DNA of 37,562 nucleotides, taken from the IMG/VR virus record IMGVR_UViG_3300034951_000027, positions 1-37,562 of that record; one strand, written 5' to 3'. The notes beneath the pieces were generated by a model, which saw only the letters and a list, made by a program, of their open reading frames with translations, searched no databases and was not told where the DNA came from. The translations under genes were made by a program, and so were the position numbers. The stretch is from a virus. Positions 1 through 37,562 of this stretch are shown piece after piece; position 1 is the stretch's first letter, and every line of letters starts with the position of its first letter.

Positions 1-465
1 AACCACGGTTCTAGTGCAGGAGCTATCTCCAGCCTAGTAACAATCTCTGGAGAGACTGGCCACATCACAGCTCCTCAGTTCAACGGACTTGCGACCTCAG
101 CCAACTGGGCTGACCTTGCAGAGAGATATGAGCCAGATGATGATTACGTGTATGGAACTGTACTTGCTATTGGTGGATCAAAAGAAGTAACACTTTACCA
201 ATCTGGAATGTCACTCGCAGGAGTGGTGTCGGATAAGCCGGCGTTTCAGATGAACGTAAGTGATGCTACTGATGGTTTTCCTTTCATAGCACTTAAGGGT
301 CGTGTTCCAGTAAGAATACATGGAAAGGCGAATAAGGGTGACTATATCATCGCTGACGATAGCGGTAAAGGTATAGCAGTTAAAGAGTTAACATTTGAGA
401 ACTCTCTCATATTAATAGGTATAGCTTTAAAAGACGGAAGCGATATTATAGAAGTTAAAATTTAG
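1..465 (+). CDS. Tail-fibre-like virion protein, C-terminal part (5' end outside window)
   Basis: The reading frame is open from base 1, so the gene begins upstream and only about 154 C-terminal residues are seen. The stretch ANWADLAERYEPDD, followed by a beta-rich domain (GTVLAIGG, GVVSDKP, GRVPVRI, GDYI), resembles the C-terminal domain seen at the end of many phage tail fibres and appendages, related to the Peptidase_G2/intramolecular-chaperone type. Such domains help trimeric fibres fold and are often cleaved off. The internal ATG at 148 should not be taken as the start, because the fibre motif already runs through upstream codons. The next gene starts 8 bp downstream after a good ribosome site (AGGAG), so the two are probably co-transcribed. 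The fibre assignment is fairly sure; the exact domain family is not. Confidence 0.65.
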   Translation, partial: NHGSSAGAISSLVTISGETGHITAPQFNGLATSANWADLAERYEPDDDYVYGTVLAIGGSKEVTLYQSGMSLAGVVSDKPAFQMNVSDATDGFPFIALKGRVPVRIHGKANKGDYIIADDSGKGIAVKELTFENSLILIGIALKDGSDIIEVKI

Positions 466-473
466 GAGATATT

Positions 474-881
474 ATGGCAGCAATGGACCACGCAGCATTA
501 GACGTTTGGTTTAAAGATAATGCTAGAGATCAGTTAAGAACCTTTGACAAAACAATAACTATCACAGCCACTGTTTGGACACAATCAACTAACGATGCAG
601 GTGTTGGGACAGGAGTCACAGGGTCATCAAGTACAACATCCTCTACGACACAGAGGTGGCATCTAACCACAGCAGCATCTTCTGTTTTCAACAGTGATTT
701 AGACGCCGGTTTAGGTACCGGTTTAGTAGCTGAATCACAGGATGTTGCAGCATCTATTACCAACGCAGTGAGGTCTGCTGTAGACGCCATAGAAGGTCAA
801 ATAGGAAACGTATCGTTTAACGCACAACTTTGCCACAGCAGTTGTCACAGTAGTTGCCATAGTTCAAGAGGGAGAAGATAA
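474..881 (+). CDS. CHSS-repeat protein: candidate radical-SAM-modified (RiPP-like) virion protein
   Basis: 135 aa, start supported by TAGGAGATATTATG. Residues 1-118 are low in Cys and rich in Thr, Ser, Ala and Val, look like a small folded domain, and match nothing I recognise. The C-terminus is three Cys-His-Ser-Ser units in a row (residues 120-131) followed by RGRR. These hold the only cysteines in the protein. A compact Cys repeat at the end of a long leader-like region, directly upstream of radical-SAM genes, is the layout of RiPP precursors such as ranthipeptides (spaced Cys). It also recalls the His-Xaa-Ser (HxsA) systems, where two radical-SAM proteins accompany an H-x-S repeat protein. 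It overlaps the first radical-SAM gene by one base (TAATG), so translation is probably coupled. Its place after a tail-fibre gene suggests it may also be part of the virion. That it is the enzymes' substrate is inference. Confidence 0.72.
   Translation: MAAMDHAALDVWFKDNARDQLRTFDKTITITATVWTQSTNDAGVGTGVTGSSSTTSSTTQRWHLTTAASSVFNSDLDAGLGTGLVAESQDVAASITNAVRSAVDAIEGQIGNVSFNAQLCHSSCHSSCHSSRGRR
831..866 (+). repeat. Three in-frame CHSS codon repeats (candidate core peptide)
   Basis: Three consecutive 12-base units encode Cys-His-Ser-Ser. The units differ at synonymous positions: TGC/TGT/TGC for Cys, CAC/CAC/CAT for His, AGC/AGT/AGT and AGT/AGT/TCA for the serines. The amino-acid repeat is therefore exact while the DNA is not. 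The Cys-to-Cys spacing is four residues (CxxxCxxxC). Confidence 0.9.
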
Positions 882-2077
882 TGAGTATGCAAGATTCCTA
901 TTGTCAAGCCATGAGATATTCTGGACCAGAGTCACTTTCACTTAGAGACCAGACGAAATTCGATGTCCTGATCCAGATAGATGTTCTGTCGGGGTGCGAA
1001 CACAGTTGTACTGGTTGTTTTGTAAACAAACACAGTCCTGCGGATGTCGAGGGTCCATTACTAAGAGAGGCTAAGAGGCTTGCAGACGGTGTTAAAAGAG
1101 CCGGTTTAAACCTCAGGGAATTTGTTGTAGGTCCTACGGACTTCTTCTCAGCAAGCAACACTGAAAGCGTATTAAACAATAAGATAACACAAGAGATCTT
1201 AAGAGAGCATGTTAATGCACGTATAGCTACACCAGCTAAATTTGACCTGGTGAATATGAAAAAGTTCTACGACATCTTTAAAATCCTAGATAACCCTGAA
1301 AAGTACAGGGATGATATGATTATTGAATTTGTTATGCCGGTTGAAAACCCGGACACAATGCTTAACAATACAGAATATTTTGAAGCTGTTATGCGAAGAG
1401 TTGATTTCTTTAAGAATGAAACTCCCAAGAAGATAGACTGGTCTTGGACACTTCAATCGTCTTCTATTCTTAGCAGGACCGTATCTAAAGAAGAGTACAA
1501 TAAAATGTTAGATAAGTCTCTTAATGAATACGGGACTATCTTAGAAATGAACCCGGCATTCAGCAGGGCACCAAGACACAAACAAAAAGAGAACCTAAAG
1601 TCTTGGAATAACTATCTTAGCAGTGTTGTTGATTCTGACAACTACGACAAGGTAACAATGTCTATGGCCAACCTTAACTGTAACTCAATGAACTTCGTTG
1701 GTCTTACTGTTATAATGGGCAAAGACGGACCAGAGACTCACTTGAATGTGATGCTCCATGAGCAAGCCTTCTTCCTTACAAACCCAGGAACTAATGTAAC
1801 TGGCCTTAGTTTTGAAGAGATACTTGAAAGGCGTAATGAACTTATCCTTGATGGAATTAAAAACTTATCAATACATCCGTTGTATAAAGACTCTCCATAC
1901 TTAATATCTATGGCTAACAGATTACTATGGGAAGCTATAAAAGCTATGGACTTATCTTTGGACGAGGAGATTCTACCTATGGACGTTCTATCGCTGTATA
2001 ATCCTACAGAAGAGGGTGCACACTTATGGAACAAAGATGCCCTTAAAAGGGTGACATATCAATCAGGAGCTGCATAA
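881..2077 (+). CDS. Radical SAM protein 1 (GPTD subfamily, no C-terminal Cys cluster)
   Basis: 398 aa. The radical-SAM motif CxxxCxxC is at C39, C43 and C46 (GCEHSCTGCFV). It would bind a [4Fe-4S] cluster that cleaves S-adenosylmethionine to a 5'-deoxyadenosyl radical. In place of the usual GGEP segment after strand 2 there is GPTD (residues 84-87), shared with three other proteins of this operon. Those relatives carry C-terminal SPASM-like cysteines before an ECxLP motif. Here the matching region reads DEEILPM and has no cysteines, so the auxiliary cluster seems lost. The start overlaps the stop of the CHSS-repeat gene (TAATG), with GGGAGAAG upstream as ribosome site. The gene is likely the primary partner of the repeat protein because of this coupling (inference). 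The chemistry cannot be told from sequence; thioether, carbon-carbon or epimerisation chemistry are options. Confidence 0.88.
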   Translation: MSMQDSYCQAMRYSGPESLSLRDQTKFDVLIQIDVLSGCEHSCTGCFVNKHSPADVEGPLLREAKRLADGVKRAGLNLREFVVGPTDFFSASNTESVLNNKITQEILREHVNARIATPAKFDLVNMKKFYDIFKILDNPEKYRDDMIIEFVMPVENPDTMLNNTEYFEAVMRRVDFFKNETPKKIDWSWTLQSSSILSRTVSKEEYNKMLDKSLNEYGTILEMNPAFSRAPRHKQKENLKSWNNYLSSVVDSDNYDKVTMSMANLNCNSMNFVGLTVIMGKDGPETHLNVMLHEQAFFLTNPGTNVTGLSFEEILERRNELILDGIKNLSIHPLYKDSPYLISMANRLLWEAIKAMDLSLDEEILPMDVLSLYNPTEEGAHLWNKDALKRVTYQSGAA

Positions 2078-3132
2078 TGAGACAACAATCATATTACTAC
2101 CTAAACAATAAGAAGTATGTCTCATTATTGTCTAACTTAGATAGTTTATTGCAAGAGATCACAAATTTCTATCAACAACAAGCTAGAAGGAAGATTGTCA
2201 TTGTCGTACCAGATGATGCTATCTTAATAGAGGGGTCTATTGTCTCAGCTGCTAGGACTATCTTAGTCAAATATAACCCTATCATCAGTGATGACCAGAT
2301 AGGTGAGATGTTTGAAACTAAGTATTTCAGTGAAGTGGATAATCTTGAATACCTGAATAATGACGAGAAGGTGTTTTTAATGTTCTTTGTCGCCGGCCAC
2401 ATGGTTGATGTTCACAAGAAATACTCAAAGGCACTCCTTAAGTCTATAAATGAAGAAGAAAGAATTAATGACTTCATGGGTAAAGTTTATAAAAGAGATG
2501 TATTAGTTGGTTTTGACCCTGGGGATAAATTTAAAACTTGTGTTGAAAGGGTTGATGAATTCACGGACTCTTATGTAGATTACACAGAAACCCCAAGTTC
2601 TAAGATGTGGTCTTACGATCTATTGTTCTATGTCAACGATGTTGCACCTAATGAGTTGATCCTCTCTTATCTTAAAGAGAAGTTCACAATACACGGCTTA
2701 AAGAATATCAACGAACAATTGGCCACCTTCATACAAAAAGTTACATATATCTCCCCACTAATAGGGATGTTAGAGCACCTGGAAGAGTACCATGGCTTCG
2801 ATAAAACAAACTTCATATCTACTGTGTTTCACCAAGACAATCCAGTAATGGCTCTTTATGCTCTAAAGGATCTTTGGGTTCTTATGGAGAACACAGAAGG
2901 TTTTATAGATCTTCTTCAGAACCATGAGGATTGGGACTACTACGAGACCTACAGAGAATATAACCTGACATGGCCTATGATGATTAAATTAGTAGAGCAG
3001 GGATACACCGACACTACGATAGAGTATGTGAGAAACTATTGGGATCAGGTGGAGTTCTTACATAGACGTAAGTCTAGGATTCCATACCTTTTACACTCTG
3101 TTTTCCCATTAGTACCACCAACAGAAGGATAA
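2077..3132 (+). CDS. Unrecognised 351-aa protein of the radical-SAM operon
   Basis: I do not recognise this protein. It starts within the stop of radical SAM protein 1 (TAATG) with AGGAG seven bases upstream. It is rich in Tyr, Asp, Glu and Leu, looks soluble and mostly helical, and has no signal peptide, clear membrane segment or metal-binding Cys pattern. The N-terminal half contains a hydrophobic strand (KIVIVVPDD, about residues 39-47). Being sandwiched between radical-SAM genes with coupled translation, it probably belongs to the same modification machinery. It could be a substrate-recognition or scaffold subunit, but nothing in the sequence proves this. Confidence 0.75.
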   Translation: MRQQSYYYLNNKKYVSLLSNLDSLLQEITNFYQQQARRKIVIVVPDDAILIEGSIVSAARTILVKYNPIISDDQIGEMFETKYFSEVDNLEYLNNDEKVFLMFFVAGHMVDVHKKYSKALLKSINEEERINDFMGKVYKRDVLVGFDPGDKFKTCVERVDEFTDSYVDYTETPSSKMWSYDLLFYVNDVAPNELILSYLKEKFTIHGLKNINEQLATFIQKVTYISPLIGMLEHLEEYHGFDKTNFISTVFHQDNPVMALYALKDLWVLMENTEGFIDLLQNHEDWDYYETYREYNLTWPMMIKLVEQGYTDTTIEYVRNYWDQVEFLHRRKSRIPYLLHSVFPLVPPTEG

Positions 3133-3134
3133 AA

Positions 3135-3821
3135 ATGAACAAGCTACCACTAAGTCCGACAGATCTTGTGACTATATATAAGGAGAAGCTCACCAATAAA
3201 TCGTACGTTCTTATGATCGATTACGAGGGGTCTAAAGAAGTCCTAGGTGTTGAGCATATCTTGATCTATCTATCCAATACAGGGTTTACAGCAGGGTTTT
3301 CGTCTGTTGACGATGAGCTCTTGTTGAAGTACATAGGTCTTGACTTCCTTGTCGACTCACCAATATTGACTAGGGTTTGGGCGAATATCTTAAGAACCAA
3401 AGTAGGGGTCCCTTTATCAGATAAAGATGAACTCCTACTCGGTATCTTTAGTTTAGAGGATATTAAAAGCTTTATCTCAAACAATAAAGAAACTGTTGAG
3501 TCGCTGGAAAGGTCCTTAAGGTCAGTGGTAGTTGCCATTATTGATAACGCAATGGACGAGGAAGAGCTTACAGGCTCCGAGTCCGGGTTAGGTGTTAACG
3601 TAGGCTACTTGCTTCGAGACGCTATTGATGCTGTCATGGGTGTTATCTCTAAAAAGGGAATAAACAAACAAGTTGATACAAGTGTTTTTAACAATAAATC
3701 TAAATTCTTCGGTGGTGACATCTTCAAATGGATGTCTGATAATGGAACACTCAAGCTTGTAGCGTCTATGCTGCCTAAGGAACATGAGGTATTTTCTAGT
3801 GGTGCTATTAAACAAAACTAA
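3135..3821 (+). CDS. Unrecognised 228-aa protein of the radical-SAM operon
   Basis: I do not recognise this protein. It starts two bases after the previous stop, with AAGGA as ribosome site, and its 3' end overlaps radical SAM protein 2 by 38 bases. It looks soluble, acidic and helical, with no Cys, no obvious catalytic motif and no membrane segment. The N-terminal 50 residues (LSPTDLVTIY, then YVLMIDYEGSKEV) could be a small alpha/beta domain. Position suggests a helper of the radical-SAM enzymes, for example precursor binding, but this is only inferred from location. Confidence 0.72.
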   Translation: MNKLPLSPTDLVTIYKEKLTNKSYVLMIDYEGSKEVLGVEHILIYLSNTGFTAGFSSVDDELLLKYIGLDFLVDSPILTRVWANILRTKVGVPLSDKDELLLGIFSLEDIKSFISNNKETVESLERSLRSVVVAIIDNAMDEEELTGSESGLGVNVGYLLRDAIDAVMGVISKKGINKQVDTSVFNNKSKFFGGDIFKWMSDNGTLKLVASMLPKEHEVFSSGAIKQN

Positions 3822-4785
3822 AGATGGCTACTGGAGTAAGAGCAGTGCCAAAGAGATAGACTTCCTTAGGATAGAAGTTGTAGCCGACATACTTGATGGC
3901 TGCGACGCTAATTGTCCGGGGTGCTTCGTGCCCCGTAGGAACAAGAAGAGTGATTTATCAAAGCTGTATTGGCTTTTATCTGACTCCTCTTTTGCTGTGG
4001 ATGAACTGATAATAGGCCCAACTGATATATTCGATGCAACGAACTTTGATGACATAGTGTCTGATCCATTCCTTGCCCTTATATACAAGAAGACATCATT
4101 AGCTTATACAACAGCACTTAAACAAGATATCTCTGATATAAAGAGTAAGCTTGGCATCTTGTGGGGGTTGTATGACAACTCCACCCAGAAAGATATAGAA
4201 TTTAAAATTGTCTTAGATATAGACAGTCTAGTAGACGGCAACATGCCAGACGAGAAATTAGAGTTATTTAAAGCTGGCTCGGTCCAATTCAGAGTTAACT
4301 ACTACAAAGGTATGTTCGATAGAATATCCTACAATGAGCTGTGTGTAAAGTCTATGAGAGACTACAATACACCAATAACAATTGTACCAAGCTTTTTGAA
4401 CAATTCAAATAAGACCGGTAAAGTTTCAGAGCTTCTTAGTCATTTTAAGAAAGACCTACTGGACCAGGAAATACTCCCAGAGTTTAAAAGTTGGTACACT
4501 ATGTTTGACTCCAACTTTAACTCGTATGGCAGTTCCTCTCTTTCCTTCTTTGATAACAAACTATACTTAGCCCCCTTTATATTCGACAACATTCTACAAA
4601 GAGACAGCTCGTTCTTAGTAGAAGATATAAACAAAAGCACCTTAGCTGACAATCTAAGAGTCAGCCCTTGTGGTGACTGTAGGTTCACTATGTCTTGTGC
4701 TGAGAGGAATGTCCATCTTTATATGGACTCCAGGGGTTTAAAGGAATGCATCCTACCTAAGGAGTATATGTATGCCAATAATTAA
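3784..4785 (+). CDS. Radical SAM protein 2 (GPTD subfamily, SPASM-like C-terminus)
   Basis: 333 aa. Radical-SAM cysteines are C40, C44 and C47 (GCDANCPGCFV). GPTD at 78-81 replaces GGEP. Near the C-terminus C296, C299, C305 and C322 (CGDC, then C, then ECILP) form a short SPASM/twitch-like set that could hold one auxiliary iron-sulfur cluster. Such domains are common in enzymes that modify ribosomal peptides and proteins. The start lies inside the previous gene with AAGGA just upstream, and the end overlaps the next gene by 14 bases. It is clearly related to radical SAM proteins 1, 3 and 4 by the CxGCFV and GPTDxF segments. Substrate unknown; the CHSS-repeat protein is the obvious candidate. 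Confidence 0.88.
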   Translation: MRYFLVVLLNKTKDGYWSKSSAKEIDFLRIEVVADILDGCDANCPGCFVPRRNKKSDLSKLYWLLSDSSFAVDELIIGPTDIFDATNFDDIVSDPFLALIYKKTSLAYTTALKQDISDIKSKLGILWGLYDNSTQKDIEFKIVLDIDSLVDGNMPDEKLELFKAGSVQFRVNYYKGMFDRISYNELCVKSMRDYNTPITIVPSFLNNSNKTGKVSELLSHFKKDLLDQEILPEFKSWYTMFDSNFNSYGSSSLSFFDNKLYLAPFIFDNILQRDSSFLVEDINKSTLADNLRVSPCGDCRFTMSCAERNVHLYMDSRGLKECILPKEYMYANN

Positions 4786-5932
4786 AAACAACCTATATTA
4801 TGAACTAACCTCTGAAACCAAGACCAAACCAGTATCTGCTGTTAAAATACAGATGGATGTTTTAGATGGGTGTGAGCATAATTGTAACGGTTGTTTTGTT
4901 AATAGAAGAAATAATAACCCTAGTGTTAAACATCTAAAAGACTTCTCTTCGTTCATAGGGAGTATAACTGACGAAGGTGTTCTTGTTGATGAGATACTAA
5001 TAGGTCCTACAGACTTTCTATCATCCATAAATAACTATAGTGTTCTTTCTAATAAAAGTTTATTAGCTGTTATTAATAAGAACTCACCTATACTGGCATT
5101 TGTAACAACATTAATAAGTGGTGATTTAAAAAGATTCTGCGACTTCTTAAAGGATAATATAAACCTTGATACAGAGATTGAAATAGGTATCGCCACCAAC
5201 CCAGATGAACTTATGTCGTTAGAGTACTCAAGAATGGTAAAGTCCAAACTAGAGTTCTTGAGTAGCAATATAGAGCACGATATAACGTACACATTTATCA
5301 TCAACGTAGATGATGTAAGTAGAAGCTATGAGAGTTTACACAGTTTTGTTGTTAAGCAATTTGACACGACATTTGACTTGGTACCGTCCATAGCCAGAAG
5401 TAAAAACAAAGTTAGAATACTTGACAAAATTACTGGGTTAAACATTAACTACAACAGATTGGATGCCGGTAACAGTGCTAACAACATAATGGTGGATCAC
5501 TCTCACTCTGGGACAAACTTTAAGGTCCTAAACTTTAAGAGAGGCGACTGGTGGGTATCACCGTTCTTATATGAAAATATGGCGATATATGATGACCTGT
5601 TTAAGATAAACAAGTTCAGTGAAGTTCAAACAATGTTAGAGAGGCAGTACAGTTACGACACAGAGTGCTCCTCCTGTAACTTCTTAACATCTTGTTCTTC
5701 CAGGTTCATACCGACACTTATGAAGTATCTGGACACTGAATCATGTGTTTGTCCAAAAGAAAACATGACCAAGAACATCCACTCCTATAATAAGGCGTCG
5801 ATGGAGATGTACAATTGGGATGAATATAGTGTATCTTCTGATAAGAAGGGTTATAGGAAGAAATTTCTTATACACGATGAGGGTTCTGAGGAGCTGGTTA
5901 AAATAAAGAGGATCTACGATGGGGCTAGTTAA
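4772..5932 (+). CDS. Radical SAM protein 3 (GPTD subfamily, SPASM-like C-terminus)
   Basis: 386 aa. Radical-SAM cysteines C34, C38 and C41 (GCEHNCNGCFV) closely match those of proteins 1, 2 and 4. GPTD lies at 79-82. C-terminal cysteines C299, C302, C308, C325 and C327 resemble a SPASM/twitch auxiliary-cluster site. A tail of about 60 residues after the last Cys, rich in Lys, Tyr and Asp, is absent from proteins 2 and 4. The start overlaps the preceding gene by 14 bases, with AAGGAG upstream. The family resemblance points to tandem duplication within this operon followed by divergence, perhaps so that different residues or repeats of one substrate are handled by different copies (inference). 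Confidence 0.88.
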   Translation: MPIIKNNLYYELTSETKTKPVSAVKIQMDVLDGCEHNCNGCFVNRRNNNPSVKHLKDFSSFIGSITDEGVLVDEILIGPTDFLSSINNYSVLSNKSLLAVINKNSPILAFVTTLISGDLKRFCDFLKDNINLDTEIEIGIATNPDELMSLEYSRMVKSKLEFLSSNIEHDITYTFIINVDDVSRSYESLHSFVVKQFDTTFDLVPSIARSKNKVRILDKITGLNINYNRLDAGNSANNIMVDHSHSGTNFKVLNFKRGDWWVSPFLYENMAIYDDLFKINKFSEVQTMLERQYSYDTECSSCNFLTSCSSRFIPTLMKYLDTESCVCPKENMTKNIHSYNKASMEMYNWDEYSVSSDKKGYRKKFLIHDEGSEELVKIKRIYDGAS

Positions 5933-7031
5933 AGATAACTTCAGAGCAAATACTGTGGACAAGTGTCATGAAAGGTACGACAACCACGAGTACATAAAAC
6001 AACTTAAAGTAAACATGACTCTGGATATTCTAGATGGTTGTGTTCACAGTTGTCCAGGATGCTTCGTCAATAGAAGGGGAAACTCTGTATCGGACGAAAC
6101 ACTTGAAAGTCTGTACGGAATACAAGAGTTGTTTAATAGCAATGGAATAAGGTTCTCCTCGTTCATATTAGGTCCAACTGATATTTTCGGGAGCAAGAAC
6201 ACACTAGAGTTGTTATCAAACAAATACCTAATAAAAGCTTTTAGTAATTGCTCAACGATAGAGATGGTCTCTACCTTGGACATGAATACTTTTGAGCACA
6301 TATCTAAAGTAATAGACCTGTTCAATGCAATACCTAAACAGGCACAGGGCTTTATGTACGCTATGCAGGTTGTAGTAGACCCATACCAGTTCATAAGCAA
6401 CCCATTCTACAGAGATGAGAAATACTACAATCTGGTTAAAGTACTAAGCCTGTTCAACAATGACATTGATTTCAAATTAGTCTTCAATATGGAAGGTAAG
6501 GATTTGGACCTTGCAAAGGTATCTAAAATAGCCAAAGACGAGTGGGATTGTCTGGTTGAGCCTATCCCTTCTTACCAGAGATCTACTAAGAGTGGTAACC
6601 ACAGGGTTGTTACTGACCAATGGAAAAAGACAATAGCAGAGGCCTATTCTGAGGAGTCTAAGGAGTACATAGCTTTAACAATAGCTGATTCTAACCAAGG
6701 TGCTGGTCTTGAAATGACGTACGTTCTCAGTAAGGGTGAGTTCTATTCACCTGCATTCATCTACGATGTGGCTACGATAAGGGACGAAAAGTTCCGTATA
6801 AAAGACATTAAAGATATAAACTCCTGGACAGAGATTAAGAAAGACCTATATCTTGACGGTATGAAGTACATGGTAAAGACCGAGAGCTGCTCGGATTGCC
6901 CTAGGAGACATATCTGTTTAAACAAATCTGTGTTAAACTACATGGAACATTACAAGTTCACAGAATGTGTATTACCAATGAGTGTACTGTTGAATTATAC
7001 TAACGACGATATAACTGCTAAGGATAAATAA
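5919..7031 (+). CDS. Radical SAM protein 4 (GPTD subfamily, SPASM-like C-terminus)
   Basis: 370 aa. Radical-SAM cysteines are C41, C45 and C48 (GCVHSCPGCFV), and GPTD is at 85-88. C-terminal cysteines C324, C327, C333 and C350 (CSDC, HIC, ECVLP) match the SPASM-like set of proteins 2 and 3. It overlaps protein 3 by 14 bases, with AGAGG before the start. It completes a run of four paralogous enzymes. The ECVLPM motif here aligns well with EEILPM in protein 1, which shows that protein 1 descends from a form with the cluster. Substrate not known. Confidence 0.88.
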   Translation: MGLVKDNFRANTVDKCHERYDNHEYIKQLKVNMTLDILDGCVHSCPGCFVNRRGNSVSDETLESLYGIQELFNSNGIRFSSFILGPTDIFGSKNTLELLSNKYLIKAFSNCSTIEMVSTLDMNTFEHISKVIDLFNAIPKQAQGFMYAMQVVVDPYQFISNPFYRDEKYYNLVKVLSLFNNDIDFKLVFNMEGKDLDLAKVSKIAKDEWDCLVEPIPSYQRSTKSGNHRVVTDQWKKTIAEAYSEESKEYIALTIADSNQGAGLEMTYVLSKGEFYSPAFIYDVATIRDEKFRIKDIKDINSWTEIKKDLYLDGMKYMVKTESCSDCPRRHICLNKSVLNYMEHYKFTECVLPMSVLLNYTNDDITAKDK

Positions 7032-7040
7032 GAGGGCGCT

Positions 7041-8063
7041 ATGGATGTGACTAAAATAATACTTGATAACAAGCGCCCAATGATAGGTGAAATAGAGTTG
7101 ACACTCTTTGAGAATTGTCACCTCAACTGTTCATTCTGTCACCACGACAAGAAGTCTCACGTTGGTATTACACCGGTGGAGATACTATCTAAGACAAAAC
7201 AGGTCGAAGAGTTCCTGGTCAAGATGGGTAATCATGTGGACACCGTTCAGATTAACATGGTTGGTGGTGAGCTGTTCCAAGATAGGATGTCCCACCTATA
7301 CCCAACGTATCTTGAGTTGCTTATAAGGATTAAGGAGATATACGACAGACTTGGTTATGACATACAGGTTGTATGGGTAACATCCTTTCAGTTTAAAAAG
7401 AGAGAGCTTGTACAGGGGTTGCTTGACGACCTCAATGCAATAAACATACCCTCAAGCCTCATAGCTTCATACGACTTTGAAGGTAGGCCAACCAAAGGCT
7501 CTTACGCTACAAACGTAGATTATTTTGCAGACTATATTATTTCAATCAATATGGTTGCAACCACAGAGTCCATCATCAAGTTCATGGGTATTGAATCGGA
7601 CGATTACTTCGACTACCTCTACAATAAGTTTGATAACTTCTTCTTTGATGATTACATCCCAGATAAGGGTGAAGATCACCAGATACCTTCCGACTCGTTG
7701 TATTTGTCGTTCATGAAGTATCTATATAGAAAGTACCCAGACATCGCCCCATACGGGGATTTGATAAAGAACGACCATAACAAGATGCATTGCATGTCAT
7801 TGAATAAGGTGACAATCTTCCCAGACAACTCAACATCTAACTGTCGATGGGACAGGTACACTGATGATGACTTCAATACTCCGTTAAACAGGGCTGACAA
7901 CACATCTATGATGACTAGCTTCATGGATGAGTATGGTTGCCTTTCATGTAAACATTTCGACAGGTGCGGTTTCAGGTGTTATACACAATGGGATTGGACC
8001 AACCGAGTCAGGGATACTCCTGATTGTGTGATGAGGATGTGGTTTGATAGTATTTTATGTTAA
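7041..8063 (+). CDS. Radical SAM/SPASM protein 5
   Basis: 340 aa. Radical-SAM cysteines C26, C30 and C33 (NCHLNCSFCHH) and a GGE motif at 75-77 make this a more ordinary family member than proteins 1-4. The C-terminus holds a full SPASM-like set: C251, C268, C300, C303, C309, C313 and C329, enough for two auxiliary [4Fe-4S] clusters, with an extra Cys as the last residue (C340). SPASM proteins usually act on peptides or proteins (sactisynthases, AnSME, PqqE, MftC). Ribosome site AGAGG lies upstream and the end overlaps protein 6 by 20 bases. It is not an obvious close relative of proteins 1-4. Confidence 0.87.
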   Translation: MDVTKIILDNKRPMIGEIELTLFENCHLNCSFCHHDKKSHVGITPVEILSKTKQVEEFLVKMGNHVDTVQINMVGGELFQDRMSHLYPTYLELLIRIKEIYDRLGYDIQVVWVTSFQFKKRELVQGLLDDLNAINIPSSLIASYDFEGRPTKGSYATNVDYFADYIISINMVATTESIIKFMGIESDDYFDYLYNKFDNFFFDDYIPDKGEDHQIPSDSLYLSFMKYLYRKYPDIAPYGDLIKNDHNKMHCMSLNKVTIFPDNSTSNCRWDRYTDDDFNTPLNRADNTSMMTSFMDEYGCLSCKHFDRCGFRCYTQWDWTNRVRDTPDCVMRMWFDSILC

Positions 8064-9060
8064 GACAACAGAGACGTGTAATCTAAATTGCGAACATTGT
8101 TTTACCTCTGGCAGTAAGGGGAGGAAGATATTCTTCAATCCTGAAGATACAGCTAAGTTTGTAAACCACTGGGGTAATGAAGAGATACACATAGATTTCC
8201 ATGGCGGTGAGCCTTTCTTGGCACCACTAGATGATATGAAAAGATTTCATACATTGGTTCGAGATGTTAACCCGAGTTCGTCTATCGGTGTGACCACCAA
8301 CTTGACATTCAAACTCACACCAGAGAAAGTATCGTTTATTCAGAATGAATTATCCGGTAGGATCTGCACGTCTTGGGACGAAGGGATACGTTGGACAAAT
8401 GTCAGACAATATGACCTATGGAAGAAGAATGTAAGGTTGTTGATTGGTCTCGGTGTTGATGTTAAAGTAAATGTTTCAATGAACACCAAGTTAATGAAGC
8501 GCAGTCCAGCAGGAGTCCTTGCCCTGTTTAGGGAGTTAGGTATAAGAGAGATTGCCTTTGAAAGGCTTACCCATGATGGGACCGCTGAAAGAAACCCACA
8601 CATATTCCCAACCAACAAGGCAATTGATGATTGGATATGGGAGATGGACAAGGTAAACGACAGGGATTATTTCGACAATGTACTTCTTGAATCTGTCTAT
8701 GCAAAGTTTGAAGGAAAAGGAAACAGAAACTCTACCTTTTGTAGAGGGTGCGAAAAGATAATGTTTACTATCAATGCAGATGGTACTGTTGCAGGTTGTC
8801 CTAATTCAGCACCAACCGCCCACTACGCCACTATATATGATAGTAAAGAAAATGTACTGGCAAGTCCTGAAAGGGCGTGTATGATTGCCACTGAAGCCTA
8901 CCAAAACCCAGAGTGTATAAGCTGTGAGGTTTTTGGACAGTGTGGTGGAGATTGTTACAAGTTAAACTGGGACACACAGTGCCCAGCACCTAAAAGGTTA
9001 ATGTATGGACTTAATAATAAAACCAACAGAGCTATGCAACTTCAAGTGCACGTTTTGTAG
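8044..9060 (+). CDS. Radical SAM/SPASM protein 6 (TTG start)
   Basis: 338 aa. This is the most canonical enzyme of the set. The N-terminal motif is C12, C16 and C19 (CNLNCEHCF), GGEP is at 54-57, and a textbook SPASM pattern follows with C233, C236, C252, C279, C291, C294, C300, C304 and C313 (including CGGDC). The start appears to be TTG at 8044 inside the preceding gene, with GAGG upstream; no ATG precedes the Cys motif in frame. It overlaps radical SAM protein 7 by 56 bases. The organisation resembles anaerobic sulfatase-maturase/HxsB-type peptide-modifying enzymes, but I cannot assign the subfamily. Confidence 0.87.
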   Translation: MIVFYVKTTETCNLNCEHCFTSGSKGRKIFFNPEDTAKFVNHWGNEEIHIDFHGGEPFLAPLDDMKRFHTLVRDVNPSSSIGVTTNLTFKLTPEKVSFIQNELSGRICTSWDEGIRWTNVRQYDLWKKNVRLLIGLGVDVKVNVSMNTKLMKRSPAGVLALFRELGIREIAFERLTHDGTAERNPHIFPTNKAIDDWIWEMDKVNDRDYFDNVLLESVYAKFEGKGNRNSTFCRGCEKIMFTINADGTVAGCPNSAPTAHYATIYDSKENVLASPERACMIATEAYQNPECISCEVFGQCGGDCYKLNWDTQCPAPKRLMYGLNNKTNRAMQLQVHVL

Positions 9061-9976
9061 TTCAACGGACATATCATCAGAGGACGCTAATTACCTTCCG
9101 GTTGAGAGTGTCTTTGAGTTCCTGGATAATAACCCAGACACAAACACAATCATTGTGAATGGTGGTGATCCGTTGATGATGAAACCAGACTACTATTGGC
9201 AGATAATAGAGTATCTTGACTCTCATGAAATGAGTACCTCGATATCTTTCACAACTAATCTTTACCCTTTTTACGTTAATCCTGACAAGTGGTCAAAACT
9301 CTTTAACCATCCAAGGATGGGGATAACAACGTCCTTTCAGTATGGAGGGGGCCGTCTGAAAGGTGATCGATCTGTGTTCACTGCTGAGGACTTTTGGAAT
9401 GTATCCGACGCTATGTTGGACCATGTAGGTTATCGTCCAGGGTTTATATCGGTTGTCGTCGATGGTGAGCAGGACCTGGCAATTAAGAATGTCGAGTTAG
9501 CGAAAGAAATGGACGTTGAGTGTAAATTAAACTATGCAATGGCGTCCGGTATACAAGATAGACCTTTACTTCTGGCAGACACTTATCGAGTTTATCTCGA
9601 TATATATGACATGGGTTTGGCAGAGTGGGAGTACAATACCAAAGACATTATCAAGTCAATGCGTAACGAGGCCACAGAATGTCCTAGAAACAGAAGTTGT
9701 GAGACAGGCATACGATGCCTTCAACCCGATGGAGATGAGTACACCTGTGGGGCATTTGCTGACGATAAAGAGTATCCTGTAGGAGACAACTTCCGAGACG
9801 ATCCTGAATTGCTTTCAATGAATGATAAGTGTTTTACATGTCCATTGTTTACACTATGTAATGGGTGTGCCAAAACAATTAAAGATCACAAGCGATTTAA
9901 CATGCAAGGTGAGCATTGTTTTAGAATGAAAGAAATGCAAACTGAACTGTTGGAGATGCGTGATGTTGGACTGTGA
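9005..9976 (+). CDS. Radical SAM/SPASM protein 7
   Basis: 323 aa. Radical-SAM cysteines C11, C15 and C18 (LCNFKCTFC) begin almost at the N-terminus, so the start at 9005 is fixed even though it lies 56 bases inside the previous gene. GGDP at 53-56 is a variant of GGEP. Downstream cysteines C226, C232, C238, C248, C276, C279, C285, C288 and C305 make a rich SPASM-like region able to hold two auxiliary clusters. The end overlaps the cupin gene that follows. Substrate unknown; likely a protein or peptide by family. Confidence 0.87.
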   Translation: MDLIIKPTELCNFKCTFCSSTDISSEDANYLPVESVFEFLDNNPDTNTIIVNGGDPLMMKPDYYWQIIEYLDSHEMSTSISFTTNLYPFYVNPDKWSKLFNHPRMGITTSFQYGGGRLKGDRSVFTAEDFWNVSDAMLDHVGYRPGFISVVVDGEQDLAIKNVELAKEMDVECKLNYAMASGIQDRPLLLADTYRVYLDIYDMGLAEWEYNTKDIIKSMRNEATECPRNRSCETGIRCLQPDGDEYTCGAFADDKEYPVGDNFRDDPELLSMNDKCFTCPLFTLCNGCAKTIKDHKRFNMQGEHCFRMKEMQTELLEMRDVGL

Positions 9977-10349
9977 GAAGGATATTTTACAAAACGGAAC
10001 TGACTTTTATTTTATTGATGATAAAGGATTAGACTATAAGATTGAACAACCAGAGGCAGTGATAAAAGTTGCAGAGGGTAGGCACACTGTTAAAGTTGAA
10101 GGCCTTGAGTCGTTCTATGATTATGGAAAGACGGTACACGGTTTCATTTCTCCCGCTGGTTCGGTGTCATTTAAAACGCACGTTGACCCTGTGGATCTTG
10201 ATATAAAGTGTCTTCACGGGCGCAAGTGGATGGACGTATCTGGTGTTATCCGGTATGCCACAGAAGGTGTTGTGATTTTCGTACGTAATAACGTACCACA
10301 TAGGGCGATCAATACCTGTCGCAGTGTGTCACTCAGCATAGAAATATGA
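9963..10349 (+). CDS. Small cupin/JmjC-like (possible Fe(II) oxygenase) protein
   Basis: About 128 aa. I prefer ATG 9963 because GGAG lies seven bases upstream; GTG 9960 is possible. Motifs suggest a double-stranded beta-helix: PAGS then SFKTHVDPVD (HxD, H74 and D76 counted from the GTG), a turn GRKW, and VPHRA with the distal His (H114), followed by a strand SVSLSIEI. This H-x-D...H order is the metal triad of cupin_8/JmjC-type 2-oxoglutarate oxygenases, though the protein is shorter than usual enzymes and could instead bind a substrate or metal. It sits between two radical-SAM genes and overlaps both (ATGA with the next), so it probably acts in the same pathway, for example hydroxylating a residue (inference). 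Confidence 0.65.
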   Translation: MLDCEKDILQNGTDFYFIDDKGLDYKIEQPEAVIKVAEGRHTVKVEGLESFYDYGKTVHGFISPAGSVSFKTHVDPVDLDIKCLHGRKWMDVSGVIRYATEGVVIFVRNNVPHRAINTCRSVSLSIEI

Positions 10350-11233
10350 ACGTATCCATAAACCCATCTTACTTTTGCAACTTCTCTTGTAGCTTCTGTT
10401 ACTTGACGAAGGAGCAACTTAACAGTAAGACAAAGGTCTCCATAGACGAGCTAGATAAGAGGTTGTCAGAAATCCCTGTCATAGACTATGTGGACCTGTA
10501 TGGTGGTGAGTTTGCCACCCTCCCAAAAGCATACGTGTCAGAACTAAAAGCTACAATAAGAAAGCACTATACTGGTGAGATCAATATAGTGACCAACTTC
10601 TCTGTGATGAGAGATGAGCTATTTAGTGATGATATCTCTCTGGCTGTCTCATATGACTTTAAGGCAAGAGAGAAGCACGAAGATGTTTTTATGAATATGT
10701 TAATGAGTCCTAAAGAAATATCAATTCTTATACTGGCATCTCCTGAAGTTCTTGAGATGAATGTGGATGAGATGATACTTCAATTAAACATACTAGGACA
10801 ACTGAAGTCTGTTGAGATAAAGCCGTACTCACAGAACCAGTCAAATTCATTAGAGATAGACGGTAAAAAGTTTGACAGATTTATACTTGACTGGATCAAC
10901 TCAGATATTGTGAAGAACTTTATCTTTACAAATGAAGATAACCTAAACAAGGTCTTAGATGGTACAAGAAATGCCTTCTCTGATGATCATGTCTATATCA
11001 CACCAACTGGTAAGTTTGCTGTTCTTGAGTTTGACGATAACGACAAAGAGTTCTTTATGGAGCTTGACAGTATAGACCAGTACTATGAGTGGTCTAAGAA
11101 AGAGAGAGATAACATCTACCCGGGTTGTTACGATTGCAACTATCTCGGTAGATGTCTGACAGAGCATTATAGGAAACTGTCTTGCTCTGGACACAAGGAG
11201 TTAATAGAGGCATATGAAGGACTGGAAGATTAG
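10346..11233 (+). CDS. Radical SAM protein 8
   Basis: 295 aa. Radical-SAM cysteines are C11, C15 and C18 (FCNFSCSFCYL), with GGE at 53-55. C-terminal C261, C264, C270 and C280 (GCYDC, GRC, SC) form a short SPASM/twitch-like set. The start overlaps the cupin stop (ATGA) and no strong ribosome site is seen, which implies translational coupling. It is the last of eight radical-SAM genes in about 10.4 kb. Sequence does not reveal substrate or chemistry. Confidence 0.87.
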   Translation: MNVSINPSYFCNFSCSFCYLTKEQLNSKTKVSIDELDKRLSEIPVIDYVDLYGGEFATLPKAYVSELKATIRKHYTGEINIVTNFSVMRDELFSDDISLAVSYDFKAREKHEDVFMNMLMSPKEISILILASPEVLEMNVDEMILQLNILGQLKSVEIKPYSQNQSNSLEIDGKKFDRFILDWINSDIVKNFIFTNEDNLNKVLDGTRNAFSDDHVYITPTGKFAVLEFDDNDKEFFMELDSIDQYYEWSKKERDNIYPGCYDCNYLGRCLTEHYRKLSCSGHKELIEAYEGLED

Positions 11234-11627
11234 ACAAGAGATGTATCATCGTCTCAACAATGATTTTAAAGATAATCTAGATGATAAAGATGTACAGGTA
11301 AGAGAAGGAACTATTATAGAAGATTGTGTGGATTACATCCAAAAGCCAAAGGACTTAACGGGGTGGATGTATCCGGCGAAATCTTATGTAGTAGCTCTTT
11401 GCTACGCCACCTGGTTGTCTGAAGATTTTGATGAAGACTTCCTAGGTCTCTTAAACGACCCCGATCTATTGTACGGAAATGACCCTTACTTTGTCACATA
11501 TGACGACAGTAAAGATATGTACGATACTATTATAGAAAGACTTGGTTTACCATTACCTATGACTGGTGTGGTTCCAGATATAAAGAACTACTACTTAGAC
11601 GAGTTTATGTTAAACAAACCCAAATAA
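11214..11627 (+). CDS. Unrecognised 137-aa acidic protein
   Basis: I do not recognise this protein. It begins 20 bases inside radical SAM protein 8 and ends 8 bases before the lysis-like genes. It is acidic, with many Asp and Tyr residues, has no membrane segment, and contains two isolated Cys. Segments such as WMYPAKSYVVALCYATWL (about residues 43-60) look like an amphipathic helix. It may be the last member of the modification operon or an unrelated small phage gene. The start at 11214 has GAGG close upstream; ATG 11241 is an alternative with a poorer site. Confidence 0.65.
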   Translation: MKDWKIRQEMYHRLNNDFKDNLDDKDVQVREGTIIEDCVDYIQKPKDLTGWMYPAKSYVVALCYATWLSEDFDEDFLGLLNDPDLLYGNDPYFVTYDDSKDMYDTIIERLGLPLPMTGVVPDIKNYYLDEFMLNKPK

Positions 11628-11635
11628 AGGATACT

Positions 11636-11893
11636 ATGGAAAATCAAGAACGATGGCACTTATCAAAATCAGTAAGTGTTAGCCACCTACTGACAACGGC
11701 AGCACTGATATTTGGCGCTATGCTTTACATCACAGACATTAGTAAGGACATTGCCGTTCTTCAAGCAAACCAAAATAACATCCAACAACAGATCGTAACT
11801 ATCCAGCAGGACAATAAAGACATGTTCGCTCGTATAGACTCTAAACTCGACCAGATGATTGATGTTATTCATTCTTACAAAAACCTAAGATAG
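11636..11893 (+). CDS. Small membrane protein with coiled coil (lysis-cassette candidate)
   Basis: 85 aa, start after AAAGGATACT. One transmembrane helix (about residues 17-34, LLTTAALIFGAMLYITDI) is followed by a Gln/Asp-rich coiled coil (about residues 38-80). This layout is common for phage holin-associated or inner-membrane spanin-like proteins. Two further small membrane proteins follow at once, which supports a lysis role. No lipoprotein (outer spanin) partner and no endolysin is visible nearby, so the exact function is open. Confidence 0.62.
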   Translation: MENQERWHLSKSVSVSHLLTTAALIFGAMLYITDISKDIAVLQANQNNIQQQIVTIQQDNKDMFARIDSKLDQMIDVIHSYKNLR

Positions 11894-11901
11894 GAGTTGG
11901 C

Positions 11902-12009
11902 ATGGACAAGAAAAGTATTAAGAAATATGTAACGATGGTTTCAGCAATTGTAGCAGCGATAGCAGCAGCAATAGTGACTATCGTAGATACGCTTGATGGT
12001 GCGGTATAG
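11902..12009 (+). CDS. 35-aa hydrophobic peptide (lysis-cassette candidate)
   Basis: A very small gene with a clear ribosome site (TAGGAG, six bases before ATG). A basic N-terminus (MDKKSIKKY) is followed by a single hydrophobic helix rich in Ala, Ile and Val (residues 10-28) and a short acidic tail. Its stop TAG overlaps the GTG start of the next gene. Good initiation signals and tight packing argue that it is expressed. A holin, antiholin or pinholin-like role is possible. Confidence 0.6.
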   Translation: MDKKSIKKYVTMVSAIVAAIAAAIVTIVDTLDGAV

Positions 12010-12440
12010 TGATTACTATATTAACTAGCGCATTGCCTATATTACTGGGCTTCTTTGCTAAGCTACTGGCTATTAAAAGTCAAGCTTCATCAGACAATCA
12101 AAGAATGCTCTTAGAGGCTTTGTCTGCAAAGAACGCTGTAATAGATAGTGCAAGGGAGGCCGCTTCAAAAGAAGGTCCTGCCGCAGCATGGAACAGAAGG
12201 ATTATCATCTTCTCACTACTTGGTTTAGTTGTATTTCTACAGGTGGCTCCGGCCCTCTTTGATATTGATACTGTTATCCCCACTGTTCGTGAGGGTATTA
12301 GTTTCTTAGGGTTTCAGTTAACACCTGACAAGATAGAATATATTACCGTGCAAGGCATGGTTAAATTTACAGAAATATTTGAGTGGGTAACGCTCATTGT
12401 CGAGATGTACTTCGGCGCACAATTAGCTAAGGGGAAGTAA
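12009..12440 (+). CDS. Holin-like membrane protein (GTG start)
   Basis: 143 aa with three hydrophobic segments: near residues 2-20 (ILTSALPILLGFF), 65-83 (IIIFSLLGLVVFL) and 118-136 (EIFEWVTLIVEMYFG). A charged, Ala-rich linker joins the first two. Three membrane helices in a protein of this size fit class I-type phage holins that make holes in the inner membrane at lysis. Start is GTG at 12009, overlapping the stop of the 35-aa peptide (TAGTG), so translation is probably coupled. The assignment rests on topology and location only. Confidence 0.6.
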   Translation: MITILTSALPILLGFFAKLLAIKSQASSDNQRMLLEALSAKNAVIDSAREAASKEGPAAAWNRRIIIFSLLGLVVFLQVAPALFDIDTVIPTVREGISFLGFQLTPDKIEYITVQGMVKFTEIFEWVTLIVEMYFGAQLAKGK

Positions 12441-12441
12441 C

Positions 12442-13125
12442 ATGGCATTATGGGATGACATTAAAAGTAAAAACATTAATTTAAAAACAGGTGAGTTGAA
12501 GTATATAGACGACGCGGCTGGAGAAGGTTTTGAAACAATCTATGAGATGGGAGACAAGAGCAAAGGCTCTAGTAACATCAATATAGCTGACGGGTGGCTT
12601 AACTTTGATGGTTACAATGTAAGATCTCCACGTCAGAATAATATAGGCCCTGCAGGATTCCACAAAGGAGTTCCAAATCACGACCCAGTGAGAACTGCAG
12701 CAATTAGACAGGCAGATCAAGAGCTAATGGAAAGAGAGCTGTTAGGCTTCAATAATGACAGTGATACCTTTGATGGATTTTCACCAGTAGAGCCAACAAA
12801 TTACGAGCAGATCGGATCCACCATGGCAGGTCTTGATGACTTTGATTCTGGAGTTGCTGCTAATGAGAGAGCTAGGAAGGATGCGTTCTTACTGGATGGG
12901 GCTGCAAGAAAGGCGGAAAGACTGTCTGACTATGAGAACGCAGGCACACTTGGTAAAGCAAATAGGATTATTGGAGATCAAGCTGGAAGCATCTTTGACT
13001 CGGTAACCGGCTTCTTTAACGGTTTGAATACAGACCCAACACAAGAGAAGGTTGTCCCAAATTATGCCGAAGGATTATTCAGCAAACCCTCAGGCAAGCC
13101 ACAAGGTAGACGCGGAAACAAATAG
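12442..13125 (+). CDS. Hypothetical virion-associated protein, 227 aa
   Basis: Starts after GGGGAAG, two bases past the holin-like gene. It is hydrophilic, rich in Gly, Asp and Asn, without Cys or membrane segments, and ends in a basic tail (KPQGRRGNK). Weak internal similarity of DAAGEGFE and FNGLNTDP-type turns suggests loosely structured regions. It is located at the head of the tail-protein genes and may be a structural or adaptor protein, but I do not recognise it. Confidence 0.65.
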   Translation: MALWDDIKSKNINLKTGELKYIDDAAGEGFETIYEMGDKSKGSSNINIADGWLNFDGYNVRSPRQNNIGPAGFHKGVPNHDPVRTAAIRQADQELMERELLGFNNDSDTFDGFSPVEPTNYEQIGSTMAGLDDFDSGVAANERARKDAFLLDGAARKAERLSDYENAGTLGKANRIIGDQAGSIFDSVTGFFNGLNTDPTQEKVVPNYAEGLFSKPSGKPQGRRGNK

Positions 13126-13134
13126 GAGACATAT

Positions 13135-14721
13135 ATGCCTTACGAAACAAGTCCGGAGATTGACTTCTCCTCTGTTGGTTTAGTTACCGACATTCCATCC
13201 AATGCAATACCAACAGGTGCTTGGAGTAATTGCTTAGATGTTAGATGTAGGAATGGATCTGTTCAGGGCGTTAATGCTTTTGAAGATGATATAGTCCTAC
13301 ATGATCTAACTGCCAACATTATTGGTGGTAAAGCTATGGCCATCACTCAGTTCACTCCAGCCGGATCTACAGATCTAGTCATTGCCTATATCGTTAAAGG
13401 CGCCAATGGCAATGGTAGCGTTGTTCTTTATGACACAGACTCGACTAATACGAGTCCATATAATGACATAACAAATGCAAACACCGACCAGGTATTTACA
13501 TTTGACGATAAGTACCCTCCACAAATCTTTGTGTTTAATGAGATACTTATAGTCAACCCTGCTAAGGATGCACCTCCACAAGTAACTGATGCAAAGATAA
13601 CTGCAGGAAGTCTGCACGAGCTTGACAACTGGGACAGTATCAACGACAGTAGTGGTGAGCCGCTTATAGCTAGAGTGCTAAGGCCGTTCAACAATAGATT
13701 GGTTGCTATGAACATCTTTGAAGAGCATGATCAAGGTGGTAACACTGCTAATGACGTGTTCCTTCCTATCGATTTCTTGTGGTCATCACATATCACAACA
13801 CTGCAATCACTAACAGCAGCTACATGGACAGCCTCAACAACTAACACAGCTGGTGATAACTTCCTTACAGAGACTCCGGGCAAGATACTTGACGGCGGAC
13901 AGCTTGGTGAATTCTTTATTGCATACAAGTCTGACAGTGTTATTCGTGTAAGAGAGACTGGCGACAACTTTGTGCTAGCTTTTGAAAGCATTTTTGAAGA
14001 TGACGGCATATACTCTACAAGATGTTTTGCTAACATCGGTGGCTCTCAACATTTGGTTGTTGGAAACTATGGTGTATACATTCATGACGGACAGTCACAA
14101 AGACAGGATATTGCAAAAGATCTATTCAAAGATACTATGTACTTACTTGTTGAGCCTGGCGAAAAGGAACGTGCATTTGTATTTCAGCAGACAAGAGATA
14201 AAGAAGTTTGGTTTTGTTTAAGCTCTAAGAATAACGAGGTAGGCGGAGTAAGGCAATTAGGTTGTGACCTTGCTTTTGTATATGACTATGGAAGCGGTAA
14301 GCTTCACAAAAGAAGTCTTCCGGGAGTAGTAGACGTATATGAAACAGAACTTAATGGACAGCTGGAAATCTTTGCAGCTAAACCTGGAGACACAAACCTT
14401 CAGAAACTTTCAAGTACAGCTTTGGTTTCTGGTGGCTTCTTTGAGCGAGAGAATGACAATCTCACTGACAACAATAGAATTAAACAGATTAATCGTATAC
14501 ATGTTAATGCTAAAGGAAGCGTCAATCTTGCTGTAGTTGGAACAAACAACCTGAACGACTCAAAGATTTATTCAGATGTTACCTTTGATCCCGCAACAAC
14601 CCATAAGGTTGATGTTAGAACATCAGGAAGATATATGAACCTAAGGGTTACAATGAACGGGGATACAAACCCAGAGTTAACTAAATTACAATTTGACCTT
14701 AAACTTATGGGTGTTAGATAA
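13135..14721 (+). CDS. Tail nozzle/tubular-like virion protein
   Basis: 528 aa, start after TAGGAGACATAT. The N-terminus (SVGLVTDIPSNAIPTGAW, then NCLDVRCRNGSVQ) matches a pattern common at the start of podovirus tail nozzle or stabilisation proteins, where a line about default or path is followed by a beta-propeller body. The rest is beta-rich with many short strands and Asp-Gly turns, as in P22 gp10/T7 gp12-type nozzles that extend the portal vertex. It is followed by fibre genes, as expected. I am fairly confident of a tail role, less of the precise family. Confidence 0.62.
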   Translation: MPYETSPEIDFSSVGLVTDIPSNAIPTGAWSNCLDVRCRNGSVQGVNAFEDDIVLHDLTANIIGGKAMAITQFTPAGSTDLVIAYIVKGANGNGSVVLYDTDSTNTSPYNDITNANTDQVFTFDDKYPPQIFVFNEILIVNPAKDAPPQVTDAKITAGSLHELDNWDSINDSSGEPLIARVLRPFNNRLVAMNIFEEHDQGGNTANDVFLPIDFLWSSHITTLQSLTAATWTASTTNTAGDNFLTETPGKILDGGQLGEFFIAYKSDSVIRVRETGDNFVLAFESIFEDDGIYSTRCFANIGGSQHLVVGNYGVYIHDGQSQRQDIAKDLFKDTMYLLVEPGEKERAFVFQQTRDKEVWFCLSSKNNEVGGVRQLGCDLAFVYDYGSGKLHKRSLPGVVDVYETELNGQLEIFAAKPGDTNLQKLSSTALVSGGFFERENDNLTDNNRIKQINRIHVNAKGSVNLAVVGTNNLNDSKIYSDVTFDPATTHKVDVRTSGRYMNLRVTMNGDTNPELTKLQFDLKLMGVR

Positions 14722-14730
14722 AGGAGTCCT

Positions 14731-16971
14731 ATGGCTACAATTTCCGAAACGGAACTACAAAGAAGGCTTAAGAGGCTTGAGTCTAGTAATGCAGGAACCA
14801 CAGGCTCGGCCTTGATTGTAAAGGTCGGGGATCACTATGAGTACGCCTCGGATTATATCTATGTAGCCTACGCCTCCAACATTACAAGTGCCACTAATGG
14901 AATCATAGCTAGTCAGGACGATGCTACCGACTTCCAACAGGAGCCTTTTGATGCACTTGGAGATCTTCTAAGTTTTAGAGGGTTCTACACATCTAGGTCA
15001 GTGTATGCTTCTGGTGATCCAACAGACTACACTTGGGGTGACGTATCTTTGATTCCTAGCTTCGCAACCTCTGAACGATACTATCATACCTCTTTTGGTT
15101 TATTGTCCGAAATAGGGGATCCTACGACCTCTGCGGGTACATGGACACTTGTGACAGCCAGCAGTGCAGTTCCAGGTGAAGCGGTATGGATTGCTGAAAG
15201 ATTTACTATTAATGATAATCCGTCAGCCTGGAGTATCTTTCCAGCAAGAGCTACAGATACAAGTCCAATGATCTTGTCTCTCGCTAAGTCAGGCTTTAAC
15301 CAGCCAACCTTAGGTGACGCAACGTGGATAGCTGATGTAATTATTGCAGCAACAGCGCACACCGGAAGGTCCTACTCAAACCAAAAAGAAATTGGTTATG
15401 GAACCGCTGTAGCTATTGATTATGATAATGGCAAGTTGTTTGGAGTCTTCCAGAGGAATGGCTCAGGTCAGGATGTATGGGTAACTCCCACTGACTTCAT
15501 TGATGGAGACTTGTTTGTAGACGGCACGATACTTGCTGACAAGCTTGTGGCTAATACAATTACTGCCGGACAGATAGCTGGTGATACAATCACAGCTAAT
15601 GAAATACTTGGCAACACGATCACAGCTGCCGAAATATTTGGTGGAACTATTACGACAGATCTTATTAATACCGACGGTATTAGCGCAAACAAGATTAATG
15701 TAAATGATAGTATCGCCTTTAATACAACCACAGGATCTACAAGCGATCCAGTTGGGCACTCCACAGGTCTTCAGTTTAACAAAACAGATCTTCACTCAGG
15801 TGTTGCGGGTGTCTTTCTAGGCACTCACAAAGAGTCTGACAACAGTGTTACTTCTGGTCTTCATATAGGTAACCTTACATCTTATGTAAAAATTACATCA
15901 GAGGATGATGGTTCTGGCAGTGGAGATAGTAATGTACTTCTGGCGAACACCAGGTTCCTATCAACCTCATTAACAAATGGAGTTTTGGAATACCTTTCAT
16001 CAACTACATCAAACACAAATGGCAAAAGAGTTGTTGACATAAGTTCGGTTACTGCGGGTACTACAATATCTTTCGATATTTACGGTGCGGGTGGCGGTGG
16101 TGCTTCAAATGAAGGAACCACAGGTTCAGTTGCGGATAGTGACTTAGTTACTTATAACGGCACTGCTGGATCTAACGGTAGCGCTTCCTCCGTTACTGTA
16201 AAAAACGGAACTACTATTGTTCAAAAAACTTATGACGGCACAAATCTAACAGACTCCGGAATATCCTCTGGAGGCTTGGGTGGTGCAACTGGTGGATCAG
16301 GATCGGCAACTGGAGCGGCTGGAACATCGTCTGCTGCTCCAGATCCAAACGCCGATGGTGGTGATGGCGCTGCTGGAGAAACTTCGACAACTCCTATAAT
16401 AGATATGGAAGGAGGTCTTGGAGGTGGAATACCTACTATACTGACAGGATCCTTTACCAAGGCCGCCAATGACACAACGATTGAGATAATTGTTGGTGAT
16501 GGTGGTAATGGGGGAGCGGGACATTCTGCTGCTGGTGCTTCTGCGAGAAGTGGAATAACAGGTAGCGTTGGCTACGTCAAGATAACAATTGCAAGCGCAG
16601 GTGCTGCAACAGAGATCTTTACAATATCCACTGACAAGGTTCAATCCGAGGTAGACGTTGTTGTAAACGGCAACGTAACAGCTGACGAGATAATCGACAG
16701 ATCTGATGTAAGACTTAAGACTGACATCTCTCCTATTAGGAATGCCTTAGAGATTGTTAAAGATCTCGAAGGTGTTGTATACACTAGAATAGATTCAGGC
16801 AAAAGAGAAGCTGGCGTTATCGCTCAGGATGTTGAAGAGGTTTTTCCTTATGTTGTATCTGAGAACTCAGACGGATACCTAGGCGTAGCTTATGGTAGAA
16901 TGGTCGGACTTCTTATTGAAGCAGTTAAAGACTTATCAAAACAAATAGAAGAACTTAAGAAAGGAGATTAG
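14731..16971 (+). CDS. Tail fibre with C-terminal S74-type intramolecular chaperone
   Basis: 746 aa, start after AAAGGAGTCCT. Middle region (about residues 263-316) carries short repeats of the type NTITAxxI separated by eight to twelve residues, typical of trimeric fibre shafts. A Gly/Ala/Ser-rich region follows (about residues 450-620). The last 90 residues are a peptidase S74 domain: RSDVRLKTDI, then GVIAQDV, VFPYVV and LLIEAVKDL. The catalytic Ser and Lys would be S658 and K663. This domain trimerises the fibre and then cuts itself off. It is probably the receptor-binding fibre. No endolysin-like domain is present. Confidence 0.85.
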   Translation: MATISETELQRRLKRLESSNAGTTGSALIVKVGDHYEYASDYIYVAYASNITSATNGIIASQDDATDFQQEPFDALGDLLSFRGFYTSRSVYASGDPTDYTWGDVSLIPSFATSERYYHTSFGLLSEIGDPTTSAGTWTLVTASSAVPGEAVWIAERFTINDNPSAWSIFPARATDTSPMILSLAKSGFNQPTLGDATWIADVIIAATAHTGRSYSNQKEIGYGTAVAIDYDNGKLFGVFQRNGSGQDVWVTPTDFIDGDLFVDGTILADKLVANTITAGQIAGDTITANEILGNTITAAEIFGGTITTDLINTDGISANKINVNDSIAFNTTTGSTSDPVGHSTGLQFNKTDLHSGVAGVFLGTHKESDNSVTSGLHIGNLTSYVKITSEDDGSGSGDSNVLLANTRFLSTSLTNGVLEYLSSTTSNTNGKRVVDISSVTAGTTISFDIYGAGGGGASNEGTTGSVADSDLVTYNGTAGSNGSASSVTVKNGTTIVQKTYDGTNLTDSGISSGGLGGATGGSGSATGAAGTSSAAPDPNADGGDGAAGETSTTPIIDMEGGLGGGIPTILTGSFTKAANDTTIEIIVGDGGNGGAGHSAAGASARSGITGSVGYVKITIASAGAATEIFTISTDKVQSEVDVVVNGNVTADEIIDRSDVRLKTDISPIRNALEIVKDLEGVVYTRIDSGKREAGVIAQDVEEVFPYVVSENSDGYLGVAYGRMVGLLIEAVKDLSKQIEELKKGD

Positions 16972-16972
16972 T

Positions 16973-18109
16973 ATGCCTTTACCATCAAGTGGTAAGATTA
17001 CTACACAAACATTTAGAGATTTCTTTGAAATCAGTTCGTCAACTCCAATCAGTAGTTCTGACTGGTATCGTGGTGGCCCTTACGTTAGGGCCAACTACCA
17101 GACTGGGAATGGTAATAGTTCCATTAACAATCAGGTACCTACAAGCGGAAGGATAACACTAAGCGATTTGTATGGTGTGTACAAGGTTGTCCCTGCTAGT
17201 AGTCTTACACCAGGTAACTCAACCGAACAAGACATAACACCAAATCCACCCAACTATCCTAACACCCCAGACGAACCAGCTGCACTTGGTGGTGATGGTA
17301 ATAATACCAATGTTGGCCCTCCAGATCCATGGGCTAACCCACCAAGCACAACAAATGCTACTAATCAGGGTAATGGACCAATGAACCCACCAAACAATGA
17401 TTACGGTGCGGGACCAGCTGGTGCCAATCAAGACCCGTATCAGAATACAGCCACCAATAACGTATCCAATGGTGGCACGGTTGGCTATCAGAACAGTCCG
17501 GACGCAGCACTGCCTCCAGCTCTTAGAGACCCTTATGCGGCCAACCAAAACCCTCCGACTGGAAACAACAACTATACCTTCTACACTCCTGGGAACACCA
17601 ATCCGGGCAATCCTAACCCAGGCAATCCTTCAGACCCGGGTCAGTTTGGAAATGGAGATTTAAACCCCGGAGGTAGTAATCCACCTGGAAATAACCCGGG
17701 AAATTGGACATATGCAGACCCAAAACCACCTGGAAACTACAACTACAATTCCTCCAACCAGGGCAATGGACCAATGAACCCACCAAACAATGACTATGGT
17801 GCGGGACCATCAGGAACCCTTCAGGATAGTTATACAAACAATGTCACTACCAATACATCTAACTTTGGTAATGCAGGATATCAAAACAGTCCGGATCTTG
17901 GCGGCGTACCGGGAACCCAAGACCCTTTCGCAAATCCCGTTAATACTAACAACCCTCCAAACGAGACGGCAACGCCACCGACATACCCAGATAGTAGTTT
18001 AGCTGGAGATGAGCCGGCGCCAATAGGTGACGGTAGTGACGCTACAGGGACCCCGGACGAAACAGGAGGCAACCCCTCTTACTATGTTAATCATGAGAAA
18101 CTTGTATGA
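16973..18109 (+). CDS. Pro/Asn/Gly-rich repeat virion appendage protein
   Basis: 378 aa, no Cys, AAGGAGATT before the start. The N-terminal 80 residues (LPSSGKITTQTF, SGRITLSDLYG) resemble the short beta-motif found at the start of many phage appendage proteins. From residue 90 on it is dominated by Pro, Asn, Gly and Thr, with collagen-like PGNPNPGNP tracts. Two copies of a block of about 65 residues share an identical NQGNGPMNPPNNDYGAGP segment. Such low-complexity, extended chains are likely exposed on the particle. Its stop overlaps the start of a 2-oxoglutarate oxygenase gene (ATGA), with a second oxygenase next; proline hydroxylation of this protein is a reasonable inference. Confidence 0.72.
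   Translation: MPLPSSGKITTQTFRDFFEISSSTPISSSDWYRGGPYVRANYQTGNGNSSINNQVPTSGRITLSDLYGVYKVVPASSLTPGNSTEQDITPNPPNYPNTPDEPAALGGDGNNTNVGPPDPWANPPSTTNATNQGNGPMNPPNNDYGAGPAGANQDPYQNTATNNVSNGGTVGYQNSPDAALPPALRDPYAANQNPPTGNNNYTFYTPGNTNPGNPNPGNPSDPGQFGNGDLNPGGSNPPGNNPGNWTYADPKPPGNYNYNSSNQGNGPMNPPNNDYGAGPSGTLQDSYTNNVTTNTSNFGNAGYQNSPDLGGVPGTQDPFANPVNTNNPPNETATPPTYPDSSLAGDEPAPIGDGSDATGTPDETGGNPSYYVNHEKLV
17363..17557 (+). repeat. Intragenic repeat, copy A (Pro/Asn-rich block)
   Basis: First copy of a repeat of about 195-205 bases inside the Pro-rich virion gene. It begins with the codons for NQGNGPMNPPNNDYGAGP and ends near ANQNPP. It matches copy B at 17756-17962 most closely over the first 55 bases and again around GYQNSPD. 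Confidence 0.8.
17756..17962 (+). repeat. Intragenic repeat, copy B (Pro/Asn-rich block)
   Basis: Second copy of the block described at 17363-17557. The opening 18 residues are identical between copies, later parts diverge but keep the order YxNN-TxN-GYQNSPD-DPxAN-NPP. The boundaries are approximate because they were read by eye. Confidence 0.78.
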
Positions 18110-18687
18110 ATATACCAGCACACAACCCAAGCGCCTCTACAGCCTGTCACTACAGTGGCGGGTTTACTGAAGATGAGCTTGAGGAGCTTGATAAGTATCT
18201 AAACTCTCTGATGACTTTCAAGGCGGAGGTTGGAGACATAAAAGGACCTGCGCCTGTAAAGACAAGGGTGAGTGACGTTGCCTTTTTTAAGCCAGAAGAG
18301 CTTCCATGGTTCTCTGTGCGTATGCACGGGATTATTGACAAGATCAATAAGGATTGGTTCAAGGTTAATATAGATCATATAGGTGAGGGCTATCAGTACA
18401 CGGAGTATCATGCAACAGAGGGTGGTCACTACAACTGGCACGTAGACTCTCACAATACTTTTACCGAGACAACTAGAAAGTTATCTATGATTCTCGCCCT
18501 TAATGATTATAAGGATTATAAGGGTGGTGAGTTTAAGGAGCGCCTAGGTGGAGGCACAAAGACTTGGAAACTAAATCGTGGTGACATTCTAGTAATACCT
18601 AGTTATGCTTTGCACAAAGTAACAAGGGTATCTAAAGGAACTAGAAAATCTATAATCTGCTGGGTCAGTGGACCGCAATATATATAA
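18106..18687 (+). CDS. Fe(II)/2-oxoglutarate oxygenase 1 (prolyl-hydroxylase-like)
   Basis: 193 aa. The double-stranded beta-helix motifs are clear: YTEYHATEGGHYNWHVDSH with iron ligands H112 and D114, RKLSMILALN, GGEF, RGDILVIPSYALHKV with distal ligand H170, and R180 with S182 to bind 2-oxoglutarate. This is the prolyl-4-hydroxylase/PiuC-like superfamily that hydroxylates protein side chains using O2. The start overlaps the stop of the Pro-rich repeat protein (ATGA), so the two are translationally coupled. That physical link suggests the Pro-rich protein as its substrate (inference). Complete; no key residue missing. Confidence 0.85.
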   Translation: MNIPAHNPSASTACHYSGGFTEDELEELDKYLNSLMTFKAEVGDIKGPAPVKTRVSDVAFFKPEELPWFSVRMHGIIDKINKDWFKVNIDHIGEGYQYTEYHATEGGHYNWHVDSHNTFTETTRKLSMILALNDYKDYKGGEFKERLGGGTKTWKLNRGDILVIPSYALHKVTRVSKGTRKSIICWVSGPQYI

Positions 18688-18696
18688 GGATGAGAG

Positions 18697-19383
18697 ATGA
18701 GTGATCTTGATTTAAGAAAGATGAAAGACCCATTTGTTAAGGCAAACATAAACACTAGCTTCATAGCGTGTTATGACGGGGCATTCTCAGACAAGTTTTG
18801 TGATGATACTGTAGCATTGTTCCATCACCTTCAGAGTAAGTATGGAGATCAACATCCTGATGAAAACGACAACCCTATGGTTAACCATAAGTTTAATAGC
18901 GTCGGCCACAGGAAGGACAATTCAAGGTTCTTCCAGCAGATAGCTAACGAGTGGGACGAGGAAGATAGACAGGATAACATTAGGTTGTGTAAAACATTCT
19001 ATGACGGTATAGATGAGTACTTGCAAAAGTACATAAAGTCCATAGGTAAAAGTCTTGGTAAGCTTGAAGCAGATTGTTTTAAGGTTCATCACTACCCACC
19101 AGGCGGACACTTCTCGATCTTCCATCACGAACATAGTGGTGAGAATGACAGGTACAAAAGTAGAGTTCTAGTGTACATGGTGTACCTAGGTGAGGACATT
19201 CATAATGGCGAAGGGACAACTGAGTTTATTTATCAGGGCATCCACGTCAAACCAAAGAAAGGTAGGTTAGTAATATTCCCTGCAGATTTCACACATACCC
19301 ATAGAGGTAATCCAACATACCAGCAAGAGAAGTACATTGCTACTGGCTGGTGGTTAACGGAAGGATCTAACGGAGTTTATTAA
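18697..19383 (+). CDS. Fe(II)/2-oxoglutarate oxygenase 2 (HxE variant)
   Basis: 228 aa, start after AAGGATGAGAG. Core motifs are HHYPPGGHFSIFHHEHSGE, where H143-x-E145 would replace the usual HxD, then SRVLVYMVYLGED, GEGTTEF, KGRLVIFPADFTHTHRG with distal H200, and EKYIATGWW. The HxE carboxylate and the FTHTHRG segment are typical of a phage-enriched group of 2OG oxygenases. The substrate is not known; adjacency to oxygenase 1 and the Pro-rich protein suggests the same target or a second site. It ends in TAATG overlap with the next gene. Confidence 0.82.
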   Translation: MSDLDLRKMKDPFVKANINTSFIACYDGAFSDKFCDDTVALFHHLQSKYGDQHPDENDNPMVNHKFNSVGHRKDNSRFFQQIANEWDEEDRQDNIRLCKTFYDGIDEYLQKYIKSIGKSLGKLEADCFKVHHYPPGGHFSIFHHEHSGENDRYKSRVLVYMVYLGEDIHNGEGTTEFIYQGIHVKPKKGRLVIFPADFTHTHRGNPTYQQEKYIATGWWLTEGSNGVY

Positions 19384-19823
19384 TGTCCTATACAATAAGA
19401 CGCCTGCCAGTGGAAGAAGCACTGAGCAGGTACAACGAGTTCAGAGAGCATATAGAGAAGGCTCTAAAGTACAGCAGCGGCGAGTGGACAGCAGTTCAGA
19501 TAATGCAAAGCGTTATCACAGAGCCTGGTATATTTCACATATGGGAAGTCTTAAAGGACAATTGCCCAGTCGCCTTTGGCACAACTAAATACTTACAGTA
19601 TCACAACTTCACAGCAATGCACGTTATGACATTGGCTGGGGATACTGGTGGAGATATTGTAGAGTGGTCTAAAATATTTGAAGAAGAAATGAAGAAGCAC
19701 CCAGAGATTGACTGTCTAGAACTGTCAGGTCGTAGGGGTTTCGTAAAACAATTAGAGAAAGCAGGGTGGACCGAGAGGTACACGACCATGCGTAAATCAC
19801 TTAAGGAGATGTTAAATGTCTGA
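19383..19823 (+). CDS. GNAT-like protein, T7 gp13-type internal virion protein
   Basis: 146 aa, overlapping the oxygenase stop (TAATG). The C-terminal pattern CLELSGRRGFVKQLEKAGW, followed by a short strand TMRKSL, is that of the acetyltransferase-like (GNAT) fold found in T7 gp13-type proteins, which are small virion or assembly proteins of podoviruses. The acetyl-CoA loop (Q/RxxGxG/A) is not evident, so an active acetyltransferase is doubtful. Placed just before internal virion protein genes, as in T7-like phages. Confidence 0.58.
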   Translation: MSYTIRRLPVEEALSRYNEFREHIEKALKYSSGEWTAVQIMQSVITEPGIFHIWEVLKDNCPVAFGTTKYLQYHNFTAMHVMTLAGDTGGDIVEWSKIFEEEMKKHPEIDCLELSGRRGFVKQLEKAGWTERYTTMRKSLKEMLNV

Positions 19824-20409
19824 GACAGTTACCACACAATCCGGCTATGGTACGGAATTTAAAGATCAACAACTAGATATACTTGGACAAGCACAGAACC
19901 TCCACAAGACAGGGCAACTTGGTCAAGTAGCAGGGTTCACAGATGCTCAATTACAAGGCCAACAGGCTGGCATGAATGCTGCCAATACACAGGTAAACCT
20001 TGAAGGCCAGCTTGCTGGTATGGCAGGTCAGACAGATCTGTCAGGTATGAGGCAGGGCGCTTTACAACAAGCCCAACAACAGTTAGGTTTGAACTCAGCT
20101 GCAGCCGGTAGATACAATCAGCTCGGCGGCTCAAGAGGTTTTGTAAATGAACAAAGCATAGCTAATAATTTAGCTGGAACGTTTGGTCAGATAGATCTTC
20201 AGCAACAGCAAATGGATTTAACAAGTACACAGCAGGCGCTTGACGCTCAAGGTACTGGCGCATCATCTATGGCAGCAATAGGACAAGGACAGCAAAAGCA
20301 AAACCAAAATATTGCTGACTCTTCTTATGCTGGTCTTACACAACTTGGTGAAATGTTTACTAGCATTGCTGATAAATCAACGTCCGCAACAAGGACTAAG
20401 GGGAAGTAG
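19816..20409 (+). CDS. Internal virion protein, T7 gp14-like
   Basis: 197 aa, overlapping the preceding gene by 8 bases with AAGGAG upstream. It is Gln, Ala and Gly rich, with a long helical low-complexity middle (QQAQQQLGLNSAAAGRYNQLG) and the segment GGSRGFVNEQSIANNLAGTFG. Such a composition is typical of the small ejection protein of podoviruses (T7 gp14-type), which enters the outer membrane on DNA injection. Assignment is by composition and gene order. Confidence 0.55.
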   Translation: MSETVTTQSGYGTEFKDQQLDILGQAQNLHKTGQLGQVAGFTDAQLQGQQAGMNAANTQVNLEGQLAGMAGQTDLSGMRQGALQQAQQQLGLNSAAAGRYNQLGGSRGFVNEQSIANNLAGTFGQIDLQQQQMDLTSTQQALDAQGTGASSMAAIGQGQQKQNQNIADSSYAGLTQLGEMFTSIADKSTSATRTKGK

Positions 20410-20841
20410 ATGTCAAGTAATAATATTTGGGAAGACGAAGAGAATCCATTCATGCCGACACAGGTTGCATCAGCAATTCAAATGGGCGCCACTCAAGCTC
20501 CAGAGCAGGGTATACCCTTCTCTCAAGGAGGCGGTGGTGGGATGTCATTCGGTGGTCAGCCAAAACCCAAGCCCCTTGACACAAGTCGAGGTGACTACGG
20601 TCTTAATACAATATGGGACTCAGGCAGAACCATTGCAGAATCTCACGCCTTTTCAGACGCAAGAGCGGCCGAGACAGCAACAAGTAGGCAACATCAATTT
20701 GATATTAATACATACTCAGACCCTATGGCTAGACGACAAGGACGAGGAAGGTACTATATGAATCCCGGAGAGACTTACGCTCAGTCACCAGGACACACAT
20801 CCTCTTGGGCTGGCAACGGTATGCCACCATCTATGAGATAA
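20410..20841 (+). CDS. Hypothetical virion protein, 143 aa
   Basis: Starts directly after the previous stop with AGGGGAAG upstream. It is hydrophilic, with Gly-rich (GGGGGMSFGG) and Pro/Lys (QPKPKPLD) segments, an Ala-rich helix (AFSDARAAETATSRQHQFD), and no Cys. I do not recognise a family. It lies in the run of virion genes and is likely structural. Confidence 0.65.
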   Translation: MSSNNIWEDEENPFMPTQVASAIQMGATQAPEQGIPFSQGGGGGMSFGGQPKPKPLDTSRGDYGLNTIWDSGRTIAESHAFSDARAAETATSRQHQFDINTYSDPMARRQGRGRYYMNPGETYAQSPGHTSSWAGNGMPPSMR

Positions 20842-20850
20842 GGAGAGTTC

Positions 20851-22047
20851 ATGTCAATTTTTGAAGACACCTCAGGGTGGCTAAAGGAAACACTTGGCTT
20901 TGATGGCGACATCAATGTCGAGGGCAACAAGATCAACTACACTGAAGACGGTGCCAGTATCGGGTATAACGGTGACACACTTGATCTTGATTACAAAGAC
21001 AAGTTTGGCATTGACAGTAACAACAGATCTTATATTAACTTTGACGGCGGAACATTGTCAAACGATCCGGAGTACGGCCCTCGATTAGACATGGGAGGGT
21101 TTGACGGAAACTTTACGCTAGATAAGGATGCGCTTAGTTATAGTCCCAACGGTTTTGACGGGATCGGAGCGAGCGCTTCCATTGACAAATGGGGAGATGT
21201 AAGTCTTGAAGGGGACGTTCTCAAGAACACCCAGATAGATAAAGCTTTAAATCAAGGGTTGGATGCTGCGACTCAATCGTTTGACAACAAGGTTCTAGAT
21301 AATCAGTTTACGACAAGCGCTGATATTAATACATCCAGTCTTGGACGTGCTGCTCTTGGACAAGGAACCTTTGATGACGTAATTAAAGCGAGGATAGTAT
21401 CCAATGATACCGATCAAATAGGATGGGGAATGAAAGGCCCCGTCATAGGCGGCCAAGATCTTTACAGTGCTGCTGGATCAATGTATAACCAGGTTGCGAC
21501 AGGCCTTACAGAGAACAAGAACATGCCAGAGTGGTATAACTACCTTTACAACAAAGGTATTAAACCAATAATGAATGAGTTGGCGGATTCAGAAGACCTT
21601 AGTTCTTATGTTTCAGGTGTACAGTTTGGTGACGACACTAATAACGTACAACTTAATAACGGGAACGCATCTTACAATTACAACCAGGGCGGCAAGTCTT
21701 TAACACTAGACCCATACGGTATTGACTTCGCCAGTCCAGACCTTTCATTTAATAGTGACGGAGCATTTAAGTATAGTGATGGTGACACCTCTATAAGTAA
21801 TAATGGAATACAGATTGGAGACTTAAACCTTAACAAGGGTGGGGGCTTCTCCTATGGAAGCGAAAACAATCTTCAACTTTCTGACGAAGGTCTTAAGTAT
21901 GGACCATTCGGCAAGGGATCTACCAATAAAAATGTTTGGCAAGAAGGGGACTTTGTTGACCTAACACTAGATACAAACAGTTATTTCCAAAACCATTCTG
22001 AAGCAGAGTTAAGAGCTATGCTATCAGATGTCTTTGGAAGTTTATAA
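20851..22047 (+). CDS. Beta-repeat virion protein, 398 aa
   Basis: Start after AAGGAGAGTTC. Both the N-terminal part (about residues 15-120) and the C-terminal part (about 250-370) are made of short alternating units of the kind DGxxIxYNGDTLDLDY and GxSLTLDPYGIDFASPDLSF, rich in Asp, Asn, Gly and Tyr. This looks like a beta-solenoid or stacked beta-hairpins. The middle (about 125-245) is less repetitive and perhaps helical. No Cys or membrane segments. I do not recognise the family; the context implies a virion component. Confidence 0.68.
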   Translation: MSIFEDTSGWLKETLGFDGDINVEGNKINYTEDGASIGYNGDTLDLDYKDKFGIDSNNRSYINFDGGTLSNDPEYGPRLDMGGFDGNFTLDKDALSYSPNGFDGIGASASIDKWGDVSLEGDVLKNTQIDKALNQGLDAATQSFDNKVLDNQFTTSADINTSSLGRAALGQGTFDDVIKARIVSNDTDQIGWGMKGPVIGGQDLYSAAGSMYNQVATGLTENKNMPEWYNYLYNKGIKPIMNELADSEDLSSYVSGVQFGDDTNNVQLNNGNASYNYNQGGKSLTLDPYGIDFASPDLSFNSDGAFKYSDGDTSISNNGIQIGDLNLNKGGGFSYGSENNLQLSDEGLKYGPFGKGSTNKNVWQEGDFVDLTLDTNSYFQNHSEAELRAMLSDVFGSL

Positions 22048-22064
22048 AATACCAGGAGCAAACA

Positions 22065-22607
22065 ATGAGTTATTCACAAAGACCGTGGGAAGTCCCACTA
22101 AACCAAAGACAAGAAAGCGTATGGAGAGCACCTCAAGTTAATACAGACCTTAACTCTGTACTTGCAACCAATCAAAGTCAACCGAGCCGAGTACAGCAGT
22201 TGGACCTTAGACCTCCATCCTTAGAGGAGTCATACAATAATGTATCTCAATCTAATTTTGGTAAGATTCAAGCCAATGAAGACAAAGGTCCTGCGTCAGA
22301 GCTTTGGTCAGGCATTAGGCAAATCAACCCAGAGATAAATGATGAACTCTCTTCTTGGGCAAAAAACTTTATCGTTCACAACAACGGCCAGACACCGACA
22401 GTTATGAATGTTATGAAAAGAGGTGGCCTTTCATTAGGTTTAGCTGCTGCGTGGCTTGAAAACTACAAAAACGGCGGTGGAAGAGCTGGTGGTCAAAAGA
22501 CGTTTAACATTCCTGGTACAGATGGCAATGTTCAAGGTGTGCTTGGGATTGGTCATGAGGTTGAAAATGGCTGGGACGCTAGGTTTGACGTTAACTACCC
22601 AATATAA
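22065..22607 (+). CDS. Hypothetical virion protein, 180 aa
   Basis: Start after CCAGGAGCAAAC. The N-terminal 75 residues are polar and rich in Gln, Asn, Ser and Pro. Residues 85-140 (ELWSGIRQINPEINDELSSWAKNF, split by short loops, then VMNVMKRGGLSLGLAAAWLENY) look like a small helical domain with Gly-rich turns. The C-terminus (GIGHEVENGWDARFDV) ends on a strand. I do not see muramidase catalytic motifs. Structural role likely from context. Confidence 0.66.
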   Translation: MSYSQRPWEVPLNQRQESVWRAPQVNTDLNSVLATNQSQPSRVQQLDLRPPSLEESYNNVSQSNFGKIQANEDKGPASELWSGIRQINPEINDELSSWAKNFIVHNNGQTPTVMNVMKRGGLSLGLAAAWLENYKNGGGRAGGQKTFNIPGTDGNVQGVLGIGHEVENGWDARFDVNYPI

Positions 22608-22622
22608 ATTTAAGGAGAAACT

Positions 22623-23021
22623 ATGGCAATAAATCCACAAAGCTTTTTACCAGGCTCTGGTGTTGAGAACGGTAAGCTCTATCCAATAGCATCTCCAGGT
22701 ACATTTTCTCCTGGTGCTGATGAGGGTGGTCTTGGCGGAGCAGCTGTTGAAGCACTCAGTAATTTATTTGACCTGTACGGAGGAGACTCTTCAGATGAAG
22801 AGGTTGCTGCTGCAGAAAAAGTACTAAGAATGGATGCGCTTGCAGAAGGACTTGTTAAACAAGGCGATGCAAGAAACGTACCTCCATCAAGAAGAACGGA
22901 CACTGGACTTAAGAACTCTTACTTTGATAATGTAAACGAGCTTCTACCCCCTGTTCAGAAAACCCTTGAAGGTAGAACCGATGAGGCTTCAGGCTGGTTA
23001 AGTAAACTATGGCCTTTTTAG
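22623..23021 (+). CDS. Hypothetical virion protein, 132 aa
   Basis: Start after AAGGAGAAACT. Small acidic protein. The N-terminus is Gly/Pro/Ser-rich (FLPGSGVENGKLYPIASPG), the middle is helical and acidic (AAVEALSNLFDLYGG, then SDEEVAAAEKVLRM), and the C-terminus ends in WLSKLWPF, which may insert in a membrane or pack on a partner. Not recognised; probably part of the internal virion set. Confidence 0.64.
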   Translation: MAINPQSFLPGSGVENGKLYPIASPGTFSPGADEGGLGGAAVEALSNLFDLYGGDSSDEEVAAAEKVLRMDALAEGLVKQGDARNVPPSRRTDTGLKNSYFDNVNELLPPVQKTLEGRTDEASGWLSKLWPF

Positions 23022-23034
23022 TAACAGGAGACTT

Positions 23035-24558
23035 ATGATAGAAAACCAAAACACTGATGTTTACGATGATATGTACCAGCAATGGGAGATCAACGTAAGA
23101 AATCTAATGTCTCAAGGCTTCTCAAGAGAGGAGGCTGAGGCTCAAACATTATCACCGGATCAGGCGCCAACGTTTGAACCTGAGGTTTACTCAGAGGAAT
23201 TTGACGGATCCTCTGGCAATCCAGTTGACGATCCACATAGTTCAATATTTGAAACTACAGTGATCACGAAAGATGATAGGGGCGGTACGGTTACAACAAC
23301 CTCGAAGAACCCTACCCAAACTCCAGATGCTTTAGCTAAGAAGGCTGCGGAAGAGTTAGAAGAATGGCAGAACGCAAATCCTGCGAACTACCCTAACACG
23401 CCAGCACCTGGTACAGATTCGTCAATCTATGATGGTGAGTGGGAAGACCACTCCGCACTAGCAACGTCATTGTCTGATGTTGTCGAGGCTAAGGAGCAAG
23501 AAGCTGCTAGTCTTGAAATGCCTACGACTCCTGTTACCACTGAAGAAGTTAATGTAACTGCAGATGCTGATGCGTCTGTTAAGGTACTGGCTGAAGAGGC
23601 TCCCTATGAGCTAGGTGTTATCAATGATTTTGCTGACTGGGCTGCGAACAGACCAGAAGAAGAGTCCGTCAAGAAGGCTACGGAGATTATTGAGAGAGCT
23701 AAGGAATCAGGCCTTGATAGAGTCAAGCCACATGTATATAAAGCTCTTGGTATAACCTTGGCTTCAATGTTGTTTGGTGCTGATGCAGCTACTGCAGCCA
23801 CTCAAGGTCTTGGAGCTGTCAACAAAACTTTTGAGAATGAAAGACAGGTTCTTTCAAATGCGGCAGCGGTTCAAGCCGAGCAAGAAAAGTTTAAGTTTGA
23901 AGAGACTACTAAGGCAGATCAAAAGATTAGAGCGAAAGCTGCAGAGAATATCTTGGCAGCTCCAGCAAATGAGCAAGCCAGGATTTTAGCAATTCAAGAC
24001 AACAACCAGAAGATGATTACAACTCTTTCTGCTGACATAGACAGAAGTCTTAGTGAGCAAGAGAAGGAAAACTGGGGGGTTAGATCTGTTCGTGGTGAAG
24101 TTGCTAGGGCCGTTGCAAAGATGGAGAGTACCTACAAAGGTTATGACTTAACAAAGTCTATTAACCAAGGTGTCTTTTCGTCTGCTATAGAGAACTGGAT
24201 AACATCACCTGGTCGTAAGACCCCTCTGTTTACATTTATAGAAGATCAGATTGCAAGGAATAAGCTCACCTCTACTGGAGGTTTTGCTGCTGAAGACTTT
24301 GTTCAGGGCTCTATGCCTGTTGAAGACTACCACTCTGCAAACAAAAAGATCTTTGAGAAGATGAAGAGGGTTGCTGGCAAGAAGCTTTCAGATGGACTTC
24401 CAGCAGGTGAAGACGGTGCCGGAAGATTAATGAGAGAAGCTTATGAAAGCTTTAAGACAAACAATACAGATGCATTTGTTGAACTATCAAGAGAAGCTGG
24501 TGAGGCTGGAATGAGCCCGATCATGTTCTTTCTTACTGAAAAATACATACCAAAATAA
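23035..24558 (+). CDS. Internal (ejection) virion protein, 507 aa
   Basis: Start after ACAGGAGACTT. The N-terminal 190 residues are acidic and Pro/Thr-rich and look disordered. A hydrophobic stretch follows (about residues 238-262, ITLASMLFGADAATAATQGLG), then a long charged helical region with coiled-coil character (about 262-345), and a mixed C-terminal domain. A soluble protein with one hydrophobic segment and long helices, placed just before two very large genes, fits the podovirus ejection (core) proteins that form the channel for DNA entry. Assignment is from composition and order. Confidence 0.6.
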   Translation: MIENQNTDVYDDMYQQWEINVRNLMSQGFSREEAEAQTLSPDQAPTFEPEVYSEEFDGSSGNPVDDPHSSIFETTVITKDDRGGTVTTTSKNPTQTPDALAKKAAEELEEWQNANPANYPNTPAPGTDSSIYDGEWEDHSALATSLSDVVEAKEQEAASLEMPTTPVTTEEVNVTADADASVKVLAEEAPYELGVINDFADWAANRPEEESVKKATEIIERAKESGLDRVKPHVYKALGITLASMLFGADAATAATQGLGAVNKTFENERQVLSNAAAVQAEQEKFKFEETTKADQKIRAKAAENILAAPANEQARILAIQDNNQKMITTLSADIDRSLSEQEKENWGVRSVRGEVARAVAKMESTYKGYDLTKSINQGVFSSAIENWITSPGRKTPLFTFIEDQIARNKLTSTGGFAAEDFVQGSMPVEDYHSANKKIFEKMKRVAGKKLSDGLPAGEDGAGRLMREAYESFKTNNTDAFVELSREAGEAGMSPIMFFLTEKYIPK

Positions 24559-24574
24559 ATAACCAAGGAGACTT

Positions 24575-27500
24575 ATGGGAAAGACTGTAGCCGAACAGAT
24601 TGTTGAGGAACGCGCAGGGTTGGCATTCAAGGATGCCGACACGGTTCGTGACCAATACGGTTCTGTTAGATTTAAAAACCTATGGGCTCCTGAGGTTCAA
24701 CACTTTACTGAGGATGGTCTTCAGGGTGCTGAATATGGTGGAGAGTTTTATGCAGACTTGTACGAAGGTCTTGCAAGAGACAACGGATACACAGACGTTA
24801 AAAGATTTGGCGAACAAGGTAAATACGGAAGAGATCTAGGAGACTTAACAAATGAAAACCAAAATCTCTTCACTAGCAAGCTTGTTTACGAAGGACTTGC
24901 CGAGCCAAGCAGCGAAGGTCAAAGAGAAATCTACGATATGGGACTGTTCAACAGAGCCATGCAAGGTGAAGCCAACGAAGAAGACCCCTGGGAAATTGCC
25001 AGACAAAAAGAAAAAGAATACAAACTTGCTACAACAGCTGGGTATAAAGAAATAGCATTCGATGAATCTGAACTTTCAAATTCAAACGAATACTTTGACA
25101 AGGGCTACGGCCCTTTTGTTGATAGAGAAGTTCAGTATAGACACTACGACAGAGACTACAACAATAATGCCAACAGTGCATTCTCAACCAGTATCGAGCA
25201 TGGTCTATTAAGTATTCAACAAAACATAGATGAAGGTATTGCCGCACTCGGAGATGTTCTGAACTCAAAAAGTATGTATGAGTATGGAACAGCCGGTGCG
25301 GAAGCCGTTCAACGTGAGATGGATAAGCTACCTCAGTGGGCTATAGATGTTGCAGACGTAGATGACCTGGCATCAGCCGGAAGGTGGGCTGCAGGAAACA
25401 TTGGTGTCTTCTTGCCATACATGTTGGGACTCGTTGGAACCGCAACTGCAGGGGCACTTATAGCTGGAGCAAGCGTACCGTCAATGATTATTGGTGGCGC
25501 TGTTGCGGCAAGCCCTTTATGGGTTTATGCTGGTGATGTGTACGGTCAGATGGAAGGTGGCATGGACCAGAAGAATGCAGGTGTTGCTTTCTCTGCAGGT
25601 GTTGGCATGTTCCTTCTTGACAGGTTAGGTCTTAAAGGTCTTGTCAGCTCTTCTGCTATGCTTAAGAAAGGTGCAATGGGTGAAGTTGCAGAGGCGTACG
25701 CAAAGAAGTATGGCGTTACTCTAGCTGAAGCTAAAGCCAAAGTCACAAGCGTTAGTGGAGGTATTAATATAAAGGCTCTTGGTGATATCAAGGGACTTAT
25801 AAAATTAGAACTTAACAAGGCAGCACTTGCAAAAGAGTCGATCAAAGGATTTGGCAAGGGTGCATTGATGGAGGGAACGACAGAGGTTGCTCAAGAATCT
25901 TTAGGATACTTCAGTGCCATTGGCGGATCTGAGAAAGAGTTTGACGCAGATGAATATACAAGACTTGTCCAGGCTTCTGCAGCTGGTGGTATGTTCCTTG
26001 GTGGATCTATAAAAGGTGTATCAACAGCTGCTTCAAACTACTCTGGATTTAAAAGACTTCAGAATGAATTAGCATCTCCAAAGAATAAAGACAACTCACA
26101 CATTGGCAAAACTCTTGAGGAGAATCTTGACAGCCTTGTTGGAGAAGACTTCTCTGTTGATCAGTTGGTCAATGACGGCGCCGAGGTTGTCCAAGACAGC
26201 CCTGAAAGTGTCTTCATAGAAAGCCTTGGAGATGTTGTTAAAAATATGGAAAGCTCTACTGCTATACCTATTGATACTAAAGATATTAATTCTGCAGCAG
26301 ATGAGGAGATAGTCAAGGGTCATAATCTAGACAAAGCTAAATTTAATGGAGGCTCCAAAGGTCTTTGGCAATCCACTAAGGAGTTTCCTAAAAGGTTTGT
26401 TAAGCAGTTTGGCTCTCTATGGGAAGATAAACTACTAGGTCCTAATGCAACCACGACTGATAAGGGCAAGAAGATCTGGAAGGTTATTGCTACAATGGCT
26501 GGACATGGAACGAAGTCCTTTATGCAGGGATACAACACAGGTGAGACCAGAAGACTATTGTCACAAGACTTTACGTTTAACTCTGGCGTTCTTGAAGGTA
26601 GACTGTATAAGCTTTTGAATGTTGGCCTAGGTCGCATGAAGAAAAGCACAGCAAGGAAAGAGTTTGTCGAGTACTACAACAATAAGAAAGACTCTGTAGA
26701 TAAAGATGGCAAGGTAATCAAGAAAGGTTTTGTAGCAGAGAAGCACAAGATGTTGGCAGAAGATTTTGAGGCTCTAATACTAGAGTACAGATCTCTGACC
26801 GATGGTCTTAGAAAAACTGTTATGGATCTTACTGGAGAAGCTGTTGGTGTTAAGGACGACTGGTTCTTTGAAAGCTCTCGTTTAAATACTGATGAGGTTT
26901 CAAAAGATAAAGATGGATTCGTGGCCGCTCTTATTGAGAATGGCTGGTCAAGCAATGAGGCTAATGACTTTTGGGAGAGACTTATTAATGGTCCTCCTGG
27001 ATATGACCCATCAAAACTTAAAGAGCTTGGGTTTAAAAACTTTAGATCAAAGTCCTTAAGAGAGAATAAGGATGTTCTTGATTCTGCCTTCAGGGGAACT
27101 AAGTTTATGCAAGACGATCCATTCCAAAGGCTTGCAGAGAACGCCCAAGAACAGATCAACTATGCTGTTGACAAAAGGTATTACGGAAATGACATGGAGA
27201 AGATTAAGAAACTCCTTGTTATGTTGAAGAGCGAGATGGGTGAGGATTGGGATCCAAGAATTGCCTCTCAAACTATTGACAGTATTTCTGCGGCTCGTGG
27301 TGACTATAAAAGAATGAAAAGCAAGACAGCCGAGAGAATGGTAGGACACTTTACGTTCCTTAATACTCTTACTCATCTGTCACTATCAACGCTCGCTTCG
27401 TTTCCTGAAGCCGCTATAGTATTACTTGGTGCTACAAGAGACGCAAAGCTTATGGATCTAATCCAGAAAGGTGCTGTTGATCTTGGACATCACTACGGTA

Positions 27501-28612
27501 ATGCAGCTGGAGAGGCTTGGTCTTACATAGGCCCAGGCTCTGGAGTTAGCAGAGATCAGTACGTAAGAAACGTTGTTGACTTTTACCGTTATGGTTATGG
27601 AAGTTCTACTCACGGTGCTATTGGTCAAGTCGGTCTTGATGACGCTATCTACAAGACATCCAAGATAAAGAGTGGTGTTCTTAAAGCGTTCTTCTGGGCT
27701 AATGGTTTGAAAATCTATACAGACGCTACAAGGATTGCTCGATTAGCTTTGGCTAATGATGCTATCTTTGGAGACCTGGAGATCATAGCTATGTATCCAC
27801 CTGGCCACAAGGCTAGAGATACAGGGTTATTCCACAATGCCTTTGAAAGAATTAGAGAGTTAAACATTGATCCTGATCAGGCTGCTTTGGATTATCAAAC
27901 TACACTGGTCAAGCTTAATGATAAGCTTGGTGAAGGGTATCTTGATAACCTAACGTCTGAGGATATCTACGCTAATCTTATAGATATTATGCCTGAGTTT
28001 GTTAACACTATGGACATTGCGCGTATGTCTTGGGTAGATAATGCTATCGCTCATCCAGACGCAATGAACCGTCCTACTTGGTATTCCAATCCGTACTATA
28101 GATTGTTTACCCAGTATAATGGTTTCATGTCTGTGTTTACTTCACACATCTTACCAAAGATTTGGAGAAGAGTTAAGGAGGGAGATCCTTCAGCAAGGTA
28201 CAATGCAGTTGCGGTTGCAGCTTCAATGATTGCTCTTGGATTCTTAAGTCAAGCCCTTAAAGATGAGTGGAAGTATGACGGCAGACCTACCTGGATTACT
28301 GATAAGGGTTATGTTCAAAGAGGTATCTCAAGTAGTGGCCTTATAGGAACTCCCGAGAAACTTCTTAGTATGATTAGTCCTCTGTATGATACGACCAAGC
28401 AACCTTGGGAGTCTTATCCTGAGCACATTGCAGGTAGGGTTGGAGACGCCGGGGAGGATCTCCTTGGTCCAACATGGAAACATGGTAAGAACTTATCTAA
28501 ACTTGTTATGTCTCAAATTGAAGGGAACGATGAACTTAGAAATATATATCTCACTAAAGAGATACCAATTGCTGGAACAAACTATTCCTTTAAAGAATGG
28601 ATGCAGAAATAA
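24575..28612 (+). CDS. Large internal (ejection) virion protein, 1345 aa
   Basis: Start after CCAAGGAGACTT. A hydrophobic cluster lies at about residues 268-325 (GVFLPYMLGLVGTATAGALIAG and SMIIGGAVAASPLWVYAG); such segments are typical of large podovirus internal proteins that cross the host membrane during ejection. The segment EGTTEVAQESLGYFSAIGG, followed by Gly-rich FLGG, is commonly seen in these proteins. The rest is charged and mostly helical. I see no lysozyme-like transglycosylase signature (unlike T7 gp16). It precedes the putative virion RNA polymerase and may be the portal for its delivery (inference). Confidence 0.7.
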   Translation: MGKTVAEQIVEERAGLAFKDADTVRDQYGSVRFKNLWAPEVQHFTEDGLQGAEYGGEFYADLYEGLARDNGYTDVKRFGEQGKYGRDLGDLTNENQNLFTSKLVYEGLAEPSSEGQREIYDMGLFNRAMQGEANEEDPWEIARQKEKEYKLATTAGYKEIAFDESELSNSNEYFDKGYGPFVDREVQYRHYDRDYNNNANSAFSTSIEHGLLSIQQNIDEGIAALGDVLNSKSMYEYGTAGAEAVQREMDKLPQWAIDVADVDDLASAGRWAAGNIGVFLPYMLGLVGTATAGALIAGASVPSMIIGGAVAASPLWVYAGDVYGQMEGGMDQKNAGVAFSAGVGMFLLDRLGLKGLVSSSAMLKKGAMGEVAEAYAKKYGVTLAEAKAKVTSVSGGINIKALGDIKGLIKLELNKAALAKESIKGFGKGALMEGTTEVAQESLGYFSAIGGSEKEFDADEYTRLVQASAAGGMFLGGSIKGVSTAASNYSGFKRLQNELASPKNKDNSHIGKTLEENLDSLVGEDFSVDQLVNDGAEVVQDSPESVFIESLGDVVKNMESSTAIPIDTKDINSAADEEIVKGHNLDKAKFNGGSKGLWQSTKEFPKRFVKQFGSLWEDKLLGPNATTTDKGKKIWKVIATMAGHGTKSFMQGYNTGETRRLLSQDFTFNSGVLEGRLYKLLNVGLGRMKKSTARKEFVEYYNNKKDSVDKDGKVIKKGFVAEKHKMLAEDFEALILEYRSLTDGLRKTVMDLTGEAVGVKDDWFFESSRLNTDEVSKDKDGFVAALIENGWSSNEANDFWERLINGPPGYDPSKLKELGFKNFRSKSLRENKDVLDSAFRGTKFMQDDPFQRLAENAQEQINYAVDKRYYGNDMEKIKKLLVMLKSEMGEDWDPRIASQTIDSISAARGDYKRMKSKTAERMVGHFTFLNTLTHLSLSTLASFPEAAIVLLGATRDAKLMDLIQKGAVDLGHHYGNAAGEAWSYIGPGSGVSRDQYVRNVVDFYRYGYGSSTHGAIGQVGLDDAIYKTSKIKSGVLKAFFWANGLKIYTDATRIARLALANDAIFGDLEIIAMYPPGHKARDTGLFHNAFERIRELNIDPDQAALDYQTTLVKLNDKLGEGYLDNLTSEDIYANLIDIMPEFVNTMDIARMSWVDNAIAHPDAMNRPTWYSNPYYRLFTQYNGFMSVFTSHILPKIWRRVKEGDPSARYNAVAVAASMIALGFLSQALKDEWKYDGRPTWITDKGYVQRGISSSGLIGTPEKLLSMISPLYDTTKQPWESYPEHIAGRVGDAGEDLLGPTWKHGKNLSKLVMSQIEGNDELRNIYLTKEIPIAGTNYSFKEWMQK

Positions 28613-28629
28613 TATAAACAGGAGTACTT

Positions 28630-31600
28630 ATGCCTTTAGGTAAAATCACAGCTCAGTCGGCAAACAGGGGTCCAACTCCTGAAGAGATCAAGATAATGGA
28701 GGAGCGTAAGGCTGGTATTAAAAACACCGAAGCCCTTAATGTCGACAGTCAAACGGAGGACGCAGTAAATAGCGTCCTTCCAAATCTTGATCAGATACAT
28801 GAAAGATCTCTGCCGTCCTCCTCTGGAGACCCTGTGTCTGCTGCTGGCGGTGTTGATGTCCCTGAGGGTCGTGAACTTGCAGCAGCTATTGGAAGGGAAC
28901 AGTACAGTCTTGCTCCGGAGATTCTTAGAAGATCTCCAGGCACAGCCTTTGAGGACCCTAACTTACTAAGGGAAGAGGAAGATGCTCTTCTTGAAACCTT
29001 TGCTTTACAAGAGGGTGTTAGTAAGGACAGGGTTGCAACAGACCCAGCTCTTTATGAAAAGTTTGGTAGATACCTTGGAGCTCAGACAGATACGCTTAAT
29101 CAGGAGAAGTACTTTGAGTACACATCTGAAGGTAAAGCTGGCAGCGGACGTAAGGTCCCGACACCATGGCTAAGTCCAAAGTTTGTCCAGGAGAACACAG
29201 GTGTTGCCGTACTGAGGACGCCTGAGGGCGGAGAAGTACAGACTAGAGACTTTGGTCCTTCAATCTCCAAGAACATGCAGGACTTTTCAAACAGAGCGTC
29301 TGAAGAGGTTAACAAGACTTTGAATGACTCCTTTAATCCAGCAAACCTCAAGAGTCAACAGGATCTTTCAAGAAAGATTCAGGAAAGCTCCGGGTTAAAC
29401 CCAGAGACCATTGATGAATTTATGTACACGCTTGTTAATAACTATGCTGCGGTACGTGAGGGGAACACAGATGCAAGTAAGTTTTGGTCTGATGTTTTCC
29501 TTCACTCAGTTCTATCACATACTCGAAAGAATATGTGGAGACAGAGAGAGGCATCAACAAAGTCTGCAACTGATAAGGCTAAGTCGCCTGATTCAAATGA
29601 GGACATTATGTCTGGACTTGCTGATGACAATGCTATTGGTAGGATGGCTCTTACCTCAATGGGTTTTGAGTCACCAACCAAAGACCAAGTACAGATGGCA
29701 GGGTCACTGGCTAGAAATATAGTTGAGTATACATTCCAAGAAGACGATCCGTCTGGCGGAATGGTTGATACAAATAATGGAGAGAGACCTAAAGGCTTTG
29801 AGCACAGGTCTTTGTTCAGGACAATTAAAGTTCCTGGCGTAAATAAGAAAGGACAAGCGGTTGATAATCTTCTAACCGTTCTTACTAGAGAGGGTGAGCT
29901 TGTAGCTGAAAAGCTAGAGCCACTTACCAATAAGATCATTCCTAGCTCATCAAGAACTGTAAGGTTTTCTGAAAGGGAAACCACAACTCGTGATGCCAAG
30001 GTTAGGAAGACAGCAAGTCTTAAAGACGTCGAGCAGGGTGATGTTGAAAATCAAAGGGTTAACCTTGATGTTATGAACAATACCCCTCATGGCGTTCACA
30101 ACGCTGGTCTTGATATGATACTTGGTATCTTGTCAAATCCTCAGGCAGTTGCAGGCTTAGACTCCCAAGGGTTTATGAACATAGCTGGAAACGGCTTTGG
30201 AGACAAGGGATCTTTTGGTAAAAGGTTTGGCTTAACTGTCTATAGGGATGACTATGGCAAGGCTATCAAGAATGAAGATGGCACTGTCAAATACAAAGAC
30301 AACTCTGGAGATAGAAATAAAGACTTGATTCTCAAAGATACTATTAAGTGGGCGACAGATAACAAGGATACAGAAATGTTTTTCTATGACTACTTCTATG
30401 GTAACAATAATAGAATGATGGTTGACCAGACTCAAGGAAACTACCAGTCAAATAAACTAGCTAGGTCTCTGCTTGAGGCTGGCATCAAAGAGGTTTATAG
30501 TTTATCAAACCCACGACATGTTAAGCTTTTGAAAGCTGGCATTATGAAAAGGTTTGGTCATGACAAGAAGTCTATAGAGGATACTGCTAATTTGTTTGAT
30601 GGATCTATTAGGGAGTTTCAGCGGATGGTGGGAACTATTGCTGGAGATGGTGGCGTTGAGTTGGTTAAACTCGCCGGTAGTGAGGAGGGCTTTGCTAGTC
30701 TTTCAGCTATAGCCGAGGCCGTTACACTTGCTGCTGCCTTAAAGGTACACAATGGTGGCGGATCTGACGTCTACAAGTCGGGATTCTATGTTGAGATTGA
30801 TGGTCTTACAAATGGTATGGCACACTCTTCAATGCAGGCTGGAGACATCAACACGGCTAGGTCAACAAACATATTCTCTAAGAATGAGTTTGACAGGGCT
30901 GTTGAGAGAGGTGAGGTTGAGGGACTGGATGTTTATGACAGAACCTTCGCAACAATGATCGACCATGCTGAGAGTTCTGGAGACAAGTCTGTTATAAGTT
31001 TCTTAAGTGCTCTTGAGTCTGGAGACTCAAAACTTGGAAGAGGCTTTGCTAAGTCACCAGTTATGATCTTTGGCTACGGAGCCGGTGATGCTGTGATTGA
31101 TCTTTCTGTAAAGGCATACTTCAAAGACTTGTTCACGGAAAAACCAGGACTTCTTAATACAATCATCAAAGATATTGGTGAGGGTGGTGTTGAGAAAGTT
31201 ATTGACAGGTTGTCGGAGTCTATAAACGTTGCGCTTAAATCTGACTTCTCTTTGATTAAAGAGTTGACTGACACGCTTCAGTCTATAGGTAATGATGCAT
31301 CCATCCAGGGCTTTGGCTTGTCTGTCCCATTAATTAATGGAGGCAGATCTAACTTCGGTAAGATCGAGTTTGATGTTGACTACGACAGCAGGCACAGATA
31401 TCACGTGGGTGGTAGCAAGGCAGCTATAGGTAAAGACGGATCTCCTTATGTGAGGAAGCGTGTAGAGTTTTCTACATACAAAACCAGTAGAGAGATGAAC
31501 CCTTTAAGTAGTCTTGATAAGAGAAACTATAAGGGCGAGCTTAAGAAGTCTTACAAGGCTGCGACGCAAGCCGTTATCTTAAACCATGCTAATGACAATA

Positions 31601-32055
31601 TCAACATGACAAACGCCATTAGAAATCTTCATAACAAAGGTCTCAGGAACACATCGGCACATATCTTTGATGGTCTTCTAGTCACTCCGTTGAGAGCTGA
31701 AGAAGCTGCGAGAGAATTGAACGATGTATTCATGAAGGTAAACAAGCACCCTAAGAGTCACTTAAAGTCTATGCTTAAGAGCTTACACTTTGAGCTTGAC
31801 CCAGCAGGAAATGTTATAGAAGATCCTAACAACCCACTTCCAGAAGGTAAGGTTGGGAAGGAGCGTTTCCTAAGGAGACTCCTTCCAGACGGTTCGGCTT
31901 TTGCAGAGGAGCATGGCTTATCAACATGGGATAAGAGGCTAGATCGTTACGCTTATCACATGGATCCTGAGTTAAACATAGCAGTGTCTACTATAAACAA
32001 TAGAAGAGACAATGCTACCAAGGTATTGCACGGCGCCTTACAGTTCTTCTTTTAA
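28630..32055 (+). CDS. Putative virion-associated single-subunit RNA polymerase (N4/T7-type)
   Basis: 1141 aa, start after ACAGGAGTACTT. Signature elements of T7-family polymerases appear in the right order. A segment NTPHGVHNAGLDMI (about 490) resembles T7's NTAWKINKKVL. A variant of the DxxGR block follows at 587-595 (DYFYGNNNR), then GNYQSNKLARSLL. Motif A is IDGLTNGMAH with catalytic Asp D724 (compare T7 DGSCSGIQH). Motif B is R804-GFA-K808-SPVMIFG-Y816-G, whose R/K/Y spacing equals T7 R627, K631 and Y639. Motif C is HIFDGLL with D1014. The length is close to the N4 mini-vRNAP core (about 1100 aa). Lying last in the virion/ejection gene run suggests it is packaged and injected, as in N4 (inference). 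Confidence 0.78.
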   Translation: MPLGKITAQSANRGPTPEEIKIMEERKAGIKNTEALNVDSQTEDAVNSVLPNLDQIHERSLPSSSGDPVSAAGGVDVPEGRELAAAIGREQYSLAPEILRRSPGTAFEDPNLLREEEDALLETFALQEGVSKDRVATDPALYEKFGRYLGAQTDTLNQEKYFEYTSEGKAGSGRKVPTPWLSPKFVQENTGVAVLRTPEGGEVQTRDFGPSISKNMQDFSNRASEEVNKTLNDSFNPANLKSQQDLSRKIQESSGLNPETIDEFMYTLVNNYAAVREGNTDASKFWSDVFLHSVLSHTRKNMWRQREASTKSATDKAKSPDSNEDIMSGLADDNAIGRMALTSMGFESPTKDQVQMAGSLARNIVEYTFQEDDPSGGMVDTNNGERPKGFEHRSLFRTIKVPGVNKKGQAVDNLLTVLTREGELVAEKLEPLTNKIIPSSSRTVRFSERETTTRDAKVRKTASLKDVEQGDVENQRVNLDVMNNTPHGVHNAGLDMILGILSNPQAVAGLDSQGFMNIAGNGFGDKGSFGKRFGLTVYRDDYGKAIKNEDGTVKYKDNSGDRNKDLILKDTIKWATDNKDTEMFFYDYFYGNNNRMMVDQTQGNYQSNKLARSLLEAGIKEVYSLSNPRHVKLLKAGIMKRFGHDKKSIEDTANLFDGSIREFQRMVGTIAGDGGVELVKLAGSEEGFASLSAIAEAVTLAAALKVHNGGGSDVYKSGFYVEIDGLTNGMAHSSMQAGDINTARSTNIFSKNEFDRAVERGEVEGLDVYDRTFATMIDHAESSGDKSVISFLSALESGDSKLGRGFAKSPVMIFGYGAGDAVIDLSVKAYFKDLFTEKPGLLNTIIKDIGEGGVEKVIDRLSESINVALKSDFSLIKELTDTLQSIGNDASIQGFGLSVPLINGGRSNFGKIEFDVDYDSRHRYHVGGSKAAIGKDGSPYVRKRVEFSTYKTSREMNPLSSLDKRNYKGELKKSYKAATQAVILNHANDNINMTNAIRNLHNKGLRNTSAHIFDGLLVTPLRAEEAARELNDVFMKVNKHPKSHLKSMLKSLHFELDPAGNVIEDPNNPLPEGKVGKERFLRRLLPDGSAFAEEHGLSTWDKRLDRYAYHMDPELNIAVSTINNRRDNATKVLHGALQFFF

Positions 32056-32057
32056 AT

Positions 32058-32105
32058 AAAAAACCCCAACAAGTCCATTACGGATTTGTTGGGGTTTTCT
32101 TTTTT
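32058..32105. terminator. Bidirectional rho-independent terminator between converging operons
   Basis: Left arm CCCCAACAAGTCC (32064-32076) pairs with GGATTTGTTGGGG (32082-32094), with one G-T wobble and a five-base loop (ATTAC). It is flanked by an A-run (32058-32063) and a T-run (32095-32105), so it would end transcription from both sides. It lies three bases after the polymerase stop, and the minus-strand gene's stop codon is inside the T-run. Confidence 0.93.
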
Positions 32106-32379
32106 AATATCCTCTAGCTTTCTTAACTTCAGATATTGTCTTTCTTCCTTGTCGCTTACCATTGTCGGCTACCTTTCTTGCCCGGGCCTTTGCTTTTGCT
32201 CCTGACATGCCACCTTTGACAGCCCTTTCATATTCTGATTGGATGTTCTGTTCATAAACCTTGTTGATCATCCATTCGTTTATCTCTGGTGTTCCAGCTA
32301 ACTCCTCTGGAACGTTATGTTTACTCACAAACTCCTGATCTGTTATTCCAGATTCAGACATGATGTTATGGTCTTTCAT
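32104..32379 (-). CDS. Hypothetical protein, 91 aa, basic C-terminus
   Basis: Last gene of the minus-strand unit, start preceded by AGGAC. The N-terminal half is acidic and helical (EINEWMINKVYEQNIQSEYE), the C-terminal half basic and Gly/Ala/Lys-rich (MSGAKAKARARKVADNGKRQ), so it may bind nucleic acid. Its stop lies in the terminator T-run. Not recognised. Confidence 0.62.
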   Translation of the reverse strand: MKDHNIMSESGITDQEFVSKHNVPEELAGTPEINEWMINKVYEQNIQSEYERAVKGGMSGAKAKARARKVADNGKRQGRKTISEVKKARGY

Positions 32380-32380
32380 A

Positions 32381-32566
32381 TTAATGTCCTACTATAATTT
32401 TAGATTTGTCTGGAGTAACTTCATAGTCTGACTCCAGGTGTTCAATGAGGGACTTAACAAAGTTACGCTCCTCGTCCATTGGGTAGATCATCTCGATCAC
32501 CTCTGTTCTCTTTGCCTTCTCATCATCATCGATGATAGTAAAGGTTGCTTTAACCACTGTGTCCAT
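32381..32566 (-). CDS. Hypothetical protein, 61 aa
   Basis: Small acidic protein that overlaps the upstream gene by 17 bases. Beta-strand start (VVKATFTIID), Asp/Glu/Lys-rich middle and a short helix (NFVKSLIEHLES). AGGAGGAC before the ATG is a strong ribosome site, which supports it as real. No function recognised. Confidence 0.65.
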   Translation of the reverse strand: MDTVVKATFTIIDDDEKAKRTEVIEMIYPMDEERNFVKSLIEHLESDYEVTPDKSKIIVGH

Positions 32567-32735
32567 GGTCCTCCTCGTTTACTAAGTTGTACCCTAAGAT
32601 AGCCATGCTTTTTATTAAGCTTCTTAGAGCGTCGTCTGCTGCATTAATAATGTCGTCTGACATGTTGTCGGTTACTAAACCTCTACATGCTTCTGTCATA
32701 TCAATCAGGTCTTGTGCTGCATTCTCTCTTGTCAT
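32550..32735 (-). CDS. Hypothetical protein, 61 aa
   Basis: Starts in the ATGA overlap with the preceding gene. Helical and acidic (NAAQDLIDMTEACRG, then IINAADDALRSLIKSMAILGY). No motif recognised. Overlaps at both ends fit a compact early phage operon. Confidence 0.62.
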   Translation of the reverse strand: MTRENAAQDLIDMTEACRGLVTDNMSDDIINAADDALRSLIKSMAILGYNLVNEEDHGHSG

Positions 32736-32986
32736 TTGTTTTCCTTTTTAAATTGTTCCTGGGATTGTGCCCATCTGTTCTTCCACTCCATCACTCTTGG
32801 CTCATCCGGAGGGTCTCCAATAATATTGCCTATGTCATCGCAATTTGTACTGGGCTTTTTGGTACCAAACATCCTGTCAAGTCTGCCTCCGTACTCTCTA
32901 TGTTGTCTACATAGTAGTACCTCTTCATCGGTCAGCATTAGTCTTTCCAGTATGGCATCAAAGGTGTATGCCTTTTCATCCTTCAT
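32732..32986 (-). CDS. Hypothetical protein, 84 aa
   Basis: Overlaps its upstream neighbour by 11 bases and the downstream one by 4. Contains MLTDEEVLLCRQHREYGGRLDRMF (helical, split here only for description) and a C-terminal basic/Trp segment (VMEWKNRWAQSQEQF). Two Cys are not arranged as a zinc site. Not recognised. Confidence 0.62.
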   Translation of the reverse strand: MKDEKAYTFDAILERLMLTDEEVLLCRQHREYGGRLDRMFGTKKPSTNCDDIGNIIGDPPDEPRVMEWKNRWAQSQEQFKKENK

Positions 32987-33176
32987 CCTTATCCTCCTGT
33001 CTTTTCCAACAAGCAGCTATCTGTCCTGCTATGTAGGTGTGTGACGTACCCTTAGGGTACTCATGCTCCCAGTTGACAGCCATCTTCATTGCGTTAGCGT
33101 GTGTCTTGGCCTTGGACTTAGCATCGTAGTACTCTTTGTATCTGTACTTAATTCTGCTTATTAGTTCTTTAGTCAT
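32976..33176 (-). CDS. Hypothetical protein, 66 aa
   Basis: I place the start at ATG 33176, which overlaps the upstream stop as TAATG and has GGAG upstream, rather than at 33200, which lies inside the neighbouring gene. It is basic with helices (ELISRIKYRYKEYYDAK) and ends in an acidic tail. No family recognised; a small DNA-binding or inhibitor protein is possible. Confidence 0.62.
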   Translation of the reverse strand: MTKELISRIKYRYKEYYDAKSKAKTHANAMKMAVNWEHEYPKGTSHTYIAGQIAACWKRQEDKDEG

Positions 33177-33340
33177 TATTTTCTCCAGTCTCGCTTCCAT
33201 AGTGGTCTTGGTGGAATCCCTTTGGACTCTTTTTCTTTCTTTAATTGTCTGTACGTTTCTGTTGTCCTGTCTTCCTGAACAAGAGACTTAGTGGGGCAGT
33301 TAGCCCCACCGTAATAACCTATAAGGTTGTCGTCTTTCAC
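33176..33340 (-). CDS. Small hypothetical protein, 54 aa (GTG start)
   Basis: Reads VKDDNLIGYYGGANCPT, then a charged helix (TYRQLKKEKESKG) and a Pro/Trp tail (IPPRPLWKRDWRK). The GTG start overlaps the stop of the upstream 34-aa gene (GTGA), and its stop overlaps the next start (TAATG). This tight coupling at both ends argues that it is a real gene. Function unknown. Confidence 0.58.
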   Translation of the reverse strand: MKDDNLIGYYGGANCPTKSLVQEDRTTETYRQLKKEKESKGIPPRPLWKRDWRK

Positions 33341-33441
33341 TCTACACCGAACAGCTTTAGTAGAATGATGATACCTACAACACCGGCCAACACTAATGTT
33401 GAGCTCTTTGCTGCTAATACTTTATCTAGTAATTCTTTCAT
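33337..33441 (-). CDS. Small membrane peptide, 34 aa
   Basis: Located just after nrdB, with GAGGA six bases before ATG 33441 (an in-frame ATG at 33453 is less well placed). A charged N-terminus (MKELLDKVLAAK) is followed by one hydrophobic helix (LVLAGVVGIIILL). Coupled to the next gene by GTGA overlap. Function not known. Confidence 0.55.
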   Translation of the reverse strand: MKELLDKVLAAKSSTLVLAGVVGIIILLKLFGVE

Positions 33442-33457
33442 ATTATTCCTCATGTTA

Positions 33458-34411
33458 TTAATTCCAACCCCATTCGCCAGTCATGCCAGACTTTGAATAG
33501 TCTGTAACCGTCTTCTCAAAGAAGTTGCTCATCGAGTCTCCTGATGTTAACTCCTCTACCCAAGGTAAGGGGTTCTCTTTTACCTTGAAGTTTCCTTTAA
33601 GTCCCATTTGGATTAGTCGCCTGTCCGCCAGATACCTAATGTACGTTTTAACTTCAGCTTTATCAAGACCATCGATACTTCCAGCCTTATAAGCAAGATC
33701 GATAACCTTATCCTCCAACTTAACAATGGTCCTTGCCATTCCGTAAATCTCTTTCTTAAACTCATCGTTAATTATCCTCGGATGCTCCGTTACAAACTCA
33801 CGGAATAGTTTACTCATACCTTCAACGTGCATCGTCTCGTCTCTGATACTCCACTCAACCACCGTGTTCATTCCTTTCATCTTGCCGAACCTTTGGTAGT
33901 TCAACAGCATAACGAACGCACTAAACAGGGACACACCCTCGTTGAATACACTCAGGGCTAAAGACTTTGCTAAACCGTGATGTGTGTTAACGTCAGCGTC
34001 CTTCATAAAGTCCACCTTCTTTACCAGTGCATCGTACTCGAGGAACGCAGAGTACTCACTCTCGTGTAGCCCAAGTGTGTCATTAAGTAAAGCGTATGCT
34101 CGTTGATGGATTCCTTCTCTGGCTGCGAACGATAGTAGCATTGATCTAATCTCATTGTTCATGAACTTAGGTATGTACAACTCTGCGTAGTTACCAGCAA
34201 CCACAACGTCAGACTGTGTAAACAATCTTAAGATCTGTGTGATGTGGTTCTTCTCAACGTCTGATAGTGACCCGTCTTTCCATTGGGTTACATCATCAGC
34301 TAGGTTTAGTTCCTTCTCCGTCCAGTGTAAATCCTCGTGCTGCTCCGTCAGCTCCATCGCCCACGGGTACTTGAACGGCTTGTACGTCTTGTTCTCTTCT
34401 AATAGACTCAT
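33458..34411 (-). CDS. nrdB: Class I ribonucleotide reductase, small (beta) subunit
   Basis: 317 aa from ATG 34411 (MSLLEENKTYKPFKY, with AGGAAA upstream); the in-frame ATG at 34471 would add a non-conserved stretch. Diiron ligands fit the family: D68 in FTQSD, E99 and H102 in EGIHQRAY with radical tyrosine Y106, then EGVSLFSAF and RDETMHVEG for the second set. It makes the tyrosyl radical used by NrdA to reduce ribonucleoside diphosphates, so supplying dNTPs for phage DNA synthesis, and needs oxygen. The C-terminal tail (TGEWGWN) would dock to NrdA. All ligands appear intact. The endonuclease and an overlapping small gene lie between it and nrdA. Confidence 0.93.
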   Translation of the reverse strand: MSLLEENKTYKPFKYPWAMELTEQHEDLHWTEKELNLADDVTQWKDGSLSDVEKNHITQILRLFTQSDVVVAGNYAELYIPKFMNNEIRSMLLSFAAREGIHQRAYALLNDTLGLHESEYSAFLEYDALVKKVDFMKDADVNTHHGLAKSLALSVFNEGVSLFSAFVMLLNYQRFGKMKGMNTVVEWSIRDETMHVEGMSKLFREFVTEHPRIINDEFKKEIYGMARTIVKLEDKVIDLAYKAGSIDGLDKAEVKTYIRYLADRRLIQMGLKGNFKVKENPLPWVEELTSGDSMSNFFEKTVTDYSKSGMTGEWGWN

Positions 34412-34592
34412 AGTTTTCCTTTTTATTATTATCAAAATGACCGCCCTTTCGGTATAGTCCGTGCTCTTCAAAGTTGAACCATGAAGTGTCTATCCTACTC
34501 AGCTTTATAGCTAGCTTCATATCGTGAGAGGGGTTTTTATACCCCCCGTTGATCTCATACAGCGTAGCTTCAGCTTTCTTCCTCTTTGCCAT
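34296..34592 (-). CDS. Small protein overlapping the nrdB start, 98 aa
   Basis: Begins inside the end of the endonuclease VII gene and runs 116 bases into nrdB in another frame. The first 60 residues (KKAEATLYEING, HDMKLAIKLSRIDTSWF) look like a real protein. The last 36 are low-complexity (QDVQAVQVPVGDGADGAA) and simply the antiframe of nrdB's N-terminus. In an alternative frame the coding would stop just before nrdB (TGATAATAATAA), so a frame change here is possible. Function unknown. Confidence 0.5.
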   Translation of the reverse strand: MAKRKKAEATLYEINGGYKNPSHDMKLAIKLSRIDTSWFNFEEHGLYRKGGHFDNNKKENYESIRREQDVQAVQVPVGDGADGAARGFTLDGEGTKPS

Positions 34593-34998
34593 TATGTTTC
34601 CTCATATATCTTATAAGACCCTCTGCCACCTTAGAGTCACCCTTAAGAAGACCTTCCGCAGAGTTACACCAGTGACATAATAAGCCCCTGACCTTTCCAG
34701 TTTCGTGGTTGTGGTCTACAAACAGCTTTTGATCGTCATCCTTTCCATAATCACACGCATCGTTGGCGCATGTTCCTCCCTGCTCCTCACGCATCTTAGC
34801 TATATCCTCAGCAGAAAGGTTGTACTTATGTCTTGTCTGATAATCTGGATTGTCTTTACGCCATTGAGTTGCCATTATTTTTGTACACTCCTTGCATCTT
34901 CTGGCTTTTTTTATACTAGAGTTAACCTTGTTGTAAAACTGGTCTCCATCCATACATTCTCCACACCCTATACACCTTATCCTGAGCATGCTAGGCAT
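34570..34998 (-). CDS. Recombination endonuclease VII-type (HNH) nuclease
   Basis: 142 aa, GGAGG before ATG 34998, overlapping the nrdA stop by 22 bases. N-terminal CxxC pairs (CIGCGE, CKEC) form a zinc site. The core KLFVDHNHETGKVRGLLCHWCNSAEG pattern (given here as DHNHETG and GLLCxxCN) is the hallmark of the T4 endonuclease VII family, with the metal-binding DH/NH and zinc cysteines. Such enzymes cut branched DNA (Holliday junctions) during phage recombination and packaging, but some members are free-standing homing endonucleases. Its place between nrdA and nrdB makes the second option worth considering. Confidence 0.85.
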   Translation of the reverse strand: MPSMLRIRCIGCGECMDGDQFYNKVNSSIKKARRCKECTKIMATQWRKDNPDYQTRHKYNLSAEDIAKMREEQGGTCANDACDYGKDDDQKLFVDHNHETGKVRGLLCHWCNSAEGLLKGDSKVAEGLIRYMRKHNGKEEES

Positions 34999-36758
34999 TC
35001 TGCATCCTCCGTAAAGTCTTTAAGAGCTACACGTTCTACCTGCTTACCTACGTTCTCTGCACTGCTACTTGCAGATGTTCTTAGATAATATAAGCCCTTC
35101 AACTTACCCTTCCATGCTTGGATGTGCACTGCGTTAACGTATGCTTTAGAACTTCCAGAAGGAAAGAATATATTGACGGACTGTCCTTGACAGATGAACT
35201 CTTGTCGTTGTGCAGCTTGTTCAACCACCCACATCTGGTCTAGCTCAAAGGCAGTCTTGAAGACGTCCTTCTCCCACTCAGTTAGATAGTCAAGTTGTTG
35301 AACACTTCCCTCGTGATGACCAATGTTTCTCCACTCGCGGTCTAACCACTCAATGTCTTTACCAAGTCTTAGTCGGTGTTCCTGCAGCACAGCCTCAAGG
35401 TGTTTATTCTTGATGAAGTGAGATCCTACTCTAGTCTTGTGCGTATAAGCATTTGACTTAATAGGTTCAATGGATGCAGAGGTACCGAGAATCATTCCAG
35501 AGTTGGCATTGGGTGCGACAGCCATCAAGTGTGAGTTGCGTCTACCTGTCCCCTCACCATCTGGATATTCACCACGTGTCTTAGCTAGATCTTCAGTTGC
35601 TACGAGAGCTTGTGACTTAATATTCTCAAACATCGTTCTGTTCTGGCCGACAGCCATCGCAGATTCCCAAGGGATATTCTTTGATTGTAGGTACGAATGG
35701 AAACCCATTGCACCTAACCCTAGACTACGCTCTTGATATGCCGAATGAATAGCGTTAGCTAACTCCCTAGGGGCATTATCAATGAAGCAAGTGAGAACAT
35801 TATCCAACATAGTAATAAGGTCGGCCACCAAAGTCGTTCCTTTCCATTCATCATACGTCTCCAGGTTAAGTGATGAGAGACAGCATACAGCTGTACGATC
35901 CTCATTTGTTGGTAAGTGTATTTCATTACATAGATTACTTCCACGGATCTTTAAACCTTTTTCTTTAAGAGCTTTCGGTAGATGTCTGTTAGCTTCATCA
36001 ATGAAATTAAGGTAAGGCTCTCCAGTGCGATAACGAACTTCAAGTATCCTTTCCCACAGATTCCTAGCGTCGACTGTATCCCTAACGCTATCATCATGAG
36101 GATCGATGAGATCCCAGCTACCACCAGCAACAACGGAATCCATAAAATTATCAGTGATGTTGACAGCATTGTTAAGATTGAAACACTTACGGTTACTGTC
36201 GCCTCCCGTAGGTACCCGAATATTGAGGAACTCAATAATGTCTGGGTGAGACACGTCCAAATACGCTGCATAGCTTCCTTTCCTTGTTTGTCCTTGTTTG
36301 TATGCAGTCATTGCTGAATCTGCTACCTTAATAAATGGTATTGGTGATGGTGCTTTATCACTAACTGCACGAACATCTGACCAATGACCTCCAACTCCGC
36401 CACCCTTAACACTAAGCCAAGCTAACTCAGACTGGTGTTTAATAAGACCACTAAGAGTATCAGGTATATAGCTAAGAAAACAAGATATAGGAAGGCCCTT
36501 AGATTCTTCCTTTGGGTTAGGAGCATTACTAAGAATAGGACTGCTGAACATAAACCAACTATTACTAACACCATCATAAATCCTTTGAGCTAAATCTAAA
36601 TCATCACCACAGTATGCTACTGCAGCTCTTGCGTATGCTTCTTGAGGATCTTTTTCAGTGCCCCTCAGGTAGTAGCCTTTCAACAAATCTATCGCTTGCG
36701 GCGTCATACTCCGGCTCTTCTCTCTGTCTATCGTTATTCCTAGATACTTTGCTTTCAT
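34977..36758 (-). CDS. nrdA: Class I ribonucleotide reductase, large (alpha) subunit
   Basis: 593 aa. Active site motif NLCNEIHLP gives N275, thiyl radical C277 and E279. Redox cysteines are C93 (ISCFLS) and C292 (CCLSSLNL). The radical-relay pair is YY in GLYYLRT, and a C-terminal CxxC (ECLACSG) would receive electrons from thioredoxin or glutaredoxin. It lacks an N-terminal ATP-cone, so dATP feedback inhibition is probably absent, as is common in phage enzymes. Start at 36758 has AAGGA upstream and the sequence KYLGITIDREKS matches the family N-terminus; it overlaps the DUF3310 gene by 104 bases. Works with NrdB to make deoxynucleotides. Confidence 0.95.
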   Translation of the reverse strand: MKAKYLGITIDREKSRSMTPQAIDLLKGYYLRGTEKDPQEAYARAAVAYCGDDLDLAQRIYDGVSNSWFMFSSPILSNAPNPKEESKGLPISCFLSYIPDTLSGLIKHQSELAWLSVKGGGVGGHWSDVRAVSDKAPSPIPFIKVADSAMTAYKQGQTRKGSYAAYLDVSHPDIIEFLNIRVPTGGDSNRKCFNLNNAVNITDNFMDSVVAGGSWDLIDPHDDSVRDTVDARNLWERILEVRYRTGEPYLNFIDEANRHLPKALKEKGLKIRGSNLCNEIHLPTNEDRTAVCCLSSLNLETYDEWKGTTLVADLITMLDNVLTCFIDNAPRELANAIHSAYQERSLGLGAMGFHSYLQSKNIPWESAMAVGQNRTMFENIKSQALVATEDLAKTRGEYPDGEGTGRRNSHLMAVAPNANSGMILGTSASIEPIKSNAYTHKTRVGSHFIKNKHLEAVLQEHRLRLGKDIEWLDREWRNIGHHEGSVQQLDYLTEWEKDVFKTAFELDQMWVVEQAAQRQEFICQGQSVNIFFPSGSSKAYVNAVHIQAWKGKLKGLYYLRTSASSSAENVGKQVERVALKDFTEDAECLACSG

Positions 36759-36966
36759 TTTTGTTTATCCTTTTTTCTATTTCTTTTTCAATGTACCATC
36801 TGGCCTTGCGTAGGTCATCGATACCTCCGTCACCATGCTTTAGGTCTACTCTCCAGATATACTTAAGAGCGTTGCCCAGACAGAAACCCATGTGCTCTGT
36901 TAGAGTTATGCATTCTATCCCGCTTGGATGTTGCTTATAATGTTTTGGGTTGATAGTGTCGTCCAT
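36655..36966 (-). CDS. DUF3310 family protein
   Basis: 103 aa. The N-terminal two thirds are a typical DUF3310 domain: INPKHYK, GIECITLTEHMGFCLGNALKYIWR, and KARWYIEKEI. The family is common in phages near nucleotide-metabolism genes and is proposed to act in nucleotide handling, but its role is not established. Strong ribosome site GGAGGAAG. The last 34 residues overlap nrdA in another frame and are charged and low-complexity. Confidence 0.85.
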   Translation of the reverse strand: MDDTINPKHYKQHPSGIECITLTEHMGFCLGNALKYIWRVDLKHGDGGIDDLRKARWYIEKEIEKRINKNESKVSRNNDRQREEPEYDAASDRFVERLLPEGH

Positions 36967-36968
36967 AG

Positions 36969-37184
36969 CTACTTCCTCCCTCCGTTTATTTCAATTATAA
37001 TGTCCTCTTCTCCGTCCTCGTTCACTACTATTTCATACTTGAGTGTGCCTGAGTGATGCATACAGATTGCATCTGACATTCCTTCGTTGTACTCATTCGC
37101 TCCATGTTTCTTAAATGCTTTATATATTCCATAAGCAATTGGAATCCACAGTAAGAAGTACAGGTGTGATTCATCTAGGTACAT
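36969..37184 (-). CDS. Small single-pass membrane protein, 71 aa
   Basis: Start after AAAGGAGATAGAAG, overlapping the RusA gene by 14 bases. One transmembrane helix near the N-terminus (about residues 8-22, YFLLWIPIAYGIYKA) is followed by a soluble acidic tail with beta strands (KYEIVV, DIIIEI). Function unknown. Confidence 0.66.
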   Translation of the reverse strand: MYLDESHLYFLLWIPIAYGIYKAFKKHGANEYNEGMSDAICMHHSGTLKYEIVVNEDGEEDIIIEINGGRK

Positions 37185-37562
37185 CTTCTATCTCCTTTAT
37201 TTTAACGTGTATAGATCCAGCTTCTGCATAGATCTTTCTTGATGATTGTTCGACGATCTGCCTATCATCTATGAAATAATTACCATTAAGAGAGTCTAGT
37301 ATAGCCTTCTCGTAATTATCTAAGTCAGCGTTATTATCACAATACTTGCCTGTCTTGGCAGCTTTCTTCTTTTTCGACCATGACTTAGGGATAGGAACAA
37401 AGAACGTCATATCGGCAGATATGAGCCCCTCAAGTACTTGAGTAGCGTGATAAGTAGGTATAAGCTCTGCCATCTCTTGTTTAAAGTTCTTATACTTCTT
37501 TCCATAGTATGTACCCCACTGCGTGACACGAGGCCTCGAAGCAGGGACAGGGATTACAGGAA
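37171..37562 (-). CDS. rusA: RusA-like Holliday junction resolvase (5' end outside window)
   Basis: The frame is open through the window edge, so the gene is partial. The visible N-terminal part PVIPVPASRPRVTQWGTYY is the RusA family start; an internal ATG at 37473 is not the true start. The active-site region CDNNADLDNYEKAILDSLNG and FIDDRQIVE holds the conserved Asp/Lys residues (DxDN...K...D and DD) that bind Mg2+ for cutting four-way junctions. Acts in phage DNA recombination, replication-fork repair and resolution before packaging. Confidence 0.9.
   Translation of the reverse strand, partial: PVIPVPASRPRVTQWGTYYGKKYKNFKQEMAELIPTYHATQVLEGLISADMTFFVPIPKSWSKKKKAAKTGKYCDNNADLDNYEKAILDSLNGNYFIDDRQIVEQSSRKIYAEAGSIHVKIKEIEDVPR

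Follow-up and report, generated by a model that had tools for sequence, protein, structure and literature searches.

A widespread phage module of radical-SAM proteins and a JmjC-like protein that probably modifies a three-unit CHxS protein tail

The operon at positions 474–11627 of virus record IMGVR_UViG_3300034951_000027 (+ strand, ~11 kb; the window is the whole 37,562-nucleotide stretch analysed) combines eight CxxxCxxC genes with a gene for a protein that ends in three CHxS units. We conclude that it is probably a phage module for the post-translational modification of this CHxS tail, on a protein that itself probably belongs to the virion. The enzymes very likely have this tail as their substrate, a reading well supported by the conservation of the motif and by a two-way linkage between motif and enzymes. 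The earlier note's interpretation is supported in part, but its view of one unusual locus was too narrow: the module is widespread among many unrelated bacterial viruses of very different size, and it also holds a JmjC-type oxygenase-like protein. No description of it was found in the open-licence literature.

All genes of the module lie on the + strand, as does the C-terminal part of a tail-fibre-like protein (1–465; Peptidase_G2/tail fibre PHROG) that sits immediately 5' of the module and outside it. The gene of the CHxS-tail protein, the proposed substrate (135 aa, 474–881), is coupled to the first radical-SAM-type gene, as had been noticed before, through a TAATG overlap that joins its stop (881) to the start of rs1 (881–2077). 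Next come u1 (2077–3132; 351 aa, no assigned function), which is present in type-2 (window-type) operons, and u2 (3135–3821; 228 aa, cysteine-free), a core gene located immediately 3' of the CHxS gene in type-1 operons. The radical-SAM-like genes rs2 (3784–4785), rs3 (4772–5932) and rs4 (5919–7031), which belong with rs1 to group A, are followed by rs5 (7041–8063) and by rs6 (8044–9060), a core enzyme whose gene lies immediately 5' of CHxS in type-1 operons. The run continues with rs7 (9005–9976), the cupin/JmjC_2-like gene cup (9960–10349) and rs8 (10346–11233), and is closed by the core gene u3 (11214–11627; 137 aa, phrog_20737, no assigned function). Across loci, the core order cup–rs6–CHxS–u2–...–rs5–...–rs7–rs8–u3 is kept, the neighbours of the module are tail and baseplate genes, and the conserved core contains no protease or exporter. 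Treating u1 of type 2 and a 370-aa protein of type 1 as a single family was not supported.

As first described, the 135-aa protein ends in three CHSS units and RGRR (CHSSCHSSCHSSRGRR, residues 120–135, nucleotides 831–878), with C120, C124 and C128 as its only cysteines. Exactly three CHxS units are found at the extreme C-terminus of 136 of 137 distinct proteins retrieved by a DNA-pattern scan, the remaining one being cut by a contig end. Because the pattern demands the repeats (CH, CH, CH and RxRR) and could thus bias the count, the count was repeated with rs6, u3 or the N-terminal part as the means of finding loci; all 79 distinct R[GS]RR tails obtained in this way have exactly three units, and an ascertainment bias was rejected. 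An invariant C-terminus contrasts with divergence elsewhere in the protein (in type 1, the mean column identity is 20%), and the serine positions use both AGY and TCN codons, so that selection acts at the protein level. An origin of the motif by chance was rejected as well, in that the other matches among 51 in bacterial and archaeal genomes are non-terminal, come mostly from GC-rich genomes and lack the serine. The proteins range from about 125 to 310 aa and, unlike a short precursor, are folded; the predicted structure consists of an N-terminal helix, a beta hairpin and a helix, followed by the flexible tail (CHSS)3-RGRR. This fold has no structural match in BFVD or the PDB, and sequence profiles gave no convincing PDB match. 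A tblastn search of phages with the CHxS protein returned no match, probably owing to low-complexity masking and N-terminal divergence.

The cysteine and histidine of each unit are invariant. This pattern, like the tail and baseplate neighbourhood, is also what one might see in a metal-binding tip (for Fe, Zn or Cu, with units possibly repeated across a trimer) whose metal centre or peptide-derived cofactor is built or inserted by the radical-SAM proteins. His-rich tips of phage spikes bind metal, and rs7 has some weak similarity to MoaA, NirJ and other cofactor enzymes. However, the fourth-place serine and the terminal R[GS]RR are conserved nearly as strongly as the cysteine and histidine, and metal binding needs neither; the curated models nearest to rs6 are peptide and protein maturases; and, to our knowledge, the metal tips of known phages require no such enzymes. 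We therefore consider a metal tip unlikely.

The linkage between the tail and the enzymes holds in both directions. The pattern scan of IMG/VR yielded at least 120 stretches, nearly all of which encode C-termini of proteins and read (CHxS)3-R[GS]RR-stop; from these, 113 non-redundant loci were obtained. Radical-SAM genes stand beside the CHxS gene in 107 of these, and the other six are truncated where the contig or the locus ends. Every locus with at least 3 kb on each side has radical-SAM genes (25/25), and all 26 with at least 8 kb downstream have three to nine of them; CHxS proteins occurring widely apart from such neighbours, which would have spoken against the earlier note's reading, were thus not seen. 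Nor were enzyme clusters devoid of the CHxS protein: when long loci were picked by rs6 instead, 42 of 42 carried a CHxS gene. Five long loci that appeared to lack one each have two CHxS genes farther off on the same contig, and a simple gene caller misses some CHxS genes in GC-rich phages (for example L006 and L044), which do carry them. Among 84,980 bacterial and archaeal species genomes the motif occurs on MAG contigs only, three of which also encode a terminase; Bdellovibrionota MAG contigs aside, a cellular origin was rejected on this basis. The same module is present in Atu_ph07, Phosso, SURPRISE13/FLC6/FLC8 and DT01, and the core of JmjC-like cupin, u2 and u3 is common to jumbo phages of Agrobacterium, Sinorhizobium, Burkholderia and Pseudomonas and to small phages. 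Cultured carriers include Sinorhizobium phage Phosso, Agrobacterium phage Atu_ph07 and Burkholderia phages FLC6 and SURPRISE13.

Eight radical-SAM genes had been proposed for the operon. All eight encode CxxxCxxC, and by sequence rs5–rs8 are firm radical-SAM proteins. Against the PF04055 cut-off of 29.5 bits, rs7 scores 33.2, rs8 30.3 and rs6 29.5 with its frame neighbours; rs5 reaches 16.5 bits in Pfam but matches phrog_1802 at 2.7e-24. The other four, rs1–rs4, form a divergent paralogous group in which CxxxCxxC is invariant (89 members) and a C-terminal CxxCx5C...C, seen in rs2, is found in 96% of members; rs1 carries CxxxCxxC only, without the C-terminal cysteine cluster. Their PF04055 scores lie under the cut-off or are missing, and their profile–profile similarity to rs5, rs6 and rs8 is weak (E about 1e-5; control, 0.14), so the more cautious label 'radical-SAM-like' is preferable. 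SPASM-type cysteines are invariant in rs5, rs6 and rs7, with rs6 scoring 30.2 bits on TIGR04085 (cut-off 27), whereas rs8, with its twitch-like C-terminus, and rs2–rs4 have four cysteines only. The nearest relatives of rs6 (PapB, anSME and cyclophane maturases among curated models) and rs7 (DynA and HxsC) are peptide- and protein-modifying SPASM enzymes; every match of the module enzymes to a curated maturase family falls far under that family's cut-off, including the CXXX-repeat radical-SAM target family TIGR04115 (32 bits versus 350).

The enzymes could instead act elsewhere, on a host protein, lipid, nucleotide or small molecule, with the CHxS protein as regulator, scaffold or delivery partner of an enzyme complex. 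Viperin-like matches of rs5–rs8 and the presence of at least two core proteins without assigned function are compatible with such a role. Yet these matches are weak, score 22.1–31.8 bits against a cut-off of 180 for the prokaryotic viperin model and lie mainly over the radical-SAM core, and the PADLOC viperin matches mostly cover only part of the protein; assignment as a defence system was rejected for the same weakness. An invariant Cys/His/Ser tail is also hard to explain in a scaffold, and most characterised SPASM enzymes modify peptides or proteins, which makes a target other than the tail quite improbable.

A more specific reading is that rs6 is anSME-like and oxidises the cysteine (or serine) of CHxS to formylglycine; the resulting aldehydes, arrayed in a row, would react with amines inside the virion or on the surface of the host. 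Indeed, anSME, which modifies Cys/Ser of a protein, is the closest relative in the PDB for both rs6 and rs7, and for rs6 the match extends over the whole length (3.9e-10); TIGR03942 matches 22/22 rs6 members; and the last unit, C-H-x-S-R, is spaced like the sulfatase motif C-x-P-x-R. On the other hand, rs6 reaches 39.9 bits on TIGR03942 against a cut-off of 349.45, CHxS is unlike the C/S-x-P/A-x-R substrate motif in that the final unit mostly has G, S or T as its third residue, the diagnostic Pro/Ala place, and a single enzyme would be enough where the loci have three to nine. An anSME-like role of rs6 is accordingly improbable.

Among known systems, Hxs (HxsA, HxsB and HxsC; Haft and Basu) resembles the module in placing an H-x-S repeat protein beside radical-SAM enzymes, of which Hxs has two; H-x-S is contained in every CHxS unit, and in profiles rs6 is weakly similar to HxsB and rs7 to HxsC. 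The equivalog scores remain far apart from their cut-offs (HxsB, 28.9 versus 370 bits; HxsC, 28.0 versus 267.9), and the module differs in its cysteine before each histidine, its phage setting, its three to nine enzymes and its extreme C-terminus of exactly three units plus R[GS]RR. Turning to the cyclophane-forming enzymes of dynobactin and darobactin type (DynA, DarE, YhhB and FxsB), no curated model fits rs7 better than DynA (15/15 members), which also matches 22/22 rs6 members; the DynA score, however, is 38.7 bits against a cut-off of 450, the CHxS tail has no Trp and the context is one of phage structural genes. QhpD, a radical-SAM enzyme of quinohemoprotein amine dehydrogenase maturation, installs several thioethers in a protein subunit, and TIGR03906 matches 7/22 rs6 members, but QhpD is one enzyme, makes Cys–Asp/Glu links and serves a bacterial enzyme complex. 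PapB-type ranthipeptide maturases and SCIFF/CteB share a Cys-containing repeat substrate and SPASM, and PapB is the best curated model for the window rs6 (46.4 bits, 3e-12, full length; cut-off 340). PapB links Cys to Asp/Glu (PMC9413430), whereas the CHxS tail has neither residue and the module has no short precursor peptide. RiPP pathways in general combine a short leader-bearing precursor, a recognition element, covalent modification and cleavage or export. Here the putative substrate is a protein of 125–310 aa and the core is devoid of protease and exporter; no RiPP recognition element was found, the confident AlphaFold model of u2 (pLDDT 87) having no fold match in the PDB and u3 no convincing relative.

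The product of cup is probably, as predicted from its sequence, an Fe(II)/2-oxoglutarate protein hydroxylase. Its HxD...H triad is invariant in 24 sequences, all 24 members match the JmjC_2 profile (best, 3.1e-11; window copy, 14.5 bits versus a cut-off of 22), and its PDB matches include the histidyl hydroxylase MINA53 (3.5e-5). The ribosomal oxygenases of this type (MINA53, NO66 and YcfD) hydroxylate His or Arg of proteins; cup differs in being small and single-domain, and its hydroxylase function is a prediction.

Location of the CHxS protein in the virion is plausible and fairly likely, given the tail and baseplate genes next to the module. In Atu_ph07 it is gp170, the first member of the virion-protein cluster reported as 'CDS 170-215' (PMC6102473); the boundary coincides, and gp170 is unnamed in the text of that paper. 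We envisage a protein synthesised with a folded N-terminal part and a flexible (CHSS)3-RGRR tail; RGRR, together with the conserved region at the C-terminus, would serve as the recognition element. In the infected cell, several radical-SAM enzymes (at least rs5–rs8, with auxiliary iron–sulphur clusters) would then act on Cys, His and Ser of the three units, probably forming intramolecular links, and the JmjC-type protein may hydroxylate one residue of the tail, with His or Arg as the precedents. Thioether, cyclophane, formylglycine and hydroxylation are candidate chemistries, and crosslinking, stabilisation of a virion tip and chemical arming, as put forward in the earlier note, are candidate outcomes. 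The u2 and u3 proteins may be binding or chaperone partners, and the finished protein would become a small component of tail, fibre or baseplate.

Tentatively, the module may represent a categorically new phage system in which a dedicated radical-SAM assembly line and a JmjC-type hydroxylase build up, in several steps, a covalent structure on the C-terminus of a virion protein, a system shared by phages of very different size whose product would be a chemically built tail tip or a receptor- or membrane-active element, with chemistry outside known classes. We know of no phage that directs a multi-enzyme radical-SAM line at a protein of its own. With a linkage that is strict in both directions across very different phages, cultured carriers among them, a direct test is simple. 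Our findings suggest that, before using it, these phages subject one of their own proteins to chemical remodelling; if the tail is modified, this would add a new layer to virion biology and provide a large new source of peptide-modifying enzymes whose substrate is known, short and fixed.

The region 474-11627 of the window holds 13 consecutive plus-strand genes, neighbours either overlapping or lying a few bases apart. The first (474-881) encodes a 135-aa protein that ends in CHSSCHSSCHSSRGRR; this product and its relatives, which carry three Cys-His-x-Ser units followed by R[GS]RR, are denoted CHxS proteins. In line with the earlier note, all three cysteines of the protein lie in the C-terminal tail, the ATG of the next gene overlaps the stop codon of 474-881, and eight of the 13 genes encode a CxxxCxxC motif (rs1-rs8, in gene order). 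In an AlphaFold model, two helices flank a beta hairpin and confidence is low for the tail (pLDDT 51-55 at the final residues); searches with this model in BFVD and the PDB gave no fold match; phrog_35144 of PHROG matches the final 43 residues.

The CHxS protein is a member of a family and not an isolated case. The database search proposed for its tail, run as a DNA-pattern scan of IMG/VR, returned at least 120 matching stretches, nearly all of them genuine protein C-termini; 113 non-redundant loci, among the matches listed, were used for linkage counts. Two operon layouts recur. Type 1, from large phages, runs from tail genes through cup (a cupin/JmjC_2-like gene), rs6, CHxS, u2, a 370-aa protein, rs5, further genes, rs7 and rs8 to u3. 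Type 2, to which the window belongs, runs from a tail fibre through one or two CHxS genes, rs1, u1, u2, rs2-rs4, rs5, rs6, rs7, cup and rs8 to u3 (u1-u3, unassigned proteins); in some operons, the second half is inverted. Between the types, the N-terminal parts of CHxS proteins are divergent, whereas the C-terminal 60 residues are homologous (E 5e-22, a score to which the tail itself contributes). Among type 1 proteins, the only invariant or near-invariant positions are the C, H, S, R, G, R and R of the tail. Its serines use both AGY and TCN codons, indicating conservation at the protein rather than the DNA level. One protein (L137:7832-8512) has five CH-unit blocks in succession, separated by NVPV/NVV spacers and followed by the usual ARGRR end, and is a natural amplification of the motif.

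CHxS proteins widespread without radical-SAM neighbours, or the converse, would have spoken against the pairing in the earlier note; linkage instead held in both directions. Radical-SAM genes occur in the available DNA of 107 of the 113 loci; of the other six, L167 starts at a contig edge, and the DNA of the remaining five runs out less than 2 kb downstream. Among loci listed, they accompany every CHxS gene with at least 3 kb on each side (25/25) and every one with at least 8 kb downstream (26/26, with 3 to 9 enzymes each). Conversely, 37 of 42 loci chosen through rs6 contain a CHxS gene within 10 kb flanks, and each of the other five has two copies at other places on its contig. Of 25 loci chosen through u3, 24 contain a CHxS gene, the 25th being resolved on its contig. 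In L083 and L130, type 2 sets are complete although rs6, rs7, rs8 and u3 (in L130 also rs5 and cup) face the opposite strand to CHxS, which argues for selection on content beyond operon inheritance alone.

Searches with rs6 and u3 also recovered jumbo phages of Agrobacterium, Sinorhizobium, Burkholderia and Pseudomonas. All four loci examined (Atu_ph07, Phosso, SURPRISE13 and DT01) encode the (CHxS)3-R[GS]RR end, with Ala for the last Ser in DT01, and have several radical-SAM genes around the CHxS protein and a cupin gene adjoining it; FLC6 and FLC8 match the same region. Among 84,980 species genomes, the pattern matched 51 times. True CHxS C-termini were confined to MAG contigs, three of which carry a terminase, and operon genes adjoin them in all except one cut-off case; the remaining matches, being internal and not C-terminal, were rejected as chance. 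The Rhodobacteraceae MAG Water_Bin34 (L164, L176, L188) contains several phage contigs, two of its CHxS contigs bearing terminase genes, and is contaminated by phages. The contigs of five further loci (L178, L156, L175, L185, L189) were assigned to Bdellovibrionota or relatives by binning and may be either phage or cellular; one of them spans 382 kb.

Of the eight enzymes, rs5-rs8 are firmly radical-SAM proteins, and rs1-rs4 form a divergent, radical-SAM-like paralogous group. The SPASM-type cysteines claimed for most of them are complete in rs5-rs7; rs8 has four only. The enzymes rs6 and rs7 come nearest to the peptide- and protein-modifying SPASM enzymes PapB, anSME, DynA, YhhB, HxsB and HxsC. 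Scores always fell far under curated cut-offs, so membership of these families was rejected; rs6 and rs7 are nevertheless likely to work in a similar manner. JmjC_2 similarity and an invariant HxD...H triad characterize cup (the former in 24/24 members), and its PDB matches include the histidyl hydroxylase MINA53, which plain cupins outscore. For u2, a confident structure model found no match in the PDB, and a search for relatives of u3 yielded none that was convincing. Beyond the operon, the window encodes two adjacent 2OG-Fe(II) oxygenases (18106-18687 and 18697-19383), with an acetyltransferase-like gene after them. Because the SURPRISE13 and DT01 modules include oxygenases of a similar kind, the window pair may have a virion protein as its target, either the same one or a different one. 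The SURPRISE13 module (L008:12485-13662) also includes two genes annotated as dihydrofolate reductases, possibly reductases of the same pathway.

Spike/baseplate and structural genes precede the module in DT01 and SURPRISE13, whereas in Phosso and Atu_ph07 it adjoins the giant structural protein. The Atu_ph07 study places the majority of virion proteins in CDS 31-76, 170-215 and 284-329 (PMC6102473). The CHxS protein is gp170 (numbering cross-checked with portal gp198, prohead core gp204 and sheath gp132/140), and its position at the boundary of the 170-215 cluster is suggestive of a virion location. In the window, a 378-aa Asn/Pro/Gly-rich protein with internal repeats (16973-18109) lies downstream of the S74 tail-fibre gene. 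A 1141-aa protein (28630-32055), adjoining a 1345-aa virion structural protein, resembles virion RNA polymerase (phrog_2206, 9.9e-19), which suggests that this phage may eject an N4-like polymerase.

The operon is best read as a phage-borne set of genes for modifying the tail of the CHxS protein. This tail is the probable substrate in view of its invariance and gene linkage. Precedents in the nearest enzymes suggest that the chemistry might be a Cys thioether, a cyclophane or formylglycine; hydroxylation by the JmjC-type protein cup would be a fourth candidate. The SURPRISE13 (S13) paper tabulates cupin, radical-SAM and 2OG genes uninterpreted (PMC11898562), that on RP12/RP31 places radical-SAM ORFs under 'other genes' (PMC5468394), and the open-licence literature yielded no description of a CHxS/radical-SAM system. 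Radical-SAM maturases paired with a repeat-bearing substrate represent an enzyme logic of a known kind; the novelty lies in its occurrence in phages, in how many enzymes take part, in the fixed (CHxS)3-R[GS]RR substrate and in the strict conservation among unrelated phages.

Follow-up and report, generated by a model that had tools for sequence, protein, structure and literature searches.

The locus at positions 16973-19383 of the marine bacterial virus record analysed here (37.6 kb, all of it referred to as the window) raises the question of whether a tailed phage may hydroxylate prolines in one of its own proteins, as a sequence-only reading of this DNA had proposed. Three plus-strand open reading frames form the cassette: a Pro/Asn/Gly-rich protein (16973-18109, 378 aa), a first 2OG-Fe(II) oxygenase, ox1 (18106-18687, 193 aa), and a second, ox2 (18697-19383, 228 aa). 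The Pro-rich ORF starts 1 nt past the stop of the upstream gene and is preceded by AAAGGAG, its own stop overlaps the ox1 start in a 4-nt ATGA, and 9 nt separate the ox1 stop from ox2, so that the overlap and the second adjoining oxygenase are as that reading described them. The neighbour directly upstream (14731-16971, plus strand) encodes a tail fibre with a C-terminal Peptidase_S74 intramolecular chaperone (PF13884, 9.4e-15, with many PHROG tail-fibre matches), and the tail gene at 13135-14721 aligns along its whole length, at 34% identity, with a structural protein of Roseobacter phage CRP-7 and is more remotely related to particle proteins of, among others, Pseudomonas phage tf. Judged by this adjacent gene, CRP-7 is the nearest annotated relative; no oxygenase is annotated there around the cassette site, and the module is therefore not general to the CRP-7 group.

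The compositional claim holds: Asn, Pro and Gly account for 16.4%, 15.6% and 12.7% of the 378 residues, and the next richest real plus-strand gene of the window has 8.4% Pro. The repeat search found a single internal 149-nt duplication (17354-17502 and 17747-17895, plus strand, 71% identity) and no tandem array in this gene. No protein of the window has a Gly-X-Y collagen tract with Pro. Two regions can be distinguished on the plus strand, namely an N-terminal adaptor domain of about 70–75 residues (16973-17200) with the pattern P-x-x-G..YRG..[VI]PTSG-I..G, and a low-complexity Pro/Asn/Gly-rich part (17201-18106) with NPPNNDYGAGP[A/S]G repeats and 10 Pro-Gly dipeptides. The adaptor domain, with an N-terminal PHROG 30374 match, places the protein in a PHROG 30374-like family of phage adaptor domains. 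The PHROG 30374 profile run against four records gave no match, the controls being likewise unmatched. About 36–48% identical to that of the window, the domain also occurs in Vibrio phage KVP40 (KVP40.0254), in Burkholderia phage JC1 (JC1_60, directly downstream of a tail fibre) and in 78 other viral contigs. Position and adaptor domain together suggest that the protein is a tail-associated appendage located on the virion. Its relatives are reachable through the N-terminal domain only, and tblastn of the whole protein against phage records gave no match.

Both enzymes belong to the 2OG-Fe(II) oxygenase superfamily by profile, facial triad with basic residue, and double-stranded beta-helix fold. 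They score 50 bits (ox1, 5.9e-13) and 45.3 bits (ox2, 1.8e-11) against PF13640, whose curated cut-off is 27 bits, and both match PHROG 61. Alignment predicts H112/D114/H170 as the facial triad of ox1 with R180 as the basic 2OG-binding residue, and H143/E145/H202 with K212 in ox2, all four invariant in 24 aligned sequences. The AlphaFold models (pLDDT 82 for ox1 and 77 for ox2) match hundreds of PDB entries at E <= 0.001, and the top entries are all 2OG oxygenases. For ox1, PiuC is the closest solved sequence (phmmer, 5.4e-7) and ranks first in Foldseek, and the model matches PiuC, the viral collagen prolyl hydroxylase vCPH, PHD2 and the Pseudomonas putida P4H at Z about 18. For ox2, the vCPH of PBCV-1 (PDB 5c5t) comes first in phmmer (1.5e-4) and Foldseek (3.6e-11), followed in fold by the P. 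putida P4H and PHD2. Because these are the structures matched, the modelled folds of ox1 and ox2 are of the protein prolyl hydroxylase type, although a shared fold is no proof of substrate.

The collagen/vCPH-type P4H motif, HxD with Lys at H+10, is found in neither enzyme: ox2, which has the fold and sequence likeness to that type, shares Lys at H+10 with collagen P4Hs but has HxE in 24 of 24 aligned sequences versus HxD in known prolyl 4-hydroxylases, while ox1 combines HxD with Arg. The catalytic domain of ox1 is similar to that of PKHD-type hydroxylases (PiuC/YbiX; PDB 9ghl, 9qn0-9qn4, 3dkq), with which it shares HxD and a near fold. Unlike them, ox1 is short (193 aa versus 225 in 9ghl), lacks the C-terminal PKHD domain beyond the core, with no such Pfam domain detected, and lies in a tail operon rather than with iron uptake.

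Comparison with related viruses indicates that the cassette has been maintained. One record (IMGVR_UViG_3300034953_000029) encodes proteins 100% identical to those of the window and probably represents this virus itself or a near-identical one. A sister virus (IMGVR_UViG_3300021443_000009) retains the gene order, the ATGA overlap and the composition, with identities of 88% for the N-terminal 75 residues, about 55% for the Pro-rich part, 76% for ox1 and 85% for ox2. Substitution rates between the two (dN 0.17 and dS 1.7 for ox1; dN 0.09 and dS 2.1 for ox2) point to strong purifying selection on both. The presumed substrate is less well kept than the enzymes. The PGNPNPGNP-type tracts noted earlier are present in the window, where we find TPGNTNPGNPNPGNPSDPG, but the PGNPNPGNP tract is not in the sister's Pro-rich protein; other motifs recur in both, namely NPPNNDYGAGP[A/S]G (twice in each), KPPGNY, NQNPPTG and a C-terminal SY[YW]xxHEKLV, whose conservation may in part reflect the translation start of ox1.

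In our best reading, which we hold at about an even chance, ox1 and ox2 would carry out prolyl hydroxylation of the neighbouring Pro-rich tail protein. The three genes would constitute a late tail module in which the N-terminal adaptor domain carries the Pro-rich protein on the virion. Inside the infected cell, before or while the tail is put together, ox2, ox1 or both would hydroxylate prolines of its long, probably disordered Pro/Asn/Gly-rich part. Such hydroxyl groups may stiffen the chain in a polyproline-II-like manner or allow sugar attachment on a surface-exposed part of the tail.

The adaptor relatives bear on the choice of residue. Whole-protein Pro is 2–7% in the KVP40 and JC1 adaptor proteins, the C-terminal parts of the 78 relatives are Gly-rich, Thr/Ser-rich or otherwise Pro-poor (Pro <=5.5%), and a Pro-rich C-terminal part (13–17.5% Pro) occurs among them in the window lineage only. 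The same lineage alone has the ox1+ox2 pair (0 of the 78 relatives), and because window and sister are one lineage, the pairing of Pro-rich part and enzyme pair is effectively one event. At three adaptor loci (L364, L369 and L374) a Gly-rich, Pro-poor protein is followed by a weaker oxygenase match, which speaks against Pro as a requirement for an oxygenase neighbourhood. These three loci are also consistent with a rival explanation, to our minds unlikely though not negligible, in which a tail protein is modified, though not at the prolines of the neighbouring gene product, the enzymes acting instead on the Gly-rich S74 fibre or on Asn, Asp or other residues of the Pro/Asn-rich protein, where Asn is as frequent as Pro. 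In the same direction point the ox2-type enzymes of phages S-PM2, S-CAM4 and ACG-2014e, which directly follow a short tail fibre region whose fibres are not notably Pro-rich. Against this explanation, the closest folds are those of prolyl hydroxylases, and among the adaptor relatives the Pro-rich part occurs together with the enzyme pair.

The ox2 family at large was considered for a link to collagen and the link was rejected, a collagen tract being near 2 of 80 ox2 relatives; a Pro-rich ORF is likewise near 2 of 80, one being the window's own virus. Oxygenases frequently lacking a Pro-rich neighbour, which the sequence-only reading had named as counter-evidence, are thus a fact for the ox2 family but not for the ox1 clade described below. 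Two cultured Synechococcus phages, S-CAM9 and S-PRM1, have both enzyme types beside a collagen-like fibre. There the fibre gene is followed first by a small gene, then by the ox2-type and ox1-type enzymes in that order and by a PLOD-like enzyme, with short overlaps; the S-CAM9 fibre (gp222) combines a collagen tract with S74 (Pfam), and the PLOD-like enzyme was identified by Pfam in S-CAM9 and by our own profile in S-PRM1.

Relatives of ox1 (about 30–40% identity) in viral contigs are encoded directly downstream of collagen-like tail proteins bearing (Gly-Pro-Thr)n tracts; many of these loci also carry a tail assembly chaperone (PF01391 and PF16778 matches). In the tree of the ox1 family, whose deep forks are weakly supported, a clade of 25 rows almost wholly adjoins (GPT)n collagen-like tail fibres. 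Membership of the window ox1 in this clade was rejected, as window and sister branch outside it, their long branch lying close to cyanophage paralogues. The proposal of viral prolyl hydroxylation gains from the intact enzymes, purifying selection, prolyl-hydroxylase-like folds and co-occurrence, and loses from this placement, from the HxE of ox2, from the lack of a Gly-X-Y tract in the window protein and from the lack of a Pro-rich neighbour for most ox2 relatives; overall, we consider the earlier interpretation partly supported.

Two controls show a link, in other phages, between ox1-type enzymes and Pro-rich collagen-like tail fibres. Among 120 contigs chosen by a (GPT)3GP DNA pattern, PF13640 density was 33/Mb within 3 kb of a (GPT)n tract versus 6.3/Mb beyond, with a match within 3 kb of the tract in 16 of the 120 records (within-record placement, p = 0.022). 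Since most collagen-bearing phages lack an ox1-type enzyme, the oxygenase is an optional partner. The second control comprised 80 loci chosen by the tail-assembly-chaperone gene alone, with counts from those having enough sequence: five had collagen and oxygenase, one collagen only, two oxygenase only and 47 neither, a co-occurrence of 5/6 versus 2/49 (Fisher p = 3.5e-5) in which some loci are near-duplicates. The two loci with oxygenase only gave weak matches of 21–23 bits to other oxygenases. A scan of a genome collection yielded only four loci, in alphaproteobacterial MAGs, none with collagen. The wider ox1 family is the strongest argument for prolyl hydroxylation, at one remove from the window.

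This association, together with the ATGA coupling to a tail-type protein that is kept in the sister, also counts against a second rival, in which the oxygenases would be cargo that lies in the tail module by chance and would target the host or the phage in general, for instance a ribosomal protein, EF-Tu, nucleic acid or the 2-oxoglutarate balance. ox1 and ox2 fall within the broad group of cyanophage 2OG-Fe(II) oxygenases (PHROG 61, T4-GC 240/412), which are usually listed as auxiliary genes without an assigned role, whereas those of the window are coupled to a Pro-rich tail-type protein. The cargo explanation draws on the many PHROG 61 oxygenases that cyanophages carry in varied places, with an ox2 relative beside Dam and a clamp loader in S-CAM8 and another PHROG 61 oxygenase beside uvsW in Syn19, on an earlier proposal of roles in DNA repair or 2OG metabolism (Sullivan et al., 2010; PMC3037559), and on the P. 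putida P4H, a close fold whose structure was solved in complex with EF-Tu. We likewise judge it improbable on balance. Less probable again is a third rival, in which the Pro-rich protein would serve simply as a low-complexity spacer or as a tip facing the receptor and would carry no hydroxylation, the enzymes having no role in it. Adaptor relatives do have low-complexity parts of great variety with no oxygenase, but strong purifying selection acts on both enzymes, whose metal and 2OG ligands are kept.

Within the collagen-like loci, a second enzyme helps to assign targets. At ox1-type loci whose tracts place Lys in Y (GQKGQKGE), there is a downstream gene of some 600 aa with Glyco_transf_25, PLOD glycosyltransferase and C-terminal 2OG oxygenase domains, domain types also found in the enzymes that modify collagen lysines in animals and mimivirus (PMC9546862). 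Among dereplicated loci, all with ox1-type enzymes, this PLOD-like gene is present at 6/6 Lys-bearing and 0/14 Lys-free loci (p = 2.6e-5); the window has no PLOD-like gene. Because the ox1-type enzyme is also present with Lys-free tracts, it would by elimination act on Pro (or Thr) at the collagen loci. Pro occupies the X position 602 times and the Y position 31 times in the collagen tracts, and the residue next to it on the C-terminal side is most often Thr. The animal collagen P4H acts on Y-position Pro, and with Pro in X rather than Y the chemistry would therefore differ from that of the animal enzyme. Stable triple helices are formed by Gly-Hyp-Thr peptides and are not known to be formed by Gly-Pro-Thr peptides; our literature search found no usable work on such triple helices.

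Taken together, these loci suggest, tentatively, that marine tailed phages practise a dedicated hydroxylation of tail proteins, with prolyl hydroxylase-like enzymes for (Gly-Pro-Thr)n fibres, a fused GT25/PLOD-glycosyltransferase/lysyl-hydroxylase-like enzyme in addition where a fibre also has Y-position Lys, and in the window a variant whose target for these enzyme types would be a non-collagen Pro/Asn/Gly-rich tail protein. Virus-encoded, non-collagen Pro-rich repeats are reportedly substrates of the vCPH of PBCV-1. That virus, which encodes a prolyl 4-hydroxylase together with viral peptide substrates (Eriksson, 1999, as cited in PMC9301287), comes closest to the window as a precedent, since its vCPH is virus-encoded and the closest solved structure to ox2 in both sequence and fold; it is, however, a eukaryotic algal virus, vCPH activity has been measured, and ox2 has HxE instead of HxD. 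For the collagen loci, the nearest precedent is mimivirus, whose L230, R699 and R655 hydroxylate and glycosylate viral collagen-like proteins (PMC9546862) and share their kinds of domains with the PLOD-like gene of S-CAM9 and others, although mimivirus is a giant virus of amoebae and the window has neither collagen repeats nor a PLOD-like gene. E. coli prophages have collagen-like tail fibres in which Pro is likewise mostly in X and Thr among the frequent Y residues, but bacteria and viruses were said to be without collagen prolyl hydroxylases (PMC3368898), whereas the marine phages here carry candidate prolyl hydroxylases.

No operon of phage fibre and hydroxylase was described in the literature searched, from which subscription papers and preprints were largely absent. 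A 2022 Baltic survey called the viral use of prolyl 4-hydroxylase 'cryptic' (PMC9301287), and Phold found phage oxygenases structurally like human EGLN3 (PMC12774648). Oxygenases of the ox1 and ox2 kind are very common in marine phages, and the loci described here, those of the cultured S-CAM9 and S-PRM1 included, put enzyme and likely substrate side by side. Because related marine-virus enzymes adjoin collagen-like tail fibres, some phages may harden or decorate their own tails chemically; if so, bacterial viruses would possess collagen-type post-translational chemistry, of which the window would hold a simpler, Pro-rich form. Downstream of the cassette, one further plus-strand gene (19383-19823), for which Pfam, PHROG and NCBIfam searches gave no match, overlaps the ox2 stop with its start; it appears GNAT-like by eye, and its position is similar to that of the N-acetyltransferase JC1_63 in Burkholderia phage JC1.

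At collagen-like tail fibre loci of other viruses, an ox1-type oxygenase, a relative of the window's first 2OG-Fe(II) oxygenase (ox1, 18106-18687), occurs with a gene in which GT25, PLOD-GT and 2OG oxygenase domains are fused. This combination is present in Synechococcus phage S-CAM9 (L301:2540-11396) and at L302, L017, L063, L146, L010, L085, L009, L011 and L065, and apparently represents a collagen-modification operon in bacteriophages. The N-terminal 70 residues of the proteins at L322-L401, which match the N-terminus of the window's Pro-rich protein, form a widespread phage adaptor domain, perhaps a tip-swapping module, and the C-terminal parts joined to it are exchangeable (Gly-rich, Thr/Ser-rich or Pro-rich). 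At L364, L369 and L374, an oxygenase scoring 65 bits against the ox1 profile lies ~1.15 kb downstream of the start of a Gly-rich adaptor protein, and Pro-rich sequence is absent from these three loci. Ox1-like oxygenases also occur in four alphaproteobacterial MAG loci (L480-L483), as a clear tandem pair in three of them, upstream of a 509-aa gene that, judged by eye, looks like the phosphoglycerate mutase GpmI.

Elsewhere in the window, eight genes carry the radical SAM CX3CX2C motif (881, 3784, 4772, 5919, 7041, 8044, 9005 and 10346), all inside 10.4 kb (881-11233), a striking number given the size of the virus. Most have SPASM-like cysteines at the C-terminal end, and the closest NCBIfam models for two are peptide maturases, e.g. 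PapB and DynA. A ribonucleotide reductase large subunit is encoded on the opposite (-) strand at 34977-36758 (PHROG 84, 1.4e-163). The sister virus (L002) has an additional ATPase gene (L002:8093-8761), PhoH-like by eye, between the second oxygenase gene, ox2, and the following gene, where the window has none.

Follow-up and report, generated by a model that had tools for sequence, protein, structure and literature searches.

The stretch of DNA analysed here (the window) comprises 37,562 nucleotides of the IMG/VR virus record IMGVR_UViG_3300034951_000027. At positions 28630-32055 (+ strand) it carries an ATG-started open reading frame for a protein of 1141 aa, with zero internal stops, which Pfam and PHROG matches, alignment, fold, profile comparison and a tree mark as the gene of a compact N4-type (virion) RNA polymerase (RNAP). 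Immediately 5' of it (24575-28612, +) lies the gene of a 1345-aa virion protein, probably an ejection protein, which matches PHROG 6958 ('virion structural protein') at E 6.6e-22 and, weakly, also particle proteins from CRP-7, tf and Vibrio phages. A 507-aa protein of the late cassette (23035-24558, +) has no family match at E<0.01 and, by its position, is a possible inner-virion protein.

The compact RNAP gene closes the late cassette, following a virion protein of 1345-1384 aa, in all nine contigs that show the latter gene whole, and it is convergent with the replication module at 14 of 14 loci. It therefore appears to lie in an operon of ejection genes, if the neighbour is the ejection protein that it seems to be; it is plausible, judging from sequence, that this neighbour supplies the injection function. 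The gene order suggests that the compact RNAP is packaged in the virion. An inverted repeat with a 7-bp stem and a loop of 5 nt, which reads TAACT in early-strand orientation, is found in the convergent intergenic region (33291-33309, - strand; positions 19706-19724 of contig G001, plus 13585), and is possibly a relative of the early hairpins described below.

By Pfam, profile comparison and predicted fold, the 1141-aa protein is a single-subunit RNA polymerase. It matches Pfam RNA_pol (PF00940) at E 7e-8, PHROG 2206 ('virion RNA polymerase') at E 9.9e-19 and PHROG 414 ('RNA polymerase') at E 1.3e-15. The right-hand polymerase fold, whose absence would have counted against the first-pass annotation, was found: a predicted model of moderate quality (mean pLDDT 64.7) gave 73 Foldseek matches in the PDB at E<=1e-3, and among the matches listed (50 of 73) all are single-subunit RNAPs (mitochondrial, T7 and N4). 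The model compares with T7 (VIA) at Z 24.7 (rmsd 3.6, 497 aligned), with the N4 mini-vRNAP 2po4 at Z 19.4 (rmsd 12.6, 673 aligned) and with the N4 RNAP domain 9pnq at Z 16.8 (rmsd 4.8, 539 aligned), values that are higher for T7 and by which the fold cannot tell the N4 from the T7 type. Sequence searches of the PDB with the protein and with an alignment (A1) gave no match even at E 10. In INPHARED, tblastn returned just two Escherichia phage RNAPs for the 1141-aa protein (26.6% over 22%) and zero matches for a longer relative, and a scan of genome contigs yielded no relative.

The catalytic residues occur at the positions that the first-pass annotation had named. Motif A (30793-30816, +; translation, alignment and tree) is E722-I-D724-G-L-T-N-G729, which has the form ExDGxxxG and reads FYVEIDGLTNG in context. 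Motif B, R804-x3-K808-x7-Y816 (31039-31077, +), sits within GRGFAKSPVMIFGYGAG, and motif C is H1011-I-F-D1014 (31660-31671, +), both by translation and alignment. The counterpart of the T7 DxxGR block is YGNNNR at residues 590-595 (30397-30414, +), by translation and alignment with the N4 block. A loss of catalytic residues in homologues had been proposed as a check, and all 13 relatives in the alignment proved to keep D724, R804, K808, Y816 and D1014, as well as R595 at the end of the altered block, although they share just ~30% identity. The 13-row family alignment excludes L014 (frameshifted), L016 and L023.

On sequence comparison, the 1141-aa enzyme is nearer to N4-type virion RNAPs (vRNAPs) than to T7-like RNAPs. 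With hhalign, the 13-member compact profile matches 12 Schitoviridae vRNAPs with a probability of 98.9 and E 2.9e-17 over 359 columns, T7-like RNAPs at E 4.1e-6, and the single N4 sequence with a probability of 45 only. The ExDGxxxG signature is given as that of N4 vRNAPs in PMC10654107; all 13 compact RNAPs and all 12 sampled Schitoviridae vRNAPs have it, and none of ten T7-like RNAPs from the same contigs does. In a tree for which each compact sequence was cut on this motif, the compact RNAPs form their own clade (support 100/99), which falls outside the Schitoviridae vRNAP clade and beside it (87/91), while L016 and L023 (2360 aa) group with Schitoviridae (93/89). The T7-like group in this tree consists only of T7, CRP-7 gp30 and the G014 RNAP, because the regular expression missed motif A in nine of the ten T7-like RNAPs, where it reads IDGVNNGTQH. 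An Autographiviridae-type placement does not hold for the 1141-aa enzyme, given its weaker T7 profile match and the replacement of the DxxGR block by YGNNNR. Signature, profile comparison and tree thus agree with the original proposal of an N4-like enzyme, beyond a merely T7-like one, and the separate clade and invariant R595 bear out the divergent group that the altered block had suggested.

The compact family spans 1141-1668 aa, the window's enzyme having about one third of the size of N4's. Schitoviridae vRNAPs measure 2842-3820 aa according to PMC10654107, and the 1141-aa enzyme falls short of this range and of the large N- and C-terminal domains that go with it. The model aligns with N4 mini-vRNAP 2po4 from about residue 210 through the C-terminus, in keeping with the earlier description of a core-sized enzyme. 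Apart from an N-terminal extension of ~200 aa, it therefore lacks a counterpart of most of the N-terminal part of N4 gp50 and of its C-terminal part. The C-terminal part of N4 vRNAP is described as autoinhibitory in PMC12633501. In the relative L015, an exonuclease domain is fused to the compact RNAP.

A second polymerase of the same phage, a canonical T7-like RNAP, is coded outside the window. Its gene is present in 11 of 15 family contigs, and the remaining four end short of that locus. The T7-like RNAPs of these phages are one chain of ~810-820 aa, and the one of the present phage has the DYRGR block intact; those of G009 and L203 are 72% identical to that of G001, a contig of the same virus that overlaps the window over 23,977 nt with 0 mismatches and reaches past its right end. 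A search of G001 for repeated T7-type promoters picked up, for the most part, coding repeats and the hairpins described below. A AATAAGGG[CT]GC element lies beside the T7-like RNAP gene.

The search for hairpins in the early region, suggested at the outset, yielded candidates in G001 beyond the right end of the window: four perfect DNA hairpins with 7-8-bp stems, which precede a 72-aa ORF, a 133-aa ORF, the SSB gene and the T7-like RNAP gene. Their presence in the virus of the window is a new observation. A scan for stems of >=7 and loops of 3-4 found 31 hairpins in the early intergenic DNA of 11 contigs (30.2 kb), against a mean of 5.6 and a maximum of 13 in 200 shuffles. Stable template-strand loops were present in 12 hairpins (shuffle mean 0.4, maximum 3), a count for which the four-base classes were picked after the loops had been inspected, and in which the cases are not independent because six occupy the same orthologous position, upstream of a ~172-aa gene. 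Seven of the 14 three-base loops are 5'-GNA-3' on the template strand, like those of N4's promoters, and one is the mirror form. Hairpins with N4 polarity occur in G002 and G007, and the window's virus has the related loops TTTA and GTTA; of the four loops in G001, three read TTTA and lie outside the scored four-base classes. DNA loops with TTTA are known to be stable. Template loops of four bases are TTTA, GTTA, GTAT and CTTG. A study by Nakano from 2002 reportedly concerns stable DNA tetraloops. When stems as short as 5 are admitted, the same scan recovers three N4 hairpins, the third lying 41 nt upstream of the gene for RNAPII; from their position and the description in PMC4496689, they are presumably the early promoters P1-P3. 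The control phages T7, tf, Vibrio phivp506 and CRP-7 together gave 1 hairpin in 14.9 kb, that one in T7. A 14-base core of two G001 hairpins recurs in at least 120 stretches of viral contigs and is uninformative.

Phage N4 injects a giant vRNAP into its host. The present data suggest that this unusual strategy has a far smaller counterpart, in which a packaged compact vRNAP would fire early hairpin promoters before the T7-like RNAP takes over; the probability of this reading, with its presumed packaging and promoter use, is put at roughly 0.77. The compact RNAP would be synthesised late, packaged beside the inner-virion proteins of the genes just upstream, and ejected into the host together with the first DNA. 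There it would recognise extruded DNA hairpins as early promoters, many with an extra-stable template-strand loop, and transcribe the early operon, including a bacterial-type SSB and the canonical T7-like RNAP. The latter would then handle the middle and late genes, as RNAPII does in N4.

An unlikely alternative is that the N4-type RNAP is unpackaged and made late for late genes, the host RNAP starting early transcription and the hairpins being terminators, processing sites or operators. Packaging is indeed deduced from gene order, the early strand of G001 has a sigma-70-like site (11/12), although such sites are rarer than in shuffles (14 vs 24.8), and no hairpins were found at the early ends of G006 and G014, both of which cover that end. 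However, a T7-like RNAP is already available for middle and late genes, and the compact RNAP gene ends an inner-virion cassette. Moreover, the hairpins precede early genes with a loop polarity as in N4 promoters, those of G001 show no early-strand T-run (a single one resembles a terminator, and then only when the opposite strand is read), and late modules contain zero such hairpins over just ~3.1 kb of intergenic DNA.

Less probable again is an enzyme that is packaged and ejected but serves mainly in genome pulling by transcription or as part of an ejection channel, with sequence-based or non-specific promoters and hairpins meant for another factor. Transcription by N4 vRNAP is tied to genome entry in PMC4496689 and PMC12633501, and hairpins are missing from some relatives, none being found before the T7-like RNAP of G009 and L203. 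The full catalytic set in all 13 relatives, the hairpins before both the SSB and the T7-like RNAP of one virus, and the polarity of the stable loops favour promoter use instead. A decayed or chimeric polymerase, inactive and retained as a structural protein, could explain the change to YGNNNR and the fused exonuclease of L015 but is scarcely credible when the residues of motifs A, B and C, together with R595, do not vary among relatives of ~30% identity.

The preferred reading, hairpin-driven early transcription by a packaged enzyme, can be extended to a natural 'mini-vRNAP' lineage outside Schitoviridae that runs a complete and self-contained transcription cascade, with a phage-specific loop code, in a phage of ~52 kb or slightly above, a proposal with slightly better than even prospects. 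An ejected vRNAP would act on extruded mini-hairpin promoters, giving early SSB and T7-like RNAP. The loops of individual phages, TAC, TGC and TAA[A/C] (coding strand), would be variants of unusually stable template-strand loops, which would mean that the hairpin form is recognised and that the loop has diverged along with the enzyme.

Work on the N4 vRNAP has dealt with one giant enzyme. A core-sized form found in nature would reveal what its giant extra domains are dispensable for, would offer a minimal system in which to study how hairpin promoters are recognised and how they evolve, and would bring the transcription strategies of N4 and T7 together in a single phage. A search of open-licence papers found none on compact vRNAPs. 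According to PMC10654107, an IMG/VR survey dropped all N4-vRNAP relatives under 2500 aa, and compact vRNAPs would therefore have escaped it.

N4 gp50 and other Schitoviridae vRNAPs share with the compact RNAP the ExDGxxxG signature, motifs A and B, the single-subunit fold and the place in the ejection cassette. Also N4-like are the hairpins ahead of early genes, the GNA loops that several relatives have on the template strand and the hairpin that precedes the second RNAP gene in the virus of the window. In contrast to gp50, the compact RNAP is shorter and forms a separate clade, and several of the loops have four bases. With T7 RNA polymerase and T7-like phage RNAPs it has the fold, the catalytic residues and the R-x3-K-x7-Y spacing of motif B in common, whereas these enzymes lack the ExDGxxxG glutamate in motif A and their genes are outside the late cassette. 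The T7-like RNAP of the present phages has the same proposed role as N4 RNAPII (gp15/gp16), being made early and taking over transcription, but RNAPII is a heterodimer and the enzyme here is one chain of T7 type.

Among cultured phages, Roseobacter phage CRP-7, which also has a T7-like RNAP (gp30), encodes an unannotated protein of 1235 aa, gp33, at the corresponding position, where a homologue of the 1345-aa protein precedes it. Inspection of gp33 by eye shows E[AS]DARQSN, which resembles a motif, as well as R-x7-YGK and HD. Its gene order fits family membership, but hhalign matches to the compact family and to Schitoviridae vRNAPs were not significant; a predicted model of a gp33 relative was useless (pLDDT 35.7), and CRP-7 has no qualifying hairpins. 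In P23-45, according to the abstract of PMC10770324, the pre-early genes, one of which codes for a second RNAP, are transcribed by a virion RNAP. Unlike the compact RNAP, the P23-45 enzymes are relatives of cellular RNAPs, and the virion one is fused to a tape-measure protein.

The window comes from an IMG/VR virus record whose ends are not known. The first-pass annotation had described a compact N4-like virion RNA polymerase (vRNAP) at 28630-32055 (+), and this 1141-aa reading frame, P0001, is confirmed. The protein matches Pfam RNA_pol (7e-8) and PHROG 414 'RNA polymerase' (1.3e-15), while its residues 576-823 match PHROG 2206 'virion RNA polymerase' (9.9e-19). Thirteen clear relatives with flanking sequence (L003-L015) came out of the viral_contigs scans, as did another contig of the window's virus (locus L002, contig G001). 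P0001 was aligned with 12 relatives at 25-37% identity, frameshifted L014 being excluded. Across these 13 proteins, the residues proposed for motifs A (D724), B (R804, K808, Y816) and C (D1014) proved invariant, and R595 is likewise invariant.

A structural check proposed in the same annotation also came out in its favour. The AlphaFold2 model built on the 13-protein alignment has a predicted fold of the single-subunit RNAP type; its mean pLDDT is 64.7, with higher values in the core of the polymerase. With E<=1e-3 as the cut-off, the model matched 73 PDB chains, of which 50 were listed, all mitochondrial, T7 or N4 RNAPs, and the named rows among its best 50 BFVD matches are nearly all phage RNAPs. 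VIA-align gave Z 24.7 against T7 RNAP (rmsd 3.6, 497 residues), Z 19.4 against N4 mini-vRNAP 2po4 (rmsd 12.6, 673 residues) and Z 16.8 against the N4 RNAP domain 9pnq (rmsd 4.8, 539 residues); the modelled fold alone cannot tell the N4 type from the T7 type. The alignment with 2po4 starts near model residue 210 and reaches the end of the protein, so P0001 is close to a natural mini-vRNAP with a ~200-aa N-terminal extension. Compact members with both ends visible measure 1141-1668 aa; the 1668-aa protein P0003 (L015:7115-12121) has a DnaQ-type exonuclease domain fused ahead of the RNAP (RNase_T E 8e-13, residues 327-502).

A survey of N4-like viruses (PMC10654107) gives ExDGxxxG as a conserved N4-vRNAP motif and 2842-3820 aa as the reference length, relatives below 2500 aa having been dropped. 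The motif, EIDGLTNG in P0001, is present in all 13 compact proteins and all 12 Schitoviridae-type vRNAPs sampled, and in none of 10 T7-like RNAPs from contigs of the compact family. In profile-profile comparison, Schitoviridae vRNAPs (probability 98.9, E 2.9e-17, 359 columns) are closer to the compact family than T7-like RNAPs are (86.9, E 4.1e-6); against N4 alone, motifs A and B were aligned at E 2e-4 with a probability of only 45. A maximum-likelihood tree of 30 rows groups the compact proteins into a single clade (100/99) and Schitoviridae into another (87/91), with L016 and L023 on the side of the latter (93/89); long branches and a T7-like side of three rows make the depth of the splits tentative. 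The L023 (112-7194, 2360 aa) and L016 (3-4397, at least 1464 aa) proteins carry ExDGxxxG and motif B, are intermediate in length between compact and giant vRNAPs, and are followed by two genes of ~980-1270 aa. P0001 differs from Schitoviridae vRNAPs in two defining features that were tested, length and clade, and is therefore not classed as one. It is most likely a sister lineage that works like one.

The gene order around the polymerase is conserved. Directly 5' lies a gene for a 1345-aa protein matching PHROG 6958 (virion structural protein); in all nine loci where this gene is complete (L002, L004, L007, L008, L009, L012, L013, L014, L015), it encodes 1345-1384 aa, with 11-17 nt between its end and the polymerase gene, and its cut end is visible in L010. 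Opposite-strand genes come next, convergent with the RNAP gene, in 14 of 14 loci (L002-L015); in the window's virus these are RNR, RecE-like exonuclease, primase and helicase. A search of 10 records (G000-G002, G006-G009, G011, G013, G014) for family A DNA polymerase (PF00476) gave no match, although several of them cover the replication modules well. Pseudomonas phage tf and Vibrio phage phivp506 share the layout, but their slot is without an RNAP. In the cultured roseophage CRP-7, the slot is filled by unannotated gp33 (L017:23979-27686, 1235 aa), in which E[AS]DARQSN, K-x3-R-x7-YG and HDALIT look motif-like by eye; it could be an even more distant virion RNAP.

A PF00940 search of 19 records, 15 of them of the compact family, showed that 11 of the 15 encode, in addition to the compact protein, a canonical T7-like RNAP whose gene lies on the opposite strand (the G003 copy is cut by the contig end). 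The other four (G000, G005, G010, G012) end before its locus. Nine of 10 copies examined have DYRGR and IDGVNNGTQH. The G001 gene lies at 28056-30497 (-; PF00940 1.2e-61). An element, AATAAGGG[CT]GC, flanks the T7-like RNAP gene in two relatives (G001 30596, 30561; G009 21286, 18814) and is a possible promoter of that RNAP.

The N4 strategy in compact form is the most economical account of these phages. The compact RNAP would be a late gene product that is packaged alongside the inner proteins and enters the cell to fire hairpin promoters, whose transcription would yield SSB and the T7-like RNAP. Searches of open-licence papers turned up no experiment on packaging or promoter use in compact-vRNAP phages. 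For N4 itself, one paper (PMC4496689) describes early promoters as hairpins in the DNA whose centre lies at -11 and whose three-base loop contains a sheared template -10G/-12A pair (template loop 5'-GNA-3'). In the presence of SSB the non-template hairpin melts and the template hairpin persists.

The suggested search for early-region hairpins was made on G001, which overlaps the window over 23,977 nt with 0 mismatches and extends 14.2 kb past it, and it yielded four perfect hairpins on the early strand as candidate promoters. Three have loop TAAA: 36320-36301 (8 bp), 35672-35655 (7 bp, 37 nt 5' of a 133-aa ORF) and 35211-35194 (7 bp, 141 nt 5' of SSB; PF00436 E 2.8e-26). The fourth, 30546-30529 (7 bp, loop TAAC), lies 32 nt 5' of the T7-like RNAP. 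Their stems are of three sequence kinds, the first two with a common core, and loop type and orientation are constant. G002 has four intergenic hairpins with loop TAC or ATAC and one more TAC inside a small opposite ORF; G007 has loop TGC three times, once on a 6-bp stem. On the template strand these read GTA, GTAT and GCA, and those of G001 TTTA and GTTA.

The intergenic DNA of the early modules (30.2 kb from 11 contigs) contains 31 hairpins of stem >=7 and loop 3-4; 200 dinucleotide shuffles averaged 5.6 and never exceeded 13. Template-strand loops of the stable classes GNA, GNNA, GNAB and CNNG number 12 (shuffle mean 0.4, maximum 3), six of them at a single orthologous position, in front of a ~172-aa gene located downstream of the gene for the T7-like RNAP, with the GNA class set beforehand by the N4 paper (PMC4496689) and the four-base classes added after the loops had been seen. 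The other strand has three, two being self-mirrored CNNG. Among 14 three-base loops, counted manually, GNA occurs seven times on the template and once on the sense strand. The four-base classes follow the title of Nakano 2002 on stable DNA tetraloops.

As a positive control, N4 bases 1-7000 at a stem limit lowered to 5 returned the three early promoters (template loops GAA, GGA, GGA), together with 11 hairpins of other loop types. The third promoter, at 4546-4562, lies 41 nt ahead of the RNAPII gene (4603), and two of the three promoters pass at stem >=7. Among the negative controls at that limit, T7 has one hairpin (template GAA) in 3382 nt, and none was found in tf (5101 nt), phivp506 (3860 nt), CRP-7 (2585 nt) or the late modules of compact-vRNAP contigs, the last covering only about 3.1 kb.

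Some results speak against hairpin promoters. The early ends of G006 and G014, both included in the contigs, have no such hairpins. G009 and L203, whose T7-like RNAPs share 72% identity with the G001 enzyme, lack a hairpin ahead of this gene and have one with an ACGT loop behind it. Read on the opposite strand, one G001 hairpin resembles a terminator. The G001 early strand has one sigma-70-like site scoring 11 of 12; such sites are rarer than in shuffles (14 vs 24.8).

Elsewhere in the window, about eight radical-SAM-like genes with CxxxCxxC-type motifs lie next to tail genes (881-11233), adjoined by a small protein whose tail carries HSSC repeats (474-881). The radical-SAM-like genes match SPASM, peptide maturases and PHROG 1802 (best E 2.5e-55); among 10 family records searched, only the window matches PHROG 1802. 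The run is possibly a virus-encoded peptide- or tail-modifying pathway. A 378-aa Pro/Asn/Gly-rich protein (16973-18109), with an internal repeat whose copies are about 393 nt apart, adjoins an endosialidase-chaperone tail protein, and the late cassette holds a pair of adjoining 2OG-Fe(II) oxygenase-like genes (18106-19383; PHROG 61).
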